NCBI GenBank assembly: GCA_947243855.1
Contig: CAMXIK010000002.1
Span: 1-64,000, forward strand
Origin: an uncultured Lachnospiraceae bacterium
Lineage (GTDB): Bacteria > Bacillota > Clostridia > Lachnospirales > Lachnospiraceae
Direction of reading: 5' to 3'
DNA: 64,000 nt
Part shown: one piece after another, positions 1-64,000 of the stretch
Layout of the letters: every line of letters starts with the position of its first letter
Position numbering within the stretch: the stretch's first letter is position 1
Program-made: the position numbers and the translations under genes
The notes under the pieces: model-generated
What the model saw: only the letters and a program-made list of their open reading frames with translations
What the model was told of the DNA's origin: nothing
Database searches by the model: none

Positions 1-84
1 TTTAAGCCGGAGACTCCCATCGAGGAGGGGCTTGCGAAGTTTGTGGAGTGGTATCAAAACTATTACGAGGAAGAAAAGCGATGA
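1..84 (+). CDS. C-terminal end of an NAD-dependent sugar epimerase (partial)
   Basis: The window opens inside a reading frame that ends at TGA 82-84. The 27 visible residues contain TPIEEGLAKFVEWYQNYY, which resembles the last helix of NAD-dependent nucleotide-sugar epimerases of the UDP-glucuronate 4-epimerase type. No catalytic residues are in view, so the substrate is unknown. The stop overlaps the start of the next glycosyltransferase (ATGA at 81-84), so the two are probably translationally coupled. The call rests on the tail alone and another short-chain dehydrogenase/epimerase remains possible. Confidence 0.6.
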   Translation, partial: FKPETPIEEGLAKFVEWYQNYYEEEKR

Positions 85-1058
85 GAGAAATTCCGGTTTT
101 ATATTTGGTGGTGCCCTGCTATAACGAGGAAGAAGTGGTAGAGAAAACCGCTGCCGTGATGGGAGAAAAGCTGGCCCGTTTAGAGCGGGAAAACAAGGTC
201 GCCGCGGGGTCCAAGATCATGTTTGTAAACGACGGAAGCAAAGATGACACGCTCCGTCTGCTCCATGAGATTGCGGCTAAGGACAAACGGTTTTCGGTGG
301 TGAGTCTGGCGGGCAATTACGGGCACCAGAGCGCGATATTGGCGGGAATGATGACGGCAAAAGAACATGCGGATGCGGTGATTACCATCGATGCAGATTT
401 ACAGCAGGACATCGAAGCGCTGGATCTTTTTTTGGCAAGCTACATGACGGGCTGTGAGGTGGTCTACGGGGTACGCAATGACAGGCATTCCGACGGACTG
501 TTTAAAAAGGCTACGGCCACGGCATACTACAGGCTGATGCACATGCTGGGGAGCCGCGTGATCACGAACCATGCGGATTATCGTCTGCTTTCTAAAAAAG
601 CGTTGAACGCCCTCGCGGAATACCGGGAGACCAATCTGTTTTTGCGGGGACTCATTCCTACTATGGGATTTACTTCCGATGTGGTTTATTTTGACGTGAA
701 AGCCAGAGAGGCGGGGCATTCCAAGTATACTCTCAACAAGATGCTGACGCTGGCGGTGGACGGCATTACCTCCATGAGCATCCGGCCGATCCGGCTGATC
801 AGCGGTCTCGGCTTTCTGGTGTTTCTGTTCAGCGTAGTGATGTGTGTGATCGGTCTGGTAGACTGGGCACGGGGGAACAATGTACCCGGATACACGACGA
901 CGTTATGCGTGACGCTCATGTTGGGCGGGGTCACCTTATTGTCTCTGGGAATTATCGGGGAGTACATTGGCAAGATTTATATGGAAACGAAAAATAGACC
1001 CAGATATATCATCGACACGTTGGTGTGGCGCGAGGATGATGGAGAGGAAAAGGAGTAG
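81..1058 (+). CDS. GtrB-like polyprenyl-phosphate glycosyltransferase (GT2)
   Basis: Family 2 glycosyltransferase that should transfer a sugar from a nucleotide donor to undecaprenyl phosphate on the inner membrane face. Near the N-terminus lies VVPCYNEEE, then VNDGSKDDT, then DADLQQD around residue 103 as the metal/nucleotide motif, and EAGHSKYTLNKM around residue 213. Two membrane segments follow (about 240-262 and 273-300), the usual GtrB/YfdH topology. Length is about 325 residues, normal for the family. I use ATG 81 rather than the upstream in-frame ATG 48, because 81 overlaps the upstream stop and the protein then begins just before the GT fold. It is followed after 5 bp by a polytopic protein that could use the lipid-linked sugar. 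The sugar cannot be deduced. Confidence 0.85.
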   Translation: MREIPVLYLVVPCYNEEEVVEKTAAVMGEKLARLERENKVAAGSKIMFVNDGSKDDTLRLLHEIAAKDKRFSVVSLAGNYGHQSAILAGMMTAKEHADAVITIDADLQQDIEALDLFLASYMTGCEVVYGVRNDRHSDGLFKKATATAYYRLMHMLGSRVITNHADYRLLSKKALNALAEYRETNLFLRGLIPTMGFTSDVVYFDVKAREAGHSKYTLNKMLTLAVDGITSMSIRPIRLISGLGFLVFLFSVVMCVIGLVDWARGNNVPGYTTTLCVTLMLGGVTLLSLGIIGEYIGKIYMETKNRPRYIIDTLVWREDDGEEKE

Positions 1059-1063
1059 CGGCG

Positions 1064-2755
1064 ATGGTGACGGTGCTTGTTTCATGGGTGATTATCTGCG
1101 GGGCGGCCCTGCTTTTTGGTAAGGCGGTTACGGACATTGTGTACGGGGCCCGCGCTAAGGTTATGGGCCGGCCCGATATTTATTTGATGACTGGCATTAT
1201 TTTTTTGAACGTTTACGCGCAGCTTTTTAGTCTGTTTTATAAGGTGGCGGGAATCGCTTGCACCATTTTGGGCGCGGCGGGTATTGTTGTCTTCTGCGTA
1301 GCTCTGTATCAGCGGTTTTACCGGAAAAAGGAGATTCGCCTCTTTCCCGGCTGCGAGGGCTTTCACATGGCTCCGTGGCGGATTGCGGCGGTCGTTTTTT
1401 GTTTTGTGCTGACGCTGCTGTGGACGACCCAGAGTCCCGGTCAGTACGACACGGGGCTGTATCATGCGCAGGCGATTCACTGGGTGGAGGATTACGGCGT
1501 GGCGCCGGGGCTGGGGAATCTGCACATGCGGCTTGCCTATAACAGCGCGTTTATGCCCTTGCAGGCCCTTTTCAGTCTGGGATGGATCGCTGGGCAGTCG
1601 CTTCATACGCTGAACGGATTTTTCTGTCTGGCGGCGCTTGTCTATGTTTTTTCCACGGTGCGGCTGTGGGGCGAGGGGAGTCTTAGGGTTTCGGATCTGC
1701 TTAAATGCGTGATGGCGGTCTATGTGGTGCAGAAGGGGTATGATATCGCTTCCTCCGGCACGGACATTGAGGCTATGCTGCTGATTCTTTATATTTTTAT
1801 CAAGTGGAGCGAATTTCTCGAAAGCAGGTCGAAGGACGGCGTTTTGTATGGCTGGCTTTGTCTGGTGAGCGTGTACGCCGCCACGGTGAAGCTGTCCGCT
1901 GCCTGTGTTGCGGTTCTGGCGTTCTATCCGCTGTATTTGTTTCTCAAAGAAAAGGACGGTAAGGCCGTTCTTGCCCATGTGGCGGCGGGATTGGGGATTC
2001 TAGCGCCATGGCTGATCCGCAATGTGATCATTTCCGGATATTTGGTATATCCATACGCGGGACTGGATCTATTCAACCCGGATTGGAAGATGGACCCGGC
2101 AGTGCTTGCAGATGACAGTCTGGACATCAGAATGTTTGCACGGGGGATTCGGAACGCGGCGGAGTATGACAATTCTTTGGTCGGCTGGGCGCCGCAGTGG
2201 TTTTTGTCACAGGGAATCGGGAATCGGATCGTGATCGTGGTGGGTCTTATCTGTATTCCCGTGGCCTTGTATCTGATCGTACGGAGTCTGCGAAAGAAGG
2301 AGTATGGGCTGACGGCGCTTTTGTCCGCCGGTATGATCAATCTTGTTTTTTGGTTTTTCAGCGCGCCTCATATGCGCTACGGCAGTCCCTATATTTATGT
2401 GTTTGTAGTGACGACGGTGGGGACCCTTGTGTGGGACGGATGGTCTGCTCGGTCTGCCGCAGTGTGCAGGACAGCGCTGCGCTTTGCCGCAATGACGATA
2501 GTCGCGGTATATATGCTCCGGTACGGGTGGGAGCTTACGAATATGCCGAAAATGGAAGCCAGATCGCTTCTCAGACAGCCCGATTATCTGGCATGGCCCG
2601 CAACCCAGTATCCGGTGGACAACGTGCATATCTGGATGCCGGACGAGGGAGATTTGATCGGCTATTACGCGTTTCCGGCCACATCCCAGGGAAAACAGCT
2701 AAAGGTTTTACGGCTGCGGGGAGAAAGCTTTCAGGAGGGATTTCGACATGAGTAA
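1064..2755 (+). CDS. Polytopic membrane protein, LIC_10190-like (putative GT-C)
   Basis: A 563-residue protein with many hydrophobic segments spread over its length and a short soluble C-terminus. The stretch QYDTGLYHAQAIHW at about residues 126-139, followed by GLGNLHMRLAYNSA, matches my memory of the LIC_10190 membrane family, whose layout resembles GT-C glycosyltransferases using lipid-linked sugars. The start ATG 1064 has an AAAAGGAG site upstream. It lies directly after the GtrB-like enzyme, which suggests it takes that enzyme's product and adds the sugar outside the membrane. Its last 8 bp overlap the next gene. Function is inferred; the family has no demonstrated activity that I know of. 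Confidence 0.65.
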   Translation: MVTVLVSWVIICGAALLFGKAVTDIVYGARAKVMGRPDIYLMTGIIFLNVYAQLFSLFYKVAGIACTILGAAGIVVFCVALYQRFYRKKEIRLFPGCEGFHMAPWRIAAVVFCFVLTLLWTTQSPGQYDTGLYHAQAIHWVEDYGVAPGLGNLHMRLAYNSAFMPLQALFSLGWIAGQSLHTLNGFFCLAALVYVFSTVRLWGEGSLRVSDLLKCVMAVYVVQKGYDIASSGTDIEAMLLILYIFIKWSEFLESRSKDGVLYGWLCLVSVYAATVKLSAACVAVLAFYPLYLFLKEKDGKAVLAHVAAGLGILAPWLIRNVIISGYLVYPYAGLDLFNPDWKMDPAVLADDSLDIRMFARGIRNAAEYDNSLVGWAPQWFLSQGIGNRIVIVVGLICIPVALYLIVRSLRKKEYGLTALLSAGMINLVFWFFSAPHMRYGSPYIYVFVVTTVGTLVWDGWSARSAAVCRTALRFAAMTIVAVYMLRYGWELTNMPKMEARSLLRQPDYLAWPATQYPVDNVHIWMPDEGDLIGYYAFPATSQGKQLKVLRLRGESFQEGFRHE

Positions 2756-3677
2756 ACCGGACATTCACGCGGATGATTACGCGCTTACATTAAATACGTC
2801 AAAGGATATGCTTGCCTGTATGCGGGAAGGTAAGCTGGACAGTATCAGCATTGTGCCTAATATGAGCTGTTTTGAAGCCTGTATGGAGCTTCTTTATGAG
2901 GAGATTCCCAAGCTCCCCTTCCTGCCGCTGATGTCGGTGCATTTAGACTTTGTGGAGGGGAGGAGCCTTGCTGGAAAAGAGGCGGTTCCCGATTTGACAA
3001 AGCCGGACAGCGATTTGATGGGACTTGGCTGGGGCGGTCTTTTTGCGGCTTCTTACTTACCTGGAAAGCGCAGGAAAATCAAGAGCCAGCTCGTGCGGGA
3101 AATCAAGGCCCAGATGAAAAGAGTACAGGAAGCCGTGGAGAAATGCAGGTCGATTGCAGAAAAATCGGGCGTTCCCTGCGCGCAGAAGGGACTGCGGATC
3201 GACAGCCATCAGCACGCTCATATGATTCCCGTGGTGTGGGAGGCGGTTTTGGAGACAATTTCCGAGGAAGGCTATCAGGTGGAGTATATCCGCAACTCCA
3301 AGGAAGTGTTGGGGGTATTTCTGACAGACGCGTCGCTCTATAAGACCTACCGCCCGATTAACTTTGTGAAGAACAGGCTTTTACATTTTTATTCTTATAA
3401 AGTGGACCGCTATTGCAGGGCCTGCGGAATGAAACCGATGTATCTGTGGGGGCTTGTGATGAGCGGCCGTATGGATAAGGGGAGGGTCGCGAGGCTCTAC
3501 CAAAAGATGCGGGAGAAAGCGGAGAAAGACGGAAGAACGCTGGAAATTTTGTTCCATCCGGGGCTTACCCTGCCAGAGGAAGTCACGCCGGAGATCGCAA
3601 AGGAAGCGGCGGCGGACTTTTATTTGCGTAAAGACCGCCATCTTGAGATGTCGGCGGTGCTGCATATGAAGTGGTGA
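2748..3677 (+). CDS. ChbG/YdjC-family carbohydrate deacetylase
   Basis: Metal-dependent deacetylase of the ChbG/YdjC family, which removes N-acetyl groups from sugars or oligosaccharides. The expected ligands are visible: HADD at residues 7-10, a histidine in SVHLDF (about residue 65), and the DSHQHAHM motif at 152-159. FHPG near the end is another family signature. The family's usual glycine after HADDY is alanine here. There is no signal peptide, so it acts in the cytoplasm, perhaps on a nucleotide- or lipid-linked N-acetyl sugar made by this operon. AGGAGG lies 9 bp before ATG 2748, and the gene overlaps the preceding one by 8 bp. Substrate is unknown. Confidence 0.8.
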   Translation: MSKPDIHADDYALTLNTSKDMLACMREGKLDSISIVPNMSCFEACMELLYEEIPKLPFLPLMSVHLDFVEGRSLAGKEAVPDLTKPDSDLMGLGWGGLFAASYLPGKRRKIKSQLVREIKAQMKRVQEAVEKCRSIAEKSGVPCAQKGLRIDSHQHAHMIPVVWEAVLETISEEGYQVEYIRNSKEVLGVFLTDASLYKTYRPINFVKNRLLHFYSYKVDRYCRACGMKPMYLWGLVMSGRMDKGRVARLYQKMREKAEKDGRTLEILFHPGLTLPEEVTPEIAKEAAADFYLRKDRHLEMSAVLHMKW

Positions 3678-3690
3678 GGGACGTTCGATT

Positions 3691-4665
3691 TCACTCCAGC
3701 TTCTCCCGCAGCTCCGGCACCTCCTCCGCCAGAATTTCCATGAAGTAGTCCGCGCCTTCCGCATTCAGGTGGTCGGAGTCGGAGAACAGGGTCAGGTTTT
3801 CCGAAAAGCGGCTGTCGTGGGAGTAATCGTAATAATTGACATTTGTGTCAGATGCAATCCGGTTGACGGTGCTGTAAAAACGGTCGAGAAAATCTTCCGG
3901 CACCGGATTGGTGTAATAAACGGAAAAAGGCGTGGTAATGAGCACGGGGGTAAACTCGTGCTCTTTGCAGTAGTCGATCACTTCAAGGAGCTGCGTTTCC
4001 CGTTCGGGTAAAAAGTAGGTTTCCTTATTGTTAAAATGACGGTCGAAGCGGGCGGCGGCCCTGTTTGCAAACTCGGCGACGGCGGCTTCGTCCATTTCCG
4101 CCGTTTCCCCGTCTTCCTGCGCATGGACGGTCAGTTTTTCCGGCAGCAGCTTTAAGAGATCCTCGCCGGCGGACAGGATTGGAAATCTGGCGGTCACGAT
4201 ATCCGTAAACAGGTCGTAATCGGGTATGTTTTTCGGGGAGAGGCAGTGGTAATATTTGACGGACAGCGCCTGCGCCTCGCTCTCATTTACGGTCTCGTTA
4301 TTGAAGGAGAAGTAGGAAATTGGGATAAAAACCACGCAGCCTTCTTCCAGATGGCAGCCATACTCCTTTAGCAACGCCAGATCGTAGGCGTAGGTCTGGC
4401 TCACATTGCCGAAGTTAAAGCAGGAGTAACCGTCCTCCGAAAGGCCGTCGTAGGTGAAGTCGTAGGCGCCGTGGGAACTGCCTACGTTGGCGATTTCCAC
4501 ATCCTCGATCTGGTTTCCCAGCATCCGCAGATTCCAAAGATCCCGGTATTTGTCGTCGTCGATCTTCCGGTAGGGGATGTTCAACAGATACAGGACCAGA
4601 ACCGCCGCTGCGGGGATGGCGATGCACTTTATGATAAATGTGAGAACTTCTTTTTTTCTTGTCAT
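3691..4665 (-). CDS. Membrane-anchored SGNH-like protein, MBOAT partner
   Basis: A 324-residue protein with one N-terminal membrane segment (about 8-29) and an extracytoplasmic domain. ANVGSSHGAYDF near residue 60 fits the nucleophile block of SGNH/DltD/AlgX-like acyltransferase partners, and SDSDHLNAEGA near the C-terminus supplies the Asp-x-His block. Such proteins usually hand acyl groups from a membrane-bound O-acyltransferase to a polysaccharide. That fits the MBOAT gene immediately upstream on the same strand, although 178 bp of hairpin-rich sequence separates them. The gene converges with the ChbG gene with only 13 bp between the stops. Sequence identity to any named protein was not established. 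Confidence 0.65.
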   Translation of the reverse strand: MTRKKEVLTFIIKCIAIPAAAVLVLYLLNIPYRKIDDDKYRDLWNLRMLGNQIEDVEIANVGSSHGAYDFTYDGLSEDGYSCFNFGNVSQTYAYDLALLKEYGCHLEEGCVVFIPISYFSFNNETVNESEAQALSVKYYHCLSPKNIPDYDLFTDIVTARFPILSAGEDLLKLLPEKLTVHAQEDGETAEMDEAAVAEFANRAAARFDRHFNNKETYFLPERETQLLEVIDYCKEHEFTPVLITTPFSVYYTNPVPEDFLDRFYSTVNRIASDTNVNYYDYSHDSRFSENLTLFSDSDHLNAEGADYFMEILAEEVPELREKLE

Positions 4666-4843
4666 TTTCTTTCCTTTCCGTGAACTTGTTCAGCACGCGC
4701 CATTCGCAAAGTCGTGTCTTCGACACTTTTTCGCTGCTGCGCAGCTAACTTTGCTCATCATATGGCGCTCCCTCAGAGCAGCATTCGTCTGTCAAATTCA
4801 TGCAAGCATGATTTGCCGGACAAATACCGCTCTGGCTGAACTG
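4666..4843 (-). repeat. Hairpin-rich intergenic segment between MBOAT and SGNH genes
   Basis: This 178 bp gap inside an otherwise tight unit holds several inverted repeats: GTGTC/GACAC at 4714-4726, GCTGC/GCAGC at 4733-4745, TCATGC/GCATGA at 4798-4811, and an outer CAGAGC/GCTCTG pair (4774-4779 with 4829-4834) that encloses the third. A 10-mer GCGAATGGCG (minus strand, 4698-4707) recurs in the gap at 22026-22035. It could be a dispersed palindromic element or an mRNA processing/attenuation site. No good ORF lies in it. Confidence 0.4.
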
Positions 4844-6289
4844 TTAAAACTTGAAGTATATAAATTCCGTCGCAATCCCTTTGTAGGAAAACAGCGCGAT
4901 TGCCACTAAAAGCAGCACATACAGCCCCCACCGGACGAGACAGTTTTGGCGGGAGACCAGTTCGATCACATCCTGTTTTAAGGACAGGAGATCCCAGACA
5001 AAAAGCGCCGCCGCCGAGAGCGCCATACCGAACATAGATAGGTAGGACATGTCCAGACAAATCACGGCGGTTTTCAGGTAATTGAAGGGCCGGCCAATAT
5101 CCCAAAACAGCCTTGAGAGTATCCAGAAAGCGTCCTGTATGGTGTTTGCCCTGAAAAAGATCCAGGTAAGACATAACAGGCTAAAAGTGATTGGAAGCTG
5201 CCACCAGTGTTTTTTACGGATGACAGCGCCGCCGCCTTTTGTCTTCGGATAGAGAAACGTCTCTAGAATCTGCAGGACGCCGTGAATCCCGCCCCAGACA
5301 ATGTAAGTTAGGCTGCTGCCGTGCCAGAAACCGCTGACTAAAAACGTGAGAAACAGATTCAGGCAGTGCTGCAAGCGCCCTTTCCGATTGCCGCCAAGGG
5401 GAATGTAAACATAATCGCGAAACCACGTGGACAAGGAAATATGCCAGCGGCTCCAAAATTCCCGAATGGAGAAGGAAAAATAGGGGGTTTTAAAATTGGT
5501 CATAAGCTCGATGCCAAAAAGTCTGGCACAGCCAATGGCAATGTCCGAGTAGCCGGAAAAATCACAGTAGATTTCGATGGCGAACATTACCGTGGTGATG
5601 ATGAAGACAAGGCCCACATAGCTGTAAGGATTGTCGTATACCTTGTTTACCACTGTGGCAAAGACGTCCGCGATCACCAGTTTTTTAAAATACCCCCAAG
5701 CCATTAGTTTCAGTCCGTAGGTCACATTTTTATAGTGGAAACAGCGTTCTTTTTTTAACTGGGGCAATAGGGAATCCGCCCGCCCGATGGGGCCGGCCAA
5801 TAGCTGCGGAAAGAAGGAGACAAAGAGGGCATAATAGCCGAAGTGCCGCTCCGCCTTACATTTTCCCCGGTATACGTCGATGAGATATCCCATGGACTGG
5901 AAGAAATAGAAGGAGACTCCCGCGGGCAGCAGGATTCGCACCGTCAAGGGCTGCATGGACAAACGGCCCGCATCAATCAAGGCGTTGAGTCTGTCGATGA
6001 CAGGCGCGCCCAGCTTGAAGACAAGAAGAATGCCTACAAGGGGCAGGATGCCGCCTAAAAGACAGCGTCGTTTGGCGGATCTGTCTTTCGCCTTTTCCAG
6101 ACCCAAGGCCAGAGCATAGGTAAGTATGGTGGTAAACAGGAGTAAAAGCCCATAAGCCACATGCAGATTCATGTAGAATACATAGCTTGCCGCCAACAGG
6201 AAAATAAAACGGTATTTGGCCGGTACAAGATGATACAGGATAAAGGCCGCAAATAAAAAAACGGCGAAGGTCAAAGAATTAAAAAGCAT
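4844..6289 (-). CDS. MBOAT-family O-acyltransferase (AlgI/DltB-like)
   Basis: Membrane-bound O-acyltransferase of 481 residues that should move an acyl group across the membrane for transfer to a surface glycan. It starts with the typical MLFNSLTF and has about ten hydrophobic segments. Family marks include YCDFSGYSDIAIG (241-253), EFWSRWHISLSTWFRDYVY (277-295, His283) and FWHGSSLTY with the presumed catalytic His323. GGAGG sits 5 bp before the ATG. It lies between a GtrII-like protein upstream and an SGNH-like partner downstream on the same strand, a common arrangement for polysaccharide acylation. The acyl group and acceptor are unknown. Confidence 0.88.
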   Translation of the reverse strand: MLFNSLTFAVFLFAAFILYHLVPAKYRFIFLLAASYVFYMNLHVAYGLLLLFTTILTYALALGLEKAKDRSAKRRCLLGGILPLVGILLVFKLGAPVIDRLNALIDAGRLSMQPLTVRILLPAGVSFYFFQSMGYLIDVYRGKCKAERHFGYYALFVSFFPQLLAGPIGRADSLLPQLKKERCFHYKNVTYGLKLMAWGYFKKLVIADVFATVVNKVYDNPYSYVGLVFIITTVMFAIEIYCDFSGYSDIAIGCARLFGIELMTNFKTPYFSFSIREFWSRWHISLSTWFRDYVYIPLGGNRKGRLQHCLNLFLTFLVSGFWHGSSLTYIVWGGIHGVLQILETFLYPKTKGGGAVIRKKHWWQLPITFSLLCLTWIFFRANTIQDAFWILSRLFWDIGRPFNYLKTAVICLDMSYLSMFGMALSAAALFVWDLLSLKQDVIELVSRQNCLVRWGLYVLLLVAIALFSYKGIATEFIYFKF

Positions 6290-6302
6290 AGCTGCCTCCG
6301 TT

Positions 6303-7826
6303 TCATCGGTGAAAGTGGATGATGATTTTGCCGTCGTTTTCGTAGCAGGAGTAGACGCTGTTTGCGAGAACGGGCTGTGCTTGTTCGATCAGGTCTTCGT
6401 CTTCTTCGGTCAAGCTTTCGAAGGCGAAGGCTTCCTGCGTATAGTGCAGAAGCTGCGCGCCGCCGATATAGGATGAGTTCGTGAGATAGGTGGGAACCAA
6501 CTCTGTAAAAATCGGATATTTTTCGCACAGTCTGGCAGTTTCCCGCGAGCGCGGCGCTCTCCCGGCTACGGTGAGCGTTTCGCAGGCGTTGTCTGCGTTC
6601 AGGGTTTCGATGTCATGGACAATGCTGTATGTCAGGTACTCCTCATACTGTTTTTGGCTTGTCAGGGCGTTTCCGTAAGTGTAAGAAAAGGTCAGGCCAA
6701 AGAGCAGGCAGGGCAGAAACAGGAGTGCCCAAAGTTTTCCCCTTGCAGGCGGAAGAAAGGTGAGCATACCGCCCGCCCACAGCCCCAGACTGCATAGGCA
6801 CAGCAGGGAGTGGACGCTTATGCTGAAAGAGGAGGGCGACAGAACCAAAAGCGGGCCGGCTGCGCCCAAGAACATCAATAGGGGAAGCAGAATCAGGTAT
6901 ACAAGGGAGAAGATCCGCCGGTACAGGGGACGTCTTCTCCGGAAAAGGGTAACGCCCGCGCAGATCATGCCGCCAATGATGAGAGCCCCTAGGAGCAAAA
7001 GCAGGGGCAGGGGGACGCCCTGCAGGACAAGGTCAATATAGTGCGACAATGTTTGTAAATTTTGCGTGATTCCAGAGACCAAGCCTTCCTCGGACCGCCA
7101 TGCGAAGCGGTATGCGTTCGGCTGCCAGCCGCCGTTTGCAGGACGGATATAGCGGTTTAAAACCACGTATTTATAGACCACGACGCTGCAGCAGCAGGCG
7201 GCTCCGCGGACAACTAGCCGGGGCAGGTCGATGCGCGTTGCAAAGAGCATATAGAAGAGCTCCAAAAACCAAAGGCTTACATAGACGCCGGCGGCGGGCT
7301 GGTAAGTGGTAAACGTAATCATGCACAGAACAAAGGAAAACGCAAAAATCTTCCACAGCGCCTTTTTCGGCGGCACGACGTAGGGCAGAATGGCGGCGCA
7401 GAGCGCAAGCGCCATGGTGACCGAGTCAAAAGCGTAAGAGAGGTTGGAGAGGAAAAAAGGGTTTGCAATGACCAAAAAGCCGATGCCAAGGGCGGGAAAG
7501 GAAAAACCGCCCGAGGGCAGATACCGTTTCACATACAGCGTGACAGTGAAAGCCAGAAGAAGCACAGAAAGAAGCAGGGGCAGCGGAAAGACATCGCCCA
7601 AAGGGAAACCGCCGCACAGCCAGATCATCAGCCGTTCGGTGAGGGGCCTTGCGTCATTGTTCCAACCGGTTACGCCGTAAAGACTGCGGGACAGATCGTC
7701 CTGATAAAAGCGGTCCGCCAGAATGAGCGGCAGAATATAAACGCCATATAGAACCGTCAGCCCCCAGAAGAGCGTTTTGTCTTTTTTCTCTATGGTAAGC
7801 CAGACGGAAATTTTTTTAGGGATCAT
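6303..7826 (-). CDS. GtrII-like polytopic glycosyltransferase
   Basis: A protein of about 507 residues with some ten to twelve membrane helices. Near the N-terminus it has RFYQDDLSRSLYG followed by NDARPLTERLM, the pattern I associate with the GtrII glucosyltransferase family, in which a lipid-linked sugar is added to a surface glycan outside the membrane; the DD pair is a likely GT-C active-site acidic motif. The C-terminal part is soluble. I start at ATG 7826, where GGAGG lies 6 bp upstream; the longer ATG at 7838 overlaps that site. A consensus promoter lies at 7909-7881. The next gene, an MBOAT, begins 13 bp after the stop, so the unit would add a sugar and then acylate it. Confidence 0.7.
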   Translation of the reverse strand: MIPKKISVWLTIEKKDKTLFWGLTVLYGVYILPLILADRFYQDDLSRSLYGVTGWNNDARPLTERLMIWLCGGFPLGDVFPLPLLLSVLLLAFTVTLYVKRYLPSGGFSFPALGIGFLVIANPFFLSNLSYAFDSVTMALALCAAILPYVVPPKKALWKIFAFSFVLCMITFTTYQPAAGVYVSLWFLELFYMLFATRIDLPRLVVRGAACCCSVVVYKYVVLNRYIRPANGGWQPNAYRFAWRSEEGLVSGITQNLQTLSHYIDLVLQGVPLPLLLLLGALIIGGMICAGVTLFRRRRPLYRRIFSLVYLILLPLLMFLGAAGPLLVLSPSSFSISVHSLLCLCSLGLWAGGMLTFLPPARGKLWALLFLPCLLFGLTFSYTYGNALTSQKQYEEYLTYSIVHDIETLNADNACETLTVAGRAPRSRETARLCEKYPIFTELVPTYLTNSSYIGGAQLLHYTQEAFAFESLTEEDEDLIEQAQPVLANSVYSCYENDGKIIIHFHR

Positions 7827-7880
7827 CGCTACCTCCATGCCTTAACGTCTTATTTTCTCCGATTTCTCACGTTGCTATTT

Positions 7881-7909
7881 ATTTTACTGCATTGTATGTG
7901 CATTTACAA
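7881..7909 (-). promoter_or_regulatory. Vegetative promoter for the 7826-3691 unit
   Basis: On the minus strand TTGTAA (7909-7904) and TAAAAT (7886-7881) are separated by exactly 17 bp, a good sigma-A promoter 55 bp before ATG 7826. It stands back to back with the promoter at 7934-7962. Confidence 0.6.
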
Positions 7910-7933
7910 GTTAGAAGGTGCAAAACCGCGAAT

Positions 7934-7962
7934 TTGCGAGTAGGTATGGAGTGTGATATAAT
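7934..7962 (+). promoter_or_regulatory. Vegetative promoter for the 8018-12466 unit
   Basis: TTGCGA (7934-7939) and a perfect TATAAT (7957-7962) are 17 bp apart. Transcription would begin near 7969, about 50 bp before the MBOAT start at 8018. This argues against the longer in-frame start at 7892, which lies upstream of the promoter. Confidence 0.65.
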
Positions 7963-8017
7963 GTCCAAGCAGGCGGTGAAACGGCTGTACTGCGAGTGGA
8001 AACCAGGAGACGCGGAA

Positions 8018-9553
8018 ATGGCGATTACTTCATTTTATTTTTTATGTTTTTTTTCCTTATTGCTGATCCTTTATTATACGATTCCCCATAAATTCCAGTG
8101 GGGCTTTCTTTTGGTGTGCAGCGCGGCCTATTGTCTGCTTGCGGGGCAGGGTGCGCTGATTCTTTATCCCTTTGTTTCCGTGAGCGCCTGTCATACGGGG
8201 ACAAGGCTTTTGGCGAAGACGCCTATGGAAGAAGAAAAAAAGCGCAGAGGGATTCTGGTGATGACTATTCTGGTCAATATCGGGATTCTCTTTGCCCTGA
8301 AATATGTCAATTTTCTGATCAATACCGTGGACGGCATCGTCTGTCTTTTCGGCGGCCCAGACAATCTGATTCCCGGCGTGGATTTTCTGGTGCCGCTTGG
8401 CGTGAGTTTCTATACCTTTTCCCTTTTGGGCTACGTGATCGACGTGTATTACGGACTGGCCGAACATCAGGGAAACACCCTGAAACTGGCGCTTTACGGT
8501 CTGTATTTTCCGAATCTGATCTCAGGGCCGATTTTAAAATACAGGGAACATGCGGAACAGTTTTTTGCCCCGCATGCGTTTGATTACAGGCAGGTGACGC
8601 GTGGATTACAGCGTATGGCATGGGGGTTTTTTAAGAAGCTTGTGATCTCCGAGCGGCTGGGCGTTTTGGTGAATACGGTATATGGGGCTTACGAAAGCTA
8701 CAGCGGCTTTTATATCTGGGCGGCTACCGTCTGTTATGCCTTTCAGTTGTATACAGACTTTTCCGGCTGCATGGATATCGTGCTGGGGCTGTCGGAAAGC
8801 CTCGGGATCATGCTGCCGGAAAACTTTCAGACGCCCTTCTTTGCAAAGAGCGTGGCGGAATATTGGCGCAGATGGCATATTACCTTGGGCGTATGGATGA
8901 AAGATTATGTTTTTTATCCGCTTCTTAGGTCAAAACTCTTTACGAATCTAAATAAGTCTTTCAAAGAAAAATTCGGCAAAAAAAGAGGAAAGCAGTACGC
9001 TACGTTTGCGGCTATGTTTGTTCTCTGGCTGACGGTCGGCGTCTGGCACGGCGGCGATTGGAAGTTCGTGATCGGATCGGGGCTTCTGCATTGGTTTTAT
9101 ATTGTGATGGAAGAGCTTCTGGCGCCGCCCTGCGCGCGTATGATGGAACGTCTCCATATCCATGCGGAAGGACGGTTTGTGGCGGGCGTCCGTATGCTGC
9201 GAACCTTCTTTCTGGTGTGTATCGGCGATCTGTTTTTCCGGGCCGCTTCGGTGGGGGCCGCCTTTGCTATGCTTCATGGGGCGGTGAGCGTTTGGAATCC
9301 GCAGATTCTCTGGGACGGGTCGCTTTTGGAGCTGGGGCTTGACAGCGTAGAGCTGGCGGTGATGTTGCTCTCGCTTCTTCTTTTGTGGGCGGTGTCTTTG
9401 GGCGGACGGCGGATTCCAGTGCGGGACCGGATTGCGAAAAAGCCCCTTCCCGTGCGCTGGGCGATCTGGTATGCGCTTTTGTTTGCCGTGATTCTGTTAG
9501 GTTATTACGGGCCGGGGTACAGCGCGGCGGAGTTTATTTATCAGGGCTTTTAG
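8018..9553 (+). CDS. MBOAT-family O-acyltransferase
   Basis: Second MBOAT of the window, 511 residues from ATG 8018 (AGGAGA 7 bp upstream). The core motifs are present: YTDFSGCMDIVLG, EYWRRWHITLGVWMKDYVFYPL with a conserved His, and VWHGGDWKF carrying the presumed catalytic His. It differs from the other three MBOATs: it lacks the MLFNS start and has an extra basic loop (FKEKFGKKRGKQ) before the catalytic segment. No SGNH partner lies in its own unit; the nearest co-directional one is at 14444, next to FkbH and an acyl carrier protein. It should act in the cytoplasmic membrane on a surface glycan; donor and acceptor are unknown. Confidence 0.87.
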   Translation: MAITSFYFLCFFSLLLILYYTIPHKFQWGFLLVCSAAYCLLAGQGALILYPFVSVSACHTGTRLLAKTPMEEEKKRRGILVMTILVNIGILFALKYVNFLINTVDGIVCLFGGPDNLIPGVDFLVPLGVSFYTFSLLGYVIDVYYGLAEHQGNTLKLALYGLYFPNLISGPILKYREHAEQFFAPHAFDYRQVTRGLQRMAWGFFKKLVISERLGVLVNTVYGAYESYSGFYIWAATVCYAFQLYTDFSGCMDIVLGLSESLGIMLPENFQTPFFAKSVAEYWRRWHITLGVWMKDYVFYPLLRSKLFTNLNKSFKEKFGKKRGKQYATFAAMFVLWLTVGVWHGGDWKFVIGSGLLHWFYIVMEELLAPPCARMMERLHIHAEGRFVAGVRMLRTFFLVCIGDLFFRAASVGAAFAMLHGAVSVWNPQILWDGSLLELGLDSVELAVMLLSLLLLWAVSLGGRRIPVRDRIAKKPLPVRWAIWYALLFAVILLGYYGPGYSAAEFIYQGF

Positions 9554-9625
9554 AAAATCTGATAGTAAAGAACGGTTTTTTATGGTAGACTATAGAATAT
9601 CGGTAATATTTGACATAGGAGACGG

Positions 9626-10564
9626 ATGATGGACAAGATAGCGGTATTGATTCCCTGTTATAATGAGGAGAAAACCATTGCGAAGGTAGTGAGAGACGCC
9701 AGAGAGGCGCTTCCCGAAGCGGTGGTCTATGTCTATGACAATAATTCCACAGACCGCACGGTGGAGCTTGCGCGGGACGCCGGCGCAGTAATCCGCTATG
9801 AAAATATGCAGGGCAAGGGAAACGTGATGCGCAGAATGTTTCGTGAGATCGAGGCGGAGTGCTATATCATGGTGGACGGCGACGACACCTATCCCATGGA
9901 GTACGCCGGAAAGATGGCGGAGCTGGTGCTTTCCCACAATGCGGATATGGTGGTGGGCGACAGGCTTTCCTCCACCTATTTTACGGAAAATAAGAGACCG
10001 TTTCACAATCTGGGCAATTCCGTTGTGCGGGGAAGCATCAATCGGCTGTTTGGATGCGACATCAAGGATATTATGACGGGATACCGGGCGTTCAGCTACG
10101 GATTTGTAAAGACTTTTCCGGTGCTGTCCACCGGTTTTGAGATCGAGACGGAGATGACCATACATGCAGTCTACAACAATATGCAGATTGAGAATGTGGT
10201 GGTGGATTACCGCGACAGGCCGGAGGGAAGCGAGTCCAAGCTAAATACCTTCTCAGACGGGTTTAAGGTGCTGCACACGATTCTGAAACTATACCGCGAC
10301 TATAAGCCTTTTGGCTTTTTTGGGCTGTGCTCGGCTATTCTTATGCTGATTGCGGTGGTGCTTTTTATTCCCATTTTTGTCACCTATGTGGAGACGGGAA
10401 TGGTAGACAGGTTCCCCACGCTCTTTGTCTGTGGGTTTATCGCGCTGGCGGCGATCCAATCCCTGTTTACAGGATTGATGTTGTCTAATATGGCGCTGAA
10501 AAACAGACGGGATTTTGAGTATCGGCTGACCCTCGTGACAAGGCGGGTGCGGGAAAATTCATAA
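9626..10564 (+). CDS. GT2 polyprenyl-phosphate glycosyltransferase with two C-terminal TM helices
   Basis: A 312-residue family 2 glycosyltransferase. VLIPCYNEEKTI opens the fold, YDNNSTDRT follows, and VDGDDTYPM near residue 90 is the donor/metal motif. Two hydrophobic helices (about 232-252 and 268-290) end the protein. This is the topology of dolichyl/undecaprenyl-phosphate sugar synthases, but the sequence is clearly different from the GtrB-like enzyme at 81, so it probably makes another lipid-linked sugar. ATG 9629 directly after ATG 9626 has the better spacing to AGGAG and may be the true start. The next gene is a DUF6020-like membrane protein that could use its product. Confidence 0.8.
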   Translation: MMDKIAVLIPCYNEEKTIAKVVRDAREALPEAVVYVYDNNSTDRTVELARDAGAVIRYENMQGKGNVMRRMFREIEAECYIMVDGDDTYPMEYAGKMAELVLSHNADMVVGDRLSSTYFTENKRPFHNLGNSVVRGSINRLFGCDIKDIMTGYRAFSYGFVKTFPVLSTGFEIETEMTIHAVYNNMQIENVVVDYRDRPEGSESKLNTFSDGFKVLHTILKLYRDYKPFGFFGLCSAILMLIAVVLFIPIFVTYVETGMVDRFPTLFVCGFIALAAIQSLFTGLMLSNMALKNRRDFEYRLTLVTRRVRENS

Positions 10565-10600
10565 GTTATATGTTTTAGAACGCAAGGACAGGCTGGAGAT

Positions 10601-12466
10601 ATGGGGATGAACATGAAAAAGGAAAGAAGAATGGTGCGGGAGACCGCGGTTACAGGGTGCTGCGCGTTAGCCTCGCTTCTGTGTGCGGGACGGATTTTCC
10701 TGCTCCTTCGCGGGACGGGCGGCGTGTACACCATGGGGGTTTTTCCGCTGGCCCTGCTGTTTGGATTATATTGTCTATGGAAAAAGGCTTTGTTTTTGGA
10801 TGAGGTCTTTTTTTCTGTTCCGGTACGGATTTTGCTGGCGGCTTTTTTTACGGCGCTGCAGGCGCTGGGGCTTTTTTGGAGCCATGCGGGGATCGGAAGC
10901 GCGCCTGAGGCCGTTGTCTGGACGATTTGTCTTACGCCTCCCGCCTTTGCGGGACTAAATATGCTGTTTTTCTGGACGCGGAGGGCCGCAGCGGAGGGTG
11001 GCACAGAGGACGGGCGAACGGCTGATGAAACTGAGAGAATGATCATGCCGCAGTCTGGCAGAAATGCGGGAAAGCGTTTCCTTGGCGCGTTTGCTTTGAT
11101 TTTTGCGGGCTTTTGCATTCCCTTTGCCACCTACTATCCGGCGATCATGGCTTACGATGTGATTCCCCAGTTGGACCAGATCCGCTCAAGCGGTCTTACG
11201 ACCCACCATCCGCTGATTCATACCCTGCTGTTAAAGGGGTGCCTTGCCGTGGGGGAGGGGCTGTCTTTTCTTCCCAATGCGGACAGGGCGGGGCTTGCCT
11301 TGTATGCGCTCATACAGATGGCGGTTGCAGCGGGCTGTTTTTCATGGGTGTATGTTTTTCTGAGAAGACGTCAGGTGTCTTTGTGGTTCTGTTATGCCTT
11401 TGTCCTCTGTGCGGCGTTTTTTCCGACCCACGGGATGTTGGCCGTTTCCATCACCAAGGATACGATCTTTGCGGCGCTTACCATGGTGTTTACGGCTTTG
11501 GTCTACGAGCTTGCGGTGAGCAGGGAATATCCGGGAAGGCGTTTTTTCGCGGGCTATCTTCTCGTCACGCTGCTGCTTCTCTTGTTTCGCAATAACAGCG
11601 TCTACGCATGGATTGTGTACGCTGCCGCGGCGGCATTCGCGTTGCGGAAAAACCCGTCCTTTTGTAAGAAGCTCTGCGTATTTCACGGGACGGTCTTTCT
11701 CCTATATTTGTTCGTAAATGGTCTGATGGTTCACGCCGTTTTCGCGACCAGCGACACCTACGCCAGAGAGACGCTCAGTGTGCCGGCCCAGCAGATCGCA
11801 AGGGTGGTGCAGTATCATGGGGAAGAATTAACGGAACAGGACAGGGAGGCGCTTACGGCGGTCTGGAAGGAGGGCCTGCCAGAGTATGTGCCGGCTATTG
11901 CGGACAGGAGTAAACGGGATATTGCTGGCGACAAGGAGACGCTTCGGCAGTTTATGAAGGAGTGGGCTTCTTTGGGACTGCGCTATCCGGGGGAGTATAT
12001 GAAAGCGTTCCTCTTGAAAAATAAGGGGATTTGGGACTTGACGGACACAACGTATCTCAACGAAGTGTATTCCTATGCAAAGGGATATTTGCAGATCACC
12101 TATCCCAGCGATCAGCAGGCGTATATGGAGGCCCTTGCGCCGGGCTATGAGAGGCATCAGAAATTGCAGATTCTACAGTCTCTTTACCGCTATTTCGCGG
12201 CGGGAGATGAGCTGTGGCGATACTGCCCGCCGCTGGCCCTTGTGATGCAGCCCGCCTTTTATGCGTTCCTGCTCCTATTTTACATGCTCTGCTGTATCGG
12301 CCTGAAAAGGCCCGCGCTCCTGCTTCCCGCGGTATTTCCGCTGGCCCTGTTAGGAACGCTGCTTCTCGGCCCCTGCGTATTGACCCGTTATATGTACCCC
12401 GTGATGTTGTCTGCTGCGGTTCTTGCGCTGCTGTTATTCGGACAATGTCACAGCGGCCGCAGTTGA
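10601..12466 (+). CDS. DUF6020-like polytopic membrane protein
   Basis: A 621-residue protein with more than ten membrane helices and a soluble stretch at about 385-510. The segment ATYYPAIMAYDVIPQLDQIR followed by THHPLIHTLLLKG, then VSITKDTIFAAL and LLFRNNSVYAW, is the pattern I recall for DUF6020 proteins. These look like GT-C enzymes but have no proven function. It follows the GT2 enzyme at 9626 and may transfer the sugar made there. Three in-frame ATGs (10601, 10607, 10610) compete; only a weak GGAG precedes the first. Its last 19 bp overlap the end of the opposing gene at 12448, so both mRNAs share complementary 3' ends. Confidence 0.6.
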   Translation: MGMNMKKERRMVRETAVTGCCALASLLCAGRIFLLLRGTGGVYTMGVFPLALLFGLYCLWKKALFLDEVFFSVPVRILLAAFFTALQALGLFWSHAGIGSAPEAVVWTICLTPPAFAGLNMLFFWTRRAAAEGGTEDGRTADETERMIMPQSGRNAGKRFLGAFALIFAGFCIPFATYYPAIMAYDVIPQLDQIRSSGLTTHHPLIHTLLLKGCLAVGEGLSFLPNADRAGLALYALIQMAVAAGCFSWVYVFLRRRQVSLWFCYAFVLCAAFFPTHGMLAVSITKDTIFAALTMVFTALVYELAVSREYPGRRFFAGYLLVTLLLLLFRNNSVYAWIVYAAAAAFALRKNPSFCKKLCVFHGTVFLLYLFVNGLMVHAVFATSDTYARETLSVPAQQIARVVQYHGEELTEQDREALTAVWKEGLPEYVPAIADRSKRDIAGDKETLRQFMKEWASLGLRYPGEYMKAFLLKNKGIWDLTDTTYLNEVYSYAKGYLQITYPSDQQAYMEALAPGYERHQKLQILQSLYRYFAAGDELWRYCPPLALVMQPAFYAFLLLFYMLCCIGLKRPALLLPAVFPLALLGTLLLGPCVLTRYMYPVMLSAAVLALLLFGQCHSGRS

Positions 12467-14214
12467 TACACCATATAGGCGATCCCATCCAGCGTGAAGG
12501 TATCGTCCACAATGAGTTCGGCCTGATAGGTGTGACGGAAATACATGACCACCGGGTGTTCTTCATTGTAGGGCGCTTCCTGCAAAATGAAGCGGACGCG
12601 TTCGCTTTCCACCACATCTCTTCCGAACCCGCCGATGCCCCAGTCGGCGAGTTTTTTTTGCGTATTGGGGTTGCAGACCACGCCCCAGTTTGTATATAGG
12701 AAATTCTGGTAGGTATCCTGTCCCGGCGCGAAAGGCGTCTCACAGAAATGCTCCAGTGTCCCGGAATCGTAAGTCCATATGTAAAAGTTTTCCGGATGGG
12801 AGAAACAGTAGGATTTCAGTCCATCCCATACTTCCTCGTGGATGCGGTAATTTTGCCGCACATCCTTTGTCGTGATGAAAACCGAAAGAAGGCTGAGCGC
12901 TGCAAGCGGCGGCAGGATCAGGGCATACCGTTTTTTCTTTTCCGTATAAAGCAGGTTAAAGGCAAGAAGGATGCCGCCCAAAACTAAGAAATCAACTGTG
13001 ATGAGGGGCTGCACAATACGCCTGGGAAAGCGGCCTTCGTAGAGTACATAGATCCAGCTTACGCTTCGTCCGAACAAATACATGAAATAGACGAAAAGGG
13101 CGCGGGCGTTGCGATGATAAACAGCAAGGGCGGGCGTTAGCAGCAGTAAAATTCCCACGAACAGATTGGCTGGCTGCATACCGCCTCCGTAGAAAAATAC
13201 ATTTACGGAGGAAACCACAATGTTTTTCAGCCGGTCTTTTAAGCTGGTGCGGGCCAGATAGCAGCTTCTGGCGATATCGTGCATCTGCTTCCAGTCCTCG
13301 ACGTCCATACCGTACCCGATATGGGGAGCGCCGTTTTGACGGTATCGGTAAGCGTCTTCGTCCAGACCGAGCGCCTGCAGCTTATCTTTGCATTCTTCAT
13401 ACTGCGGCCAGCCGTAAAAATCGCCGACCCGTTCCCGGTAATGGTTTATTTTTCGAAAGTCGGACCATTCGGGCGAGGAGTAAGCGGCGGCATTTGCGCC
13501 CCATAAGAGACCTATTCCGAGTCCCAGAAGCAGGACGAAGCCGAACAGTTTTCCGACGGCACTTCGGTCCCCGCTTCTTGCGCCGATCACCCATTTGGAA
13601 AGCCACAGCATTCCCGCCATGGGCAGCATGAGAAGGAAAATATTCTGCCGCATGGAAAAGGAAATCCATGCAAAAAGAAACGTCGGTATATTATCCAGAA
13701 AAAATCCGGCGGCGGGCTGGTTGATTTTGGAAGTAATAAAACAAAACAGAGCCGCCGCAGCCGCCAGTCCCGCGGTGGTGGTGTACTGCGCCTCCGCAAG
13801 GACGTTGAGATTCATGATAAAAAACAAAAGAAGAAATGCGGCAAAGGCTGGCAGCAGGAGCGAAGCCAGCGGGTTATGCCTGCGCCGCAGCCGCAGAAAA
13901 CGACGGTAGACGGCGTAGAGACATAAAATCTGCACGCCGTGCTGAAAAAGCCCGTACCAAGGTACGAAGCTCCACAGCGTATAAAGTTTTGCAAGAATCC
14001 ATGCAAGGGGATAGAGAAAAAACATGACATGCGCGTCAGGTGTTCCGGTATAAGCGCCAGATAAAAGGCTGTACATGCCCCAGTCGTCATTGATGCCGTC
14101 AACCGGTTTGATCACGGCAAGAAGCAGGGCATAGAAAGCGGCGAGAAGCAGAAGGAAAAAAAGATCCAGCCAAAAAGGGGAACTCATTTTTTTTGGGACG
14201 TTTCTGACTTGCAT
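12448..14214 (-). CDS. Polytopic membrane protein, putative GT-C type
   Basis: About 588 residues with roughly eleven membrane helices and a soluble C-terminal domain of about 160 residues. An acidic motif GINDDWGMYSL follows the first helix, the position where GT-C enzymes carry their catalytic acid. I do not recognise a named family. I start at ATG 14214 because AAAGGA lies 7 bp upstream; the in-frame ATG at 14250 has no ribosome site. It is a single-gene unit, divergent from the SGNH/FkbH operon and overlapping the DUF6020 gene at its end. The likely job is transfer of a lipid-linked sugar, but this is inferred from topology only. Confidence 0.55.
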   Translation of the reverse strand: MQVRNVPKKMSSPFWLDLFFLLLLAAFYALLLAVIKPVDGINDDWGMYSLLSGAYTGTPDAHVMFFLYPLAWILAKLYTLWSFVPWYGLFQHGVQILCLYAVYRRFLRLRRRHNPLASLLLPAFAAFLLLFFIMNLNVLAEAQYTTTAGLAAAAALFCFITSKINQPAAGFFLDNIPTFLFAWISFSMRQNIFLLMLPMAGMLWLSKWVIGARSGDRSAVGKLFGFVLLLGLGIGLLWGANAAAYSSPEWSDFRKINHYRERVGDFYGWPQYEECKDKLQALGLDEDAYRYRQNGAPHIGYGMDVEDWKQMHDIARSCYLARTSLKDRLKNIVVSSVNVFFYGGGMQPANLFVGILLLLTPALAVYHRNARALFVYFMYLFGRSVSWIYVLYEGRFPRRIVQPLITVDFLVLGGILLAFNLLYTEKKKRYALILPPLAALSLLSVFITTKDVRQNYRIHEEVWDGLKSYCFSHPENFYIWTYDSGTLEHFCETPFAPGQDTYQNFLYTNWGVVCNPNTQKKLADWGIGGFGRDVVESERVRFILQEAPYNEEHPVVMYFRHTYQAELIVDDTFTLDGIAYMVYQLRPL

Positions 14215-14339
14215 CGCTTTATCCTTTCGTAAGGGGGAAATGTTTCGCATATTTTTAAGCTGTGATTATATACTTATTATATAATTATATACTATACTAT
14301 AAATGTTTGAAGAAAAAAACATTAAGATTTGCAGAAGTT

Positions 14340-14367
14340 TTGCTTAATTTCCGATGTACGGTATATA
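14340..14367 (+). promoter_or_regulatory. Candidate promoter for the SGNH-FkbH-ACP operon
   Basis: The 229 bp divergent gap 14215-14443 is very AT-rich, with runs of TATA at 14261-14301. TTGCTT (14340-14345) and TATATA (14362-14367) are 16 bp apart and lie about 75 bp before ATG 14444. It is a plausible but not strong promoter; other TATA-like boxes nearby could serve either strand. Confidence 0.35.
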
Positions 14368-14443
14368 AAAAATGGAAAAAATATGGTAAGATAGAGATCG
14401 TATAAGCGGACAAAAGCCGCAAATTTTGAAGGAGTAATGTAAA

Positions 14444-15580
14444 ATGACAAATACAAGGAAAGGCAGACAAAGCGTAAATATGCTGCTGGTCGTTCTGATC
14501 GGTTTCTGCATTCTGGCCATCATAGAGATTATTTATGGACAGGCGCAGATGAAGGTGGAGCGGGAGAGACTGGCATTGGAAGAGCAGAACAGCCAGACCG
14601 TGGAAGAACTGAAAGAGGAGTGGAGAAAGCTTCAGGAGGGCAGCAGCGTGGTGATCAGCCAAAGCGAGCCGGAGACTGCGGGAAGCGAGGGAGAGCCGGA
14701 GGACGCCTCTGTGAAGACGGCAACCCAGTCGGGTGACAATCCGGATCAAGCGGCTGCCGCTTCGGGGTCCTCTGAGGAAAAGGATGAGGAGAAAGACGAA
14801 GAAAAGGATAAGAACGAGAGACGGTATGATATGCAGATCGTCGTTCTCGGCGACAGTATCATGGACGGCGACAGATCGGAAAGCGGGGCGGCGGATATCA
14901 TCGGGGAGCAGCTCAACGCGAAAATTTACAATATGTCCATGGGCGGTACGACGGCGGCCCTCATGCCAAACGAGCAGTATAATTTTGCAACCTGGGATTC
15001 CCGCTGTCTGATGGGCGTAGTCAATGCCATTGTGGGCAATATCAATCCGGATATCTTCGAGGGCTATGCGGCGGGTGAAGTGCTAAAGACCTGCGACTTT
15101 GAAAAGACGGACTATTTTATCATCGAGTATGGGGTGAACGATTTCCTCACGGGACAGATTCCCAACAGCAGATATCTGGAAGGCGGGGATACGTTAGCGA
15201 TCGACAGCACCCACACCTACACGGGAGCTCTTGAGGATGCGGTGCAGAGATTGAAAAATAAATTTCCGAATGCGGGTATCCTGATCATCGGGCCACATTA
15301 TTGTCAGGTTTTCAGCGGCGGCACGTTTATTGGCGACGGTTATTCTCTGGACTACGGTTACGGCCCGCTGATCACCTTCGCAAGGGGCGGCGGTTATATT
15401 GCGGATCTGTATAAGGAAGAGGGCGTGCTCTACTTCAATGCATTTGAGGAGAGCGGTATCGACGCGGAGACGGCCGATGAATATTTGGAGGACGGCGTTC
15501 ACATGACGCCTCTTGGAGCGCGCGTTTATGCGGAGAAAGCGGCGGCTATCATCCGCAATGATTTTGCGCCGGAGGAATGA
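14444..15580 (+). CDS. Membrane-anchored SGNH/GDSL hydrolase
   Basis: A 378-residue extracytoplasmic esterase or acyltransferase. One N-terminal membrane helix (about 12-31) is followed by a charged, coiled and low-complexity linker rich in Glu, Lys and Asp (to about 127). The SGNH domain then shows all blocks: VVLGDSIMDG (Ser138), MSMGGTTAA (Gly block), IEYGVNDF (Asn block) and EDGVHMTPLG (Asp and His). GAAGGAG precedes ATG 14444. It is the first gene of a unit with FkbH, an acyl carrier protein and a polytopic protein, so it may add or remove an acyl group derived from that ACP. It resembles the minus-strand protein at 36515, which has lost two of these residues. Confidence 0.8.
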   Translation: MTNTRKGRQSVNMLLVVLIGFCILAIIEIIYGQAQMKVERERLALEEQNSQTVEELKEEWRKLQEGSSVVISQSEPETAGSEGEPEDASVKTATQSGDNPDQAAAASGSSEEKDEEKDEEKDKNERRYDMQIVVLGDSIMDGDRSESGAADIIGEQLNAKIYNMSMGGTTAALMPNEQYNFATWDSRCLMGVVNAIVGNINPDIFEGYAAGEVLKTCDFEKTDYFIIEYGVNDFLTGQIPNSRYLEGGDTLAIDSTHTYTGALEDAVQRLKNKFPNAGILIIGPHYCQVFSGGTFIGDGYSLDYGYGPLITFARGGGYIADLYKEEGVLYFNAFEESGIDAETADEYLEDGVHMTPLGARVYAEKAAAIIRNDFAPEE

Positions 15581-15602
15581 TTAACCTACACAGGAGAAAC
15601 CT

Positions 15603-17447
15603 ATGCGGGAATTGGAATATCCCTTCAACGGGGAGGAAATTTTAAAGAAATCAAAAAAAATAAAGCGCGCTCTTATGGAGGTGCGGACGGATTTTTTGGA
15701 GAAACGTATCGCGGTTCTGGGAGGCTCCACCACCCATGACATTATCCGGATTTTGGAATTGTTTTTGCTGGATCAGGGAATCCGTCCCCTGTTCTATGAG
15801 TCGGAGTATGCGCAGTATTGGCAGGATGTGATGTTTGACAATACTGCGCTTTTGGAGTTTGCGCCGGATCTGATTTTTATTCATACCTCCAACCGGAACG
15901 TGACGGTATATCCTTCTCCTTCGGATCGGGAGGAGCGGGTGGAGGAACTGCTTTTGGAGCAGTATGAACATTTTCGGGCGATGTGGGAAAAAATTGCGGA
16001 GACATACCGCTGTCCCGTCATTCAGAACAATTTTGAATACCCCTTTTACAGACTGCTCGGCAATCAGGAGGCGGTCTATCTGCAAGGGCGCATCAGCTTT
16101 TTAAACAGGCTCAACGAAAAGTTCTATCAGTACGCGAGAGCGCATGAAAATTTCTATATTCATGATATCAATTATCTGTCGGCTTCTTATGGTCTGGACA
16201 AGTGGGCGGACCCTCTGTACTGGCATATGTATAAGTATGCCTGCTGTATGCAGGCCATTCCCGCCTTTGCCCACAATCTCTCGAAGGTAGTCAAGGCGAT
16301 TTTCGGCAAAAATAAAAAGGCTCTTGTTTTAGATTTGGACAACACGCTTTGGGGCGGCGTTGTGGGGGACGACGGACCGGAAAATCTGGAGATCGGGCAG
16401 GAGACGCCGATGGGACAGGTGTATGCGGAGTTTCAAGGTTATATCAAGGCGCAGAAAGAAATCGGGGTTATGCTTGCGGTCAACTCCAAAAATGAGTATG
16501 ATAATGCCATAGCCGGTCTCAATCATCCGGAGGGGACGATCAGGCCGGAGGATTTTGTCAGCATCAAAGCCAACTGGGAGCCAAAGAGCGGCAACATGAA
16601 CGCCATTTCACAAGAACTCAACATTCTGCCGGACAGTCTGGTGTTTGTGGACGACAACCCGGCGGAGCGGGAGATTGTGCGCGCCCAGATTCCGGGAGCG
16701 GCGGCGCCAGAGATCGGTACGCCGGAGCAGTATATCCGCGTGCTGGATCACGGCGGTTTCTTTGAAGTGACAACCCTGTCGGAAGATGATAGGAAGCGCA
16801 GTGAGATGTACCGGGCGAATCAGGAGAGGAGCAGACAGCAGGAGCGTTTTGCCGATTATCACGAATATCTGCTTTCTCTGGAAATGGAGGGAACCATACG
16901 GCCCTTCGAGGCGGTCTATATGGCGCGGATCGCCCAGCTTACCAACAAGAGCAATCAGTTTAATCTAACCACGAGAAGATATACCCAGTCGGACATTGAA
17001 GGCTTTGCGGCGGATCAGGGATATATCACCCGCTACGGCAAGCTGGCGGACAAGTTCGGCGACAACGGGGTGGTTTCGGTGGTGATCGGCAGAGTGGGAA
17101 GCATGGAGGATGTCACGGTCTACAGGCAGGGAGAGAGGCCGGCATCCGGTGCGGGGGGAGACGTCCTGCATCTGGAACTGTGGCTGATGAGCTGCCGCGT
17201 GCTCAAGCGGGATATGGAGTACGCCATGATGGACAGCATGGTAGAGGCGGCTGCAGCGCGCGGCGTGAAAACCATTCTGGGCTATTATTATCCCACTGCC
17301 AAAAACGCCATGGTGAAAGAATTTTACCGGGAGATGGGCTTTGAGAAGCTGGAAGAAACTGACGCGGGCGTCACAATCTGGCGGTTTACCATCCCGAATG
17401 AATATCAGAAAAAAAATACGGTCATTGCAGTAAATGCGGATGTGTAA
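15603..17447 (+). CDS. FkbH-like HAD-IIIC family protein
   Basis: A 614-residue three-part protein. The N-terminal part contains RIAVLGGSTTHD (36-46), an SGNH-like region. The middle HAD domain has LVLDLDNTLWGGVVGDDG, with the DxDxT acids at 244, 246 and Thr248, and FVDDNPAERE further on. The C-terminal part (about 440-600) resembles a GNAT acyltransferase. FkbH proteins are known to take a three-carbon unit from 1,3-bisphosphoglycerate and load it on an acyl carrier protein as glyceryl-ACP. An ACP gene follows 66 bp later, which fits. Length is at the upper end for the family but not abnormal. In this island the glyceryl or derived unit is likely to end up on a polysaccharide rather than in a polyketide; that part is inference. 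Confidence 0.85.
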   Translation: MRELEYPFNGEEILKKSKKIKRALMEVRTDFLEKRIAVLGGSTTHDIIRILELFLLDQGIRPLFYESEYAQYWQDVMFDNTALLEFAPDLIFIHTSNRNVTVYPSPSDREERVEELLLEQYEHFRAMWEKIAETYRCPVIQNNFEYPFYRLLGNQEAVYLQGRISFLNRLNEKFYQYARAHENFYIHDINYLSASYGLDKWADPLYWHMYKYACCMQAIPAFAHNLSKVVKAIFGKNKKALVLDLDNTLWGGVVGDDGPENLEIGQETPMGQVYAEFQGYIKAQKEIGVMLAVNSKNEYDNAIAGLNHPEGTIRPEDFVSIKANWEPKSGNMNAISQELNILPDSLVFVDDNPAEREIVRAQIPGAAAPEIGTPEQYIRVLDHGGFFEVTTLSEDDRKRSEMYRANQERSRQQERFADYHEYLLSLEMEGTIRPFEAVYMARIAQLTNKSNQFNLTTRRYTQSDIEGFAADQGYITRYGKLADKFGDNGVVSVVIGRVGSMEDVTVYRQGERPASGAGGDVLHLELWLMSCRVLKRDMEYAMMDSMVEAAAARGVKTILGYYYPTAKNAMVKEFYREMGFEKLEETDAGVTIWRFTIPNEYQKKNTVIAVNADV

Positions 17448-17513
17448 GCAGGCCGCGCGGCCGATGTTTACCGGACGCATAGATCAAACAGAAAAAGGAG
17501 AAAACAGGAAAAG

Positions 17514-17756
17514 ATGAGCAGGGAAGAAGTATTTGAGAAGTTAAACGAAGTGTTCCGGGACGTGTTTGACGACGAGGAGATCACGGTTACGGACGCCACA
17601 ACGGCGGACGATATCGAGGAGTGGGATTCGTTGGAGCATATCAATCTCTTGGCGGCTGTGGAGCAGGAGTTTGGCATGAAGTTTAACATGGGGCAGGTGG
17701 TCTCCATGAAGAATGTGGGAGAGATGGCGGATATCATTCTCGCGCAGATCGGGTAG
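17514..17756 (+). CDS. Acyl carrier protein
   Basis: An 80-residue acidic protein with the phosphopantetheine site EEWDSLEHINL, in which Ser39 would carry the prosthetic group. The helix pattern and size match acyl carrier proteins. It is not beside fatty-acid genes but directly follows FkbH, so it is best seen as the dedicated carrier for the FkbH product. AAGGAG and GGAAAAG lie upstream of ATG 17514. The next gene starts 4 bp after its stop. Which enzyme removes the acyl group from it cannot be read from the sequence; an MBOAT is the obvious candidate. Confidence 0.88.
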   Translation: MSREEVFEKLNEVFRDVFDDEEITVTDATTADDIEEWDSLEHINLLAAVEQEFGMKFNMGQVVSMKNVGEMADIILAQIG

Positions 17757-17760
17757 AGAG

Positions 17761-19296
17761 ATGGCGGATCGGCTGTTAACTAAAATACACAAATGGTATG
17801 AACGGCTGGAAAAGCTGGGAAAAGGGCAGGAGGCGCTGTTGGTGTGGGGCTTTTCGGCCCTATTTGTGTTTGGCGTTACGATTGCCATGGGTACGCTGAC
17901 TTCGGGATTTCATCTGGTGGACGATTGGGAGTTTGCCAAGTATGCAGACAGGATGACGTTAGACGGGATCAGTCTGTGGGACTGTTTGAAGGAGGCGGTC
18001 GGGTTTGACCTGACCCTGCGCTTTCGCCCGTTGTACTATTTTAACCGGGTTTTGATGGCCTATGTGTTTGGCATCAATCTGACAGCGCTGTCCGTTGTGA
18101 AGGCGGCGGAAATTGTGGCAACGATTGCGGCCCTCTATTATTGTGCGAGACAGATGAAGTGCAATATGGTCTATGCCGCGCTTTTTTCCCTGACGGTGAT
18201 GGTGGGGTATCAGTCTGCGGTCTGGTGGAAGCTTGGCCCGCAGGAATCTTTTGATATGATGATGTTTGCGGTGGGATTTTTCTTTCTGCAAAAATGGCTG
18301 TCCACAGACCGGAAAGGATATGCCTTTGTAAGCTTCGGCGCGCTTTTTTTGATGTCGCTCTACAAGGAGCCTTTTATTTTGCTTCTGCCCTTTGTGGGGC
18401 TTTATGTGCTGTATGCGGGGATGCAGGGGCGGAAGGCGACGATTGCCAATCTGTGGGCGGCTGCCCGCGAAAGACTTCCCTATCTGCTTGCAATCGGCAT
18501 CCTCTTTCTTACGGAAATGTTTCTGATTGTATTTGTGATCGGCGCCAATAACTACGACTATGTGGGATTGGACGAGAGCGTGTCCGCAGACCAGTATCTG
18601 CAGGTGTGGAGCGATGCGGCCCATGCGGATCTGAAATGGTATGTGCGGTTTGGTATTTTGATGGGGCTGATTTTTTTGACTTACTGGGAACAGACCAAAA
18701 AGCTATTGTGGGAAATACTGCTGGCAGCGGCGGTCATTGTGCCCCAGTGCGTCACTTACGGCAAGACGGCTTTGGAGGAGCGTTATCTTCTGCCCTGTGT
18801 GTTCGGGTTCGCGTTCTTTTTTGTCGTTGTGGGGTGTCAATTCAAGCCCTTAAGCGGGAAGCGGAGAATCGCCTATCTGCTGTGCCTGCTCCTGATGCTG
18901 GCGGCTCACGGGAGGGTCATGCTGCGGGAAGCGCAGTATTTTACTTACCGCGGGGAGAGCATAAAGACAATGATGGAAAATACCCTTGATCTGGTGTCGG
19001 GGACGGACAAAAAGGTGCTGTCCTGCTTCGCCCCCAATCTGGAAGGAAACAGAACCATGTATTATTGGTTCAGGCTCCACGGCTATGACGAGGTGTTTTA
19101 CTGGTGGGAGGATGAGAAAAAGATCGACCGTTCCTTCGGGCCGAGAGAGGACGAGCAGGCGGATTTTGAAGAGATCGACGTGGTGCTGATGTACAATCAG
19201 GAGGACAGACATTGGTGTTATGAGCCAAGTCTGGATCTGTCGGACTTTACCGAACAGGTATGCGGCACCGTCACCATGTATGTGCGGAATGAGTGA
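17761..19296 (+). CDS. Polytopic membrane protein, putative GT-C type
   Basis: A 511-residue protein with about ten membrane helices and a soluble C-terminus of about 100 residues. HLVDDWEFAKYADRM after the first helix and LRFRPLYYFNRVL further on resemble the acidic and basic motifs of ArnT/PMT-type GT-C enzymes. I recognise no named family. The start is ATG 17761, 4 bp after the ACP stop with a weak GGTAGAGAG site; an in-frame ATG inside the ACP gene (17713) would place a basic extension before the first helix and is less likely. Being last in the SGNH-FkbH-ACP unit suggests it acts on the same glycan. It ends 7 bp from the convergent VOC gene. Confidence 0.6.
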   Translation: MADRLLTKIHKWYERLEKLGKGQEALLVWGFSALFVFGVTIAMGTLTSGFHLVDDWEFAKYADRMTLDGISLWDCLKEAVGFDLTLRFRPLYYFNRVLMAYVFGINLTALSVVKAAEIVATIAALYYCARQMKCNMVYAALFSLTVMVGYQSAVWWKLGPQESFDMMMFAVGFFFLQKWLSTDRKGYAFVSFGALFLMSLYKEPFILLLPFVGLYVLYAGMQGRKATIANLWAAARERLPYLLAIGILFLTEMFLIVFVIGANNYDYVGLDESVSADQYLQVWSDAAHADLKWYVRFGILMGLIFLTYWEQTKKLLWEILLAAAVIVPQCVTYGKTALEERYLLPCVFGFAFFFVVVGCQFKPLSGKRRIAYLLCLLLMLAAHGRVMLREAQYFTYRGESIKTMMENTLDLVSGTDKKVLSCFAPNLEGNRTMYYWFRLHGYDEVFYWWEDEKKIDRSFGPREDEQADFEEIDVVLMYNQEDRHWCYEPSLDLSDFTEQVCGTVTMYVRNE

Positions 19297-19303
19297 AGCG
19301 GGT

Positions 19304-19702
19304 TCAGCCGTCGATCAGCTCGATCATGCCGGCTGCGGCGCTTGTGAGGAAAACGACCTTCCGGCCGCCAAGAGCGGGCGCTGGTGTGGGTGTGTCGATG
19401 GCGAGAAATCCGCTCGCGGTCAGTTCGGCGAGGGCGGCCTCAAAATCTTCGGTCTCGTAGCAGATATGGTAGGGGGCGTTTTTATATTTTTTGATCAGGC
19501 CCGACACCACGGAATCTGGCGAGGCGGGGGAGACAAGCTCTACGCGGTAACCTTCTTTTACGAGAAAGCAGATGTCCACTTTGCGGATATCGTCGTAGAC
19601 GGTATCCTGTTCTATGCGGTAGCCAAGGGTTTCGAAGGTTTGCTTGGCCCGATCTATTTTTTTGACTAAATAGCCGATATGGTGTATTTTTAAATGTGAC
19701 AT
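19304..19702 (-). CDS. VOC-family (glyoxalase-like) protein, methylmalonyl-CoA epimerase-like
   Basis: A 132-residue protein with two beta-alpha-beta-beta-beta modules. The metal ligands of the vicinal-oxygen-chelate fold are visible as His in KIHHIGYLV, Glu in YRVELVSPA, His in APYHICYETED and Glu in GMIELID. The ligand spacing matches methylmalonyl-CoA epimerase-like members, which act on 2-substituted acyl thioesters. AAAGGAGG lies 5 bp before the ATG. It converges on the FkbH/ACP operon, so it may epimerise or otherwise modify the acyl unit on the ACP. That link is inferred from position; a role in dicarboxylic acid metabolism or resistance is also possible. Confidence 0.75.
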   Translation of the reverse strand: MSHLKIHHIGYLVKKIDRAKQTFETLGYRIEQDTVYDDIRKVDICFLVKEGYRVELVSPASPDSVVSGLIKKYKNAPYHICYETEDFEAALAELTASGFLAIDTPTPAPALGGRKVVFLTSAAAGMIELIDG

Positions 19703-19782
19703 AGAACCTCCTTTATCCGCGCGCTGCTGATTGCTTATGTGGATATCTTACCACAGAAATGACGGAAAGGCATTAAAAAAAT

Positions 19783-20250
19783 ATGAAAGCATTGTACCTG
19801 AAATATAAGGATTTTATCATGGAAGTGATCCATTTCGGCATGGTAGGCGTAATCAATACGCTGATGGGATGGGTCATCATGGCGGTGCTCTACAATTTGA
19901 TTCATATGGGTTACTGGACGTCCAGCGGGATATCCTATTTTATTGGAAGCGTGTTTTCTTACCACGCCAACGCCAAGCTGACGTTCAAGGTAGAAGAGCG
20001 TGACAAATGGCTGCCGTGGCGGTTCGCCCTGAATATTATCGTGTGCTATCTGGTGTCCTTTGCCGTAGCCCAGCCTTTGACGGGGCGGCTCTTAAGTCTG
20101 CTGGGGTTAGGTTCTAGCGGCAGGGTGAGCGCGAAACTGATGGATAATATCGCTATGCTTTTCGGTATGGGTCTCTTTATCGTCATGAACTTTTTCGGGC
20201 AGAAGCTGTTTGTATTCCGAAAGAGGGGCATCAGGACAGAGGAACAATGA
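19783..20250 (+). CDS. GtrA-family membrane protein (putative lipid-linked sugar flippase)
   Basis: A 155-residue protein with four membrane helices. FGMVGVINTLMGW, SYFIGSVFSYHANAKLTF and the closing NFFGQKLFVFR are typical of GtrA proteins, which are thought to help polyprenyl-phosphate sugars cross the membrane. It is the only GtrA in the window, while two GtrB-like synthases and several GT-C-like proteins are present, so it may serve more than one of them. Its TGA overlaps the ATG of the next gene (20247-20250). The 80 bp upstream, shared with the divergent VOC gene, shows no clear promoter. Confidence 0.82.
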   Translation: MKALYLKYKDFIMEVIHFGMVGVINTLMGWVIMAVLYNLIHMGYWTSSGISYFIGSVFSYHANAKLTFKVEERDKWLPWRFALNIIVCYLVSFAVAQPLTGRLLSLLGLGSSGRVSAKLMDNIAMLFGMGLFIVMNFFGQKLFVFRKRGIRTEEQ

Positions 20251-22007
20251 CGCAGAAGAAGTGGTTTTTATGGATAACAAAATATTGGTTCGTTTTTCCG
20301 ATTGCGGGATTTTTCCTGCTGATGGCGGGGGTATTTTTCGGCTATGGAGAGCGCAGTTATATCGGCGTTCACGACAACATGGATCTGTTTCTTGCGCAGT
20401 TTCAAATGCTCAAAAATACGGATTCCTTTTGGAAGCACGGGGCGGACGTGCCCTTTCTGGGCGGCGTAAGCCGCGACAATCTTCCCTCGGAGTTTTCCCT
20501 GTACAGCCTGCTTTTTATGGTGTTTCCCACCTATACGGCCTATGCGCTGGGGCTTCTTTGTAAGATCCTGCTTGGCATGGTTTCGTTTCGGCTGCTGGCG
20601 AAGGAGCTTTTGGGGGAGCGGTATATGGCCTGCCGCCCGATCGTGTATATGACGGGGTTCGTCTATGGGACGATCTGGTTTTTTCCGGCGTTCGGGTTTG
20701 CGTTTGCCTCGATTCCGCTGTGCGTCTGGCTGTTAATCAAGATTTACAGGGGGAAAGAAAAAAGATGGTATCTCTGGTATGCGGCTTTGTTCGCCTATCC
20801 GCTGGTATCTTATTTTTCCTACCACGGGCTGTTTCTTCTGGGCTATCTGGTGTTAGCGGTGATCTGGCTGGCCTGCCGGAAAAAGTGGAAACCGGTTTTG
20901 CGGCTGCTGGCGGCTGTGTTTGTGCTGGCGGCAGGGTATGTGGCCTGCGAGTACCGTCTGTTTGGGCAGATGCTGTTTAGCGACGAGGTGACGATCCGTT
21001 CCTCCATTGTCAATGCGAGCCTTTCCCTGCCGGAGATAGGGAAGGAGATTGGGCAGGTATTCCGGGAGGGCATCTTTCATGCGGACGGGATTCATAAAAA
21101 AGTGGCGCTTCCGGTCTGCGCGGTTTATTTGATCGTGAATAACGGGATCATGATTGCGAAAAGGCAGTGGAGACAGCTTTACCGTGATCCTTTTAATCTG
21201 CTGATGGTTTTTATTTTGTTTAACTGCGCAGTGTACGGGCTGTATGATTTTGAACCGCTGCGGACTCTGGTGGAGACGCTGCTGCCGCCTTTGCAGGGCT
21301 GGCAGTTTAACCGGACGATCTTCTTTAACCCGTTTCTCTGGTATGCGGCCTTGTTTCTCGTACTGCTTCGCCTGTATGAGGCGGGAGTCTGGCGGATGTG
21401 GCTGGCCAACGGCCTTGTGTGTCTGGCGGCTCTTGCCGTGATTTTGACGCCGACCCGCTACAACGATTTATATCACACCTGTTATAACAGGGCATACGAG
21501 TATTTCCACGGACTGGAAGTGGACGAGTTCACCTACGAACAGTTTTACGCTGTGGAGCTGTTTGAGGAAATCAAGGCGGATATCGGTTATCAGGGAGAGT
21601 GGTCGGCGGCTTACGGGTTCCATCCGGCGGTGCTGGAATATAACGGGATTGCCACACTGGACGGATATCTGGGGTTTTATCCCCAGCAGTACAAGGAAGA
21701 TTTCAGGAAGATTATTGCTCCCGCGCTTTCGCGGGTGGAGGCTACCAGAATTTATTACGACGACTGGGGCGCGAGGGCCTATCTCTATTCGGGGACGGAT
21801 TTAAGCATTGTGAGCGCCACCAAGACCGTGTATGCTACGGATGATACGCTTTATATGGATGCGCAGGCGTTTCGGGCGCTTGGCGGGAACTATATTTTTT
21901 CCCGCATTCCATTTTCCAACGCCGCGGAAGCGGATTTAGAGCTTTTGGGGGAATATACGGCGGCGGACGGGAGTATGACGGTATATGTATATAAAATAAC
22001 AGCTTAG
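20247..22007 (+). CDS. DUF6044-like polytopic membrane protein
   Basis: A 586-residue protein with about twelve membrane helices, then a soluble C-terminal domain of about 160 residues. The motif YIGVHDNMDLFLAQFQMLK early in the protein, followed by VPFLGGVSRDNLPSEFSLY, is what I recall for the DUF6044/YkoS-type family, whose layout resembles YfhO and GT-C enzymes. The ATGA overlap with gtrA strongly suggests coupled function: GtrA flips a lipid-linked sugar and this protein transfers it. The enzymatic role is not proven for the family as far as I know. Confidence 0.62.
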   Translation: MTQKKWFLWITKYWFVFPIAGFFLLMAGVFFGYGERSYIGVHDNMDLFLAQFQMLKNTDSFWKHGADVPFLGGVSRDNLPSEFSLYSLLFMVFPTYTAYALGLLCKILLGMVSFRLLAKELLGERYMACRPIVYMTGFVYGTIWFFPAFGFAFASIPLCVWLLIKIYRGKEKRWYLWYAALFAYPLVSYFSYHGLFLLGYLVLAVIWLACRKKWKPVLRLLAAVFVLAAGYVACEYRLFGQMLFSDEVTIRSSIVNASLSLPEIGKEIGQVFREGIFHADGIHKKVALPVCAVYLIVNNGIMIAKRQWRQLYRDPFNLLMVFILFNCAVYGLYDFEPLRTLVETLLPPLQGWQFNRTIFFNPFLWYAALFLVLLRLYEAGVWRMWLANGLVCLAALAVILTPTRYNDLYHTCYNRAYEYFHGLEVDEFTYEQFYAVELFEEIKADIGYQGEWSAAYGFHPAVLEYNGIATLDGYLGFYPQQYKEDFRKIIAPALSRVEATRIYYDDWGARAYLYSGTDLSIVSATKTVYATDDTLYMDAQAFRALGGNYIFSRIPFSNAAEADLELLGEYTAADGSMTVYVYKITA

Positions 22008-22070
22008 CCAGACCAAATTTGTTTGGCGAATGGCGTGAGCGGAACGATGGTAAGATAAGGAGAAATAGCG

Positions 22071-23051
22071 ATGCCAATCAGAGTACACAATTTCGGGGGC
22101 GTGATCGGGTGGAACGCCAAAAAATATCTGCCCCGGATTTCCAGCGAGAGCTATTTGAAATTGCAGTTTATCAGCCGCAGGAAATCCCAGAAAAACTATA
22201 TTGATTATTTTTTAAGCCACAAGGAAGCGCCCCATCCGTTGGTGGTAAATTTGGAAACGGTGAACCGGTGCAACAGCACGTGCGAGTTTTGCACAGCCAA
22301 TATCAACGCGGAAAAACGCCCCTATAAGAAGATGGACGACGCGCTCTATTATTCCATCATAGACCAGCTTGCGGAGTGGAATTACAAGGGGCATCTGACC
22401 CTCTACGGAAACAACGAGCCGTGGCTTGACCCGCGTATTGTGGAGTTTCACAAGTATGCGAGGGAGAAACTGCCGGACACCTTTATTTTCATGTCAACCA
22501 ATGGTCTGCTTCTCACGGTGGAGCGGGTCAAACAGATTGTGCCCTATGTGAACCAGCTCATCATCAATAACTATGGTCTGGAAATGAAAATGCACGACAA
22601 CGTGCAGGAAATTTATGAGTATGTGAAAGCGCACCCGGAGGAGTTTCCCGATGTGGATATTCTGATACAGATCCGCTATCTGAAAGAGGTGCTGACAAAC
22701 CGGGCGGGCAGCGCGCCCAACAAACAGTCCAAGGAGAAGATTGTGAAGGAAACCTGTCTGATGCCCTTCACGGATTTGTGGATTACTCCCTTCGGGAAGC
22801 TGGGGATCTGCTGCTGCGATAACTTCGAGGTGACCTGTCTTGCCGATCTGAACGAGACTTCCCTGCGGGAAGGATGGAACAGTCCGCAGTATAGGAAGCT
22901 GCGAGAGGCCATTGCGGAGGGCAGGCAGAATTATCCTTTCTGCAAACATTGCGATTTTATCGACGCGGGACTTCGTATGGACGCGGTGGACGACGTTTTA
23001 AAGCACAGACAGATGCATGGCGCGAGACAATCTATATTTAAGAAAAACTGA
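22071..23051 (+). CDS. Radical SAM protein with SPASM-like C-terminal domain
   Basis: A 326-residue radical S-adenosylmethionine enzyme. CNSTCEFC supplies the three cysteines (67, 71, 74) for the catalytic cluster. A C-terminal cysteine set (CLMPF, GICCCD, CLADL, FCKHC) fits a SPASM or twitch auxiliary iron-sulfur domain. The start ATG 22071 has AAGGAG 8 bp upstream. No peptide substrate gene lies nearby; neighbours are a DUF6044 protein and an SGNH lipoprotein, so a sugar or small-molecule substrate is more likely than a RiPP. Similar proteins act as dehydrogenases or epimerases in aminoglycoside and sugar pathways. The exact reaction is unknown. Confidence 0.8.
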   Translation: MPIRVHNFGGVIGWNAKKYLPRISSESYLKLQFISRRKSQKNYIDYFLSHKEAPHPLVVNLETVNRCNSTCEFCTANINAEKRPYKKMDDALYYSIIDQLAEWNYKGHLTLYGNNEPWLDPRIVEFHKYAREKLPDTFIFMSTNGLLLTVERVKQIVPYVNQLIINNYGLEMKMHDNVQEIYEYVKAHPEEFPDVDILIQIRYLKEVLTNRAGSAPNKQSKEKIVKETCLMPFTDLWITPFGKLGICCCDNFEVTCLADLNETSLREGWNSPQYRKLREAIAEGRQNYPFCKHCDFIDAGLRMDAVDDVLKHRQMHGARQSIFKKN

Positions 23052-23059
23052 GGATGGAG

Positions 23060-24031
23060 ATGATGAACAAAAGAGTTTTGGCGGCGGCCGGATTTTTGAC
23101 AGCGGCGGCTCTGACATTGGCGGGCTGTGGGGATAACGGAGCAGATCGGCAGGCAAAACAGGAGAGTGCGGAGCAGATAAAACAGGAGCAGACGGGACAG
23201 GAGGAGACAGAACAGGAGCGGGCAGGGCTGGAGGAGACGGACAGCGGGGAGACGCCGGAACCGGCACAGCCCGCCGTGGAGGAACCGCCCGAACCAGAAC
23301 CCGAACCGGAGCCAGTGCAGTTGAAGGGCACTACCGTTTCGATTCTGGGCGACAGCATTTCTACCTTTGAGGGGTATCAGGCGGAAGGATGCCGTATCTA
23401 TTTTCCGCAGTTTGGGGAGGTAGAAGACGTAAAGGATACTTGGTGGCAGCAGGTGACGGATGATCTGGAACTGACGCTGTTTGCTAATAGCTCCAGTGCG
23501 GGCGCAACCGTGACGGGGGATTCCACTGGAACGGATGATCCCCAGTGCGGCTGTAATGAGTTTCACACCGACGCCCTTGCCGGGCCGGACGGGGCCTGTC
23601 CAGACAGGATTATTGTGTATCTGGGGGCGAACGATCTGTTAGAGACGGTCCCTCTGGGGGACAACGACGGTACGAGACCGGTGAAGGAGGGAGAGATTAC
23701 CGCTTTCAGCGATGCTTATACCTTACTGCTCGATAAGCTGCAGAAAAAATATCCGTCTGCGCAGATTTACTGCTGCACGCTGCCCCATATCGGAGATTGG
23801 GGGACGCAGACGCCTTTTGTGGAGCTTGTCAACGGGCTTGGACTGTCGGCGAAGGATTACGGGAGAACGATTGCCAAAATTGCCAAGGCAAAAGGAATTC
23901 CGGTCATTGACTTGTACCACTGCGGCATCAAGATAAAAAATATGCACGAGGTGACCAGCGACGGCGTTCATCCAACGGCGGCGGGGATGGACTGTATCGC
24001 GGATGCGGTGAAGGAAGCGGTTGCCAGATAG
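23060..24031 (+). CDS. SGNH/GDSL hydrolase lipoprotein
   Basis: A secreted lipoprotein of about 323 residues. The signal peptide ends in the lipobox LTLAGC (Cys about 23), followed by a Gln/Glu-rich and then Pro-Glu-rich linker to about residue 85. The SGNH domain has SILGDSISTFEGY with the nucleophile, NSSSAGAT, VYLGANDLLE with the Asn block, and TSDGVHPTAAG with Asp and His, so all catalytic residues are present. Three in-frame ATGs compete (23054, 23060, 23063); GAGG at 23050-23053 fits the second or third best. It is anchored outside the membrane, probably as a sugar esterase. It lies just before an ABC transporter in the same unit. Confidence 0.8.
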   Translation: MMNKRVLAAAGFLTAAALTLAGCGDNGADRQAKQESAEQIKQEQTGQEETEQERAGLEETDSGETPEPAQPAVEEPPEPEPEPEPVQLKGTTVSILGDSISTFEGYQAEGCRIYFPQFGEVEDVKDTWWQQVTDDLELTLFANSSSAGATVTGDSTGTDDPQCGCNEFHTDALAGPDGACPDRIIVYLGANDLLETVPLGDNDGTRPVKEGEITAFSDAYTLLLDKLQKKYPSAQIYCCTLPHIGDWGTQTPFVELVNGLGLSAKDYGRTIAKIAKAKGIPVIDLYHCGIKIKNMHEVTSDGVHPTAAGMDCIADAVKEAVAR

Positions 24032-24046
24032 GAAAAGAGGGTATTT

Positions 24047-24727
24047 GTGGCAGTAGAAATAGCGGGAATCAAAAAAGCATATCAGGGAAAAACCGTTTTA
24101 AAAGAGGTTTCGTTTTCGGCACAGGCGGGAAGCTGCGTGGGGATTGTAGGCAGCAACGGCAGCGGAAAATCAACCCTGTTATCGATTTTGGCGGGCGTGC
24201 GCAAAGCGGATGGCGGCTCATTTTTGCATGAAGGCGTAGACCTTCTGCGGCGGCCGGGGATGATCCCGAAGGCGCTTGGTTATGTGCCGCAGGGAGATCC
24301 CTTGATGGAGGAACTGACCGCATGGGATAACCTCCGTATGTGCTGCGATAAAGAGACGCTGAAACGATCTCTTTCCCAAGGAGCCTTACGGATGTTAGGG
24401 ATTGAGCATTTTTTAAAAACGCCCGTGCGCCGTATGTCCGGCGGGATGAAAAAGAGACTTTCTATTGGCTGCGCCGTGGTTTCTAGTCCCGGGATTTTGC
24501 TGTTAGACGAGCCTTCGGCGGCTCTTGATCCGGTCTGCAAGGAGGATATCCGCCGCTATCTGGAGATCTACAAAAGGGAGGGCGGCATTCTATTGATGGT
24601 AACCCATGACGCGCAGGATCTGGATTTGTGTGACGACTGTTATATCTTGAAAGGCGGCGTTCTGCATGCCTATTCCTATGACGGGGATTTTCATAAATTG
24701 GCGGATGTTCTGCGTGCGGAGGAGTAA
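24047..24727 (+). CDS. ABC transporter ATP-binding protein
   Basis: A 226-residue nucleotide-binding subunit. VGSNGSGKST is the Walker A motif, MSGGMKKRLSIG the signature and ILLLDEPSAALDP the Walker B. It starts at GTG 24047 after AAGAGGG. It lacks any C-terminal cargo-binding domain, unlike the Wzt-type ATPase at 51581. The two downstream genes are membrane subunits with no gaps, so the three form one ABC-2 exporter. The cargo is unknown; the simple ATPase suggests a drug, lipid or peptide efflux type rather than polysaccharide export. Confidence 0.88.
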   Translation: MAVEIAGIKKAYQGKTVLKEVSFSAQAGSCVGIVGSNGSGKSTLLSILAGVRKADGGSFLHEGVDLLRRPGMIPKALGYVPQGDPLMEELTAWDNLRMCCDKETLKRSLSQGALRMLGIEHFLKTPVRRMSGGMKKRLSIGCAVVSSPGILLLDEPSAALDPVCKEDIRRYLEIYKREGGILLMVTHDAQDLDLCDDCYILKGGVLHAYSYDGDFHKLADVLRAEE

Positions 24728-25975
24728 ATGGGAAAAGTATCGGCTTATTTCATGGCACAACTGAAACGCGCATGGAAACTTTTGCCCGCGCAGCTTGCGG
24801 CGGATCTTTTGATCTGCGTCTGCGCGGGAGTTTTGGTTTACCTGCTTGTGGCGCAGGCAGCCATTGACGCGGGCGGCGCGAGGTACCGGATCGGCATGGT
24901 AGGGGATTTGTCGGATTCTTATCTCGGATTCGGGATAGCGGCCTTGCAGGAAATGGACGATTCCCGGTTTATGATCGAGCTTGTGGGCATGTCGGAGGAG
25001 GAAGCGGAGGATGCCCTTGCGCGGGGAGACCTTTATGCGGTGATGCGGGTTCCCGATGATCTGATGGAGTCCGTTGTGAGCGGGGCTAACGATAGCTTGA
25101 TCACCTACACGCCGGCGGAGGGGCAAAAGGGCCTTGGAACGATGGTGATGGGGGAGATCACGGAGATCGCGTCCACCTTGGTGACAAGTTCCCAGAGTGC
25201 GATCTTTGCGATGCAGCAGGTTCTCTTCGACCAAGGAAGAGACAGCGAGGCAGCGCGGGCGACGGATCGGCTGAACCTTTCCTTGATCAATCTGGTGCTC
25301 TCCCGAAGCGGTTTTAGCGAGGTGGAGATTCTTGGGTATGCGGACGGTCTGTCCATGGAGCTGTATTATTTTTGCAGTGCATTTCTTTTGTTTTTACTGT
25401 TTTCGGGGCTTTTGAACTGTGGTTTTTTTGCCCGTCGGAGCGCGGCTTTGTCACAGTTTTTAAAAGCAAAGGGCGTGGGCGCGTTCTGGCAGATTCTGGG
25501 AGAGTATCTGGCCTATCTGTGTCTTGTGCTTATGGGGTTTTTCTGTCTGAGCCTTCCGGCTGCCTATTTACTGGAACGGGAATGGATTGGGATTCCCGAG
25601 TGGGAGGGCATGGGAGCTTATCCTTTTTGGGGCTTTTTACGGATACTCTTTCCGGTGATCCTTATGTTTGCCGCTCTGCAGTTCTTTCTCTTTGAGGCGG
25701 CGGAGGGGATCGTGAACGGTATTTTGCTGCAGTTTCTCTGCGGAGCCGGGATGGGATATCTGGCGGGTTATTTTTATCCGGCCGCCTTTTTTCCGAAGCG
25801 GATGCAGGCAGTCGGCGGGCGTCTGCCTGCTGGAGTGGCGGCGCGGTATGTGGAGGAAGGGCTCTTCGGTAAAGTTTCCGCCAGCGTTTTGGCGGCAGTT
25901 TTTGCTTACCTTGCGGTATTTTTTGCCTTGACTGTTTTCGTCAGGAGAAGAAGGATGGGGAGAGAGCCGCTATGA
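24728..25975 (+). CDS. ABC-2 type transporter permease
   Basis: A 415-residue membrane subunit. One helix near residues 20-42 is followed by an extracytoplasmic domain of about 170 residues and then five or six helices from about 215 onward. This is the layout of ABC-2 permeases with a large first loop, as in YhgE/Pip- or NodJ-like exporters. It begins at the base after the stop of the ATPase gene, with GGAGG inside the end of that gene. It ends in an ATGA overlap with a second permease, suggesting a heterodimeric channel. The cargo is not known. Confidence 0.72.
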   Translation: MGKVSAYFMAQLKRAWKLLPAQLAADLLICVCAGVLVYLLVAQAAIDAGGARYRIGMVGDLSDSYLGFGIAALQEMDDSRFMIELVGMSEEEAEDALARGDLYAVMRVPDDLMESVVSGANDSLITYTPAEGQKGLGTMVMGEITEIASTLVTSSQSAIFAMQQVLFDQGRDSEAARATDRLNLSLINLVLSRSGFSEVEILGYADGLSMELYYFCSAFLLFLLFSGLLNCGFFARRSAALSQFLKAKGVGAFWQILGEYLAYLCLVLMGFFCLSLPAAYLLEREWIGIPEWEGMGAYPFWGFLRILFPVILMFAALQFFLFEAAEGIVNGILLQFLCGAGMGYLAGYFYPAAFFPKRMQAVGGRLPAGVAARYVEEGLFGKVSASVLAAVFAYLAVFFALTVFVRRRRMGREPL

Positions 25976-27090
25976 TACGAGAGATGTTTGTGAAACTTTG
26001 GCTTTTGCAAAAACGTCTGTTAAAACGGAAAAGTTTTTTGCTTTTGTTGTGTCTGGCGCCTCTTTTTGCGGCCGGCGTGGGAAGGCTTTCCGAGGAGTCT
26101 GCGGGCATTGCCGCCATCGCGGTTTATCTGCCGGGGGAAGACGCGGCGGCGGAGGAGATTGCCGACCGGCTTTTCGACGGCGAGAGCGTGCTCCGCTATC
26201 TGCCCTGCAAGGACGGGGAGGAGGCAAGGGCCTGTGTGGAGAGCGGCGAGGCGGACGCCGCATGGATTTTCGAGGAAGATTTGGAGGAGAGGCTTAAGGA
26301 GCTTGCGGGGAGACGCCGGGTGCGGCCAGTAGTGACGGTGTTGGAGCGCAGTGACAGCGTCCCGCTCATCCTTGGCAGGGAGATTTTGACGGCGGCCATC
26401 TATCCAGCTTTTTCCTATGCGGTTTATGAGGGATACGTCCGGGAAGAGCTTGGTATGGAAACAATCACGGAGGAGGAGCTTCGCAGCGCTTATGAGCGGG
26501 TGGCGGTAGAGGGGAGTCTCTTTCAAATGGTCTACCCCGACCGGACGTCTGCGGAGGCGGAGGATTACGGCTATGTGCAGGCGCCTCTGCGGGGGATTCT
26601 CGCCATTTGGCTTACCTTCTGCGGTCTGGCTTCGGCCCTGTGGTTTATGCGGGACGAAGAGAAGGGGGTATATGAGAGAATGCCCGTGGCGAAGCGGCTG
26701 GTGGCTTCTTACATGACGTGCGCGGTTGTTCTGGCGGACGCCTCTGCGGTGCTGCTGTTTGCGGTGAAGTTAGCGGGGGTGTTTACGGAGTGGAAGAAAG
26801 AAGTGGTAAGCTGCGTGGTTTTTGCGGCCTGCGTGACGGCTTTTGCCAATCTGCTCAGGCTGTTGTGCCGCACGCCGCAGAGGCTGGGGCTTGTGCTTCT
26901 GCCTCTGGGAGTGGTGATGCTGGCGCTCTGCCCTGTTTTTCTGAATTTACAGCATTTCAGGGCGGGAAAAATGCTGCTCCCGCCCTGGTACTATCTGCAA
27001 TCCATTCATAATGTACGTTATTTATATCTGATGGCCGCATATACGCTGATCCTGCTTTTGGCGGGCTGCGTATTACAGCGGAGGCGTTAA
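25972..27090 (+). CDS. ABC-2 type transporter permease, second subunit
   Basis: A 372-residue protein with the same layout as its neighbour: an N-terminal helix (about 20-40), an extracytoplasmic acidic domain, and six C-terminal helices from about residue 200. It starts inside the stop of the preceding permease (ATGA 25972-25975). The pair probably arose by duplication but has diverged strongly. Its last 4 bp overlap the end of the opposing flavoprotein gene, so no terminator fits between them. Confidence 0.7.
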
Positions 27091-28682
27091 TCTACCTCGA
27101 TTTGATCGTTTAAAGGCTCGTCCTTCTTCTGCACTTCCTCGTGGTAGCCTTTTTCCGTATTCACGTTCCAGATGTTATCCTTGGAGGAAATGCCGCCTAA
27201 AATGTTCTTTACGGTCTCAAAGGAAGTCATCATGGAGTGGTCGATGTTGTTGTAGCGGTGCTGGCCGTTTCGGCCTACGCAGTAGAGGTTGTCGATGGAC
27301 TTGAGGTATTCGGTCAGCTTGTCCATATGTTCGTAGGTGTCAAAGTAAGCGGGATAGGCTTTTTTCACACGCTCCACATGGGAGTCCAGCACATCCATGC
27401 GTTTGTCGATCAGTCCCATGCGGATGATCTCATCTACCGCAAAACGCGTGAAATCTGAATCCGTCATCGTCCAGTATTCGTCCCCCTCGTTGACAAAATA
27501 TTCCAGACCGATCCAGATCGTGCCATATACATCCTTTACCATGTAGGGCGACCAGTTGTTGTAGATCTGGAAGCGTCCTAAGCGGACGGTTCTGTCATGG
27601 ACATAGATCCAGCAGTCGGGCACGATATTGGCGATGGTTCTGAGGTTGGTTTTGTTTTTTAGATTCAGCTTCGGCAGCAGGAGTCCCACGGTCATATAGT
27701 CCCGGTAGGGAAGGCCAGCGGCGATGGCCGCCATATCCTTGGGCACGTCGTTTAAGCCCGCTACCAGATCTTTTACGGGCATGGAAGAAATGAAGATGTC
27801 GCCCTCGGCGGTTACTTCGCCCTCTGGTGTTTCGTAGGTGATGGCGGTAATGCGGTTATTTTCGTCTTTGTGAAGTTTTACCGCCCTGCTGTGGCAGAGA
27901 ATCTGTCCGCCAAGCTCTTTGATTTTGTCCGCGGTTACTTCCCAGAGCTGGCCGGGGCCAAGTTTGGGATAACTGAACTCCTCGATCAGGGAGGTTTCCA
28001 CCTCGCGGTTTTTCTTGCCGGGCAGCATTTTTGAAAAGATGTCCTTTAAGATCGCGGCGACGGACAGGCCCTTTACCCGCTGCGCGCCCCAGTCGGGAGC
28101 AATTTCGGAAGGGTGCCTTCCCCAGAGATTTTCCGTGTAATTCTCAAAGAACATGGAATACAGTTTTTTACCAAAGCGGTTTACATAAAAATCCTCCAAG
28201 GAGTTTTCCGGCCGTTTGTGAATCATGGCGGCAAGGTAGCTGAAACCCGCCTGCATGGTGGCGAAAAATCCCATATTGATAAAGGTTTCCGGCTTCAGGG
28301 AGATCGGATAATCGAAAAATTTCTGGTTGAAATAGATGCGGGATACGCGGCGTCTGCGAAGCATCACGCGGTCTTCCTTCTCCGGGTCCGGGCCGCCTTG
28401 GGAGAGGGGTATTTTCCTGTTGAGGGCGATATCGTCATAGGAGGGGGAACCCTGTGTGGGCAGCATATGCTCCCACCATTCGTTTACCTCGGGCACCTTG
28501 GAAAAAAAGCGGTGTCCGCCCATGTCCATACGGTTTCCTTTATAGTTGACAGTCTTGGAGATTCCGCCCATGGCGTCTGATTCCTCCAAGACAATGACTT
28601 CATATTCTTTGCTCTGCCGTAACAGCTCGTAAGCGGCGGTGAGTCCAGCCGGCCCAGCGCCGATCACATATACTTTTTTCAT
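27087..28682 (-). CDS. FAD-dependent oxidoreductase, amine-oxidase/UDP-galactopyranose-mutase-like
   Basis: A 531-residue flavoprotein. The dinucleotide motif [15 protein letters not shown] opens it, followed by the FAD ribose region [12 protein letters not shown] and [16 protein letters not shown] and the closing [15 protein letters not shown] fit the group that includes UDP-galactopyranose mutase and protoporphyrinogen-oxidase-like proteins. It is longer than classical UDP-galactopyranose mutase (about 370-390 residues), so I do not give it that name. It is a single-gene unit inside the sugar island, so a sugar or lipid-linked substrate is likely. GGAG lies 8 bp before its ATG. Confidence 0.7.
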
Positions 28683-28796
28683 AGATGTCTCCGTTTGCTT
28701 TTTTCTATAGTTTGTCCACAGATATTATAAGTTTACCATGTTTCAGGGAGGATGTACACAGATTTGCGGCGGAATATGGAAAATAGAGGATAAGTG

Positions 28797-28805
28797 TGCT
28801 ATAGT
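28797..28805 (+). promoter_or_regulatory. Extended -10 promoter for the 28844-36512 unit
   Basis: TGC followed directly by TATAGT (28800-28805) makes an extended -10 element about 39 bp before the MBOAT ATG at 28844. No good -35 box is seen 17 bp upstream (TGGAAA at best), which is common for extended -10 promoters. Confidence 0.4.
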
Positions 28806-28843
28806 ATTAGTGTTTGTTGGATCACGAAAGAGGAAAAGGGTTT

Positions 28844-30337
28844 ATGCTTTTTAATTCACTGGACTTTTTAATTTTCTTCCCGATTGTCATTGGAATCTAT
28901 TATCTGATTCCGCAAAAAATCAGGATGTACTGGCTTCTGGCGGCCAGTTATTATTTTTATATGTGCTGGAATGCAAAGTATGTGCTTCTGCTCCTGTTTT
29001 CCACGACGGTAACGTATGTGTCTGGTTTGCTGATAGAGAAGTGTGCGGGCGGGGCGCGGGAGGAAAAACGGCAAAGGCAAAAAAAGCTGTGTGTGGCGGC
29101 AAGCTTTTTTTTAAATCTTTCCGTGCCCTTTGTCTTTAAATATTTGGATTTTGGCATCGAAAGCCTGAATGTGATTTTGAACCGCCTGCACATTGCGCTC
29201 CATGCGCCGGAATTTGACCTGCTTCTTCCGGTGGGAATTTCCTTCTATACGTTTCAGGCGCTGGGATATACCATGGACGTTTATCGGGGAGAGATCGGCG
29301 CCGAAAAGAATTTCTTCCGCTATGCGCTTTTCGTCTCCTTTTTTCCTCAATTGGTGGCGGGGCCGATCGAGCGTTCCCAAAATCTGCTCCGTCAGTTGGA
29401 CAAGCCTTCCAAGCTTACGTTTGCAAGCCTGCGGGACGGGTGCCTTTTGATGCTTTGGGGCTATTTTTTGAAAGTAGTGCTGGCGGACCGCATTGCGGTT
29501 TTTGTGGATACGGTCTATGGGGATTTTGAAACTTATACCGGCGTGTATTTGATTGTGGCCACGCTTTTGTTTGCGGTGCAGATTTATTGTGATTTTTCGG
29601 GCTATTCGGTCATTGCCATGGGTGCGGCGGAAATATTAGGGATTCGGCTGATGGAGAACTTTGAAGCTCCCTATCTGGCTGCTTCTGTGGCGGAGTTTTG
29701 GCGCAGATGGCATATCTCCCTTTCCGGGTGGTTTCGGGATTACCTCTATATTCCCCTCGGCGGAAACCGCAGGGGACGTTTGCGTAAATACGGCAATCTG
29801 CTGATCACCTTCGGGGTGAGCGGCCTTTGGCATGGCGCGGATTGGAGTTACGTGATCTGGGGGCTTTTAAACGGCGCATACCAGATCATAGGGGATGTGC
29901 TTATGCCGGTGAAGAAAAAGGCGGCGGCTTTTTTGGAAATCAAGGCGGACAGCTTGAGCCATAGATGCCTCCGGTCGGCTGTTACTTTTTTTCTGGTCGA
30001 TCTGGCGTGGGTGTTTTTTCGGGCGGATACGGCTGTTAGCGCACTGCGGATTATCAAAAGAATGGTTACCGCAAAAAACCATTGGGTATGGTTTGACGGC
30101 TCTTTATACCAATGCGGGCTGAATCAGAAAAATTTTACCCTGATGCTTTGGGGGATTCTGCTTCTTTTTGCGGCGGACATTTGTAAATACAAGAAGATTA
30201 AGATTCGGGAGATTGTGGCAAAACAGGATAATTGGGCGCAGCTTTTGACGATGGCTGCGGCGGTTTTTATCATTCTTTTGTTCGGTATGTGGGGTGCGGG
30301 ATACGATGCGGCCAATTTTATTTACTTCCAGTTTTAG
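28844..30337 (+). CDS. MBOAT-family O-acyltransferase
   Basis: Third MBOAT, 497 residues from ATG 28844; an in-frame TTG at 28814 would only add a non-hydrophobic stretch. It opens with MLFNSLDFLIFF and carries YCDFSGYSVIAMG, EFWRRWHISLSGWFRDYLYIPL and LWHGADWSYVIWG with the presumed catalytic His. It is close in sequence to the MBOAT at 4844. The next gene, 15 bp on, is an SGNH-like membrane protein, so the two are likely an acylation pair: the MBOAT moves the acyl group across the membrane and the partner places it on the glycan. Confidence 0.88.
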   Translation: MLFNSLDFLIFFPIVIGIYYLIPQKIRMYWLLAASYYFYMCWNAKYVLLLLFSTTVTYVSGLLIEKCAGGAREEKRQRQKKLCVAASFFLNLSVPFVFKYLDFGIESLNVILNRLHIALHAPEFDLLLPVGISFYTFQALGYTMDVYRGEIGAEKNFFRYALFVSFFPQLVAGPIERSQNLLRQLDKPSKLTFASLRDGCLLMLWGYFLKVVLADRIAVFVDTVYGDFETYTGVYLIVATLLFAVQIYCDFSGYSVIAMGAAEILGIRLMENFEAPYLAASVAEFWRRWHISLSGWFRDYLYIPLGGNRRGRLRKYGNLLITFGVSGLWHGADWSYVIWGLLNGAYQIIGDVLMPVKKKAAAFLEIKADSLSHRCLRSAVTFFLVDLAWVFFRADTAVSALRIIKRMVTAKNHWVWFDGSLYQCGLNQKNFTLMLWGILLLFAADICKYKKIKIREIVAKQDNWAQLLTMAAAVFIILLFGMWGAGYDAANFIYFQF

Positions 30338-30352
30338 AAAGGACAGCGCGGT

Positions 30353-31792
30353 ATGAAGAAAAGGGCAATCAAGATTTTCTGGGCAGGTATGACCGTCTTC
30401 CTTTTTGCGGCGGGGCTTTGGTTTATGACAAAGCTGTTGAATCCGGGACAAGCCTACACGAAAAACAAAGAGTTTCTGGAAGACGGCGAGCTGTATGATA
30501 TCCTGTTTCTGGGCAACTCCCACATGACAAACGCGGTATATCCCATGGAACTTTGGCATGATTATGGGATGGCTTCTTATAATCTGGCGGGGTACGGAAA
30601 TCAGATTCCGACAACCTATTGGATGATGGAATATGCGCTAACCAGTTCGCATCCTCAGCTTGTGGTGATGGATTGCGCGCATTTGAAAGTGGAAGAAAAG
30701 GTGCAGACAAAGGAGCTGCTGCACGCCCAGATCGACTGCCTGCCGCTTAACCAAGAAAAATGGCGGATGCTTGGCGATCTGATCGAAGATCCCAAAGAAC
30801 GTCTGGAATTTGTCTGGGACTTTGCCGTTTATCATGACAGATGGTGGGATCTGGGACAGGATGATTTTGAGAAGGAGATAAATTTGGAAAAAGGGGCGAA
30901 GATTGAGGCGGATGTGGCAAAACCGCTGGGACTAGCCCAAAGACCTGCGCAGACGGCTTTATTTACGTCTACGGGAACCGAGTATCTGCGCCGCATCATA
31001 GAGGAGTGCCAGAGCCGTGATATCGAGCTTTTGCTGGTCTATCTGCCTTATTCTGCGTCTGAGGAGGAGTGGCAGGAGGCGCTCTGCGCCGAACAGATGG
31101 CAAAGGAGTACGGCGTTCCCTATCTGAATTTTCTGGATTTGTCCGTGGTCGATTTGTCGATCGACTCTTACGATCCGCACGAGCATTTGAACGGGTCGGG
31201 CGGCAGAAAGGTGACCGCGTATCTGGGCGCGTATTTGGATCAGCATTATGAGCTTGCCGACCATCGGGGCGAGGCGGCGTACAGCGGCTGGGACGAGGAT
31301 TACAGGCGGTATACGGATTATAAACTCCAATTAGCAAGTTCGTTGGAGGCGCTGGATAAATATTTGATGATGCTTGCCGACCCGGCCTTTGACTGCTGCG
31401 TCTATATCAACGGGGAGGCCAATGTGTGGGGGTTGGAGGAAACGTATCTGCCGCTTGTGGCCAATCTGTCCGGTGGGAGAGCCGAAAGGCTTGAGGAAGC
31501 CTCTGTTTCGGGAGAGGACTATTTTCTGGTTCTGGACCGGCAAAAGGGACAGCTATACGAATGCGTGGGAGAAGAGAGTCTGCAAACGGAATGCTCTTTC
31601 GGGCAGGCGCGTTATGAAGCCGGGGAAGATGGCGCAAGGACGCTATATTTGCAGGACGGCGAGGAAAACTATCTTCATGTGACGCCGCAGGGCGGCGAGG
31701 CTGCGGTTCAGATTGTGGTAATAGATAGAGAAACTGGCAATATTGTAGATAGTAAGCGCTTTGACAGCCGTCTGGCGATTTGCACGGATTGA
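30353..31792 (+). CDS. Membrane-anchored SGNH-like acyltransferase partner
   Basis: A 479-residue protein with one N-terminal helix (about 8-26) and an extracytoplasmic domain. LFLGNSHMTNAVYP (Ser56, His57) fits the nucleophile block, and DPHEHLNGSGG near residue 280 fits the Asp-His block. The first 310 residues resemble DltD-like partners of MBOAT enzymes. A C-terminal region of about 150 residues, rich in Tyr, Glu and Gly, looks like an added beta-rich domain with interior disulfide potential (DCCVY). It directly follows the MBOAT gene. The extra domain is unlike the shorter partners at 3691 and 35457 and may bind glycan. Confidence 0.65.
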   Translation: MKKRAIKIFWAGMTVFLFAAGLWFMTKLLNPGQAYTKNKEFLEDGELYDILFLGNSHMTNAVYPMELWHDYGMASYNLAGYGNQIPTTYWMMEYALTSSHPQLVVMDCAHLKVEEKVQTKELLHAQIDCLPLNQEKWRMLGDLIEDPKERLEFVWDFAVYHDRWWDLGQDDFEKEINLEKGAKIEADVAKPLGLAQRPAQTALFTSTGTEYLRRIIEECQSRDIELLLVYLPYSASEEEWQEALCAEQMAKEYGVPYLNFLDLSVVDLSIDSYDPHEHLNGSGGRKVTAYLGAYLDQHYELADHRGEAAYSGWDEDYRRYTDYKLQLASSLEALDKYLMMLADPAFDCCVYINGEANVWGLEETYLPLVANLSGGRAERLEEASVSGEDYFLVLDRQKGQLYECVGEESLQTECSFGQARYEAGEDGARTLYLQDGEENYLHVTPQGGEAAVQIVVIDRETGNIVDSKRFDSRLAICTD

Positions 31793-31833
31793 GATCGTCT
31801 GACGGGAAAACAAAACTAAGAGGAAAATGATTG

Positions 31834-33057
31834 ATGCTGTATGTGACGGAGACAATTAGTATCCTATTTTGGCTGGCGGTCGTTCCCTTTTGCATCGGGA
31901 TGATTCCGGCAAACTTTATTCGGCCTGCAAGAAGGAGTCCGGGATTTTTACTGCTTGCCGGATATTTTGGCATGTGGGCGCTCTTTGAGGCAGCGGCGGT
32001 GCCGGCGGTTTTGTGGGTGAAGTACGATAACTTTAAAGCGGCCTCCGCAGCGTTTACGGGGCTTTCGCTTCTGACGGCTGCGGCTGGGCTTCTGCTTATG
32101 TACCGAAATAGCAGGGCGGGCAGGCCGGGGCTGGTCTGGGGGAGACAGAAAAATGACATGCGCGTCGGATATGCGGGTAATCTGGGACAACGCGCCGCAG
32201 CGTTTGGAAAACGCTTGTCTCCTGCCGAGTGGATCGAATGGCTGATATTCTTTGCGTTACTGGGTTTTCAACTGTACAAGGCTGTGGCTTACGCTTCTTT
32301 TGACGGCGACGACGCTTACTATGTGGTGGAGTCCCTGATTGCACAGGAATCGGATGTGATGTACCGCATTCTGCCTTATACGGGCAGGCCCACCGATCTC
32401 GACGTGAGGCACGCGCTGGCGGTGTTTCCGATGTGGGTGGCTTTTGCAGCGGTGCGGGCGGACATTCATGCGACCATCTTTTCCCATGTGACGCTGCCGC
32501 TTGTGCTGATTCCGTTGACCTACCTTCTCTATTTTGAGATCGGCCGTCTGCTGTTTGCCGGCCAGCCCCAGAGGGACGGACGGCAGGATGGGGTGAAAGG
32601 AAAAACAGGATTCCATAGGGAAAATCTGCCGATTTTCATGATACTTATGGGCATGTTTCAGATATTCGGCAATGTGTCCATCTACACCAATGAGACCTTC
32701 TTTCTGACCCGCACATGGCAGGGCAAGGCTGTTGCCGGCTCGCTTGTCATTCCGGCGCTTCTCTGGGTATTTTTACTGCTTTACGGGGAAACGGATCAGA
32801 AAAATGACAGTGACGTCGGAAATAAATGGGCCGATGCGGGCGTATGGATGCTGCTTGTCTTCATTCATATGGCGGCGGGGGTGTGCAGCTCCATCGCGGT
32901 ATTTTTAAGCTGCATTCTCACGGCGTTGACCGCGTTTTTTCTTGCGCTGGTAAAGCGCGATATGAGGATCATTCTGAAAATGGGAGCGGCCTGTGTGCCG
33001 AGCGTGATTTACATGGGAATTTATGTGGTGGTGGCGTATAGCTATCTACTCAAATAG
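31834..33057 (+). CDS. DUF6077-like membrane protein, N-terminal part
   Basis: A 407-residue protein with about eight membrane helices. FDGDDAYYVVESLIAQESDVMYR at about residues 150-170 and a following TDLDVRHALAVFPMWVAF resemble DUF6077 proteins, which look like GT-C enzymes. The family is usually about 650-700 residues as I recall, so this is too short. The reading frame stops at TAG 33055-33057 and continues in the same frame 9 bp later as the next gene. The full frame from 31834 to 33834 would be 667 codons with one TAG. It may be one gene broken by a nonsense change, or a split gene whose halves assemble. Confidence 0.6.
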   Translation: MLYVTETISILFWLAVVPFCIGMIPANFIRPARRSPGFLLLAGYFGMWALFEAAAVPAVLWVKYDNFKAASAAFTGLSLLTAAAGLLLMYRNSRAGRPGLVWGRQKNDMRVGYAGNLGQRAAAFGKRLSPAEWIEWLIFFALLGFQLYKAVAYASFDGDDAYYVVESLIAQESDVMYRILPYTGRPTDLDVRHALAVFPMWVAFAAVRADIHATIFSHVTLPLVLIPLTYLLYFEIGRLLFAGQPQRDGRQDGVKGKTGFHRENLPIFMILMGMFQIFGNVSIYTNETFFLTRTWQGKAVAGSLVIPALLWVFLLLYGETDQKNDSDVGNKWADAGVWMLLVFIHMAAGVCSSIAVFLSCILTALTAFFLALVKRDMRIILKMGAACVPSVIYMGIYVVVAYSYLLK

Positions 33058-33066
33058 GAGCGGCAT

Positions 33067-33834
33067 ATGTGGGGTATTTTTTTAGAGAGTGTGGTTATTT
33101 TTAAGAATTATATGGGCTTTCATGAACATCATTTTCTTGCGGTCCTTTATCTTTTGACGCTCCTTTATCTGTGGTTTGCGGAGAAAAATAAGGGCAGACG
33201 GGCGGTCTTTGTCTATGCGCCGACCCTGCTTTTGCTGTTGTTTTTCTGTCCCCTTTTCCGCAAGGTTTTTGTGCGGGTTTTGGAGGACTCCGAAACGTAT
33301 TACCGGCTGTTATGGCTTTTGCAGATGAGTCTTGTCAGCGCCTACGGACTGATAAAGCTGATGGGGCGGCACAGGCGGATCGGTCTGGCTGTAGTCTGTC
33401 TTATGGTTGCGGTCTGCGGGGATTACGTTTATGACAGCGAGCATATTTCTAAGGCGGAGAACGCGTACCATCTGCCGCAGGAAGCGGTGGAGATTGTGGA
33501 TTTGATTAAGCCGGAAGAGGGGCGCGTTACGGCGCTGGTTCCCGCGGACTTGATTTATTATGTCAGGCAGTACAGTACGGACATTGAACTGCCCTATGGC
33601 CGGGAGATGTTGATTGCCCGCTGGGATTACCACAATGCCCTGTACGAGGCCATGGAGGAGGCGGAAGTGATCGATACGCCTTCCTTTGTGGAGCTGACCA
33701 GAAACGGGAATTTCCCCTGCGCCTATGTGGTCTTAAAGGAGGAGCGGGAGGTGAGCGAGCCGCTTACGGATTACGGCTTTTCAGTCTATGGCAAGGTGGG
33801 AGAGTTTGTGATTTACGAGGATACGACATTGTAG
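33067..33834 (+). CDS. DUF6077-like membrane protein, C-terminal part (split gene)
   Basis: A 255-residue protein with three to four helices in its first 130 residues and a soluble C-terminal domain. FRKVFVRVLEDSETYYRLLWLLQM resembles the late part of DUF6077 proteins. It is in the same frame as the preceding gene and separated only by TAG GAG CGG CAT. AGGAG lies 6 bp before ATG 33067, and part of that site is the stop codon itself, so reinitiation is easy and the half could still be made. Alone it lacks the early acidic motif expected for activity. Confidence 0.6.
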   Translation: MWGIFLESVVIFKNYMGFHEHHFLAVLYLLTLLYLWFAEKNKGRRAVFVYAPTLLLLLFFCPLFRKVFVRVLEDSETYYRLLWLLQMSLVSAYGLIKLMGRHRRIGLAVVCLMVAVCGDYVYDSEHISKAENAYHLPQEAVEIVDLIKPEEGRVTALVPADLIYYVRQYSTDIELPYGREMLIARWDYHNALYEAMEEAEVIDTPSFVELTRNGNFPCAYVVLKEEREVSEPLTDYGFSVYGKVGEFVIYEDTTL

Positions 33835-33845
33835 GAGCTTACAAG

Positions 33846-35423
33846 ATGTTATTTAATTCTTATCTGTTTGTGTTTGTGTTTTTTCCCATATGTCTGCTTG
33901 GATATTATGGCCTCCGGCGGGTTCGCAGACCTAGGGCAGCAAGGGTATTTCTCACGGCCATGTCGCTTTGGTTTTACGGCTATTTTAACCTGTCCTATCT
34001 GTTGATTATGGTTTGCAGTATCGGCGTTAATTTTGGGTTTCACAGGTTATTGTCTAAAGCGGACGTAAAAGAGGGAAAGGCCGGCGGGCAGGAAACGGCT
34101 GGGTCTTCTATGCCGTTTCGGCGGGCGGTTATGATGTTGGCCGTGGCATGTAACCTTGGGGTGCTGTTTTATTTTAAATATTTTGACTTTTTCCTGTCCA
34201 CGGTGAATACGGCGTTTGGCGCTTCTTTTGCGCTGCGGGGTATTTTGCTGCCTCTTGGCATCAGCTTTTTTACGTTTCAGCAGATCTCCTTTGTGGTGGA
34301 CACCTACCGGGGAGAGGTGAAAAACTGTCCGCTTGACGCTTACGCCCTTTTTGTTTCCTTTTTTCCCCAGCTCATTGCCGGGCCTATTGTCAATCATGCG
34401 GAGATGCTGCCCCAGTTTGAAAAGATAGGGGAGAAGAGGCCGGATTGGGAGTGGGTTGCGGGCGGCTTTGTCCTTTTTGTTCTGGGACTTGCGAAGAAGG
34501 TGCTTTTGGCGGATACGTTCGGCGCGGGAGTGGATTATGGCTATGGAAACATCGCGGCCCTTGGGCGCTTTGATGCGGTTCTTGTCATTTTGTTCTATGC
34601 GCTGCAGCTTTATTTTGATTTCAGCGGCTATTGTGATATGGCTGTGGGCCTTGGCAGGATGCTCGGTATCGAGATACCGGAGAATTTCCGTTCGCCCTAC
34701 AAGGCGGTGAACATCGTTGATTTCTGGAAAAGGTGGCATATCACCCTGAACCGTTTCTTTACGAAATACGTCTATATTCCGTTGGGAGGAAACCGCAGGG
34801 GGGAGGGAAGGATGTACCTGAACCTTCTGGTTGTATTTTTCTTAAGCGGACTCTGGCATGGCGCTGGGTTTCACTTTCTCGTATGGGGCATGATGCACGG
34901 CCTGCTCTACGTGGCGACAAGATTTTGGCAGAAGCGGGTGAAGCCGCTATTTGGCGGTGTGTCGGGAAGCGGCGGCCATGGCGGGGATTCGCAGAAGACG
35001 ACGTCTGGGCTTGGTCATAAAATTGTGACAGTATTGTCACAAATAGCGACCTTCCTCTATGTAAGCGTGGCATGGGTGTATTTTCGCGCGGCGGATATCG
35101 GTCAGGCAAACCGTCTTTTGGCGGCGGCTATTTGGGGAGAGACGAAAAAGCTGTCGCAGGGACTCGCGGATTGCTTTCGGGTGGACGAGTTCTGGTATGT
35201 CCTCAAGGTGCTGCATTTGGACAGCCTGCCTGTCAGCCCTTACCTTCTGATGTTCGCCATTTTGGCGGCGGGGCTTTATTTTTCCATGGTTGGGAAAAAT
35301 GCCGCAGAGCGGACGGCGCGCCTTAAGTACAGGGCAGGGGGAGCGGCGGTGATTGCGGTTCTTATGGTGTGGTGTATCTTAAGCTTTTCAGGGGTCAGCA
35401 CTTTCCTGTATTTTAACTTTTAA
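33846..35423 (+). CDS. MBOAT-family O-acyltransferase
   Basis: Fourth MBOAT, 525 residues. It starts MLFNSYLFVFVFFP and carries YFDFSGYCDMAVG, DFWKRWHITLNRFFTKYVYIPL and LWHGAGFHFLVWG with the presumed catalytic His. A Gly/Ser-rich insertion (about residues 370-395) interrupts the C-terminal half. It is more like alginate-type AlgI proteins than the other three. AGGAG precedes ATG 33846 by 9 bp. The SGNH-like gene at 35457 follows after 33 bp and is its probable partner. This unit therefore carries two MBOAT/SGNH pairs around a split GT-C-like gene. Confidence 0.87.
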   Translation: MLFNSYLFVFVFFPICLLGYYGLRRVRRPRAARVFLTAMSLWFYGYFNLSYLLIMVCSIGVNFGFHRLLSKADVKEGKAGGQETAGSSMPFRRAVMMLAVACNLGVLFYFKYFDFFLSTVNTAFGASFALRGILLPLGISFFTFQQISFVVDTYRGEVKNCPLDAYALFVSFFPQLIAGPIVNHAEMLPQFEKIGEKRPDWEWVAGGFVLFVLGLAKKVLLADTFGAGVDYGYGNIAALGRFDAVLVILFYALQLYFDFSGYCDMAVGLGRMLGIEIPENFRSPYKAVNIVDFWKRWHITLNRFFTKYVYIPLGGNRRGEGRMYLNLLVVFFLSGLWHGAGFHFLVWGMMHGLLYVATRFWQKRVKPLFGGVSGSGGHGGDSQKTTSGLGHKIVTVLSQIATFLYVSVAWVYFRAADIGQANRLLAAAIWGETKKLSQGLADCFRVDEFWYVLKVLHLDSLPVSPYLLMFAILAAGLYFSMVGKNAAERTARLKYRAGGAAVIAVLMVWCILSFSGVSTFLYFNF

Positions 35424-35456
35424 TCTGTATGGCTCTGCCGATAGGAAAGGAAAAAC

Positions 35457-36512
35457 ATGAACAGATGTAAGAAGTGGCTTTTGTCCACGGTGGCGGCAAT
35501 TTTCATATTTCTGGTTCTTTCAGCGGCGGCGGTGGCGGCGGTCGACCCATTTTTCCAGTACCATGCGCCGCTGGAGGGCTTTCCCTATCTGGTGGACAAT
35601 CAGCTTTCCCAGAACCCGGGAATGGCAAAACACTTGGAGTATGACAGCGTGATCCTCGGCTCTTCCATGACCGTGAATTTTAATACGAATTGGTTTGAGG
35701 AGCTTATGGGCCTGAAAACGATCAAGCTCAGTTATAGCGGCGCTTATCCGAAGGATCAGGCGAATATCATGGACATTATTTTTGACAGCGGACATGAGGT
35801 GAAATCGGTTTTTCTGGGGGTTGATGTGACTACCTACACCGGAGGCGTGGATGAGACGAAATATCCGATTCCGGCGTACCTTTACGACGACAATTACCTG
35901 AACGACGTGCAGTATCTATTGAATAAAGACGTGCTTTTAAACTATGTGCTGAGGCCTTTGGCGGACCCCGACAAGACGGATCTTGCAACGGTGTATCAGA
36001 GCTGGTGGACGGACGAGTATTACAATATCCAGTGGGTGATGCACAACTATGAACCGCCGGAAGCCGTAGCGGAGGAGACCACTGCGGACGCGTATATTGC
36101 CGCAACGGACAAAAATCTGCAGACCAATCTCTGCCCCTATATTGAGCGGAATCCGGATACTGTTTTTTATATCTTTTTCCCGCCCTACAGCATTCTGTAC
36201 TGGAACGATGTGATGCTGGAAAACCATATGGAGGCTACCATGCAGGAATACGCGTATATTGCGCAGACCCTGCTTGCCTATGATAACGTGCGGATTTTTT
36301 ATTTCCCGAATCTGGAAGAAATCGTGACGGATCTCAATAACTATGCGGATTATACCCATTATCACAGGGATATCAACCGTTATATGACAGAATGCTTTGC
36401 CAATGGAAGCTGCGAGGTGACCTGCGCCAGTGAAATGACGCAGGCCCTCGATGAAACGCGGGACATGATAGAACGGTTTGATTTTGAGAATCTATTTTCG
36501 ATAGAGTATTGA
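35457..36512 (+). CDS. Membrane-anchored SGNH-like acyltransferase partner
   Basis: A 351-residue protein with an N-terminal helix (about 6-28) and an extracytoplasmic domain. SVILGSSMTVNF (Ser69/Ser70) fits the nucleophile block; near the C-terminus NYADYTHYHRDINRYM fits the Asp-x-x-His block seen in AlgX/AlgJ- and DltD-like proteins. It follows the MBOAT at 33846 and should work with it. It ends 2 bp from the stop of the opposing gene at 36515. The acyl group and glycan are unknown. Confidence 0.65.
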   Translation: MNRCKKWLLSTVAAIFIFLVLSAAAVAAVDPFFQYHAPLEGFPYLVDNQLSQNPGMAKHLEYDSVILGSSMTVNFNTNWFEELMGLKTIKLSYSGAYPKDQANIMDIIFDSGHEVKSVFLGVDVTTYTGGVDETKYPIPAYLYDDNYLNDVQYLLNKDVLLNYVLRPLADPDKTDLATVYQSWWTDEYYNIQWVMHNYEPPEAVAEETTADAYIAATDKNLQTNLCPYIERNPDTVFYIFFPPYSILYWNDVMLENHMEATMQEYAYIAQTLLAYDNVRIFYFPNLEEIVTDLNNYADYTHYHRDINRYMTECFANGSCEVTCASEMTQALDETRDMIERFDFENLFSIEY

Positions 36513-36514
36513 CC

Positions 36515-37558
36515 TTACTCTTCCGATTGCTGCGGGAACAGGCAGTCCGCAAAACGCTGTGCCAGAAGCTCCCTTCCCGCGTCGTTAAAGTGAATGTAGT
36601 CCGTCATGTAATCGAGATAGTTGTCCTCGTTGACGGAACCGTAAAAATTGTCGATAAAGGAAACGCTCACATCCATGGTGGCGTCAAGTTCTTTCTGTAA
36701 ATAATGGCTCAATGTGCCGTGCCCCAGATCGGCGCGGTCGCCGTTTTGGAAGTTCCCGTTTTCGTCTATGCTGTGGCAGAAGGTGTGGGACATCACTACG
36801 ATCCGAATGTGGGGGTAGGCCTCCTGAATCGCTTTCACGCCCGAACGCAGCGCGCCGGTATAGGTGATTTCCGCATAGGGCGCGTTAGGATCGTCGCAGG
36901 GACGTTTGTTGACGTAGTCGCTGCCGTCGTACATGACGCAGATCATATCCACATTGTTCATATCCAATTCCGAGAGCATCTGCGCCGTCTTGGCAAAGTT
37001 CTCGTCGTAGCTGTAGGACGCCGCCGTCTTCATCAACTCAAAATCCCCGTTTGCCAGACTTTTCGCCACATAGGAGAAGGAGAAGGCATCCAGGATGTAG
37101 CCGTCGTTGTAGGAGGCAAACTGAGCCGCCATGGTGGTTCCTGTGAAGGAGCCGTTGTAGACCGTAGCGCCTGTTTTTTTGGCGATCTGCTGTGCAAGAC
37201 CGTTTTCGCCCAGTTCAAGGGAGAAGGGATCGTCGCCCAGACACAGGATGGTAGTCACACCGTCGTCCACATAGCCTTCGCGCTTGTCCGGAGCGAGAGG
37301 AATCAGGTTGTCCAGAACTTCGATATCAAAATCCGTCTCCGCTGCGTCCGGAATGTCCTCGGGAGGCGTGCCTTTGTTCCAACGATAGAGGCGGTAAGCG
37401 GAGAAACCGATAACGAATACAATAGCAGCTAATAGAATCAGGTTGAGGTTTAGGCGGAACCCGCCTTTTTTTTCATGGCCATCTTTTTCGTCTGCCAGAT
37501 CTGTCATATCTTCCGCGTCTGTATCCTGCAAGATATCTTTTTCTTCGTTTTTACTCAT
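36515..37558 (-). CDS. SGNH-hydrolase homologue lacking the catalytic serine
   Basis: A 347-residue protein with an acidic cytoplasmic tail, one membrane helix (about 37-56) and an extracytoplasmic SGNH-like domain. It matches the active enzyme at 14444 in layout and blocks, but the nucleophile motif reads CLGDDPFS, with Asp110 where Ser is expected, and the Asn block reads YDGSDY instead of YGVNDF. The Gly block (SFTGTT) and the Asp-His block (DYIHF) are kept. It is therefore probably not a normal hydrolase; binding, scaffolding or a regulatory role is more likely. It is a single-gene unit, with an AAAGGA site before the ATG. Confidence 0.72.
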   Translation of the reverse strand: MSKNEEKDILQDTDAEDMTDLADEKDGHEKKGGFRLNLNLILLAAIVFVIGFSAYRLYRWNKGTPPEDIPDAAETDFDIEVLDNLIPLAPDKREGYVDDGVTTILCLGDDPFSLELGENGLAQQIAKKTGATVYNGSFTGTTMAAQFASYNDGYILDAFSFSYVAKSLANGDFELMKTAASYSYDENFAKTAQMLSELDMNNVDMICVMYDGSDYVNKRPCDDPNAPYAEITYTGALRSGVKAIQEAYPHIRIVVMSHTFCHSIDENGNFQNGDRADLGHGTLSHYLQKELDATMDVSVSFIDNFYGSVNEDNYLDYMTDYIHFNDAGRELLAQRFADCLFPQQSEE

Positions 37559-37682
37559 AATTTGTAGAGATCCTTTCTTGATGCTGCGTCTTAGAAGCGC
37601 TTCTCACACAATTCTACTATGATTTTTCTTAAAAATCTACTGCTAAAAAATGAAGATTTTCGAAAGATTGCAAAAGATGGGT

Positions 37683-37732
37683 AAACAGAAATGGAGCGCG
37701 GTCCGAAATCTTTAGAAGTCAAACCACGCTCC
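37683..37732 (-). terminator. Probable terminator of the zinc-ribbon gene
   Basis: On the minus strand GGAGCGTGGT (37732-37723) can pair with ACCGCGCTCC (37702-37693) with one G-U pair and a 20-base loop, followed by ATTTCTGTTT. It lies 20 bp past the stop of the gene at 37752. Confidence 0.5.
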
Positions 37733-37751
37733 CTTTTCCCTGCCCATTGTA

Positions 37752-38075
37752 TCAAACGATTGATACGGCGTTTCCCACCGGATTCCGCTCAGAGGCGGTA
37801 TAGGAATGGATCGCCGGCTGCGCTAACTGCCGCTGCAGCTCTTTGTACCACTTGCTGTACTTGTACATCCGATATGTAGTGCTGAGGCGTTTGAGTTGTT
37901 CGTCATCGGCACAGCAGATGCAGAAGGATATCCTCTGCGATTCGTTCATGGATACATAATCCATGTAACTGAGTTTTAGCTCGGTAATCATTCCTCTACA
38001 TTTCGGGCAGAACTGTTTATGCCCGTTTAACATATGAACCCGCTGGCAACGCTTACAGTAGTGCATGTACATCAT
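37752..38075 (-). CDS. Small zinc-ribbon protein
   Basis: A 107-residue cytoplasmic protein. HYCKRCQRVH and QFCPKCRGM give two CxxC pairs about 15 residues apart, a zinc ribbon near the N-terminus; another CxCC follows near residue 53. The rest is basic with many Tyr and Arg. I do not know its function; such small ribbon proteins are often nucleic-acid binding or structural. It has its own promoter (38155-38128) and a probable terminator, and sits just before the start of the main polysaccharide operon on the other strand, so a regulatory role is possible but unproven. GGGGA precedes a cluster of ATGs; the exact start may be 38075, 38072 or 38066. Confidence 0.6.
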   Translation of the reverse strand: MMYMHYCKRCQRVHMLNGHKQFCPKCRGMITELKLSYMDYVSMNESQRISFCICCADDEQLKRLSTTYRMYKYSKWYKELQRQLAQPAIHSYTASERNPVGNAVSIV

Positions 38076-38127
38076 GAAAAATTCCCCTTTTCCACAATCT
38101 CTGTAAGTTAGACATTTGTCAGTTGCT

Positions 38128-38155
38128 ATTATATTGTGTCAGCTATATAGGGCAA
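38128..38155 (-). promoter_or_regulatory. Promoter for the zinc-ribbon gene
   Basis: On the minus strand TTGCCC (38155-38150) and a perfect TATAAT (38133-38128) are 16 bp apart, about 53 bp before the gene's ATG. Confidence 0.5.
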
Positions 38156-38166
38156 AGTCAAGCGGA

Positions 38167-38217
38167 TTACCGCAGAAAAGCCCGTAAAATATCGCGCAAT
38201 TACCGCGTATTTACCGC
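38167..38217 (+). repeat. Three phased TTACCGC direct repeats (possible operator)
   Basis: TTACCGC occurs at 38167-38173, 38200-38206 and 38211-38217. The start-to-start distances are 33 and 11 bp, so all sites face the same side of the helix. A partial copy (ATATCGC, 5 of 7) lies in phase at 38189. They sit between the two divergent promoters. Confidence 0.45.
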
Positions 38218-38307
38218 ATATTTCGCGTGCCGCGAGGGGAAAGAAGGAGGCATATGTCGATTTACATAAATTAACATAAAATAACGGCATGCGAAGCGAC
38301 ATAAATC

Positions 38308-38336
38308 TTGATATTAGGCTGTCCGTGTGCTACAAT
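38308..38336 (+). promoter_or_regulatory. Strong promoter of the main polysaccharide operon
   Basis: TTGATA (38308-38313) and TACAAT (38331-38336) are 17 bp apart, and TGC directly before the -10 adds an extended element. It lies about 90 bp before the GH25 gene and no other clear promoter is seen until 59504, so it may drive the block up to 59491. Confidence 0.7.
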
Positions 38337-38425
38337 ATTACAGAATTGTTAAAAAAACATGGTTTACATAAAGAAAAGGCAAAATGGAAGCGGCAGTCAA
38401 CCTGTAAATGGAGATGGAAGATACG

Positions 38426-41400
38426 ATGCAAAATAGGAAAAAAAGGAAACCGACGACGAAAAGTAAGCGTAAACAGGTGCGTTTTGAGGATCTGTTGGAG
38501 GACGATCGTTTTGATGATGAGGACTACGACACTGTGACCGGAGACACATTGGAATTTCTAAGTCTGGATGACGATATGATTGCGTCCTATTCCCGTTCTA
38601 ACCGCCGTTACGAGGAGGAAGACGACGAGGAGTATGAAGTAGACTATGAGGACGAGGATGACGAGGACTATGAAGCAGACTACGAGGACGAGGATGACGA
38701 GGACTATGAAGTAGACTACGAGGACGACGAAGAAGCAGACTACGAGGATGAAGATGACGACGAAGAAGTAGATTATGAGGATGAAGATGACGATGATGAT
38801 GTAGATTACGAGGACGACGAAGACGAGGACGACGAAGACTACGAAGATGAGGATTACGAGGACGACGAAGACTACGAAGACGAGGATTACGAGGACGACG
38901 AAGATTACGAAGATGAGGACTACGATGAGGACGACGGCTTCGCGGCCCGCCTGACGCAGTTTTTCAGCGAGATGAACGGCATGGATATGGCGGTGGCTGT
39001 GCTCGGTATTCTGGTGCTTGTGGGCGCTATTGTCACGGGCGGTATTTATGTGCATGCCAAGTCTACGGCAAAACAGGTGGCGGCTTTCGCCTCTGTCGGC
39101 GAAGAGATTGAGGGCGTTTCCGTGATCGGGGAAAGCGGATTGCTTGCAGTATCTGAGTCGGCAAAAATGGGAAACATGATCGACATAGAGGAAGAGGACC
39201 CGGAGCAGCAGGAGGAGCAGAAAGAAGAGGACGAAAACGGAGAAGTGTCGGTAGAGCTTCGTCTGACTTCCATTATGTCGGATTTGAAGATTAAGTTTGT
39301 TAATCAGAAGACGGGTAAGCTGATCGGAGGCGTGGCTTTTGAGGTGGAGGTTTCCGGGGCAAAGAGCTACACGCTCAAAGACGACGATAAGGACGGTGTG
39401 ATCTATCAGACGGATGTACCCGCTGGAAGCTACGACGTTAAGATGCTGCCGTTATCCGGGGACGCTGCGGAGAAATATAAGCTTCCGTCGGGCAGCAGTT
39501 CGGTGAAAGTCACAGACAAGATTGCCTATGAGAAAGTGGACGTGGCGGACGAGGTGAAGAGCGAGTCGGAAATCAATGTGGCCAAGGAGGAGGCCACCGT
39601 GCAGAATACGGTGGTAGAGTCGGCTTTGAAAGACACGGTCGAGTGGGTGGAATCCACCAAGACGCCTGTCGGGGGCGCCGACGAGGAGTTCGAGAAAGTG
39701 CCGTTGGAGAATATTGTGGACCCGTGGAAGACGACCAGCGCGTTTCGGAAGATGGTGAACGAGGGCATTGCGCCTCGAACCGAGACGCCTGATCCGGATC
39801 AAGGTGAGACTCCGGGTGACAACGACGGCGACGACAATGATGACGGCGACGACGATCAAGACGATGACAAGGATGACAATAATCAAGGCGGTGAGAAACC
39901 GGATAAACCAGACCCGGTAGACCCAGACCCGGTAGACCCTGATCCGGATAAGCCGAGCAGTGGTGATAGTACGAGTACGCCAAGCACGAGCAGCGGCAGT
40001 ACCAGTACGCCGAGCACGAGCAGCGGCAGCACGAGCACGCCAAGTACCAGCACGCCAAGCACGAGTACACCGAGCACGAGCACGCCAAGTACCAGCACGC
40101 CAAGCACGAGTACACCGAGCACGAGTACGCCAAGTACCAGCAGCGGCGGTAATTCAGGCGGCAATACCTCCACGCCAGCCCCTGATCTGGGTGCGAGCGC
40201 GAAGCCTTCGATTAAGGGGAACACTACGTTGGAGGTTGGCAAGAGCGAGCTGCTGAGCGTAGCGGTTGATAACGGAGCCAGCTTTTCCGTGGGGGATGAT
40301 TGGAAGAGCGCTGACGAAAAGGTCGCGAAGGTAGACAAGAAGGGTAAGGTGACGGCGATCGGTTCGGGCAGCACGAAGGTGACGGTTACGGTTAAAATCA
40401 CGACGGCTACGGGAAATAGAACCGAGAAACTTGAATGTACCGTGACGGTACAAGGCAAATACAAGAAAGTCGCCATTACCGGCCAAAATGTAGTCGGCCT
40501 CAACCAGACCATAACGCTGACGGCGAAATCAGATCCGGAAGGCGCCGAGATTATCTGGCAGAGCCATGACGAAAAATACGCCAAAGTGGACGAGAAGGGT
40601 GTGGTTACCGGCGTGAAGGAAGGCGAAGTCTACATTAGGGCGATGTGCAAGTCGGATCGGAACATTTACGCGGACCTCAAACTTACGGTCGGGAAAGCGG
40701 TGGACGGAACCGCGAAGTTAAAGGACAAGGACGGCAGCCAGCTTTACTACAAAAAAGACGGCAAGTATATAGAGGCAACCTTTCAAGATTACCTTGAGCA
40801 TAAGACCTTTTTCCGCAAGAGAAAAGACGCCTCCTACACGTATACCGGATGGCAGACCATCGACGGGCATTTGTACTATTTTGATAAAAACGGCAAGTAT
40901 GTGACGGGCGAGCAGGTGATCCAAGGCGCGAAATATACCTTTGGAAGCGACGGCAAGATGGCCAAAAGCTCCGGCACCATGGGAATCGACGTGTCGAAAC
41001 ATAACGGAAATATTGATTGGGAAGCGGTGAAAAATTCGGGCGTTTCCTATGTGATCATCCGCTGCGGTTACCGGGGGTATTCTACCGGCGTACTGGTGGA
41101 GGACCCTAAGTTTCGGAGCAACATCAAGGGCGCGAAAGCGGCCGGTTTGAAGGTGGGCGCATATTTCTTTAGTCAAGCGGTGAACGAGGTGGAGGCTGTG
41201 GAAGAGGCTTCCATGGCCATTGATCTGGTGAAAGGGTACGGACTCAATTACCCGCTCTTCCTCGATGTGGAGGGAAGCGGCGGCAGGGCCGACGGCATCA
41301 GCCGTGACACCAGAACGGCAGTCTGCAAGACCTTCTGCCAGACAGTGCAGAACTCCGGTATTTCTGCGGGCGTTTACGCGAACAAGACGTGGTTCACCGA

Positions 41401-41569
41401 GAAGATCAATACGGGAAGCCTGACCAACTATAAGCTGTGGCTGGCACAGTATGCAAGCCAGCCGACCTATACGGCCACCCGTTATGATTTGTGGCAGTAT
41501 TCTTCTAAAGGTAAGGTTAGCGGCATCAGCGGCAATGTAGATATGAATATTAGTTATGTAAACTATTGA
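38426..41569 (+). CDS. Membrane-anchored GH25 lysozyme with acidic cytoplasmic tail and Ig-like domains
   Basis: A 1047-residue peptidoglycan muramidase. Order: basic start, then a poly-acidic Asp/Glu/Tyr tract (about 60-170), one membrane helix (about 185-205), a SpaA-like beta domain (about 275-365), an Asp-rich linker, Pro-Asp repeats, STSTP repeats (about 512-575), two Big2-type Ig domains (about 590-757), a glucan-binding-type repeat (GWQTIDGHLYYFDKNGKYV), and a GH25 domain (850-1047). The GH25 acids appear in MGIDVSKHNG and FLDVEG, with WQYSS near the end. The acidic tract must lie in the cytoplasm. Starts at 38408 and 38414 are also in frame; GGAAG before ATG 38426 favours that one. 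It may open the wall for polymer attachment or hold the polymer machinery. Confidence 0.85.
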   Translation: MQNRKKRKPTTKSKRKQVRFEDLLEDDRFDDEDYDTVTGDTLEFLSLDDDMIASYSRSNRRYEEEDDEEYEVDYEDEDDEDYEADYEDEDDEDYEVDYEDDEEADYEDEDDDEEVDYEDEDDDDDVDYEDDEDEDDEDYEDEDYEDDEDYEDEDYEDDEDYEDEDYDEDDGFAARLTQFFSEMNGMDMAVAVLGILVLVGAIVTGGIYVHAKSTAKQVAAFASVGEEIEGVSVIGESGLLAVSESAKMGNMIDIEEEDPEQQEEQKEEDENGEVSVELRLTSIMSDLKIKFVNQKTGKLIGGVAFEVEVSGAKSYTLKDDDKDGVIYQTDVPAGSYDVKMLPLSGDAAEKYKLPSGSSSVKVTDKIAYEKVDVADEVKSESEINVAKEEATVQNTVVESALKDTVEWVESTKTPVGGADEEFEKVPLENIVDPWKTTSAFRKMVNEGIAPRTETPDPDQGETPGDNDGDDNDDGDDDQDDDKDDNNQGGEKPDKPDPVDPDPVDPDPDKPSSGDSTSTPSTSSGSTSTPSTSSGSTSTPSTSTPSTSTPSTSTPSTSTPSTSTPSTSTPSTSSGGNSGGNTSTPAPDLGASAKPSIKGNTTLEVGKSELLSVAVDNGASFSVGDDWKSADEKVAKVDKKGKVTAIGSGSTKVTVTVKITTATGNRTEKLECTVTVQGKYKKVAITGQNVVGLNQTITLTAKSDPEGAEIIWQSHDEKYAKVDEKGVVTGVKEGEVYIRAMCKSDRNIYADLKLTVGKAVDGTAKLKDKDGSQLYYKKDGKYIEATFQDYLEHKTFFRKRKDASYTYTGWQTIDGHLYYFDKNGKYVTGEQVIQGAKYTFGSDGKMAKSSGTMGIDVSKHNGNIDWEAVKNSGVSYVIIRCGYRGYSTGVLVEDPKFRSNIKGAKAAGLKVGAYFFSQAVNEVEAVEEASMAIDLVKGYGLNYPLFLDVEGSGGRADGISRDTRTAVCKTFCQTVQNSGISAGVYANKTWFTEKINTGSLTNYKLWLAQYASQPTYTATRYDLWQYSSKGKVSGISGNVDMNISYVNY
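38608..38934 (+). repeat. Low-complexity Asp/Glu/Tyr coding repeat
   Basis: Degenerate GAC/GAG/GAT/TAC triplets encode repeats such as YEVDYEDEDDEDYEADYED. Units of 21 to 33 bp recur with small changes, so the tract can expand or contract without frameshift. It codes for the cytoplasmic tail of the GH25 protein. Confidence 0.8.
39958..40146 (+). repeat. STSTP tandem coding repeat (15 bp unit)
   Basis: A run of STSTP units, with STSSG variants at the ends, forms a Ser/Thr/Pro linker. Nucleotide copies such as CCAAGTACCAGCACG are nearly identical, which favours slippage in multiples of 15 bp. The linker probably spans the cell wall. Confidence 0.8.
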
Positions 41570-41586
41570 TGGAGGCGGAAGAAAAG

Positions 41587-42666
41587 ATGAAAACTTATTT
41601 GGTAACAGGCGGTGCGGGCTTTATCGGCTCAAATTACATTCACTACATGTTCAAAAAGTATGGCGACGCGATTCGGATCATCAACGTGGACGCGCTGACC
41701 TACGCGGGTAATCCGGAAAACCTAAAGGAAGTGGAAAACCGGGAAAATTATACGTTTATCAAGGCGGATATCTGCGACAAAGAGGCCATTGCCAAGATTT
41801 TCGCGGAAAATGAAATTGACAGGGTGGTGCATTTTGCGGCGGAGAGCCATGTGGACAGAAGCATCAAAAATCCGGAGGTTTTCGTGCAGACCAACGTGCT
41901 GGGAACAGCGATGATGTTAAACTGTGCAAAGGCGGCATGGGAGCTGCCGGACGGCAGTTTTAAAGCGGATAAGAAGTTCCTGCATGTGTCCACCGACGAG
42001 GTATACGGGTCTTTGGAGGAGGACGGGGGGTATTTTTATGAGACGACGCCTTATGCGCCCCACAGCCCCTACTCGGCAAGCAAGGCGAGTTCGGATATGC
42101 TGGTGAAGGCCTATATGGACACTTACCATTTTCCGGCCAATATCACCAACTGTTCCAACAACTACGGGCCTTACCAGTTCCCGGAAAAATTGATTCCCTT
42201 GATTATCCACAATGCGCTGGCGGGAAAGAAGCTTCCTGTCTACGGCGACGGTAAAAACGTGCGCGACTGGCTCTACGTGGAGGATCACGCCAAGGCCATC
42301 GATATGGTGCAGGAGAAGGGGCGGCTGTTTGAGACCTATAACGTGGGCGGCCATAACGAGAAACAGAATATCGAGATTATCAAGATTATCATTGAGACCC
42401 TGCAGGAGATGCTTCCCGAAAATGATCCGAGAAAAGCCCTTGTCAGCGAGGATCTGATTACTTATGTGGAAGACCGCAAGGGACACGACAGGCGCTACGC
42501 GATTGCGCCCGATAAGATTCGCGAGGAGATCGGCTGGGAGCCGGAGACCATGTTTAAAGAGGGCATCCGCCGTACCATCGAGTGGTATTTTGCCCATGAG
42601 GAATGGATGGAGCATGTGACAAGCGGCGATTACCAGAAATATTACGAAGAGATGTACAATGTGTAA
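41587..42666 (+). CDS. rmlB: dTDP-glucose 4,6-dehydratase
   Basis: Second enzyme of dTDP-L-rhamnose synthesis, converting dTDP-glucose to dTDP-4-keto-6-deoxyglucose. The protein starts MKTYLVTGGAGFIGSNY with the NAD motif. HVSTDEVYG supplies the catalytic Thr-Asp-Glu and YSASK the Tyr and Lys of the short-chain dehydrogenase core. NNYGPYQFPEKLIPL and the 359-residue length are typical. I use ATG 41587; an in-frame ATG at 41569 overlaps the previous stop and would add six residues before the normal family start. rmlA and rmlC lie in the same block at 47734 and 49953. Confidence 0.95.
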   Translation: MKTYLVTGGAGFIGSNYIHYMFKKYGDAIRIINVDALTYAGNPENLKEVENRENYTFIKADICDKEAIAKIFAENEIDRVVHFAAESHVDRSIKNPEVFVQTNVLGTAMMLNCAKAAWELPDGSFKADKKFLHVSTDEVYGSLEEDGGYFYETTPYAPHSPYSASKASSDMLVKAYMDTYHFPANITNCSNNYGPYQFPEKLIPLIIHNALAGKKLPVYGDGKNVRDWLYVEDHAKAIDMVQEKGRLFETYNVGGHNEKQNIEIIKIIIETLQEMLPENDPRKALVSEDLITYVEDRKGHDRRYAIAPDKIREEIGWEPETMFKEGIRRTIEWYFAHEEWMEHVTSGDYQKYYEEMYNV

Positions 42667-42689
42667 AAAAGATATGGCAGAGGTATGTG

Positions 42690-45104
42690 ATGCTTGAATT
42701 CATAACAGGTGTGATCCTGATTCTCGTACCGGGCATACTGCCGGCATATGTGAAACAGCAAAGAGATAAGAAAGGCAATCGGTTTTCCGTAGCGGCGGAT
42801 ACGCTCTTGTTTGCCTTTCTTATTCTTGTCTGTACGGGCGGCGTGATCTCGCTGCTTTTCGGGGATAGGAAGCTGTCCCCGAAAAACAACCCCTATTTAC
42901 TGCTGTATGTTGTATGGCTGGTGACGGCCTACGGGTTATCGCTTTTCTTTGCGCTTCTTCAAAGGAAGCGTTTGGAAGCGGCGGCCGGAAGAAGGGCCTT
43001 GCTTTTTGGCACGGCTCTGTGGGCGGTTTTGCTTGTAGGTTTATGGTATGACGATTATGCGGCGGGACATGTGCGGATCAACGAAGTCTGCCCCTATAAT
43101 TTGACCTTGGCGTTGGATGGCGACGGAGAAGACAGCGATTATATCGAATTGTATAATCCTTCTTTCACGGCGGTGCCTCTTGGGGGTTTTTGCCTGACGG
43201 ACGGGGAGGGTGGAGAGAAAGGCCGTTCTCTGCCGGAAATCATGCTTGCGCCGCGTTCCTATCTGTTGTTGTTTGCGGATGGCAGCGGCAGAGGCTTGAC
43301 GGTATATGAACCCGAAGGAGAAGAAACTGTAGAGACCGCCATATATCTGGATTTTAAACTGCGAAAGCAGGGAGAGGCCGTGACGCTCTCGGATGGCGCG
43401 GGACGGGTGATCGACCGGGTGGAAATACCGCCGCTGGCGGCCGATGTGTCCTATGCCAGACTGGAAGACGGGTGGCATACCGTGAAAAACGGGACGCCGG
43501 GGGAGAGCAACGAGGGCCTTTCGCCGATTGTTCTTCCCACGCTGGAAGCCCCTGCTTTTTCGGTGAAAAGCGGTTTTTATGAAGAGCCTTTTCTTCTTTC
43601 GCTTGCGGCTGGCGAGGGCGAAACTATTTACTATACCACGGACGGAACTCAGCCAACGGCGGCTTCCCAACTCTATACGGAACCGATTTTGATAGAAGAC
43701 GCGTCCCATTCGGAAAATGTCTATGCCGCCATCACGGGCATTTCCAGAGACGGGGATTACAGCCCGAAGGATAAGATCGACAAGGGGACGCTTGTGCGGG
43801 CAATTAGCGTGAACGGTTCGGGGGAGGTCAGCAGGGCCGTATCGCAGATTTATTTTGTGGGATATGGGGAGAAGCCAGAGTACGACGGGATTCAAGTGCT
43901 GTCCATGGAGGCCGAACCGGAGGACTTTTTCTCGGAAGACAGAGGTATCTATATGCTGGGCGAAGACTATCAAAAGTGGGAGGCGTACCGGCAGGATATG
44001 GGCCATTCTTTTGAGGCTAACTATACTCACCCGGATAGGACGAAAGAACGGCGCGTCAAGGTGACGCTGTTTGACGGGGAAGGGAACTTTGCGGGCGAGG
44101 AGGAGATCGGGGTCAGAATCCGTGGCGGCGCTTCCAGAAACATGCGCCAGAAGGGATTTAATTTTTACGACAGAGAGGTGTACGGGGAGGATGTTCTCGG
44201 ACTTGGCGCAAAGATGCTGCGCACCTCCGGTTCCCTTGACACCAATGTGACTATGCTTCGCGATGTGTTTAACCAATCTCTTGTGGCGGAGGAAAGTCTC
44301 GACACACAGCCCGGCGAGCCATGTATCGTATTTTTGAACGGCGAATTTTGGGGACTGTATAATCTGCAGGCCCGGTACGGGGAAGAATACTATCGGGAAA
44401 AGTACGGAATCGAAGAGGACAACCTGATCGTGGTCAAGCGGGAGAGTCATGTTTCGGTGGGAGAGGAAGAAGACCTTGCGCTGTATCAGGAGCTTCTGGA
44501 CTATGCGAAGGAGAACGACTTGTCCCAGCCGGAACACTATGAGGCAATCGGGGAAATGATGGATATACAGAGCTTTATCGAGCAGTATTGCTTTGAAATT
44601 TACATCGGCAACTCGGATTGGCCGCTAAATAACGTGTGCTGCTGGCGTACCAGAGAGACGGATGAGAACAATCCTTATGCGGACGGCAGGTGGCGGTTTG
44701 GCGTGTACGACACCGACGAATCGACGGGGATCTATAAAGAAGGCATGTGCACGTATGATTCCAATCCGTTTACGGAGGAGGCCCATTGGGCGGGCAGTCC
44801 TTTTACCACCAAACTTATGTCTAATCTGCTTGCGAACGCGGAGTTCAGGCGGCAGTTTGAGCAGACCTTTACCGATATGAGAAAGAAAAACTTTGCGTAT
44901 CCGCAGGTTCATGATAAACTATATGAGATGGCGGCGCGCTATGAAAAACCCATGGTGAAAAGCTGGCATCGTTTTAACGACGGGATCTACACGGCGGACA
45001 CGTTTTGGGAAAATATTGCGGTTGTGGACGAGTTTTACAGGAAGCGCGCCGATTATGTGATTCCTTACTTTGAGGAGGCCATGAGAAGCTTTCTTGCAGA
45101 GTAA
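42690..45104 (+). CDS. CotH-kinase family protein with lamin-tail and chitobiase-like domains
   Basis: An 804-residue membrane-anchored protein. Four hydrophobic segments fill the first 125 residues. A lamin-tail domain follows (about 129-257, with INEVCPYNL and DYIELYNPS), then a chitobiase C-terminal-type domain (about 289-350, with YYTTDGTQPT), then a CotH kinase-like domain (about 450-790, with VRIRGGASRNMRQKGF, LRDVFNQSL and FLNGEFWGLYNLQ). CotH proteins are atypical kinases; the spore coat member phosphorylates other coat proteins. The segment layout places the catalytic part outside the membrane. Start ATG 42690 is chosen because it begins the first helix. It opens a module with a VTC polymerase and DUF4956. 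Confidence 0.85.
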   Translation: MLEFITGVILILVPGILPAYVKQQRDKKGNRFSVAADTLLFAFLILVCTGGVISLLFGDRKLSPKNNPYLLLYVVWLVTAYGLSLFFALLQRKRLEAAAGRRALLFGTALWAVLLVGLWYDDYAAGHVRINEVCPYNLTLALDGDGEDSDYIELYNPSFTAVPLGGFCLTDGEGGEKGRSLPEIMLAPRSYLLLFADGSGRGLTVYEPEGEETVETAIYLDFKLRKQGEAVTLSDGAGRVIDRVEIPPLAADVSYARLEDGWHTVKNGTPGESNEGLSPIVLPTLEAPAFSVKSGFYEEPFLLSLAAGEGETIYYTTDGTQPTAASQLYTEPILIEDASHSENVYAAITGISRDGDYSPKDKIDKGTLVRAISVNGSGEVSRAVSQIYFVGYGEKPEYDGIQVLSMEAEPEDFFSEDRGIYMLGEDYQKWEAYRQDMGHSFEANYTHPDRTKERRVKVTLFDGEGNFAGEEEIGVRIRGGASRNMRQKGFNFYDREVYGEDVLGLGAKMLRTSGSLDTNVTMLRDVFNQSLVAEESLDTQPGEPCIVFLNGEFWGLYNLQARYGEEYYREKYGIEEDNLIVVKRESHVSVGEEEDLALYQELLDYAKENDLSQPEHYEAIGEMMDIQSFIEQYCFEIYIGNSDWPLNNVCCWRTRETDENNPYADGRWRFGVYDTDESTGIYKEGMCTYDSNPFTEEAHWAGSPFTTKLMSNLLANAEFRRQFEQTFTDMRKKNFAYPQVHDKLYEMAARYEKPMVKSWHRFNDGIYTADTFWENIAVVDEFYRKRADYVIPYFEEAMRSFLAE

Positions 45105-45127
45105 GATCTGGAAAGAGGAGAAGAAAA

Positions 45128-45472
45128 GTGGTTTGTGTGATAATCTTATTGCTGTTGGTGCCCGGTATGCTGGTGTGGAAAATTGCGGACGGAAGGGAGC
45201 TTTCCGGATGCAGGGAGATCGCGGGGGCGTGCGTGGACTGGCTGATTCATGATTTGGTGATTGCCTGTGCGGTGTACGCGCTGTTTTATGTGCGCAAGGG
45301 CGCGGTTTCGATCAGTTTTTCCACCGCTTATCCAAACGAGGAAGTGTACTATTCCATTTACGATATCGGCTTTGTGTTCCAGTACGCAGTGATGGCGCTT
45401 GCCGTGGCCGTGATTCTGGGCGGGGCGGAGCATTTGTTGCGAAAATGGATTCGGCAAAGGGGGAAAAGATGA
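45128..45472 (+). CDS. Small membrane protein of the CotH/VTC module
   Basis: A 114-residue protein with three hydrophobic segments (about 1-17, 36-54 and 83-103) and a basic C-terminus. It starts at GTG 45128 after AGAGGAG. Its stop overlaps the ATG of the next gene (45469-45472), so it is translationally coupled to the carbohydrate-binding lipoprotein. I do not recognise a family. The location between CotH and the VTC polymerase suggests an accessory role in that module. Confidence 0.6.
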   Translation: MVCVIILLLLVPGMLVWKIADGRELSGCREIAGACVDWLIHDLVIACAVYALFYVRKGAVSISFSTAYPNEEVYYSIYDIGFVFQYAVMALAVAVILGGAEHLLRKWIRQRGKR

Positions 45473-46317
45473 AAAGACGGCGCGGGATCGCAGGCGTTCT
45501 CCTGTCTCTTTGCACGGTTTTCTCCTTGACGGCCTGCGCTGTTGAGGAGGCCGGGGAACAGCGGGAGGAGATTTCGCAGGAGGTTTTTCAGATTACCGGA
45601 CAGGATGAGGAGACAGAGCCGGAGAACCCGTTAACCATCGATCTGGATGCATGGGAAGAGGAATCGGTTCTTCTTACGGAGGGCGGCGACGTCTGGCTTT
45701 CCGGCAGTCTGGAAGGGCAGATCGTTGTCGATGCGGATGAGGACGAGCTGGTGCATTTGTATCTGGCGGGCGTCGGTATTTCTTCCGGCAGGGGGCCGGC
45801 CATTCTAGTGGAGGAGGCTTCCAAAGTCATTGTGACACTTGTGTCGGGAACAGAGAATGTGCTATCGGATTCGCCGGATTATACGGATTATGAAAAGCGG
45901 CAGGCGTGTTTCTACAGCGTGTCTGACCTGACGATCAACGGGGACGGTTCCCTTTGGGTGTTTGGCTATCATGAGGACGGCATTCGGAGCAAGGACAGAA
46001 TCAAGCTCTTGGGCGGCAGCATAGAGGTACAGGCCAAGGGCGACGGGATTAGGGGCAGCGACGGCATCCTGATTCGGTCGGCAGCGTTAGAGATACAGAG
46101 TGAACAAAATGGGCTGCGGACAGCCAATCAAGGCGCGGAAGGAAAAGGCGTCGTGGAAGTGCGGGGCGGCACGCTTTCCCTGATTGCGGGAAAAAACGGC
46201 ATCTATGCGGCCTCGGATTTATTCTTGCGGGACTGTGTGTGCAGTATAAACTCCGTGGAAGAAAAGGTGAGGACGGAGGGCACTGCTTATATTGCGGAGG
46301 GTTGTTTGAGCCAGTGA
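45469..46317 (+). CDS. Carbohydrate-binding lipoprotein, Cthe_2159-like
   Basis: A 282-residue secreted lipoprotein. After a signal peptide the lipobox SLTAC marks the anchor. The rest is a right-handed beta-helix-like repeat with phrases such as LSGSLEGQIVVDADED, GPAILVEEASKVIVTL, DLTINGDGSLWVFG and KGDGIRGSDGILI, which match my memory of the Cthe_2159 carbohydrate-binding family (pectate/polygalacturonate binding). It begins in the stop of the preceding gene, and its own stop overlaps GTG 46314 of the VTC gene. It likely holds a surface polysaccharide near the CotH/VTC machinery. Confidence 0.78.
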   Translation: MKRRRGIAGVLLSLCTVFSLTACAVEEAGEQREEISQEVFQITGQDEETEPENPLTIDLDAWEEESVLLTEGGDVWLSGSLEGQIVVDADEDELVHLYLAGVGISSGRGPAILVEEASKVIVTLVSGTENVLSDSPDYTDYEKRQACFYSVSDLTINGDGSLWVFGYHEDGIRSKDRIKLLGGSIEVQAKGDGIRGSDGILIRSAALEIQSEQNGLRTANQGAEGKGVVEVRGGTLSLIAGKNGIYAASDLFLRDCVCSINSVEEKVRTEGTAYIAEGCLSQ

Positions 46318-47015
46318 CAGAATACAGACATGAATATAAATACCAGATAGACGCCATGCAGAAGGAGGTTTTGAAACTCCGCGCGCAGGGCGTTTTGGAG
46401 CGGGACGTCCATGCGGGGGAGAACGGGGAGTATCTGATCCGCAGTCTCTATTTTGACAGCCCGGAGGACGCCTGTTTTTTTGAAAATGAAGACGGCGTCG
46501 ATCCACGGGAGAAGTACCGCATCCGCATTTATAACTGCGACGGCGCAAGGATTAGTCTGGAATGCAAGGCGAAGACGCGCGGCATGACGAAAAAGACGGC
46601 CTGTCTGATTACCAGAGAGCAGTGCGAACGCTTTATGGAGGGGACGGTTCCGGAGGCGGACGAGGGCTTTTCCAAGGGCCAGAAGCTGTTATTTTACCGG
46701 ATGCGGGAAAGGAATCTGCGGCCGGTGGTGATCGTTCAGTACATGCGGACGCCTTATGTGGGCGCGGCGGGGAATGTGCGGGTTACCTTCGACGATGCGA
46801 TCGCCTCTTCCAATGCGGTCGGCGGTTTTTTGCAGGAGGAGATTCCTTTTCGGAGCGTCCTGCCAGCAGGCGGCAGCATTTTGGAGGTAAAGTGGGACGA
46901 ACTTTTACCGTCCTATGTCAAGGGACAGCTAGAGCTGGATTCTTTGCAGTGGACGGCGTTTTCTAAATATTATCTGTGCCGGAGATATAATTGCTATGGA
47001 GGAGTCAGGATATGA
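46314..47015 (+). CDS. VTC-domain protein (polyphosphate polymerase family)
   Basis: A 233-residue cytoplasmic protein with a VTC-type tunnel fold. Basic strand motifs are visible: YRHEYKYQID, IRSLYFDSP, KYRIRIYNCDG, LECKAKTRGM, VVIVQYMRTPY and ILEVKWDELLP. In yeast the VTC domain makes polyphosphate from ATP; bacterial copies beside CotH and DUF4956 are widespread but their product is not settled. GTG 46314 overlaps the previous stop (GTGA) and starts just before the first conserved strand. The ATG of the DUF4956 gene overlaps its own stop. The unbroken overlaps mark a tightly coupled module. Confidence 0.85.
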   Translation: MTEYRHEYKYQIDAMQKEVLKLRAQGVLERDVHAGENGEYLIRSLYFDSPEDACFFENEDGVDPREKYRIRIYNCDGARISLECKAKTRGMTKKTACLITREQCERFMEGTVPEADEGFSKGQKLLFYRMRERNLRPVVIVQYMRTPYVGAAGNVRVTFDDAIASSNAVGGFLQEEIPFRSVLPAGGSILEVKWDELLPSYVKGQLELDSLQWTAFSKYYLCRRYNCYGGVRI

Positions 47016-47686
47016 GAGTTGCAGAAGTGTTAAAAAAATCCTTCTTGGAAGGGTATGGAGCCGTCAAAATAGATGTTGCGACGGTTATTCTATGCATGGT
47101 TATCACCGTGCTTGTGGCGGCGTATATTTTTATGGTCTACCGCATGATGAACCGGAAGGCGTTCTATAACCGCAATTTTAATCTGTCGCTCATTGCCCTT
47201 GCCGTGATCACGGCGGCGGTGATCCTGACCATCCAATCCAATATTGTGATCTCGCTCGGTATGGTGGGAGCTTTGTCCATTGTAAGGTTCCGCACGGCGG
47301 TGAAGGACCCGATGGATCTGGTGTTTCTCTTCTGGTCGATCAGCGCGGGAATTATCTGTGGCGCGGGTTTTGCAGTTGTGGCGGTAGTTGCATCTGTTGT
47401 CATAACTGTGATAATATTATTGTGTGATAAAATGTCCGTGGGTACGGCGGCGGTGATCCTGCTTGTGAACAGTACGGATTATAAGACGGAGAGCCGGATT
47501 ATGGAAGTCGTGGAGAAGCATTGCGAAAGCAGTAAGGTAAAAGCGAGAAACCTGACCAAGGACAAGCTGAATATGGCAATCGAAGTCAAGACCCGGGAGG
47601 GCGGGAAGCTGGTGGAACAGTTGATGGATCTTTCAAGCGTGACCTCCGCTTCTTTGGTGGATCATGACGGGGAAGTGACGTTTTAA
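47012..47686 (+). CDS. DUF4956 membrane protein
   Basis: A 224-residue protein with three to four membrane helices (first about 25-46) and a cytoplasmic C-terminal domain of about 80 residues. ALSIVRFRTAVKDPMDLVFLFW in the middle is the hallmark of DUF4956 proteins. They are almost always found next to VTC-domain polymerases, as here, where the ATG overlaps the VTC stop. A membrane channel or anchor for the VTC product is a reasonable guess. GGAGG lies 9 bp upstream. Confidence 0.85.
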   Translation: MRVAEVLKKSFLEGYGAVKIDVATVILCMVITVLVAAYIFMVYRMMNRKAFYNRNFNLSLIALAVITAAVILTIQSNIVISLGMVGALSIVRFRTAVKDPMDLVFLFWSISAGIICGAGFAVVAVVASVVITVIILLCDKMSVGTAAVILLVNSTDYKTESRIMEVVEKHCESSKVKARNLTKDKLNMAIEVKTREGGKLVEQLMDLSSVTSASLVDHDGEVTF

Positions 47687-47733
47687 GATAATGAGCGCAA
47701 AAGAAAAATAAACGGGATATGAAGGAGGAGAAC

Positions 47734-48603
47734 ATGAAGGGAATTATACTTGCGGGCGGTGCTGGCACAAGACTTTACCCGCTGACAAAGGCGGTGTCGA
47801 AGCAGATCATGCCGGTATATGACAAACCGATGATTTACTATCCGCTTTCGACGCTGATGCTGGCGGGAATCCGGGAGATTTTGATTATTTCCACACCAAG
47901 GGATCTTCCGGTATTTCAGGAGCTTTTCGGCACCGGCGAACAGCTTGGACTGCGTATGGAATATGCGGTGCAGGAGACGCCGAGGGGGCTTGCGGACGCC
48001 TTTATCATCGGCGCGGATTTTATTGGGACGGATGGCGTGGCGCTGGTGCTTGGCGATAATATTTTCTATGGCCAGAGCTTTTCTAAGGTGCTGCGGGAAG
48101 TGGCCCAGAGAGAAAGCGGGGCGACAATCTTCGGCTATTATGTGCGCGATCCGAGAGAGTACGGCGTAGTGGAGTTTGACGAAAACGGCATGGCCCTATC
48201 CATTGAGGAAAAGCCGGAGCATCCGAAGAGCAACTATGCGGTGCCTGGACTGTATTTCTATGACAATGACGTGGTGGAGATCGCGGCCAATGTGAAACCC
48301 TCCGCAAGGGGAGAGATTGAAATTACCAGTATCAACAACGAATATCTGCGCAGGGGGTCGCTCCGGGTGGAGACCCTTGGACGCGGCTTTGCGTGGCTGG
48401 ATACGGGAAGTCACGATATGCTGCTTGATGCGGCGGACTTTGTGGCGGCGTTCCAGAAACGGCAGGGACTGTATATTTCCTGCATTGAAGAGATTGCTTA
48501 CAAGAGGGGATTTATCACGAAAGAGCAGCTTCTTAAGCTGGCGGAGCCGCTTATGAAGACTGCCTATGGACAGTATATGGTAGAGGTTGCAAATGGACTC
48601 TAA
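47734..48603 (+). CDS. rmlA: Glucose-1-phosphate thymidylyltransferase
   Basis: First enzyme of dTDP-L-rhamnose synthesis; it joins dTTP and glucose-1-phosphate. [18 protein letters not shown] is the nucleotide-binding start, followed by [25 protein letters not shown] and the [19 protein letters not shown] segment. Length 289 residues is standard. GGAGG precedes ATG 47734. It lies between the CotH/VTC module and a GH25 gene, apart from rmlB, and its end overlaps the next gene by 11 bp. The phosphoglucomutase at 59603 should supply its sugar substrate. Confidence 0.95.
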
Positions 48604-49948
48604 AAAGATGAGACGGGCGATGGCTTTTATCATCGTCGTATTTCTGGCGGCGTTCGCCGTCATCGCCGCCACAAATTGGGACAGGGTGAAACAAAAGCTG
48701 GGATATGCGAAGGAGACGCCGACGCAGGACGAGACGCCGGAGGAAGATGTGAAGCCGGAGACGGAAGAGGGACAGATAGGGAGCGATCTGTCTGCTTTTA
48801 TGAGCGATGAGACTTTTTTTGATCCGGAGGTTAAGTTTAAGAGCATCGAATCCTATGCTGGCAGAAATGTTTCTCTGATGATGAGCTCTGTGGCGAAGGA
48901 TCTGCGGATTATGGTGGTGGATAGCGTGGGACGCCTCGTGACGGGGACGGACTTCACTGTGACCATTCAGAATGTGGGCGAGTATACGGATACGGACAGG
49001 GACGGCGTGATCTATGTGGACGGTCTGCGCTCCGGGGAATACAGTGTGTCCCTTAACGAACAGGACGGTTTCCGGGTGCCGAATACGATTACCACCATAC
49101 AGGTGAGGCAGGATATTGAGTACCGTGTGATCGATAATATCGAGTATCTGATGCTGACTGAGGACGATATCGATCCGGAAAAGGAGGATAAGGCGGTCAA
49201 CGGCGCGGAGGAGGAAGCGGACGGTACGGAGAATATGGAGCTGCAGTTTGACAATGGCAGCGCGAAGCTGGGTATCGACGTGTCCAAATGGAACGAGGTA
49301 ATTGACTGGGAGGCAGTGAAGGAGGCTGGCATCGAGTTTGCCATTATCCGCTGCGGATACCGGGGCGCGTCTACCGGAGCCTTGGTCATTGATCCCAGAT
49401 ATGAGGAAAATATCAGGGGCGCTATCGAGGCGGGCATTCCCGTGGGCGTTTACTTCTTCACGCAGGCGCTTGACGAGGTGGAAGCGGTGGAGGAAGCCTC
49501 CATGGTGATCCATCTGATCGAGGATTACGATGTGGATTACCCCGTGTTCCTTGACAGCGAGAGCGCGGGCGGCAAAGGCCGGGCCGACGGGCTTGACAGC
49601 GACCAGCGCACCAGAGCCCATAAGGCGTTTTTGCAGACGATCGAGGCGGCGGGTTATGAGACTGGCGTTTATGCGTCCCGCAACTGGCTGAATGAGAATA
49701 TAGATATGACACGGCTGTCAGATTATAGGGTGTGGCTTGCGGAGTATGCGGATGTGCCAGCCTATGACCAATATTATCACATGTGGCAGTACACCTCCAA
49801 GGGAACGGTGGACGGTATTTCTACCAATGTGGATTTGAATTTGTGTTACATGAATATTGATACTTCTATTAACCACTCCAAAAATGCCGCAGGGTATTCG
49901 GGCGTGGTGAACGGGGATACAGGAAACGTTCCAAGACAAGGAGATTAG
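48593..49948 (+). CDS. Membrane-anchored GH25 lysozyme
   Basis: A 451-residue muramidase, paralogue of the large GH25 protein at 38426. It has a short basic start, a membrane helix (about 8-26), a Glu/Asp/Thr-rich spacer, a SpaA-like beta domain (about 80-195) and a GH25 domain (about 222-420). Catalytic acids appear in [10 protein letters not shown] and FLDSES; WQYTSKG closes the barrel. It lacks the acidic tail, Ig domains and repeat linker of the paralogue, but the GH25 domains are near-parallel over their whole length. It starts at ATG 48593 inside the end of rmlA with AGAGG 6 bp upstream. The tail after the barrel (about 30 residues) is Asn/Gly-rich. Confidence 0.87.
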
Positions 49949-49952
49949 TATT

Positions 49953-50513
49953 ATGGGAAAGATAACGGTGGAGACATGCGAAATTGAGGGCCTTAAGGTG
50001 ATTACCCCGGCAGTGTTTGGAGATAACAGAGGTTATTTTATGGAGACCTACCATTATGAGGACTATAAGGCAGCGGGGATCGATCAGGTTTTTGTGCAGG
50101 ACAACCAGTCCTCCTCCATAAAGGGCGTGCTTCGGGGGCTGCACTTCCAGATTCAGTACCCGCAGGACAAGCTGGTACGGGTGCTTGCAGGCGAGGTATT
50201 CGACGTGGCGGTGGATTTGAGAGCCGGCTCGGCGACTTACGGACAGTGGTATGGGGTGCTTCTTTCAGCGGAGAATAAAAAGCAGTTCTTTATCCCTAAG
50301 AATTTTGCGCACGGGTTTCTTGTGCTGTCGGATTATGCCGAGTTTGCTTACAAGTGTTCGGACTTTTATCATCCCAATGACGAGGGGGGCATTCTTTGGA
50401 GCGATCCGGAAATAGGGGTCAAATGGCCGATTCCCGAGGGGATGGAGCTTGTCATGTCTGATAAGGACCCAAAATGGGAGGGACTTTCCGCGTTTACAAA
50501 GAAATATCGTTAA
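49953..50513 (+). CDS. rmlC: dTDP-4-dehydrorhamnose 3,5-epimerase
   Basis: Third enzyme of the dTDP-L-rhamnose pathway. GVLRGLHFQ carries the catalytic histidine, VRVLAGEVFDVAVDLR the cupin core, and FIPKNFAHGFLVLS the second half. The 186-residue length is normal. It starts at ATG 49953, 4 bp after the GH25 stop, with AGGAG upstream. With rmlA and rmlB it indicates rhamnose in the exported polymer. The reductase RmlD needed for the last step is not in the window. Confidence 0.95.
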   Translation: MGKITVETCEIEGLKVITPAVFGDNRGYFMETYHYEDYKAAGIDQVFVQDNQSSSIKGVLRGLHFQIQYPQDKLVRVLAGEVFDVAVDLRAGSATYGQWYGVLLSAENKKQFFIPKNFAHGFLVLSDYAEFAYKCSDFYHPNDEGGILWSDPEIGVKWPIPEGMELVMSDKDPKWEGLSAFTKKYR

Positions 50514-50535
50514 CGGCGGCACAAAGGGCAGCAGG

Positions 50536-51570
50536 ATGAGTGAAGAGAAGATAGAAAAGAAAAACATAAAAGAGAAAAAAAGTGTGTCAAAGTCCGCGGC
50601 AATCGTTGTATTCTGGGGGCTTGGCCTGCTTTTGGCGTCTGTGCTTGTATTGCACCACAATCCGCTGGCGGATCAGGTGACGGAGCAGATGAAAAAGGTC
50701 AGCGGCTGCGTGCTGATCGCCTTTACGTGTATTATCTTTACGATCTACTACGAGAGGATTGTGACGATTCCCGTGGAGTTGTTCCAGAGCAGGATGTTGA
50801 TTTGGAAGCTCGCGAAAAATGATTTTAAGAAACGGTACGCCGGCTCCTATCTGGGAATTGTGTGGGCGCTTGCCCAGCCCGTTGTGACGGTGTTAATGTA
50901 CTGGATTGTGTTTGACAAAGTCTTCGACGCAAGGGTACAGTTTGTGGCGGCGGATGGTGTGGAACCGCCCTATGTGCTGTATCTGATGGCCGGTTTGGTG
51001 CCGTGGTTTTATTTTTCCGAGGCGATTTCCCAAGGAACAATGGCGCTTGTGGAGTATACTTACCTTGTGAAAAAGGTTGTGTTTAATATCAGTATCCTGC
51101 CGATTATTAAGGTGATTGCGGCCACCTTTATCCATATCTTTTTTGTGGGTATTTTGCTGATTGTGGCGGTATGCTACGGCTATACGCCCACGGTCTATAC
51201 GATACAGATTTTATATTACAGCATCTGTCTGTTTTTGTTCGTGTTGGCGTTGAGTTATCTGACAAGCGCGCTGGTGGTATTTATCAGGGATCTCCAGCAG
51301 GTCATCACCATTGCGTTACAGATCGGCATGTGGGCGACGCCGATTATGTGGAATATCAAGATGCTGCCAAGCGATAATATGAAGACGCTTTTTAAGCTCA
51401 ATCCGCTGGTCTACATTGTCAACGGTTACCGGAGCGCGATTTTTGAGGAGGTGTGGTTCTGGGAACATTTCTACTCCTCGACCTATTTTTGGATTTTTAC
51501 GATCAGTATGTTTTGTATCGGGACGCTGGTATTCAGACGTTTGCGTAGTCATTTCGCAGATGTATTATAA
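50536..51570 (+). CDS. Polysaccharide ABC transporter permease (Wzm/TagG type)
   Basis: Membrane subunit of a polymer exporter. The 344-residue protein has a charged N-terminal tail, two helices before residue 90, then ANDFKKRYAGSYLGIVWALAQPVV, the typical start of the Wzm/TagG core, and four more helices with LVYFIRDLQQ-like VVFIRDLQQV. It lies 23 bp after rmlC and is followed by its ATPase. The two extra N-terminal helices resemble the O-antigen and teichoic acid exporter layout. Start ATG 50536 is chosen for the GCAGGATG context and because a longer frame overlaps rmlC. Confidence 0.88.
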   Translation: MSEEKIEKKNIKEKKSVSKSAAIVVFWGLGLLLASVLVLHHNPLADQVTEQMKKVSGCVLIAFTCIIFTIYYERIVTIPVELFQSRMLIWKLAKNDFKKRYAGSYLGIVWALAQPVVTVLMYWIVFDKVFDARVQFVAADGVEPPYVLYLMAGLVPWFYFSEAISQGTMALVEYTYLVKKVVFNISILPIIKVIAATFIHIFFVGILLIVAVCYGYTPTVYTIQILYYSICLFLFVLALSYLTSALVVFIRDLQQVITIALQIGMWATPIMWNIKMLPSDNMKTLFKLNPLVYIVNGYRSAIFEEVWFWEHFYSSTYFWIFTISMFCIGTLVFRRLRSHFADVL

Positions 51571-51580
51571 GGAACTAACT

Positions 51581-52891
51581 ATGGACAATATCGCGATTAA
51601 GGTCACAGACCTAGAAAAAGTGTATAAACTCTACGACAAGCCCTCGGACCGCTTGAAGGAGGCGCTGCGGATTGGACGCGGAAAGCACCATACGGAGCAC
51701 CGCGCTCTGAAAGGGGTCAATTTATCGATCAGGCAGGGAGAGTGCGTGGGAATCATTGGCACCAACGGTTCCGGTAAATCGACAATTCTAAAAATAATAA
51801 CGGGCGTTCTTTCTCCGACTTCCGGGGAAGTGGAGGTCAACGGGCGTATCTCCGCGCTGTTGGAGCTTGGCGCGGGATTCAATATGGAGTATAACGGCAT
51901 TGAGAATATCTATCTGAACGGAACCATGATCGGCTTTTCCAAAAAGGAAATTGACCGGAAGATGGATGAAATACTGGCGTTTGCGGATATCGGGGATTAT
52001 GTGTACCAGCCTGCAAAAACCTATTCCAGCGGTATGTTTGTGCGGCTGGCTTTTGCCGTAGCGATCAATATCGACCCAGAAATCCTCATTGTGGACGAGG
52101 CGCTGTCTGTGGGGGACGTTTTTTTTCAGGCCAAGTGCTACCATAAGTTTGAAGAGTTTAAGGAGATGGGCAAGACCATTGTCTTCGTCAGCCATGATCT
52201 GAGCAGCATCAGCAAGTATTGCGACCGCGTTGTGCTGTTAAATCAGGGCGTTAAGCTGGGCGAGGGCAGCGCAAAGCAGATGATAGACACTTACAAGCAG
52301 GTGCTTGTGGGGCAGTACGCCGCGCCGGAGGCGGAGGGGGAGCGTCTGGTGGACGACGAGCAGCTTCGCCAGATGGCTGCAAAAGGCGTGGACGGCAGCA
52401 AGCTGGAAGCGCAGAAAGCCGAAAAACAGTCCGGCATGGCGGAAAATCCGGAGCTTTTGGAATATGGTTCTAAAAAAGCGCAGATTACGGAATACTATAT
52501 CACGGACGGCAAAGGCATGAGAACTTCCACCATCCTCAAAGGGAGCGCCTTTACCATCCATATGCGCGTGGAGGCGGCGCAGCGGATTAACGCGCCTATT
52601 TTTGCCTTTACCATCAAAAACGTGCGGGGTACGGAGATCACGGGCACGAACACCATGATTGAGAAGGCTTTTTTGGAGTCTGTGGAAGCTGGGGAGACAA
52701 AGGATATCGCCTTTACGCAGGAAATGAATCTACAGGGCGGAGATTATCTGCTCTCGCTGGGCGTTACCGGCTATGAGGGCGATGATTTTACAGTGTATCA
52801 CAGACTGTACGACGTATTGAACGTGACAGTGATTTCTGATAAGGACACGGTGGGATTCTATGATATGAATTCAAAGGTGACAGTGAAATAG
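51581..52891 (+). CDS. Polysaccharide ABC transporter ATPase with C-terminal cargo-binding domain (Wzt/TagH type)
   Basis: A 436-residue ATPase. IIGTNGSGKST (58-68) is Walker A, YSSGMFVRLAFAV the signature, ILIVDEALSVGD Walker B. After a linker (about 245-310) comes a C-terminal beta-sandwich with FTIHMRVEAAQ, FAFTIKNVRG and GDYLLSLGVTGYE, matching the Wzt C-terminal domain. In E. coli O8/O9a that domain recognises the modified chain end before export. The gene follows the permease by 10 bp and precedes the methyltransferase-kinase, so the same logic may apply here. Longer upstream frames overlap the permease and were rejected. Confidence 0.9.
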   Translation: MDNIAIKVTDLEKVYKLYDKPSDRLKEALRIGRGKHHTEHRALKGVNLSIRQGECVGIIGTNGSGKSTILKIITGVLSPTSGEVEVNGRISALLELGAGFNMEYNGIENIYLNGTMIGFSKKEIDRKMDEILAFADIGDYVYQPAKTYSSGMFVRLAFAVAINIDPEILIVDEALSVGDVFFQAKCYHKFEEFKEMGKTIVFVSHDLSSISKYCDRVVLLNQGVKLGEGSAKQMIDTYKQVLVGQYAAPEAEGERLVDDEQLRQMAAKGVDGSKLEAQKAEKQSGMAENPELLEYGSKKAQITEYYITDGKGMRTSTILKGSAFTIHMRVEAAQRINAPIFAFTIKNVRGTEITGTNTMIEKAFLESVEAGETKDIAFTQEMNLQGGDYLLSLGVTGYEGDDFTVYHRLYDVLNVTVISDKDTVGFYDMNSKVTVK

Positions 52892-52922
52892 AGAATATGA
52901 CAAGCATGGAAGGAAATAAAGC

Positions 52923-55067
52923 ATGTCGGCAGATAAAATAGAAGAGATTGGAAAGATAAAACTGGATTTAAGCCACTATCCGGGAGAGGATTACTACTGT
53001 GACGGAGCGGTGGAAGACGAGCTTTTAGAGATTGCCAAAAATTATGCCGCAGTGGAATATCCGCGTATCATAGAGGAGAGGAAGAGTTGGGAAATTCTGT
53101 ACCATCTGTCCCCTTTGCGGGAGAACGTTGTGGAGTGGCTTCCGATCAACTCGTCCATGAAGGTTTTGGAGGTGGGGTCCGGCTGCGGCGCGATTACGGG
53201 AGCGCTCTCAAGGAGGGCCGGGGAAGTGACCTGCGTGGAGCTTTCCAAAAAACGAAGCATGATCAATGCCTACCGCCATATGGAGGCGGAGAATGTGACA
53301 ATCCATGTAGGTAATTTTCAGGATGTGGAGCCTGATTTGCCCAAAGACTATGATTATATCTGCCTGATCGGCGTTTTTGAGTATGCGCAGGCCTATATCG
53401 GCTCTGAGACGCCTTATGACGATTTTCTGCGCATTATCAAAAAACATTTGAAAACAGGCGGTCATATCGCCATAGCCATTGAGAATAAATTTGGATTAAA
53501 GTATTGGGCTGGCTGCAGGGAAGACCATCTTGGAGTCTACTATGCGGGGATTGAGGACTATCCGGAGGGAGGCGTGGTGCGCACGTTCACGAAGGAGGGA
53601 CTGCTCTCGATTGCGAAGCGCTGCGGTTTTCGGGAGGCGCAGATGTATTATCCCTATCCGGACTATAAGTTTATGACCACCCTATATTCCGACCGAAGGC
53701 TCCCACAGCAGGGCGAATTATCTAATAACACGCGTAATTTTGATCGGGACCGCCTGCAGTTGTTCGATGAGAAACGGGTCTTTGATACGATGATCAAGGA
53801 GGGACAGTTCCCTCTCTTTTCCAATTCCTATATGCTGCTTCTGGGGCCGTCCTTGTCGGAAGAATATGTAAGATATTCTAACGATAGAAAAGAAGAATTT
53901 CAGATCAAGACCTTGCAGAAGGGAACCGGATTTGGCAAAATTATAGAGAAACACCCGTTATGCAAAGCGGCTGAAACCCACATAGAATCGACGGCCAAGG
54001 CCTATGAAAAGCTGTCCGAACGGTATCAGGGGAGCCGGATTGCCATCAATGAAAGCAGGCTCGAGCGGACGGCGGAGGGGACACCTTATATCACGATTAA
54101 ATTTTTGGAAGGAAGGACGCTGGAGGAGATCCTTGACGAACGGCTTGCCCAAAATGATCTGGAGGGCTTTCATAAACTCTTCGACGAGTATCTGAAAAGA
54201 ATTGCATGGGGAGAGGAAAAAGCGGTTGCCGATTATGACCTAATTTTTGGAAATGTGTTGATTCCACAAGGGGATAACAACCGAAATTTAAAAGGCGCCA
54301 AAAGCGCAGAGAACGATATCGATAGTTATTTAAACGAGGAAATCTGGCATGTGATCGACTGCGAATGGACGTTTGACAGAACCATTGAGACAAAGGAACT
54401 TGCCTTCCGCGCCGTCTACTGTTACCTGCTGGAAGACGAGAAAAGGAATGCGCTAAATCCAGATTTGATTTTTGACAAGCTGGAGATCGGGCCGGCGGAA
54501 GCCGAACAGTACCGCAGGGAAGAGATGAAGTTTCAGAAATATGTCACGGGAAAAAGACTTTCCATGGCGGAGATCAGGGAGGCCATCGGACAGCCGGTCT
54601 ATACGCTGACGGATTTCTGCGAAGGGTTAAGAAAGAAAGCGTCCGACGACCGCATACAGATCTATGAAGATACGGGGAAAGGATTTTTGGAGGAGCAGTC
54701 CTTCTTTCCGGAGGAGGACGGGGAGGAGCTTCGGCGCGGCGACGAAGGGCTGGTGGAACTTTCCGTCCAGATTCCCAAGGGACGGAGCGCGGTACGGATC
54801 GATCCCGGAAGTCATGCCTGTGTGATTTACGTCAAGAGAATCGGTTGGAACGGCGTGGAGATTCCGCTGAAAGGAAAACAGGTGCAGATGAACGGTTTTC
54901 GGATTGGGGAGGATATCTATGGGTTTCCCACGGAGGACCCAAATATCACCCTGTCCCTCTGGGGGCTGCCGTCTGAGGAAGAAAACCACTTGGAGGCGGT
55001 CATGGAGGTGACAAGGATGTCAGTAGAGAGTGTGAAACGTTTGCAGAAAAGGGGATTGTTTAACTGA
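52923..55067 (+). CDS. Methyltransferase-kinase fusion, WbdD-like candidate chain terminator
   Basis: A 714-residue cytoplasmic protein with two parts. The N-terminal part is a SAM methyltransferase: VLEVGSGCGAITGAL (81-95) binds SAM and YDYICLIGVFEYA follows. The middle part (about 330-510) looks like an aminoglycoside-phosphotransferase or LPS-kinase fold: IKFLEGRTLEEIL as hinge, DYDLIFGNVLI (437-447) as catalytic loop and WHVIDCEWTF (475-484) as metal-binding loop. The first Asp/Asn pair and the last Asp are kept, but the usual His before the catalytic Asp is Tyr. The C-terminal part (about 570-714) is beta-rich. The order, length and position after Wzt match WbdD of E. coli, which ends chains by phosphorylation and methylation. 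This remains an inference. Confidence 0.78.
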   Translation: MSADKIEEIGKIKLDLSHYPGEDYYCDGAVEDELLEIAKNYAAVEYPRIIEERKSWEILYHLSPLRENVVEWLPINSSMKVLEVGSGCGAITGALSRRAGEVTCVELSKKRSMINAYRHMEAENVTIHVGNFQDVEPDLPKDYDYICLIGVFEYAQAYIGSETPYDDFLRIIKKHLKTGGHIAIAIENKFGLKYWAGCREDHLGVYYAGIEDYPEGGVVRTFTKEGLLSIAKRCGFREAQMYYPYPDYKFMTTLYSDRRLPQQGELSNNTRNFDRDRLQLFDEKRVFDTMIKEGQFPLFSNSYMLLLGPSLSEEYVRYSNDRKEEFQIKTLQKGTGFGKIIEKHPLCKAAETHIESTAKAYEKLSERYQGSRIAINESRLERTAEGTPYITIKFLEGRTLEEILDERLAQNDLEGFHKLFDEYLKRIAWGEEKAVADYDLIFGNVLIPQGDNNRNLKGAKSAENDIDSYLNEEIWHVIDCEWTFDRTIETKELAFRAVYCYLLEDEKRNALNPDLIFDKLEIGPAEAEQYRREEMKFQKYVTGKRLSMAEIREAIGQPVYTLTDFCEGLRKKASDDRIQIYEDTGKGFLEEQSFFPEEDGEELRRGDEGLVELSVQIPKGRSAVRIDPGSHACVIYVKRIGWNGVEIPLKGKQVQMNGFRIGEDIYGFPTEDPNITLSLWGLPSEEENHLEAVMEVTRMSVESVKRLQKRGLFN

Positions 55068-57454
55068 TGGGCAGACAGAAAAACCGCCAAGACTGGGCAG
55101 CCTACTATAAGGCAGCCTATGAGGAAGAGCGAAAAAAGAATACGCAGATGGCCGGACGAATTGCGGATGCGGAGCGGCGTCAGGCGGATCTTTCAGACAA
55201 TCTGAACCGCATTTGCGCGAATCCATTGTACCGTGCGGCGTCCAAAACGACGGCGCCGGCGAGGAGACTGCTCCGCCGTGTGAAGGGCGGGGCGGGATCG
55301 GATGAGAGAGCTGTTAAGGCGGAGGCGGCGCAGGAGAGACTGCTCGCTTATGAAAAGACGCTGAAGGAGCAGGCGAATCCGTATCAACAGTGGATTGCTT
55401 TCTGCGAGAATGCGGACACGGAGAATAAGAAAACGGGTGTTATACCGAAGGCGGAGCCGATTTTGGTGCAGGGATTTCGTGAGATTGCGGTGCCGGGTAC
55501 GGACGTTCGTATTTTGACCTACGGAGAGGGTCTGCTTGCAGACCATGTGTTTTCGGCGGTAAAAACGTTTTTTGAGAAAAACAGCGAGTGCCTTATCGCC
55601 TATGCGGACGAGGATTTTTATTTGGAGAGTGTCATGAAGCGGGCAGAGCCGTGGTTTAAACCGGACTACTCGCCCGATACGCTGCTTGCGTTTCAGTATT
55701 GGGGACATTTTCTGGCGGTCAGGGATCATGTGCTTGACAGCATGAGCTACCGGATGGTGAGCATGAAAGACCCGGATGCAGGGTTTTATGAGTTGTGCCT
55801 GCGTCTAGAGGAGAAGATTGTTGAGCTGGTCGGAGGAGATTTTAAAAAAAGAATGGCGGCGATCGGCCATATGGAGGAGATTCTCTACCATAACAAAACT
55901 GGTAAATCGGCAGAGGAGCTTCGCCATGACCTTGCCGAGGGAAAATTGCTGATCGGCGCTTCCTCAAAGTTTGTGACCTTGAAACAGGACACGCTGATGC
56001 GGCGGGGCATACAGGGACAGCTTCTACAGGGAGCGGACCCGGATATCTATCATCTGCTTTACGATACGTCTGTTTCGGGCAGGGAGCGCTGTACCCGTTC
56101 CGGCAGTGAGAATACGGCGATTGCCCCCCATCGGGTGGTATCTGTGATCATTCTCTCAAAGGATCATCCGGAGGTGTTGGAAAAGTGCCTGCATTCTTTT
56201 CGGGAGAAAACCCAGTACCGATACTATGAGTGGATTGTGGTGGATAACGGGAGCAGTGAGGAAAACCGGGAAAAGATGGAGGCTTTACAGGCTTCCTACG
56301 ACTTTACTTATCTTTATGAGCCGATGCCGTTTAATTTCTCTAAAATGTGCAATCTGGGGGAGAAAAAGGCGAGAGGCGATCTGATTCTGTTGATGAACGA
56401 CGATATTGAGATCATCGAGGAAAGCTGGCTGGGCCGTATGGCGGGACAGGCCCTTTTGCCCCATGTGGGCGCAGTGGGCGCGAAGTTATGGTATGCGGGT
56501 ACGGAGAACATCCAGCATGCAGGTATTACCAATATGAAGATCGGCCCGTCCCACAAGCTGGTTACCTTTCCCGACGAGGAGGATTATTATTTCGGCAGAA
56601 ACCGTGTCACCTACAATGTGGCGGGCGTGACGGGCGCCTGTCTGATGGTTGCGAGGAAAAAATACGAGGAAATCGGGGGATTGGACGAGGAGCTTCCGGT
56701 ATCTTATAACGATGTGGATTTTTGTTTCCGCCTTTTGGAGGCGGGCTATGTCAATGTGCAGAGAAACGATGCGATTCTCTGGCATCATGAATCTTTGAGC
56801 AGGGGGCTTGACGAACAGAGCGGGGAAAAGTGGGACAGACTGCTCTCCGAGAAGGAAGCGCTTTATCAAAGGCATCCCGCGTATCTTGGCAAAGACCCAT
56901 TTTACCACAAGAACCTGATTGACAACGCGTCAGATTACACCTGTAATTATAAATTTCCTTATGAAGATCAGCTCTGTACGCAGGAGGTGCGGTTTGTGAC
57001 GAAAAAGACCCTGCGCAGGCTTGTGAAGAAGGCGGGGCGGGGCGGTCTTTGTCTGACGGTGGACCGGGCCGAGATGCAGCATAAAATACACAGGGACGAG
57101 CCGGATATCGTCTGGATTATGGGATGGAGCTATCTGCCCGGAGCGGACAACGCGGCTTTTGAACGAAAGGTGATTTTACAGCGTACCGACGGCGGAGGCT
57201 ATCTGGCGGTTCCCACAGACTGGCACCGGGCGGATGTGGAAGAGATTCTGCCGGACGAGAAGCATATCGGTCTGGCTGGATTTGTCCTGCGGGTAAGGCG
57301 GGAGGAGCTTTCACCGGGAGAATACCGGGTGGGTATGCTCGCCGTCGGAAAGGCGCAGGACGGGTCGGAGCCGGAGGTGACGCTTGTGGACTGGTCTGAG
57401 CGCAGGATAACCATAGAACAGAGGGACGCTGGCAGCTCTGACACGGAGGAGTAG
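55067..57454 (+). CDS. Multidomain GT2 glycosyltransferase with degenerate N-terminal GT domain
   Basis: A 795-residue protein. A coiled N-terminus (about 1-65) precedes a remnant GT2 domain (about 140-290) that keeps YADEDFY and PWFKPDYSPDTLLAFQYWGH but has lost the usual VSIxxPxYN start and the DHDD-type motif. A complete GT2 domain follows (about 355-610), with SVIILSKDHPEVL, VVDNGSSEEN, LLMNDDIEI and GVTGACLMV. A beta-rich C-terminal domain ends it. The active domain resembles rhamnosyltransferases of polysaccharide clusters. TGATG joins it to the methyltransferase-kinase gene, so they are coupled. Confidence 0.85.
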   Translation: MGRQKNRQDWAAYYKAAYEEERKKNTQMAGRIADAERRQADLSDNLNRICANPLYRAASKTTAPARRLLRRVKGGAGSDERAVKAEAAQERLLAYEKTLKEQANPYQQWIAFCENADTENKKTGVIPKAEPILVQGFREIAVPGTDVRILTYGEGLLADHVFSAVKTFFEKNSECLIAYADEDFYLESVMKRAEPWFKPDYSPDTLLAFQYWGHFLAVRDHVLDSMSYRMVSMKDPDAGFYELCLRLEEKIVELVGGDFKKRMAAIGHMEEILYHNKTGKSAEELRHDLAEGKLLIGASSKFVTLKQDTLMRRGIQGQLLQGADPDIYHLLYDTSVSGRERCTRSGSENTAIAPHRVVSVIILSKDHPEVLEKCLHSFREKTQYRYYEWIVVDNGSSEENREKMEALQASYDFTYLYEPMPFNFSKMCNLGEKKARGDLILLMNDDIEIIEESWLGRMAGQALLPHVGAVGAKLWYAGTENIQHAGITNMKIGPSHKLVTFPDEEDYYFGRNRVTYNVAGVTGACLMVARKKYEEIGGLDEELPVSYNDVDFCFRLLEAGYVNVQRNDAILWHHESLSRGLDEQSGEKWDRLLSEKEALYQRHPAYLGKDPFYHKNLIDNASDYTCNYKFPYEDQLCTQEVRFVTKKTLRRLVKKAGRGGLCLTVDRAEMQHKIHRDEPDIVWIMGWSYLPGADNAAFERKVILQRTDGGGYLAVPTDWHRADVEEILPDEKHIGLAGFVLRVRREELSPGEYRVGMLAVGKAQDGSEPEVTLVDWSERRITIEQRDAGSSDTEE

Positions 57455-57472
57455 AGAGAGGAAACGTTTGGC

Positions 57473-59491
57473 ATGGAACGAGGGGATATGACAGAGGCGG
57501 AAGCGCTCCGCTATTATAAGGAATCCTATAAGAGAGAAAGACGCCGCGGCCAGAGGCTTCGCCGGAAGCTGGCGGAAGCGGAAAAAAAGAAAGAGATGAC
57601 GCAGAGGAAGCTCGATCGCATCAAGGGAAGTTTTTTGTGGCGGGCCTCTAAACCATTGCGTATGCTGTTTCATAAGCTTGTCCGCGCTAAGGAGAGGCTT
57701 GGTTATTACGGGAGTCTCAAAGGAATTGCGAGGAAGATCAATGCCAAGATGATAGAACGGCAGGCGAGGGCGCAGCATGGGACGGCCAGCTTTCCGGAGA
57801 TTGAGGAGGCGGCAAGACAGCGGCTTCACAAGTTTGACAGGGATGTGAAGTTCAGTATTCTGATGCCTCTTTACAATACGCCGGAACATTTTTTGCGGCA
57901 GGCGATAGAGTCCGTGATCGATCAGACCTGTGAGAATTGGGAATTATGTCTGGCGGACGGGTCGGATGAGGAGCATGCTTACGTGGAGCAGGTCTGCCGG
58001 GAATATATGGACAAGGATAAACAGTATCTGCGTCCCAGAAGCAGTCTCTACTGTCGGATTCTGTATAAGAAGCTGCCGAAAAACGAGGGGATATCGGGCA
58101 ACACGAACGCCTGTCTTTCTATGGCTTCGGGCAATTATATCGCTCTTTTTGACCATGACGACGTGCTTCATCCCAGCGTCCTCTTTGAATATATGAAGGC
58201 GATTTGCGAGAAGGGCGCGGATTATATTTACTGTGACGAGGCTACCTTTAAGGGAAGCGGAACCATAGACGATATGATTACCCTGCATTTTAAACCGGAC
58301 TATGCGCCGGACAATCTGCGGGCGAATAATTATATCTGTCATTTCAGCGCCTTTGCCAGAAAGCTTTTGGACGGCACGCAGTTGTTCCGGTCGGAGTTTG
58401 ACGGAAGTCAGGATCACGATATGATCCTGCGTCTCACCTCCCGCGCGAAGTGTGTGGTGCATGTGCCGAAGCTTCTCTATTATTGGAGATCCCATGAGGG
58501 GAGCGTGGCTTCGGATATCAATGCGAAAAGCTATGCCATCGAGGCGGCCAAGGGGGCGGTGGCGGCTCATCTTGCGTCGCAGGGATTCCAAAATTTTGAA
58601 ATCACCTCCACCAAGGCGTTTGAGACGATTTTCCAGATCAAATATGAGATTCTGGGGAAACCCAAAGTGTCCATTATCATTCCCAACAAGGATCATTTGG
58701 AGGATCTGACCCGCTGTATCTCTTCCATCGTGGAGCGCAGCACTTACGATAATTACGAGATTATTGTGATCGAGAACAACAGCGGCAGGGACGAAGTGTT
58801 TGCCTATTACAAGCAGATACAGGAAAATCCGGCGATTCGGGTGGCGACCTACGAGGGTGAATTTAACTATTCCAGAATCAATAATCTCGGCGTGGCGCAG
58901 GCGGAGGGCGAGTATGTGCTTCTCTTGAACAACGATACCAGCGTGATCACGCCGGATTGGATCGAGGAGCTTTTGATGTATGCCCAGCGAAGCGACGTGG
59001 GCGCGGTGGGCGCAAAACTTTACTACGAGGACAGGACGATACAGCACGCGGGCGTGGTGCTGGGGCTTGGGCCGCATAGGACGGCGGGACACAGCCATTA
59101 CCGCGTAAGCAGCCGAAATCTGGGGTATATGGGACGGCTCTGCTATGCCCAGAATGTGATGGCGGTGACAGGAGCTTGTCTGATGATGAGAAAGGCTTTG
59201 TACGAAGAGCTGGGCGGGCTGGATGAGAAGTTCGCCGTGGCCTTGAACGACGTAGATTTGTGTATCCGCGCATGGAAGACGGGGCGCGTAAACGTATTTA
59301 CCCCGTTTGCGGAGCTTTACCATTATGAATCCACTTCCCGCGGCACGGATCTGGCGGGGGCCAATGCGGAACGCTATGACAAGGAGTCGGCGCTGTTCCG
59401 CGAGCAGTGGAAGGAGCTTCTCGAGCAGGGCGATCCCTATTACAATCCGAATTTTTCGCTGGACCGGAGCGATTTTGCGCTAAAAATATAA
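57473..59491 (+). CDS. Two-domain GT2 glycosyltransferase
   Basis: A 672-residue enzyme with a charged coiled N-terminus (about 10-50) and two complete GT2 domains. The first (about 126-360) has FSILMPLYNTPEHF, ALFDHDDVLHP and YYWRSHEGS. The second (about 397-640) has SIIIPNKDHLEDL, VIENNSGRDE, LLLNNDTSV and VTGACLMM. Such tandem enzymes add two sugars in alternation or in sequence, for example in rhamnan and mycobacterial-type backbones. It likely builds the repeat of the exported polymer together with its neighbours at 55067, 61389 and 62865. It starts 18 bp after the previous stop with GAGAGG upstream. Confidence 0.88.
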   Translation: MERGDMTEAEALRYYKESYKRERRRGQRLRRKLAEAEKKKEMTQRKLDRIKGSFLWRASKPLRMLFHKLVRAKERLGYYGSLKGIARKINAKMIERQARAQHGTASFPEIEEAARQRLHKFDRDVKFSILMPLYNTPEHFLRQAIESVIDQTCENWELCLADGSDEEHAYVEQVCREYMDKDKQYLRPRSSLYCRILYKKLPKNEGISGNTNACLSMASGNYIALFDHDDVLHPSVLFEYMKAICEKGADYIYCDEATFKGSGTIDDMITLHFKPDYAPDNLRANNYICHFSAFARKLLDGTQLFRSEFDGSQDHDMILRLTSRAKCVVHVPKLLYYWRSHEGSVASDINAKSYAIEAAKGAVAAHLASQGFQNFEITSTKAFETIFQIKYEILGKPKVSIIIPNKDHLEDLTRCISSIVERSTYDNYEIIVIENNSGRDEVFAYYKQIQENPAIRVATYEGEFNYSRINNLGVAQAEGEYVLLLNNDTSVITPDWIEELLMYAQRSDVGAVGAKLYYEDRTIQHAGVVLGLGPHRTAGHSHYRVSSRNLGYMGRLCYAQNVMAVTGACLMMRKALYEELGGLDEKFAVALNDVDLCIRAWKTGRVNVFTPFAELYHYESTSRGTDLAGANAERYDKESALFREQWKELLEQGDPYYNPNFSLDRSDFALKI

Positions 59492-59503
59492 AAGGCAAAA
59501 TAT

Positions 59504-59532
59504 TTGCGGCCAAAGGGGATATGTGGTAAAAT
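59504..59532 (+). promoter_or_regulatory. Promoter for the phosphoglucomutase gene
   Basis: TTGCGG (59504-59509) and TAAAAT (59527-59532) are 17 bp apart, with TGG before the -10. It begins 13 bp after the GT2 stop and leaves a leader of about 63 bases, giving the mutase its own expression. Confidence 0.6.
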
Positions 59533-59602
59533 AAATAAGACTATAGAGAAGAGGGAAAACAATAAATAACATATGTAATAATAAAACAAGGAGGGTTTCA
59601 AG

Positions 59603-61324
59603 ATGGGCTACAAAGAGCAGTTTACGTTTTGGCTGGAGGATTCCTACTTTGACGAGGCGACCAAGCAGGAGCTTCTGGCGATCAGGAACGACGAGAAGGA
59701 GATCGAGGACCGCTTTTATAAGGAACTTGCTTTCGGTACGGGCGGCCTTCGCGGCGTGATCGGCGCGGGCACGAACCGTATGAACATTTATACGGTCCGC
59801 AAGGCGACGCAGGGTCTTGCCAACTACATAAAGAAACAGGGCGGCGAAAAGAAGGGCGTGGCGATTGCCTACGATTCCAGAAGAATGTCTCCCGAATTTG
59901 CAGACGAGGCGGCTCTGTGTCTTGCGGCTAACGGCATTAAGGCGTATGTGTTCGACGCGCTTCGTCCTACGCCAGAGTTATCCTTTGCGCTGCGTACGCT
60001 GGGCTGTATTTCGGGTATCGTGATTACGGCCAGCCACAATCCGCCGGAGTACAACGGCTACAAGTGCTATTGGGAGGACGGCGCGCAGGTGACGGCCCCC
60101 AAGGATAAAGAGATTATCACGGAAGTAAACAATGTGACCGATTACCATACCGTGAAGACCATGGATAAGGAGGAGGCTAAGAAAGCCGGACTCTATGAGG
60201 TGATCGGCAAAGAGATCGACGATAAGTACATGGAGGAGCTGAAAAAGCAGATCATCCATCCCGACGTGATCAAGGAAATGGCGGAGGACATGAAGATTGT
60301 GTACTCGCCCTTCAACGGTACGGGTAATGTGCCGGTAAGACGGATTCTCTCAGAGCTGGGCTTTAAGAATGTCTATGTAGTGCCCGAGCAGGAGATGCCC
60401 GACCCCAACTTTACCACACTGGAATATCCCAATCCGGAAGACCCCAAGGCATTTACCCTTGCCCTCAAGCTGGCGAAAGAGAAAAATGCGGATATCGTGC
60501 TGGCGACAGACCCCGACGCGGACAGACTCGGTATCTATGCGTTAGACACCAAGTCCGGCGAGTATGTGCCTTTCACGGGTAACATGTCCGGCATGCTGAT
60601 TGCGGAATATATTTTGAGAGAGCGGACAGTTACGGGTAAGATGCCTGAAAATCCTGCTCTCGTGACCACCATTGTGACCACCAATATGGCGCGGGCGATC
60701 TCGGAGGATTATAAGGTAAGATTTATCGAGGTGCTGACCGGCTTTAAGTTCATCGGCGAGCAGATTAAGCTCTTTGAGCAGAGCGGCTCCAACAATTACG
60801 TGTTCGGTTTAGAGGAGAGCTACGGCTGTCTGGCCGGAACCCATGCGAGGGATAAGGACGCGATTGTGGCGGTAATGTGCCTGTGCGAGATGGCGGCATG
60901 GTGTAAGAAGAACGGCAGGACCGTCTGGGATCAGATGATCAACCTTTATGAGAAATATGGTTACTATAAAGAGAGCCAGTATTCCATTACCAAGAAGGGC
61001 GTGGAGGGCGCGAAGGAGATCGAGGAGCTGATGAACAAGCTGCGCCAGAATCCGCCGAAGAGCTTCGGCGAACTTACGGTGAAGGAGTTTAGGGATTACG
61101 ACACGGGAAAGACCCTGAATCTGGAGACGGGCGAAACGGGCGAGACAGGGCTGCCGAAGTCAAACGTGCTTTACTTCGATCTGACCAACGATTCTTGGTG
61201 CTGCGCAAGACCTTCCGGTACGGAGCCGAAGATCAAGTTTTATATGGGCGTGAAGGGCACAAGCCTTGAGGATGCGCAGGAGAAGCTGGATCGGTTGACG
61301 GAGGAAGTAAAAAAGAATATTTAA
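59603..61324 (+). CDS. pgcA: Phosphoglucomutase / phospho-sugar mutase
   Basis: Interconverts glucose-6-phosphate and glucose-1-phosphate. ITASHNPPEYNGYK carries the phosphoserine (Ser144), ATDPDADRLG the magnesium site, GLEESYGCL the sugar-binding loop and RPSGTEPKIKFY the phosphate-binding end. The 573-residue length and N-terminal ELAFGTGGLRG fit the Firmicute PgcA group. AGGAGG lies upstream of ATG 59603. It has its own promoter and a terminator, yet sits among rhamnan-type GT genes, which fits supply of glucose-1-phosphate to RmlA. A mannose substrate is also possible, as some members use both. Confidence 0.93.
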   Translation: MGYKEQFTFWLEDSYFDEATKQELLAIRNDEKEIEDRFYKELAFGTGGLRGVIGAGTNRMNIYTVRKATQGLANYIKKQGGEKKGVAIAYDSRRMSPEFADEAALCLAANGIKAYVFDALRPTPELSFALRTLGCISGIVITASHNPPEYNGYKCYWEDGAQVTAPKDKEIITEVNNVTDYHTVKTMDKEEAKKAGLYEVIGKEIDDKYMEELKKQIIHPDVIKEMAEDMKIVYSPFNGTGNVPVRRILSELGFKNVYVVPEQEMPDPNFTTLEYPNPEDPKAFTLALKLAKEKNADIVLATDPDADRLGIYALDTKSGEYVPFTGNMSGMLIAEYILRERTVTGKMPENPALVTTIVTTNMARAISEDYKVRFIEVLTGFKFIGEQIKLFEQSGSNNYVFGLEESYGCLAGTHARDKDAIVAVMCLCEMAAWCKKNGRTVWDQMINLYEKYGYYKESQYSITKKGVEGAKEIEELMNKLRQNPPKSFGELTVKEFRDYDTGKTLNLETGETGETGLPKSNVLYFDLTNDSWCCARPSGTEPKIKFYMGVKGTSLEDAQEKLDRLTEEVKKNI

Positions 61325-61331
61325 AAGAAAA

Positions 61332-61371
61332 AGAGCCGCCCCGGCATGTAAGTGCGGGGCGGCTCTTTAGA
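61332..61371 (+). terminator. Rho-independent terminator after phosphoglucomutase
   Basis: A perfect 12 bp GC-rich stem (61332-61343 with 61355-61366, AGAGCCGCCCCG and its complement) with an 11-base loop is followed by TTTAG, and AAAAG runs lie before it. The T tract is short, so read-through into the next gene, 17 bp on, is likely. Confidence 0.65.
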
Positions 61372-61388
61372 AAGCGGGAGACGCCGTA

Positions 61389-62810
61389 ATGGGAAACCGG
61401 GTACTGAAAATCGACAATGTAAGAAAAACCGTAAATTATCTGAAAAAGAACGGCTTGGCGGGCACGTTCTATGCGGCGGCGGAGCGCGTGCAGGAGGAAC
61501 GAAAAGCGGACTACCGCTACCTGTCCCCAGACGAGGAGACGCTTGTGGGGCAGAGACGGGAGACGGCGGATGCGCCTTTTCTGTTCAGCATTGTCACGCC
61601 TGCTTATGAGACGAAGGAGGCGCATCTGCGGGAAATGATCGCCTCCGTGCAGGCGCAGACGTATTCCCGCTGGGAGCTGGTGATCGTGGATGCGAGCGAG
61701 AGTGATAACGTGGAGCGCACGGTGCGGCGGATCATTCACGAGACCGGGGATCTGCGGATACGCTACAGCCGTCTTTCCGAGAACAAGGGCATTGCGGAGA
61801 ATACCAATGCGGGCATTGCGCTGGCGGCGGGGGATTACATTGCTCTTCTTGATCATGATGATTTCATAACACCTGATGCGTTATATGAAATGGCCCGTGC
61901 GGCGCATATGGGCAGACTGGAAGGATGTCCTCCGGCCTTTTTATATTCTGACGAGGATAAGTATGATGAAGGGGCGGAAAGCTTTGTGTTTCCGCATCAA
62001 AAGCTAGAATTTAATTTGGATTTAATTTTGTCAAATAACTATATCTGCCATTTTTTAGCGGTGGAGGCGGGGCTGATGAAGTCATTGCTGCTGAGGGGAG
62101 AATACGACGGCGCGCAGGATTATGATCTGGTGCTTCGGGCAGTGGACAGTCTGTGGCCCGCAGAAGCTCTTCTTCCAGAGACGGCGCGCATCCGTCATAT
62201 TCCGAAAGTGCTCTATCATTGGCGTTCCCATCGGGATTCCACAGCCCTGAACACGGGAAGCAAGACTTACGCTTACGAGGCGGGAAGACGCGCCCTTGCG
62301 GACTTTTGCGAGAGGCGGGGATTGCGGGCGCAGGTGGAACACAGCCTGCATCTGGGATTCTATCACATCTGTTATGATCCGGATATCCTGTCTGCGAGAA
62401 GAGAAGTCGGCATAGTGGGCGGAAAGCTTCTGGACAGCCGCGGCCGGGTGTTAGCTGGCGCTTATAGCGAGGATGGAAGCTGTCTTTTTGAGGGACTGCC
62501 CGCCCGCTTTACGGGAGGGAGTACCCATCGGGCGTCGCTTATGCAGGACTGCGCGGCGGTGGACATCCGTTTGATGCGGCTGCGGGAGGAGCTTTGGCCG
62601 CTCTTTTCCCAAATAACGGGTCTGCCCTATCGGGAGAAGGCTGTTTTTGTGAAAGAGGGCGGAAAAAAGAAGGAGCTTCGCATTGCGGATGTGGCGGGGC
62701 TGTCCTGCGATGAGGCTGGATACCGGAAATTGAGTGTGGCTCTCGGAACGGCGGTACGCAGTAGCGGTTATCTGGCAGTGTGGGACCCGTCGGTTACCAT
62801 GAGGCTGTGA
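61389..62810 (+). CDS. GT2 glycosyltransferase with degenerate C-terminal GT domain
   Basis: A 473-residue enzyme. The first part (about 63-300) is a full GT2 domain with FSIVTPAYETKEAHL, ALLDHDDFITP, YSDEDKYD and YHWRSHRDST. The second part (from about 339) begins VGIVGGKLLDSRGRVLAGAY and keeps only the middle of a second GT2 domain; the donor-binding start and the NNDT motif are missing. This is the mirror of the protein at 55067, whose first domain is the damaged one. It starts 17 bp after the terminator hairpin with GGGAG upstream. Confidence 0.85.
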   Translation: MGNRVLKIDNVRKTVNYLKKNGLAGTFYAAAERVQEERKADYRYLSPDEETLVGQRRETADAPFLFSIVTPAYETKEAHLREMIASVQAQTYSRWELVIVDASESDNVERTVRRIIHETGDLRIRYSRLSENKGIAENTNAGIALAAGDYIALLDHDDFITPDALYEMARAAHMGRLEGCPPAFLYSDEDKYDEGAESFVFPHQKLEFNLDLILSNNYICHFLAVEAGLMKSLLLRGEYDGAQDYDLVLRAVDSLWPAEALLPETARIRHIPKVLYHWRSHRDSTALNTGSKTYAYEAGRRALADFCERRGLRAQVEHSLHLGFYHICYDPDILSARREVGIVGGKLLDSRGRVLAGAYSEDGSCLFEGLPARFTGGSTHRASLMQDCAAVDIRLMRLREELWPLFSQITGLPYREKAVFVKEGGKKKELRIADVAGLSCDEAGYRKLSVALGTAVRSSGYLAVWDPSVTMRL

Positions 62811-62864
62811 GAAGACGGAATGGAAAAGCGCGGTGCACAAAGGCTGGGAAACGGAGGAGCAGGC

Positions 62865-63860
62865 ATGTCGCTGGAAAAGGAAACAGAAAAAAAGAAAGAG
62901 AGGATTCGTTCCACCATAGTGATTCCGAACTATAACGGAATCGAGTATGTGGAAAACTGCCTCCGCTCTTTGGAAAAAGAACCGGCGCATGTGATTTTGG
63001 TGGACAACGGTTCCACGGATGGGAGCAGAGAGCTTGTGCGGGAAAAATTTCCGCAAGTCCGGCTGCTTGCCCTTGATCAAAATTATGGTTTCTGTAAAGC
63101 GGTGAACCGCGGCATGGAAACCAGTGAAACAACATATGTTATTTTATTAAACAACGATACGGTGGCGGAGCCGGGGTTTGTGAAAGCGTTGGAAAAAGCA
63201 ATGGACGGCGACAGTCGGGCTTTTTCCGGGGCGGCCCGGATGGTGAATCTGCGCCGTCCCGAGCTGATCGACGACGCGGGCGATTATTACTGTGCGCTGG
63301 GCTGGGCTTTTGCAGCGGGAAGGGATAAGCCGAGGGAAAACTATGACAGCCCAAGGGAGGTTTTTTCCGCCTGCGGCGGCGCTTGTATTTACCGCAGGCA
63401 GACGCTTAATCGGATCGGTATGATGGACGAGAATCATTTCGCCTATCTGGAAGACGTAGATCTGGGGTATCGGGCCCGCATCTACGGTTATCGGAATCTC
63501 TATGTGCCGGAAGCGGTAGTCCGCCATGCGGGAAGCGCCTCTTCTGGCTCGCGCTATAATGCATTCAAGGCGAAACAAACGGCCAGAAACAGCGTATATC
63601 TGGCCTATAAGAATATGCCGCCCGCACAGCTTCTTTTGAATCTGCCCTTTCTTCTGGCGGGTTTTTTCATCAAACAGCTTTTTTTTCTGAGAAAAGGACT
63701 GGGCGGAAGCTGGTGGAAGGGCCTGACGGAGGGAATCCTTCTTTGCTGGTCGGCCGAGGGGAGAAAGCGGCGGGTGCGTTTTGCGGGGAAGCGTCTGCCG
63801 TTTTATATAGGTATACAGTGGGAACTGTGGCGCAACATGTGGTATCGGCTTCGACTGTAA
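62865..63860 (+). CDS. GT2 glycosyltransferase, WbbL-like
   Basis: A 331-residue single-domain enzyme. STIVIPNYNGIEYV opens the GT2 fold, VDNGSTDGS and LLNNDTVAEP follow, and FAYLEDVDLGYRARIYG is the acceptor-side motif of rhamnosyltransferases such as WbbL. The C-terminal 90 residues are basic with one hydrophobic stretch (about 265-285), which suggests membrane association. I use ATG 62865, which has GGAGGA 7 bp upstream; an in-frame ATG at 62820 has no such site. It may start or extend the polymer made by the neighbouring enzymes. Confidence 0.85.
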   Translation: MSLEKETEKKKERIRSTIVIPNYNGIEYVENCLRSLEKEPAHVILVDNGSTDGSRELVREKFPQVRLLALDQNYGFCKAVNRGMETSETTYVILLNNDTVAEPGFVKALEKAMDGDSRAFSGAARMVNLRRPELIDDAGDYYCALGWAFAAGRDKPRENYDSPREVFSACGGACIYRRQTLNRIGMMDENHFAYLEDVDLGYRARIYGYRNLYVPEAVVRHAGSASSGSRYNAFKAKQTARNSVYLAYKNMPPAQLLLNLPFLLAGFFIKQLFFLRKGLGGSWWKGLTEGILLCWSAEGRKRRVRFAGKRLPFYIGIQWELWRNMWYRLRL

Positions 63861-63892
63861 CTACCAGAAATTGTACATTTTGTAAGATATGG

Positions 63893-63921
63893 TTGTTTTT
63901 TCCTCCCGATTATTGTAAAAT
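63893..63921 (+). promoter_or_regulatory. Promoter near the right edge
   Basis: TTGTTT (63893-63898) and TAAAAT (63916-63921) are 17 bp apart. It lies after the last complete gene and would drive the gene entering at about 63965. Confidence 0.5.
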
Positions 63922-63964
63922 AAGCATAATTATTGCATAGACTAGTTAGAAAACGCAAGGGTCG

Positions 63965-64000
63965 ATGGAATCGAAAAATATGGAAAACGCGGGCCTGCGG
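63965..64000 (+). CDS. Possible start of a next gene (partial)
   Basis: ATG 63965 opens a frame of 12 codons (MESKNMENAGLR) that runs to the end of the window. AAGGG lies 3 bp upstream and a good promoter about 44 bp upstream. An in-frame ATG at 63980 is an alternative. Too short to identify. Confidence 0.3.
   Translation, partial: MESKNMENAGLR

Follow-up and report, generated by a model that had tools for sequence, protein, structure and literature searches.

A methyltransferase-kinase encoded beside Wzm and Wzt in a Lachnospiraceae rhamnose operon: a candidate system for capped-end export of a wall polymer

In Gram-positive bacteria, the control of wall polysaccharide length and of the timing of export is little resolved, and the logic by which a chain-end cap licenses export has so far been established mainly in Gram-negative bacteria. 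The ORF6 protein of Klebsiella pneumoniae O7 (ORF6-O7) attaches methyl-phosphate to O3 of the terminal rhamnose in vitro, with full phosphorylation and partial methylation, and its orthologues have been named from alpha- and gammaproteobacteria and cyanobacteria (PMC11231755). In WbdD, His132, His133 and Arg203 methylate the phosphate, and the paper describing this also refers to similar systems that serve O-linked glycans in Gram-positives (PMC3482155). The WsaE system of Geobacillus stearothermophilus makes a methyl-capped S-layer rhamnan with Wzm/Wzt, and the methyltransferase domain of WsaE 2-O-methylates the terminal rhamnose (PMC2943079). The main text of a 2016 review of rhamnose wall polysaccharides contains none of the terms "terminat", "non-reducing" and "Wzt". 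An earlier note on the DNA studied here knew of no such system in Clostridia; our searches of open-licence papers agree, finding no terminator or licensed-export system of this kind there, although the Geobacillus rhamnan is a Gram-positive precedent.

The window is a stretch of 64,000 nucleotides from an uncultured Lachnospiraceae bacterium, and all coordinates below refer to its + strand. In it, wzm, wzt and the gene for a 714-residue methyltransferase-kinase (working name MTK) are found where the earlier note had placed them, adjoining rhamnose and glycosyltransferase genes in an operon-like order. The rml genes match their families above cut-off: rmlB, dTDP-glucose 4,6-dehydratase (41584–42666; TIGR01181, 490.8 bits), rmlA, glucose-1-phosphate thymidylyltransferase (47719–48603; TIGR01207, 485.6 bits) and rmlC, dTDP-4-dehydrorhamnose 3,5-epimerase (49953–50513; TIGR01221, 246.3 bits); rmlD lies outside the window in the same genome (G000:C5:136481-137308, 313.8 bits). 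The polysaccharide ABC exporter permease gene wzm (50536–51570; ABC2_membrane, E 2.8e-18) is followed by wzt (51581–52891), encoding an ATPase with a C-terminal cap-reading-type domain, and by the MTK gene (52923–55067), in which profiles, motifs and a structural model delimit a methyltransferase (residues ~8–300), a kinase-like domain (~302–570) and a beta domain (~579–698). The MTK stop overlaps by one base the start of GT_a, a GT2-domain glycosyltransferase (55067–57454; Glycos_transf_2). Downstream lie GT_b, a tandem GT2-GT2 protein and probable polymerase (57473–59491), a phosphohexomutase-family gene (59603–61324; TIGR03990, 176.5 bits, under the cut-off of 439), the GT2 glycosyltransferases GT_c (61389–62810) and GT_d (62820–63860), both assigned by domain match, and the 5' part of a gene for a WbaP-like sugar-phosphate transferase (Bac_transf; 63933–64000) that continues to C2:65435. 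An LCP (LytR_cpsA_psr) gene follows it beyond the window, at C2:65611-66792. The predicted product of the operon is a rhamnose-containing wall glycopolymer.

Residues 66–237 of MTK match methyltransferase families in a profile search, and phosphoethanolamine methyltransferases are among the top fold matches to this domain. Its SAM motif, LEVGSGCG, is intact, as are Y25, Y60, E106 and Y154; Asp replaces E106 in 17 of 28 relatives. For the kinase domain of the window MTK a Pfam search gave no match. The AlphaFold model (mean pLDDT 85.2) has the bilobal strand and helix order of a kinase at ~302–570, and WbdD (4ax8) is the second Foldseek match (E 1.7e-9, 532 columns). The motifs begin where it had read them, DYDLIFGN at residue 437 and IDCEW at 478. 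K343, D439, N444, D479, E481 and W482 are invariant in all 27 kinase domains compared, and the first four also in 28 of 28 sequences of a second set. The full profile reaches GCN2 at E 0.0014 and CDKL5 at E 0.0032, the kinase-only profile gives E 0.04, and the Pkinase and Choline_kinase families match 3 and 1 (E 0.068) of the 27 domains, respectively; sequence-level support for the kinase assignment is thus weak. A motif scan missed 3 of 76 kinase-profile matches, namely the variants FDAEW (L103) and FDYEW (L104) and a partial match (L136). L132 and L133 carry the motif letters yet give no kinase-profile match, and Citrobacter L142 has neither the profile match nor the IDxEW pattern. The segment after the kinase, residues 579–698, is mostly beta in the model, and its profile also matches split kinase proteins and some other proteins.

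MTK was compared with ORF6-O7 indirectly, by way of published residue numbers and of L141, a protein encoded on a Pseudomonas asturiensis plasmid (tblastn E 3e-30). This protein, encoded downstream of wzm-wzt, has 1457 residues in methyltransferase, kinase-like and GT2-GT2 parts, and carries Y28, Y66, G91, G93, E112 and Y158 at the exact published ORF6-O7 numbers, with D443 for D441. By motif position, the counterparts in the window MTK are Y25, Y60, G85, G87, E106, Y154 and D439, and the codon for Asp439 in DYDLIFGN, the positional counterpart of ORF6-O7 Asp441, lies at 54237–54239. A search with the GT_b family profile hits L141 in its C-terminal half with 617 bits, over positions 118–662 of 665, and L133 with 611 bits. 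Judged by architecture and residue pattern, the closest characterised relative of MTK is ORF6-O7 rather than WbdD, the kin named in the earlier note: IDCEW stands at the DFG position, and a WbdD-type coiled coil was not seen. In a crude heptad scan, which omits windows containing Gly or Pro, the tail of MTK from the window gave nothing heptad-like; the scan marked the tails of L092, L098, L105, L107, L133, L141 and L142, and only L142 beats the best of 30 shuffles. The scan did not support the idea that GT_a and GT_b had taken over the coiled coil at their N-termini, and the idea was rejected.

A homologous MTK frame with largely conserved gene order occurs in 62 named loci, which is more than chance. 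All 62 have a Wzt_C-type domain (phmmer), 60 have wzm and 58 an rml gene upstream of MTK, and in 59 the nearest labelled upstream gene is wzt; of 61 gaps between wzt and mtk, 44 are no longer than 100 bases and 59 no longer than 700. An apparent one-frame wzt-mtk fusion at L067 was rejected as an artefact of undetermined bases (N) at the stop in the junction; including this locus would raise the wzt-nearest count to 60 of 62. Among 398 sampled genomes of the phylum, 14 match the MTK profile (some in the methyltransferase part only), 38 match Wzt_C and 10 match both (Fisher p 1.5e-8, uncorrected for kinship). In Enterococcus and others, methyltransferase and kinase are separate neighbouring genes, and such neighbours stand in the wzt-bearing loci L098, L099, L105, L128 and L129, which suggests that the two domains work jointly. 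A tree of 38 methyltransferase domains, with several long-branch rows, does not fix the sequence of splits and fusions. For some MTK relatives (L103, L104, L106, L130, L131, L136 and L137), the stretch of DNA covered contains no Wzt; coupling to export is therefore not universal, and a universal pairing of MTK with the exporter was dropped. Two gammaproteobacterial MTK genes gave no DNA match in a search of E. coli genomes.

The window Wzt combines ABC_tran with Wzt_C (E 1e-41; 142.7 bits, cut-off 30.4), confirming by profile search the C-terminal domain noticed earlier, and is the only Wzt_C match in its genome. It matches WzmWzt structures and 2r5o in the PDB. Alone, the C-terminal domain is closest to 2r5o (E 2e-8), which we take to be that of the O9a Wzt, and matches the Aquifex Wzt weakly (E 0.013). 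Aquifex aeolicus WzmWzt and the window Wzt belong to one transporter family, with a C-terminal domain of the kind that binds the chain cap; the Aquifex protein reads a 3-O-methyl cap via Trp362, which stacks the methyl group (PMC9445017), whereas the window Wzt has Arg at the aligned position. This Arg409, in HRLYD, is numbered from codon 51578 (Arg408 from the first ATG at 51581) and encoded at 52802–52804; the Wzt model, with a mean pLDDT of 70.4, is weak and served solely to place it within a predicted strand, 403–419. Arg occupies the Trp362-aligned position in 63 of 63 family Wzt sequences and likewise in 2r5o, the closest solved domain; the Wzt of L132 has His. In the 398-genome sample, Arg is found in 7 of 8 Wzt_C loci that bear MTK but in only 2 of the 34 whose stretch has no MTK (p 1e-5), the 34 coming from 29 genomes, some with two, and excluding L177 (G342; Arg), whose MTK lies on a different contig. 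Both Arg-bearing loci without MTK have a sulfotransferase-like neighbour. An alternative comparison, 13 versus 33, puts L177 in the MTK group and omits L178, which has no long Wzt and whose Tyr was read by eye; L155 was placed in the alignment from a poor match (25 bits). The MTK-linked Wzt proteins are kin, which confounds the Arg contrast. The Arg signature speaks for a cap that carries phosphate and that Wzt reads.

It is thus probable that MTK caps the chain end with a methylated phosphate and that the Wzt C-terminal domain licenses export of a rhamnose wall polymer. Linkage, homology and the Wzt signature lend good support, short of proof, to the capped-end export logic put forward in the earlier note. 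The WbaP-like enzyme would start the polymer on a lipid carrier, and the GT2 enzymes, with GT_b as the main polymerase, would lengthen it at the non-reducing end. MTK would then stop growth: its kinase domain would phosphorylate the sugar at the chain end, and the phosphate would in turn be methylated by the methyltransferase domain. The anionic cap would be bound by the Wzt C-terminal domain, with Arg409 as a likely contact, so that Wzm/Wzt would export capped chains only, and the LCP enzyme would attach these to peptidoglycan. The operon would thereby hold a complete candidate answer in a gut Lachnospiraceae, with phosphate-type cap, writer, reader and wall ligase together.

MTK might instead decorate without terminating, adding a phosphate-based substituent (phosphoethanolamine- or choline-like, for example) within or beside the chain while Wzt reads another feature. 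The phosphoethanolamine methyltransferase folds would fit, as would the DxEW motif, which resembles that of choline kinases, the one Choline_kinase match and the relatives without a nearby Wzt. The close wzt linkage, the residues common to MTK and the O7 terminator type and the correlation between MTK and the residue at the Wzt cap position all argue against decoration, which we consider quite unlikely. We think it quite improbable, too, that the methyltransferase alone is active, as in WsaE, with the kinase domain structural or acting elsewhere. Geobacillus does offer a Gram-positive rhamnan with such a methyl cap (PMC2943079), and the MTK kinase lacks clear sequence matches, but its K343, D439, N444 and D479 are invariant in both sets and the methyl-stacking position of Wzt holds Arg, not Trp or Tyr. 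In L097, moreover, the degenerate domain is the methyltransferase, with both motif glycines replaced and a loop deleted, while the kinase motifs are intact and the Wzt is Arg-type. That locus would fit a phosphate-only cap, in which phosphorylation by the kinase domain is central and methylation can be dispensed with in at least part of the family, as would the full phosphorylation and partial methylation by the O7 enzyme in vitro (PMC11231755). L097 is, however, a single locus from a metagenome assembly, and the SAM motif and Y25, Y60, E106 and Y154 of the window MTK are intact; we consider this reading very unlikely.

The one-residue Wzt signature would make cap chemistry predictable and testable. 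We suggest tentatively, at somewhat less than an even chance, that the Trp362-aligned residue is a cap code, with Arg for anionic caps (phosphate or sulfate) and Trp or Tyr for methyl. Bacillota would then use several cap chemistries, with kinase-methyltransferase (fused or split), sulfotransferase-like or methyltransferase-only terminators near wzt, and phosphate-capped wall polymers with licensed export would form a widespread Gram-positive class recognisable from sequence.

Among described systems, WbdD (E. coli O9a and K. pneumoniae O3) resembles MTK in placing the methyltransferase before the kinase, in its similar length and in adjoining a Wzt with a cap-reading domain. It differs in its eukaryotic-type kinase with DFG, where IDCEW of MTK keeps D479 and lacks FG, and in its C-terminal coiled coil, where MTK ends in the beta domain. 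At the loop corresponding to the phosphate-methylation site of WbdD, placed by motif, MTK has GVFEY. The Geobacillus WsaE system is likewise Gram-positive, with a rhamnan, rml genes and a Wzt predicted to bind the end modification for export; its cap is methyl only, its methyltransferase is fused to glycosyltransferases, the passages describing it mention no kinase, and its product goes to the S-layer protein (PMC2943079). ORF6-O7 shares with MTK the order of methyltransferase, kinase without a clear sequence family and beta (Ig-like/CBM) domain and, by residue pattern, the six SAM-site residues and the catalytic Asp, and its locus likewise has wzm, wzt and rml genes. The coiled coil of ORF6-O7-type terminators was not seen in the window MTK by the crude scan, the GT2-GT2 polymerase half of ORF6-O7 has its predicted counterpart in the separate neighbouring gene GT_b, and the window differs further in its Gram-positive setting and its LCP gene.

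The 714-residue methyltransferase (MT) and kinase-like protein MTK (window 52923-55067) is encoded in a 3.58 Mb genome of 81 contigs, with the window at C2:1-64000, whose nearest named relatives are Lachnospiraceae. The gene row reads rmlB, an inserted set, rmlA, a GH25 gene, rmlC, wzm, wzt, mtk, the glycosyltransferase (GT) gene GT_a, GT_b, a phosphohexomutase-family gene, GT_c and GT_d. Junctions are mostly short: wzm and wzt are 10 bases apart, measured from the wzt ATG, wzt and mtk 31 bases apart, and mtk and gtA overlap by 1 base. Beyond GT_d lie genes for a WbaP-like sugar-phosphate transferase (C2:63933-65435) and an LCP-family protein (C2:65611-66792), and rmlD (313.8 bits) is located elsewhere in the genome. 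This parts list is a complete candidate path to a rhamnose-containing wall polymer, covering start, extension, export and, because of the known role of LCP enzymes in the attachment of wall polymers, attachment. The GH25 muramidase-family gene (window 48587-49948), a wall-lytic gene within a wall-polymer operon, overlaps rmlA and adjoins rmlC; a close homologue occurs in 49 of 62 related loci. Between rmlB and rmlA (window 42603-47686) are genes for a CotH-kinase protein with an LTD domain, a VTC-domain protein and a membrane protein, also seen in some relatives; in others rmlB directly adjoins rmlA, so these genes are regarded as inserted.

A species-genome scan confirmed 63 of 69 candidate stretches, giving 62 loci, whose genes were labelled by their similarity to proteins encoded in the window. 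All 62 have a Wzt_C-type domain (lowest score 158 bits), wzm lies upstream of mtk in 60 and an rml gene in 58, and wzt is the nearest labelled upstream gene in 59. No more than 100 bases separate wzt from mtk in 44 of 61 loci, and no more than 700 in 59. In L081 and L083 a GT protein separates the two genes; L067, also taken for an exception, is an artefact of N bases. Among 98 related genomes, 67 have a match at E 0.001, some to the MT part only. In an even sample of 398 genomes of the phylum, the MTK profile (E 1e-10) is found in 14, in some of them through the MT part alone, Wzt_C in 38 and both in 10 (Fisher p 1.5e-8, ignoring kinship).

The N-terminal part of MTK is a class I methyltransferase, and the kinase-like part has no Pfam match. 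The earlier note had proposed a kinase-like fold after the methyltransferase, and an AlphaFold model (28 sequences, mean pLDDT 85.2, pTM 0.73) agrees with it. Strands are predicted before the DxxxxN loop at 313-318, 328-335, 338-345, 373-375, 378-382 and 388-393, with a helix at 348-367 after the strand 338-345 and helices at 400-409 and 413-427 just before the loop, which in the model is the kinase order. Foldseek against the PDB gives WbdD (4ax8), the E. coli O8/O9a terminator, as second-best match (E 1.7e-9, 532 columns); all 49 others among the matches listed (best 50 of 1998) are methyltransferases. The TM scores (0.19/0.28) and rmsd (15.3) of the alignment to 4ax8 imply that the domains of MTK and WbdD would be placed differently. 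K343, D439, N444, D479, E481 and W482 do not vary across 27 kinase domains, a set that takes in split genes and copies without Wzt nearby. After the kinase-like part the model has a mostly beta domain at 579-698. This domain is also matched, at 25 to 39 bits, in other polysaccharide-cluster proteins (L128:9556-11967, L129:1909-4020, L156:2435-4078 and L165:3722-5164), which would be in keeping with a mobile module.

In L098 and L099, from two Enterococcus strains, and in L105, L128, L129, L130 and L131, MT and kinase are encoded by separate genes next to each other. The distance to the upstream wzt is about 4 kb in L128; L130 and L131 have no Wzt within the stretch examined. L139 has in a row wzt, MT and a kinase-like protein with a coil-like tail, the kinase being identified by eye. 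Two domains joined in one lineage and encoded side by side in another are, as a rule, partners, and MT and kinase are probably such a pair. The MT part also occurs within proteins of 1260 (L132), 1555 (L133), at least 599 (L134, contig end) and 1376 residues (L135), and these loci all have wzm and wzt. MTK relatives in L103, L104, L106, L131 and L136 are without Wzt in the stretch examined, some of them among GT genes. Large MT-domain relatives also stand beside GT genes at L102:286-2535 (the window's own genome, C24), where the frame ends by eye in a cytidylyltransferase-like part, and at L138:6933-9194, by eye near flagellin-like genes; this would fit flagellin modification.

Profile search identifies a Wzt_C domain in the ATPase, where the same note had proposed a cap-reading domain of the Wzt type. 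Taken alone, this C-terminal domain has as its best PDB match 2r5o (E 2e-8), with Aquifex Wzt a weak match (E 0.013). We take 2r5o to be the corresponding domain from E. coli O9a, where the cap that is read is a methyl-phosphate. Arg409 (counted from codon 51578, within HRLYD) aligns with Arg in 2r5o and with Trp in Aquifex Wzt, at chain position 363 by count, taken as Trp362 of PMC9445017; according to that paper, the methyl cap is held by stacking against Trp362, and a Leu in place of this Trp leaves essentially no binding. Arg409 is present in 63/63 family sequences, and Arg holds this position in L141, L142, L105, L107, L128, L129, L133, L134 and L139; L132 has His. Among Wzt_C loci of the 398-genome sample, Arg is found in 7 of 8 with MTK in the stretch (the window, L127, L128, L129, L132, L133, L134 and L139) versus 2 of 34 without (p 1e-5). 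In the latter two (L149:6160-9684 and L150:4554-5732), the gene that follows encodes a sulfotransferase-like protein, whose Sulfotransfer_3 match of 25 bits falls just short of the cut-off of 27; a sulfate-capped, ABC-exported glycan is possible in these loci. The following gene was examined in ten of the 34 MTK-free loci (in L158 the second gene): it encodes a methyltransferase domain in the Trp loci L144, L146, L158 and L159 and in the Tyr loci L148 and L151, but none in the Trp locus L145 or the Tyr locus L147.

The Arg pattern is not a matter of overall similarity, since the Trp loci L146, L158 and L159 score higher with the family Wzt profile than the MTK-linked L133, L134 and L132. Arg409 ranks second among the 153 columns of the domain, behind Tyr411 of the same HRLYD motif (13/13 vs 0/33); the Arg409 column is therefore not unique, and kinship stays a caveat. 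We infer that Arg409 would contact an anionic cap. In the MTK at L097:2288-4309 the SAM motif is degenerate and a loop is deleted, yet the kinase and beta domain are intact and the L097 Wzt is of the Arg type, which suggests that phosphate is the essential element of the cap; a phosphate-only cap is possible in L097.

In the mechanism we propose, GT2 enzymes would extend a lipid-linked chain until the kinase phosphorylates the terminal sugar and so blocks extension. Methylation of the terminal phosphate would follow, Wzt would bind the cap, Wzm/Wzt would export the chain and LCP would attach it. Of this mechanism, the analysis shows only which genes are present, how they are linked and which residues are conserved. 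Such cap-then-export logic is established for O antigens. As far as the open-licence literature shows, the new elements are a terminator of the kinase-methyltransferase type in operons for Gram-positive wall polymers, the forms of it that are split into two genes, and the Wzt Arg signature; the Arg in the O9a domain may have been described before. The initial statement that no such system is described in Clostridia agrees with that literature; methyl capping in a Gram-positive is already known from the Geobacillus S-layer rhamnan (PMC2943079).

In the available text of PMC11231755, the K. pneumoniae O7 terminator ORF6-O7 comprises MT, an unannotated AmiN-like kinase, an Ig-like/CBM domain, a coiled coil, GT2 and GT2. 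In vitro it phosphorylates the terminal rhamnose at O3, the phosphate being partly methylated, and D441A abolishes the reaction; the orthologues listed there are from alpha- and gammaproteobacteria and cyanobacteria (PMC11231755). Unlike ORF6-O7 as described in that text, the window MTK has no heptad-like tail by a descriptive scan, which found such tails in L092, L098, L105, L107, L133, L141 and L142, only L142 exceeding the best of 30 shuffles. If a ruler is absent in the window MTK, chain length must be set in another way. A tblastn search of 72,556 plasmids with MTK returned two records, one from Pseudomonas asturiensis (L141) and one from Citrobacter braakii (L142); in each, genes for an ABC permease and ATPase lie immediately upstream. 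The MT residues are conserved in L142, but it has no kinase-profile match and no IDxEW was found. L141 has Y28, Y66, G91, G93, E112 and Y158, the same numbers as published for ORF6-O7, and D443 for D441. The counterparts in the window MTK are Y25, Y60, G85, G87, E106, Y154 and D439; among 28 relatives, Y60 and D439 are kept in 28 and Y25, G85, G87 and Y154 each in 27, and position 106 is Glu in 10, Asp in 17 and Thr in 1. The GT2-GT2 half of L141 is matched by the profile of GT_b, the window's tandem GT2-GT2 protein and probable polymerase (617 bits). The WbdD-like reading of the earlier note stands for the joining of MT and kinase, as in the Foldseek match to 4ax8, and gives way for the nearest kin: compared through L141 and the published residue numbers, MTK would be closer to terminators of the O7 type than to WbdD.
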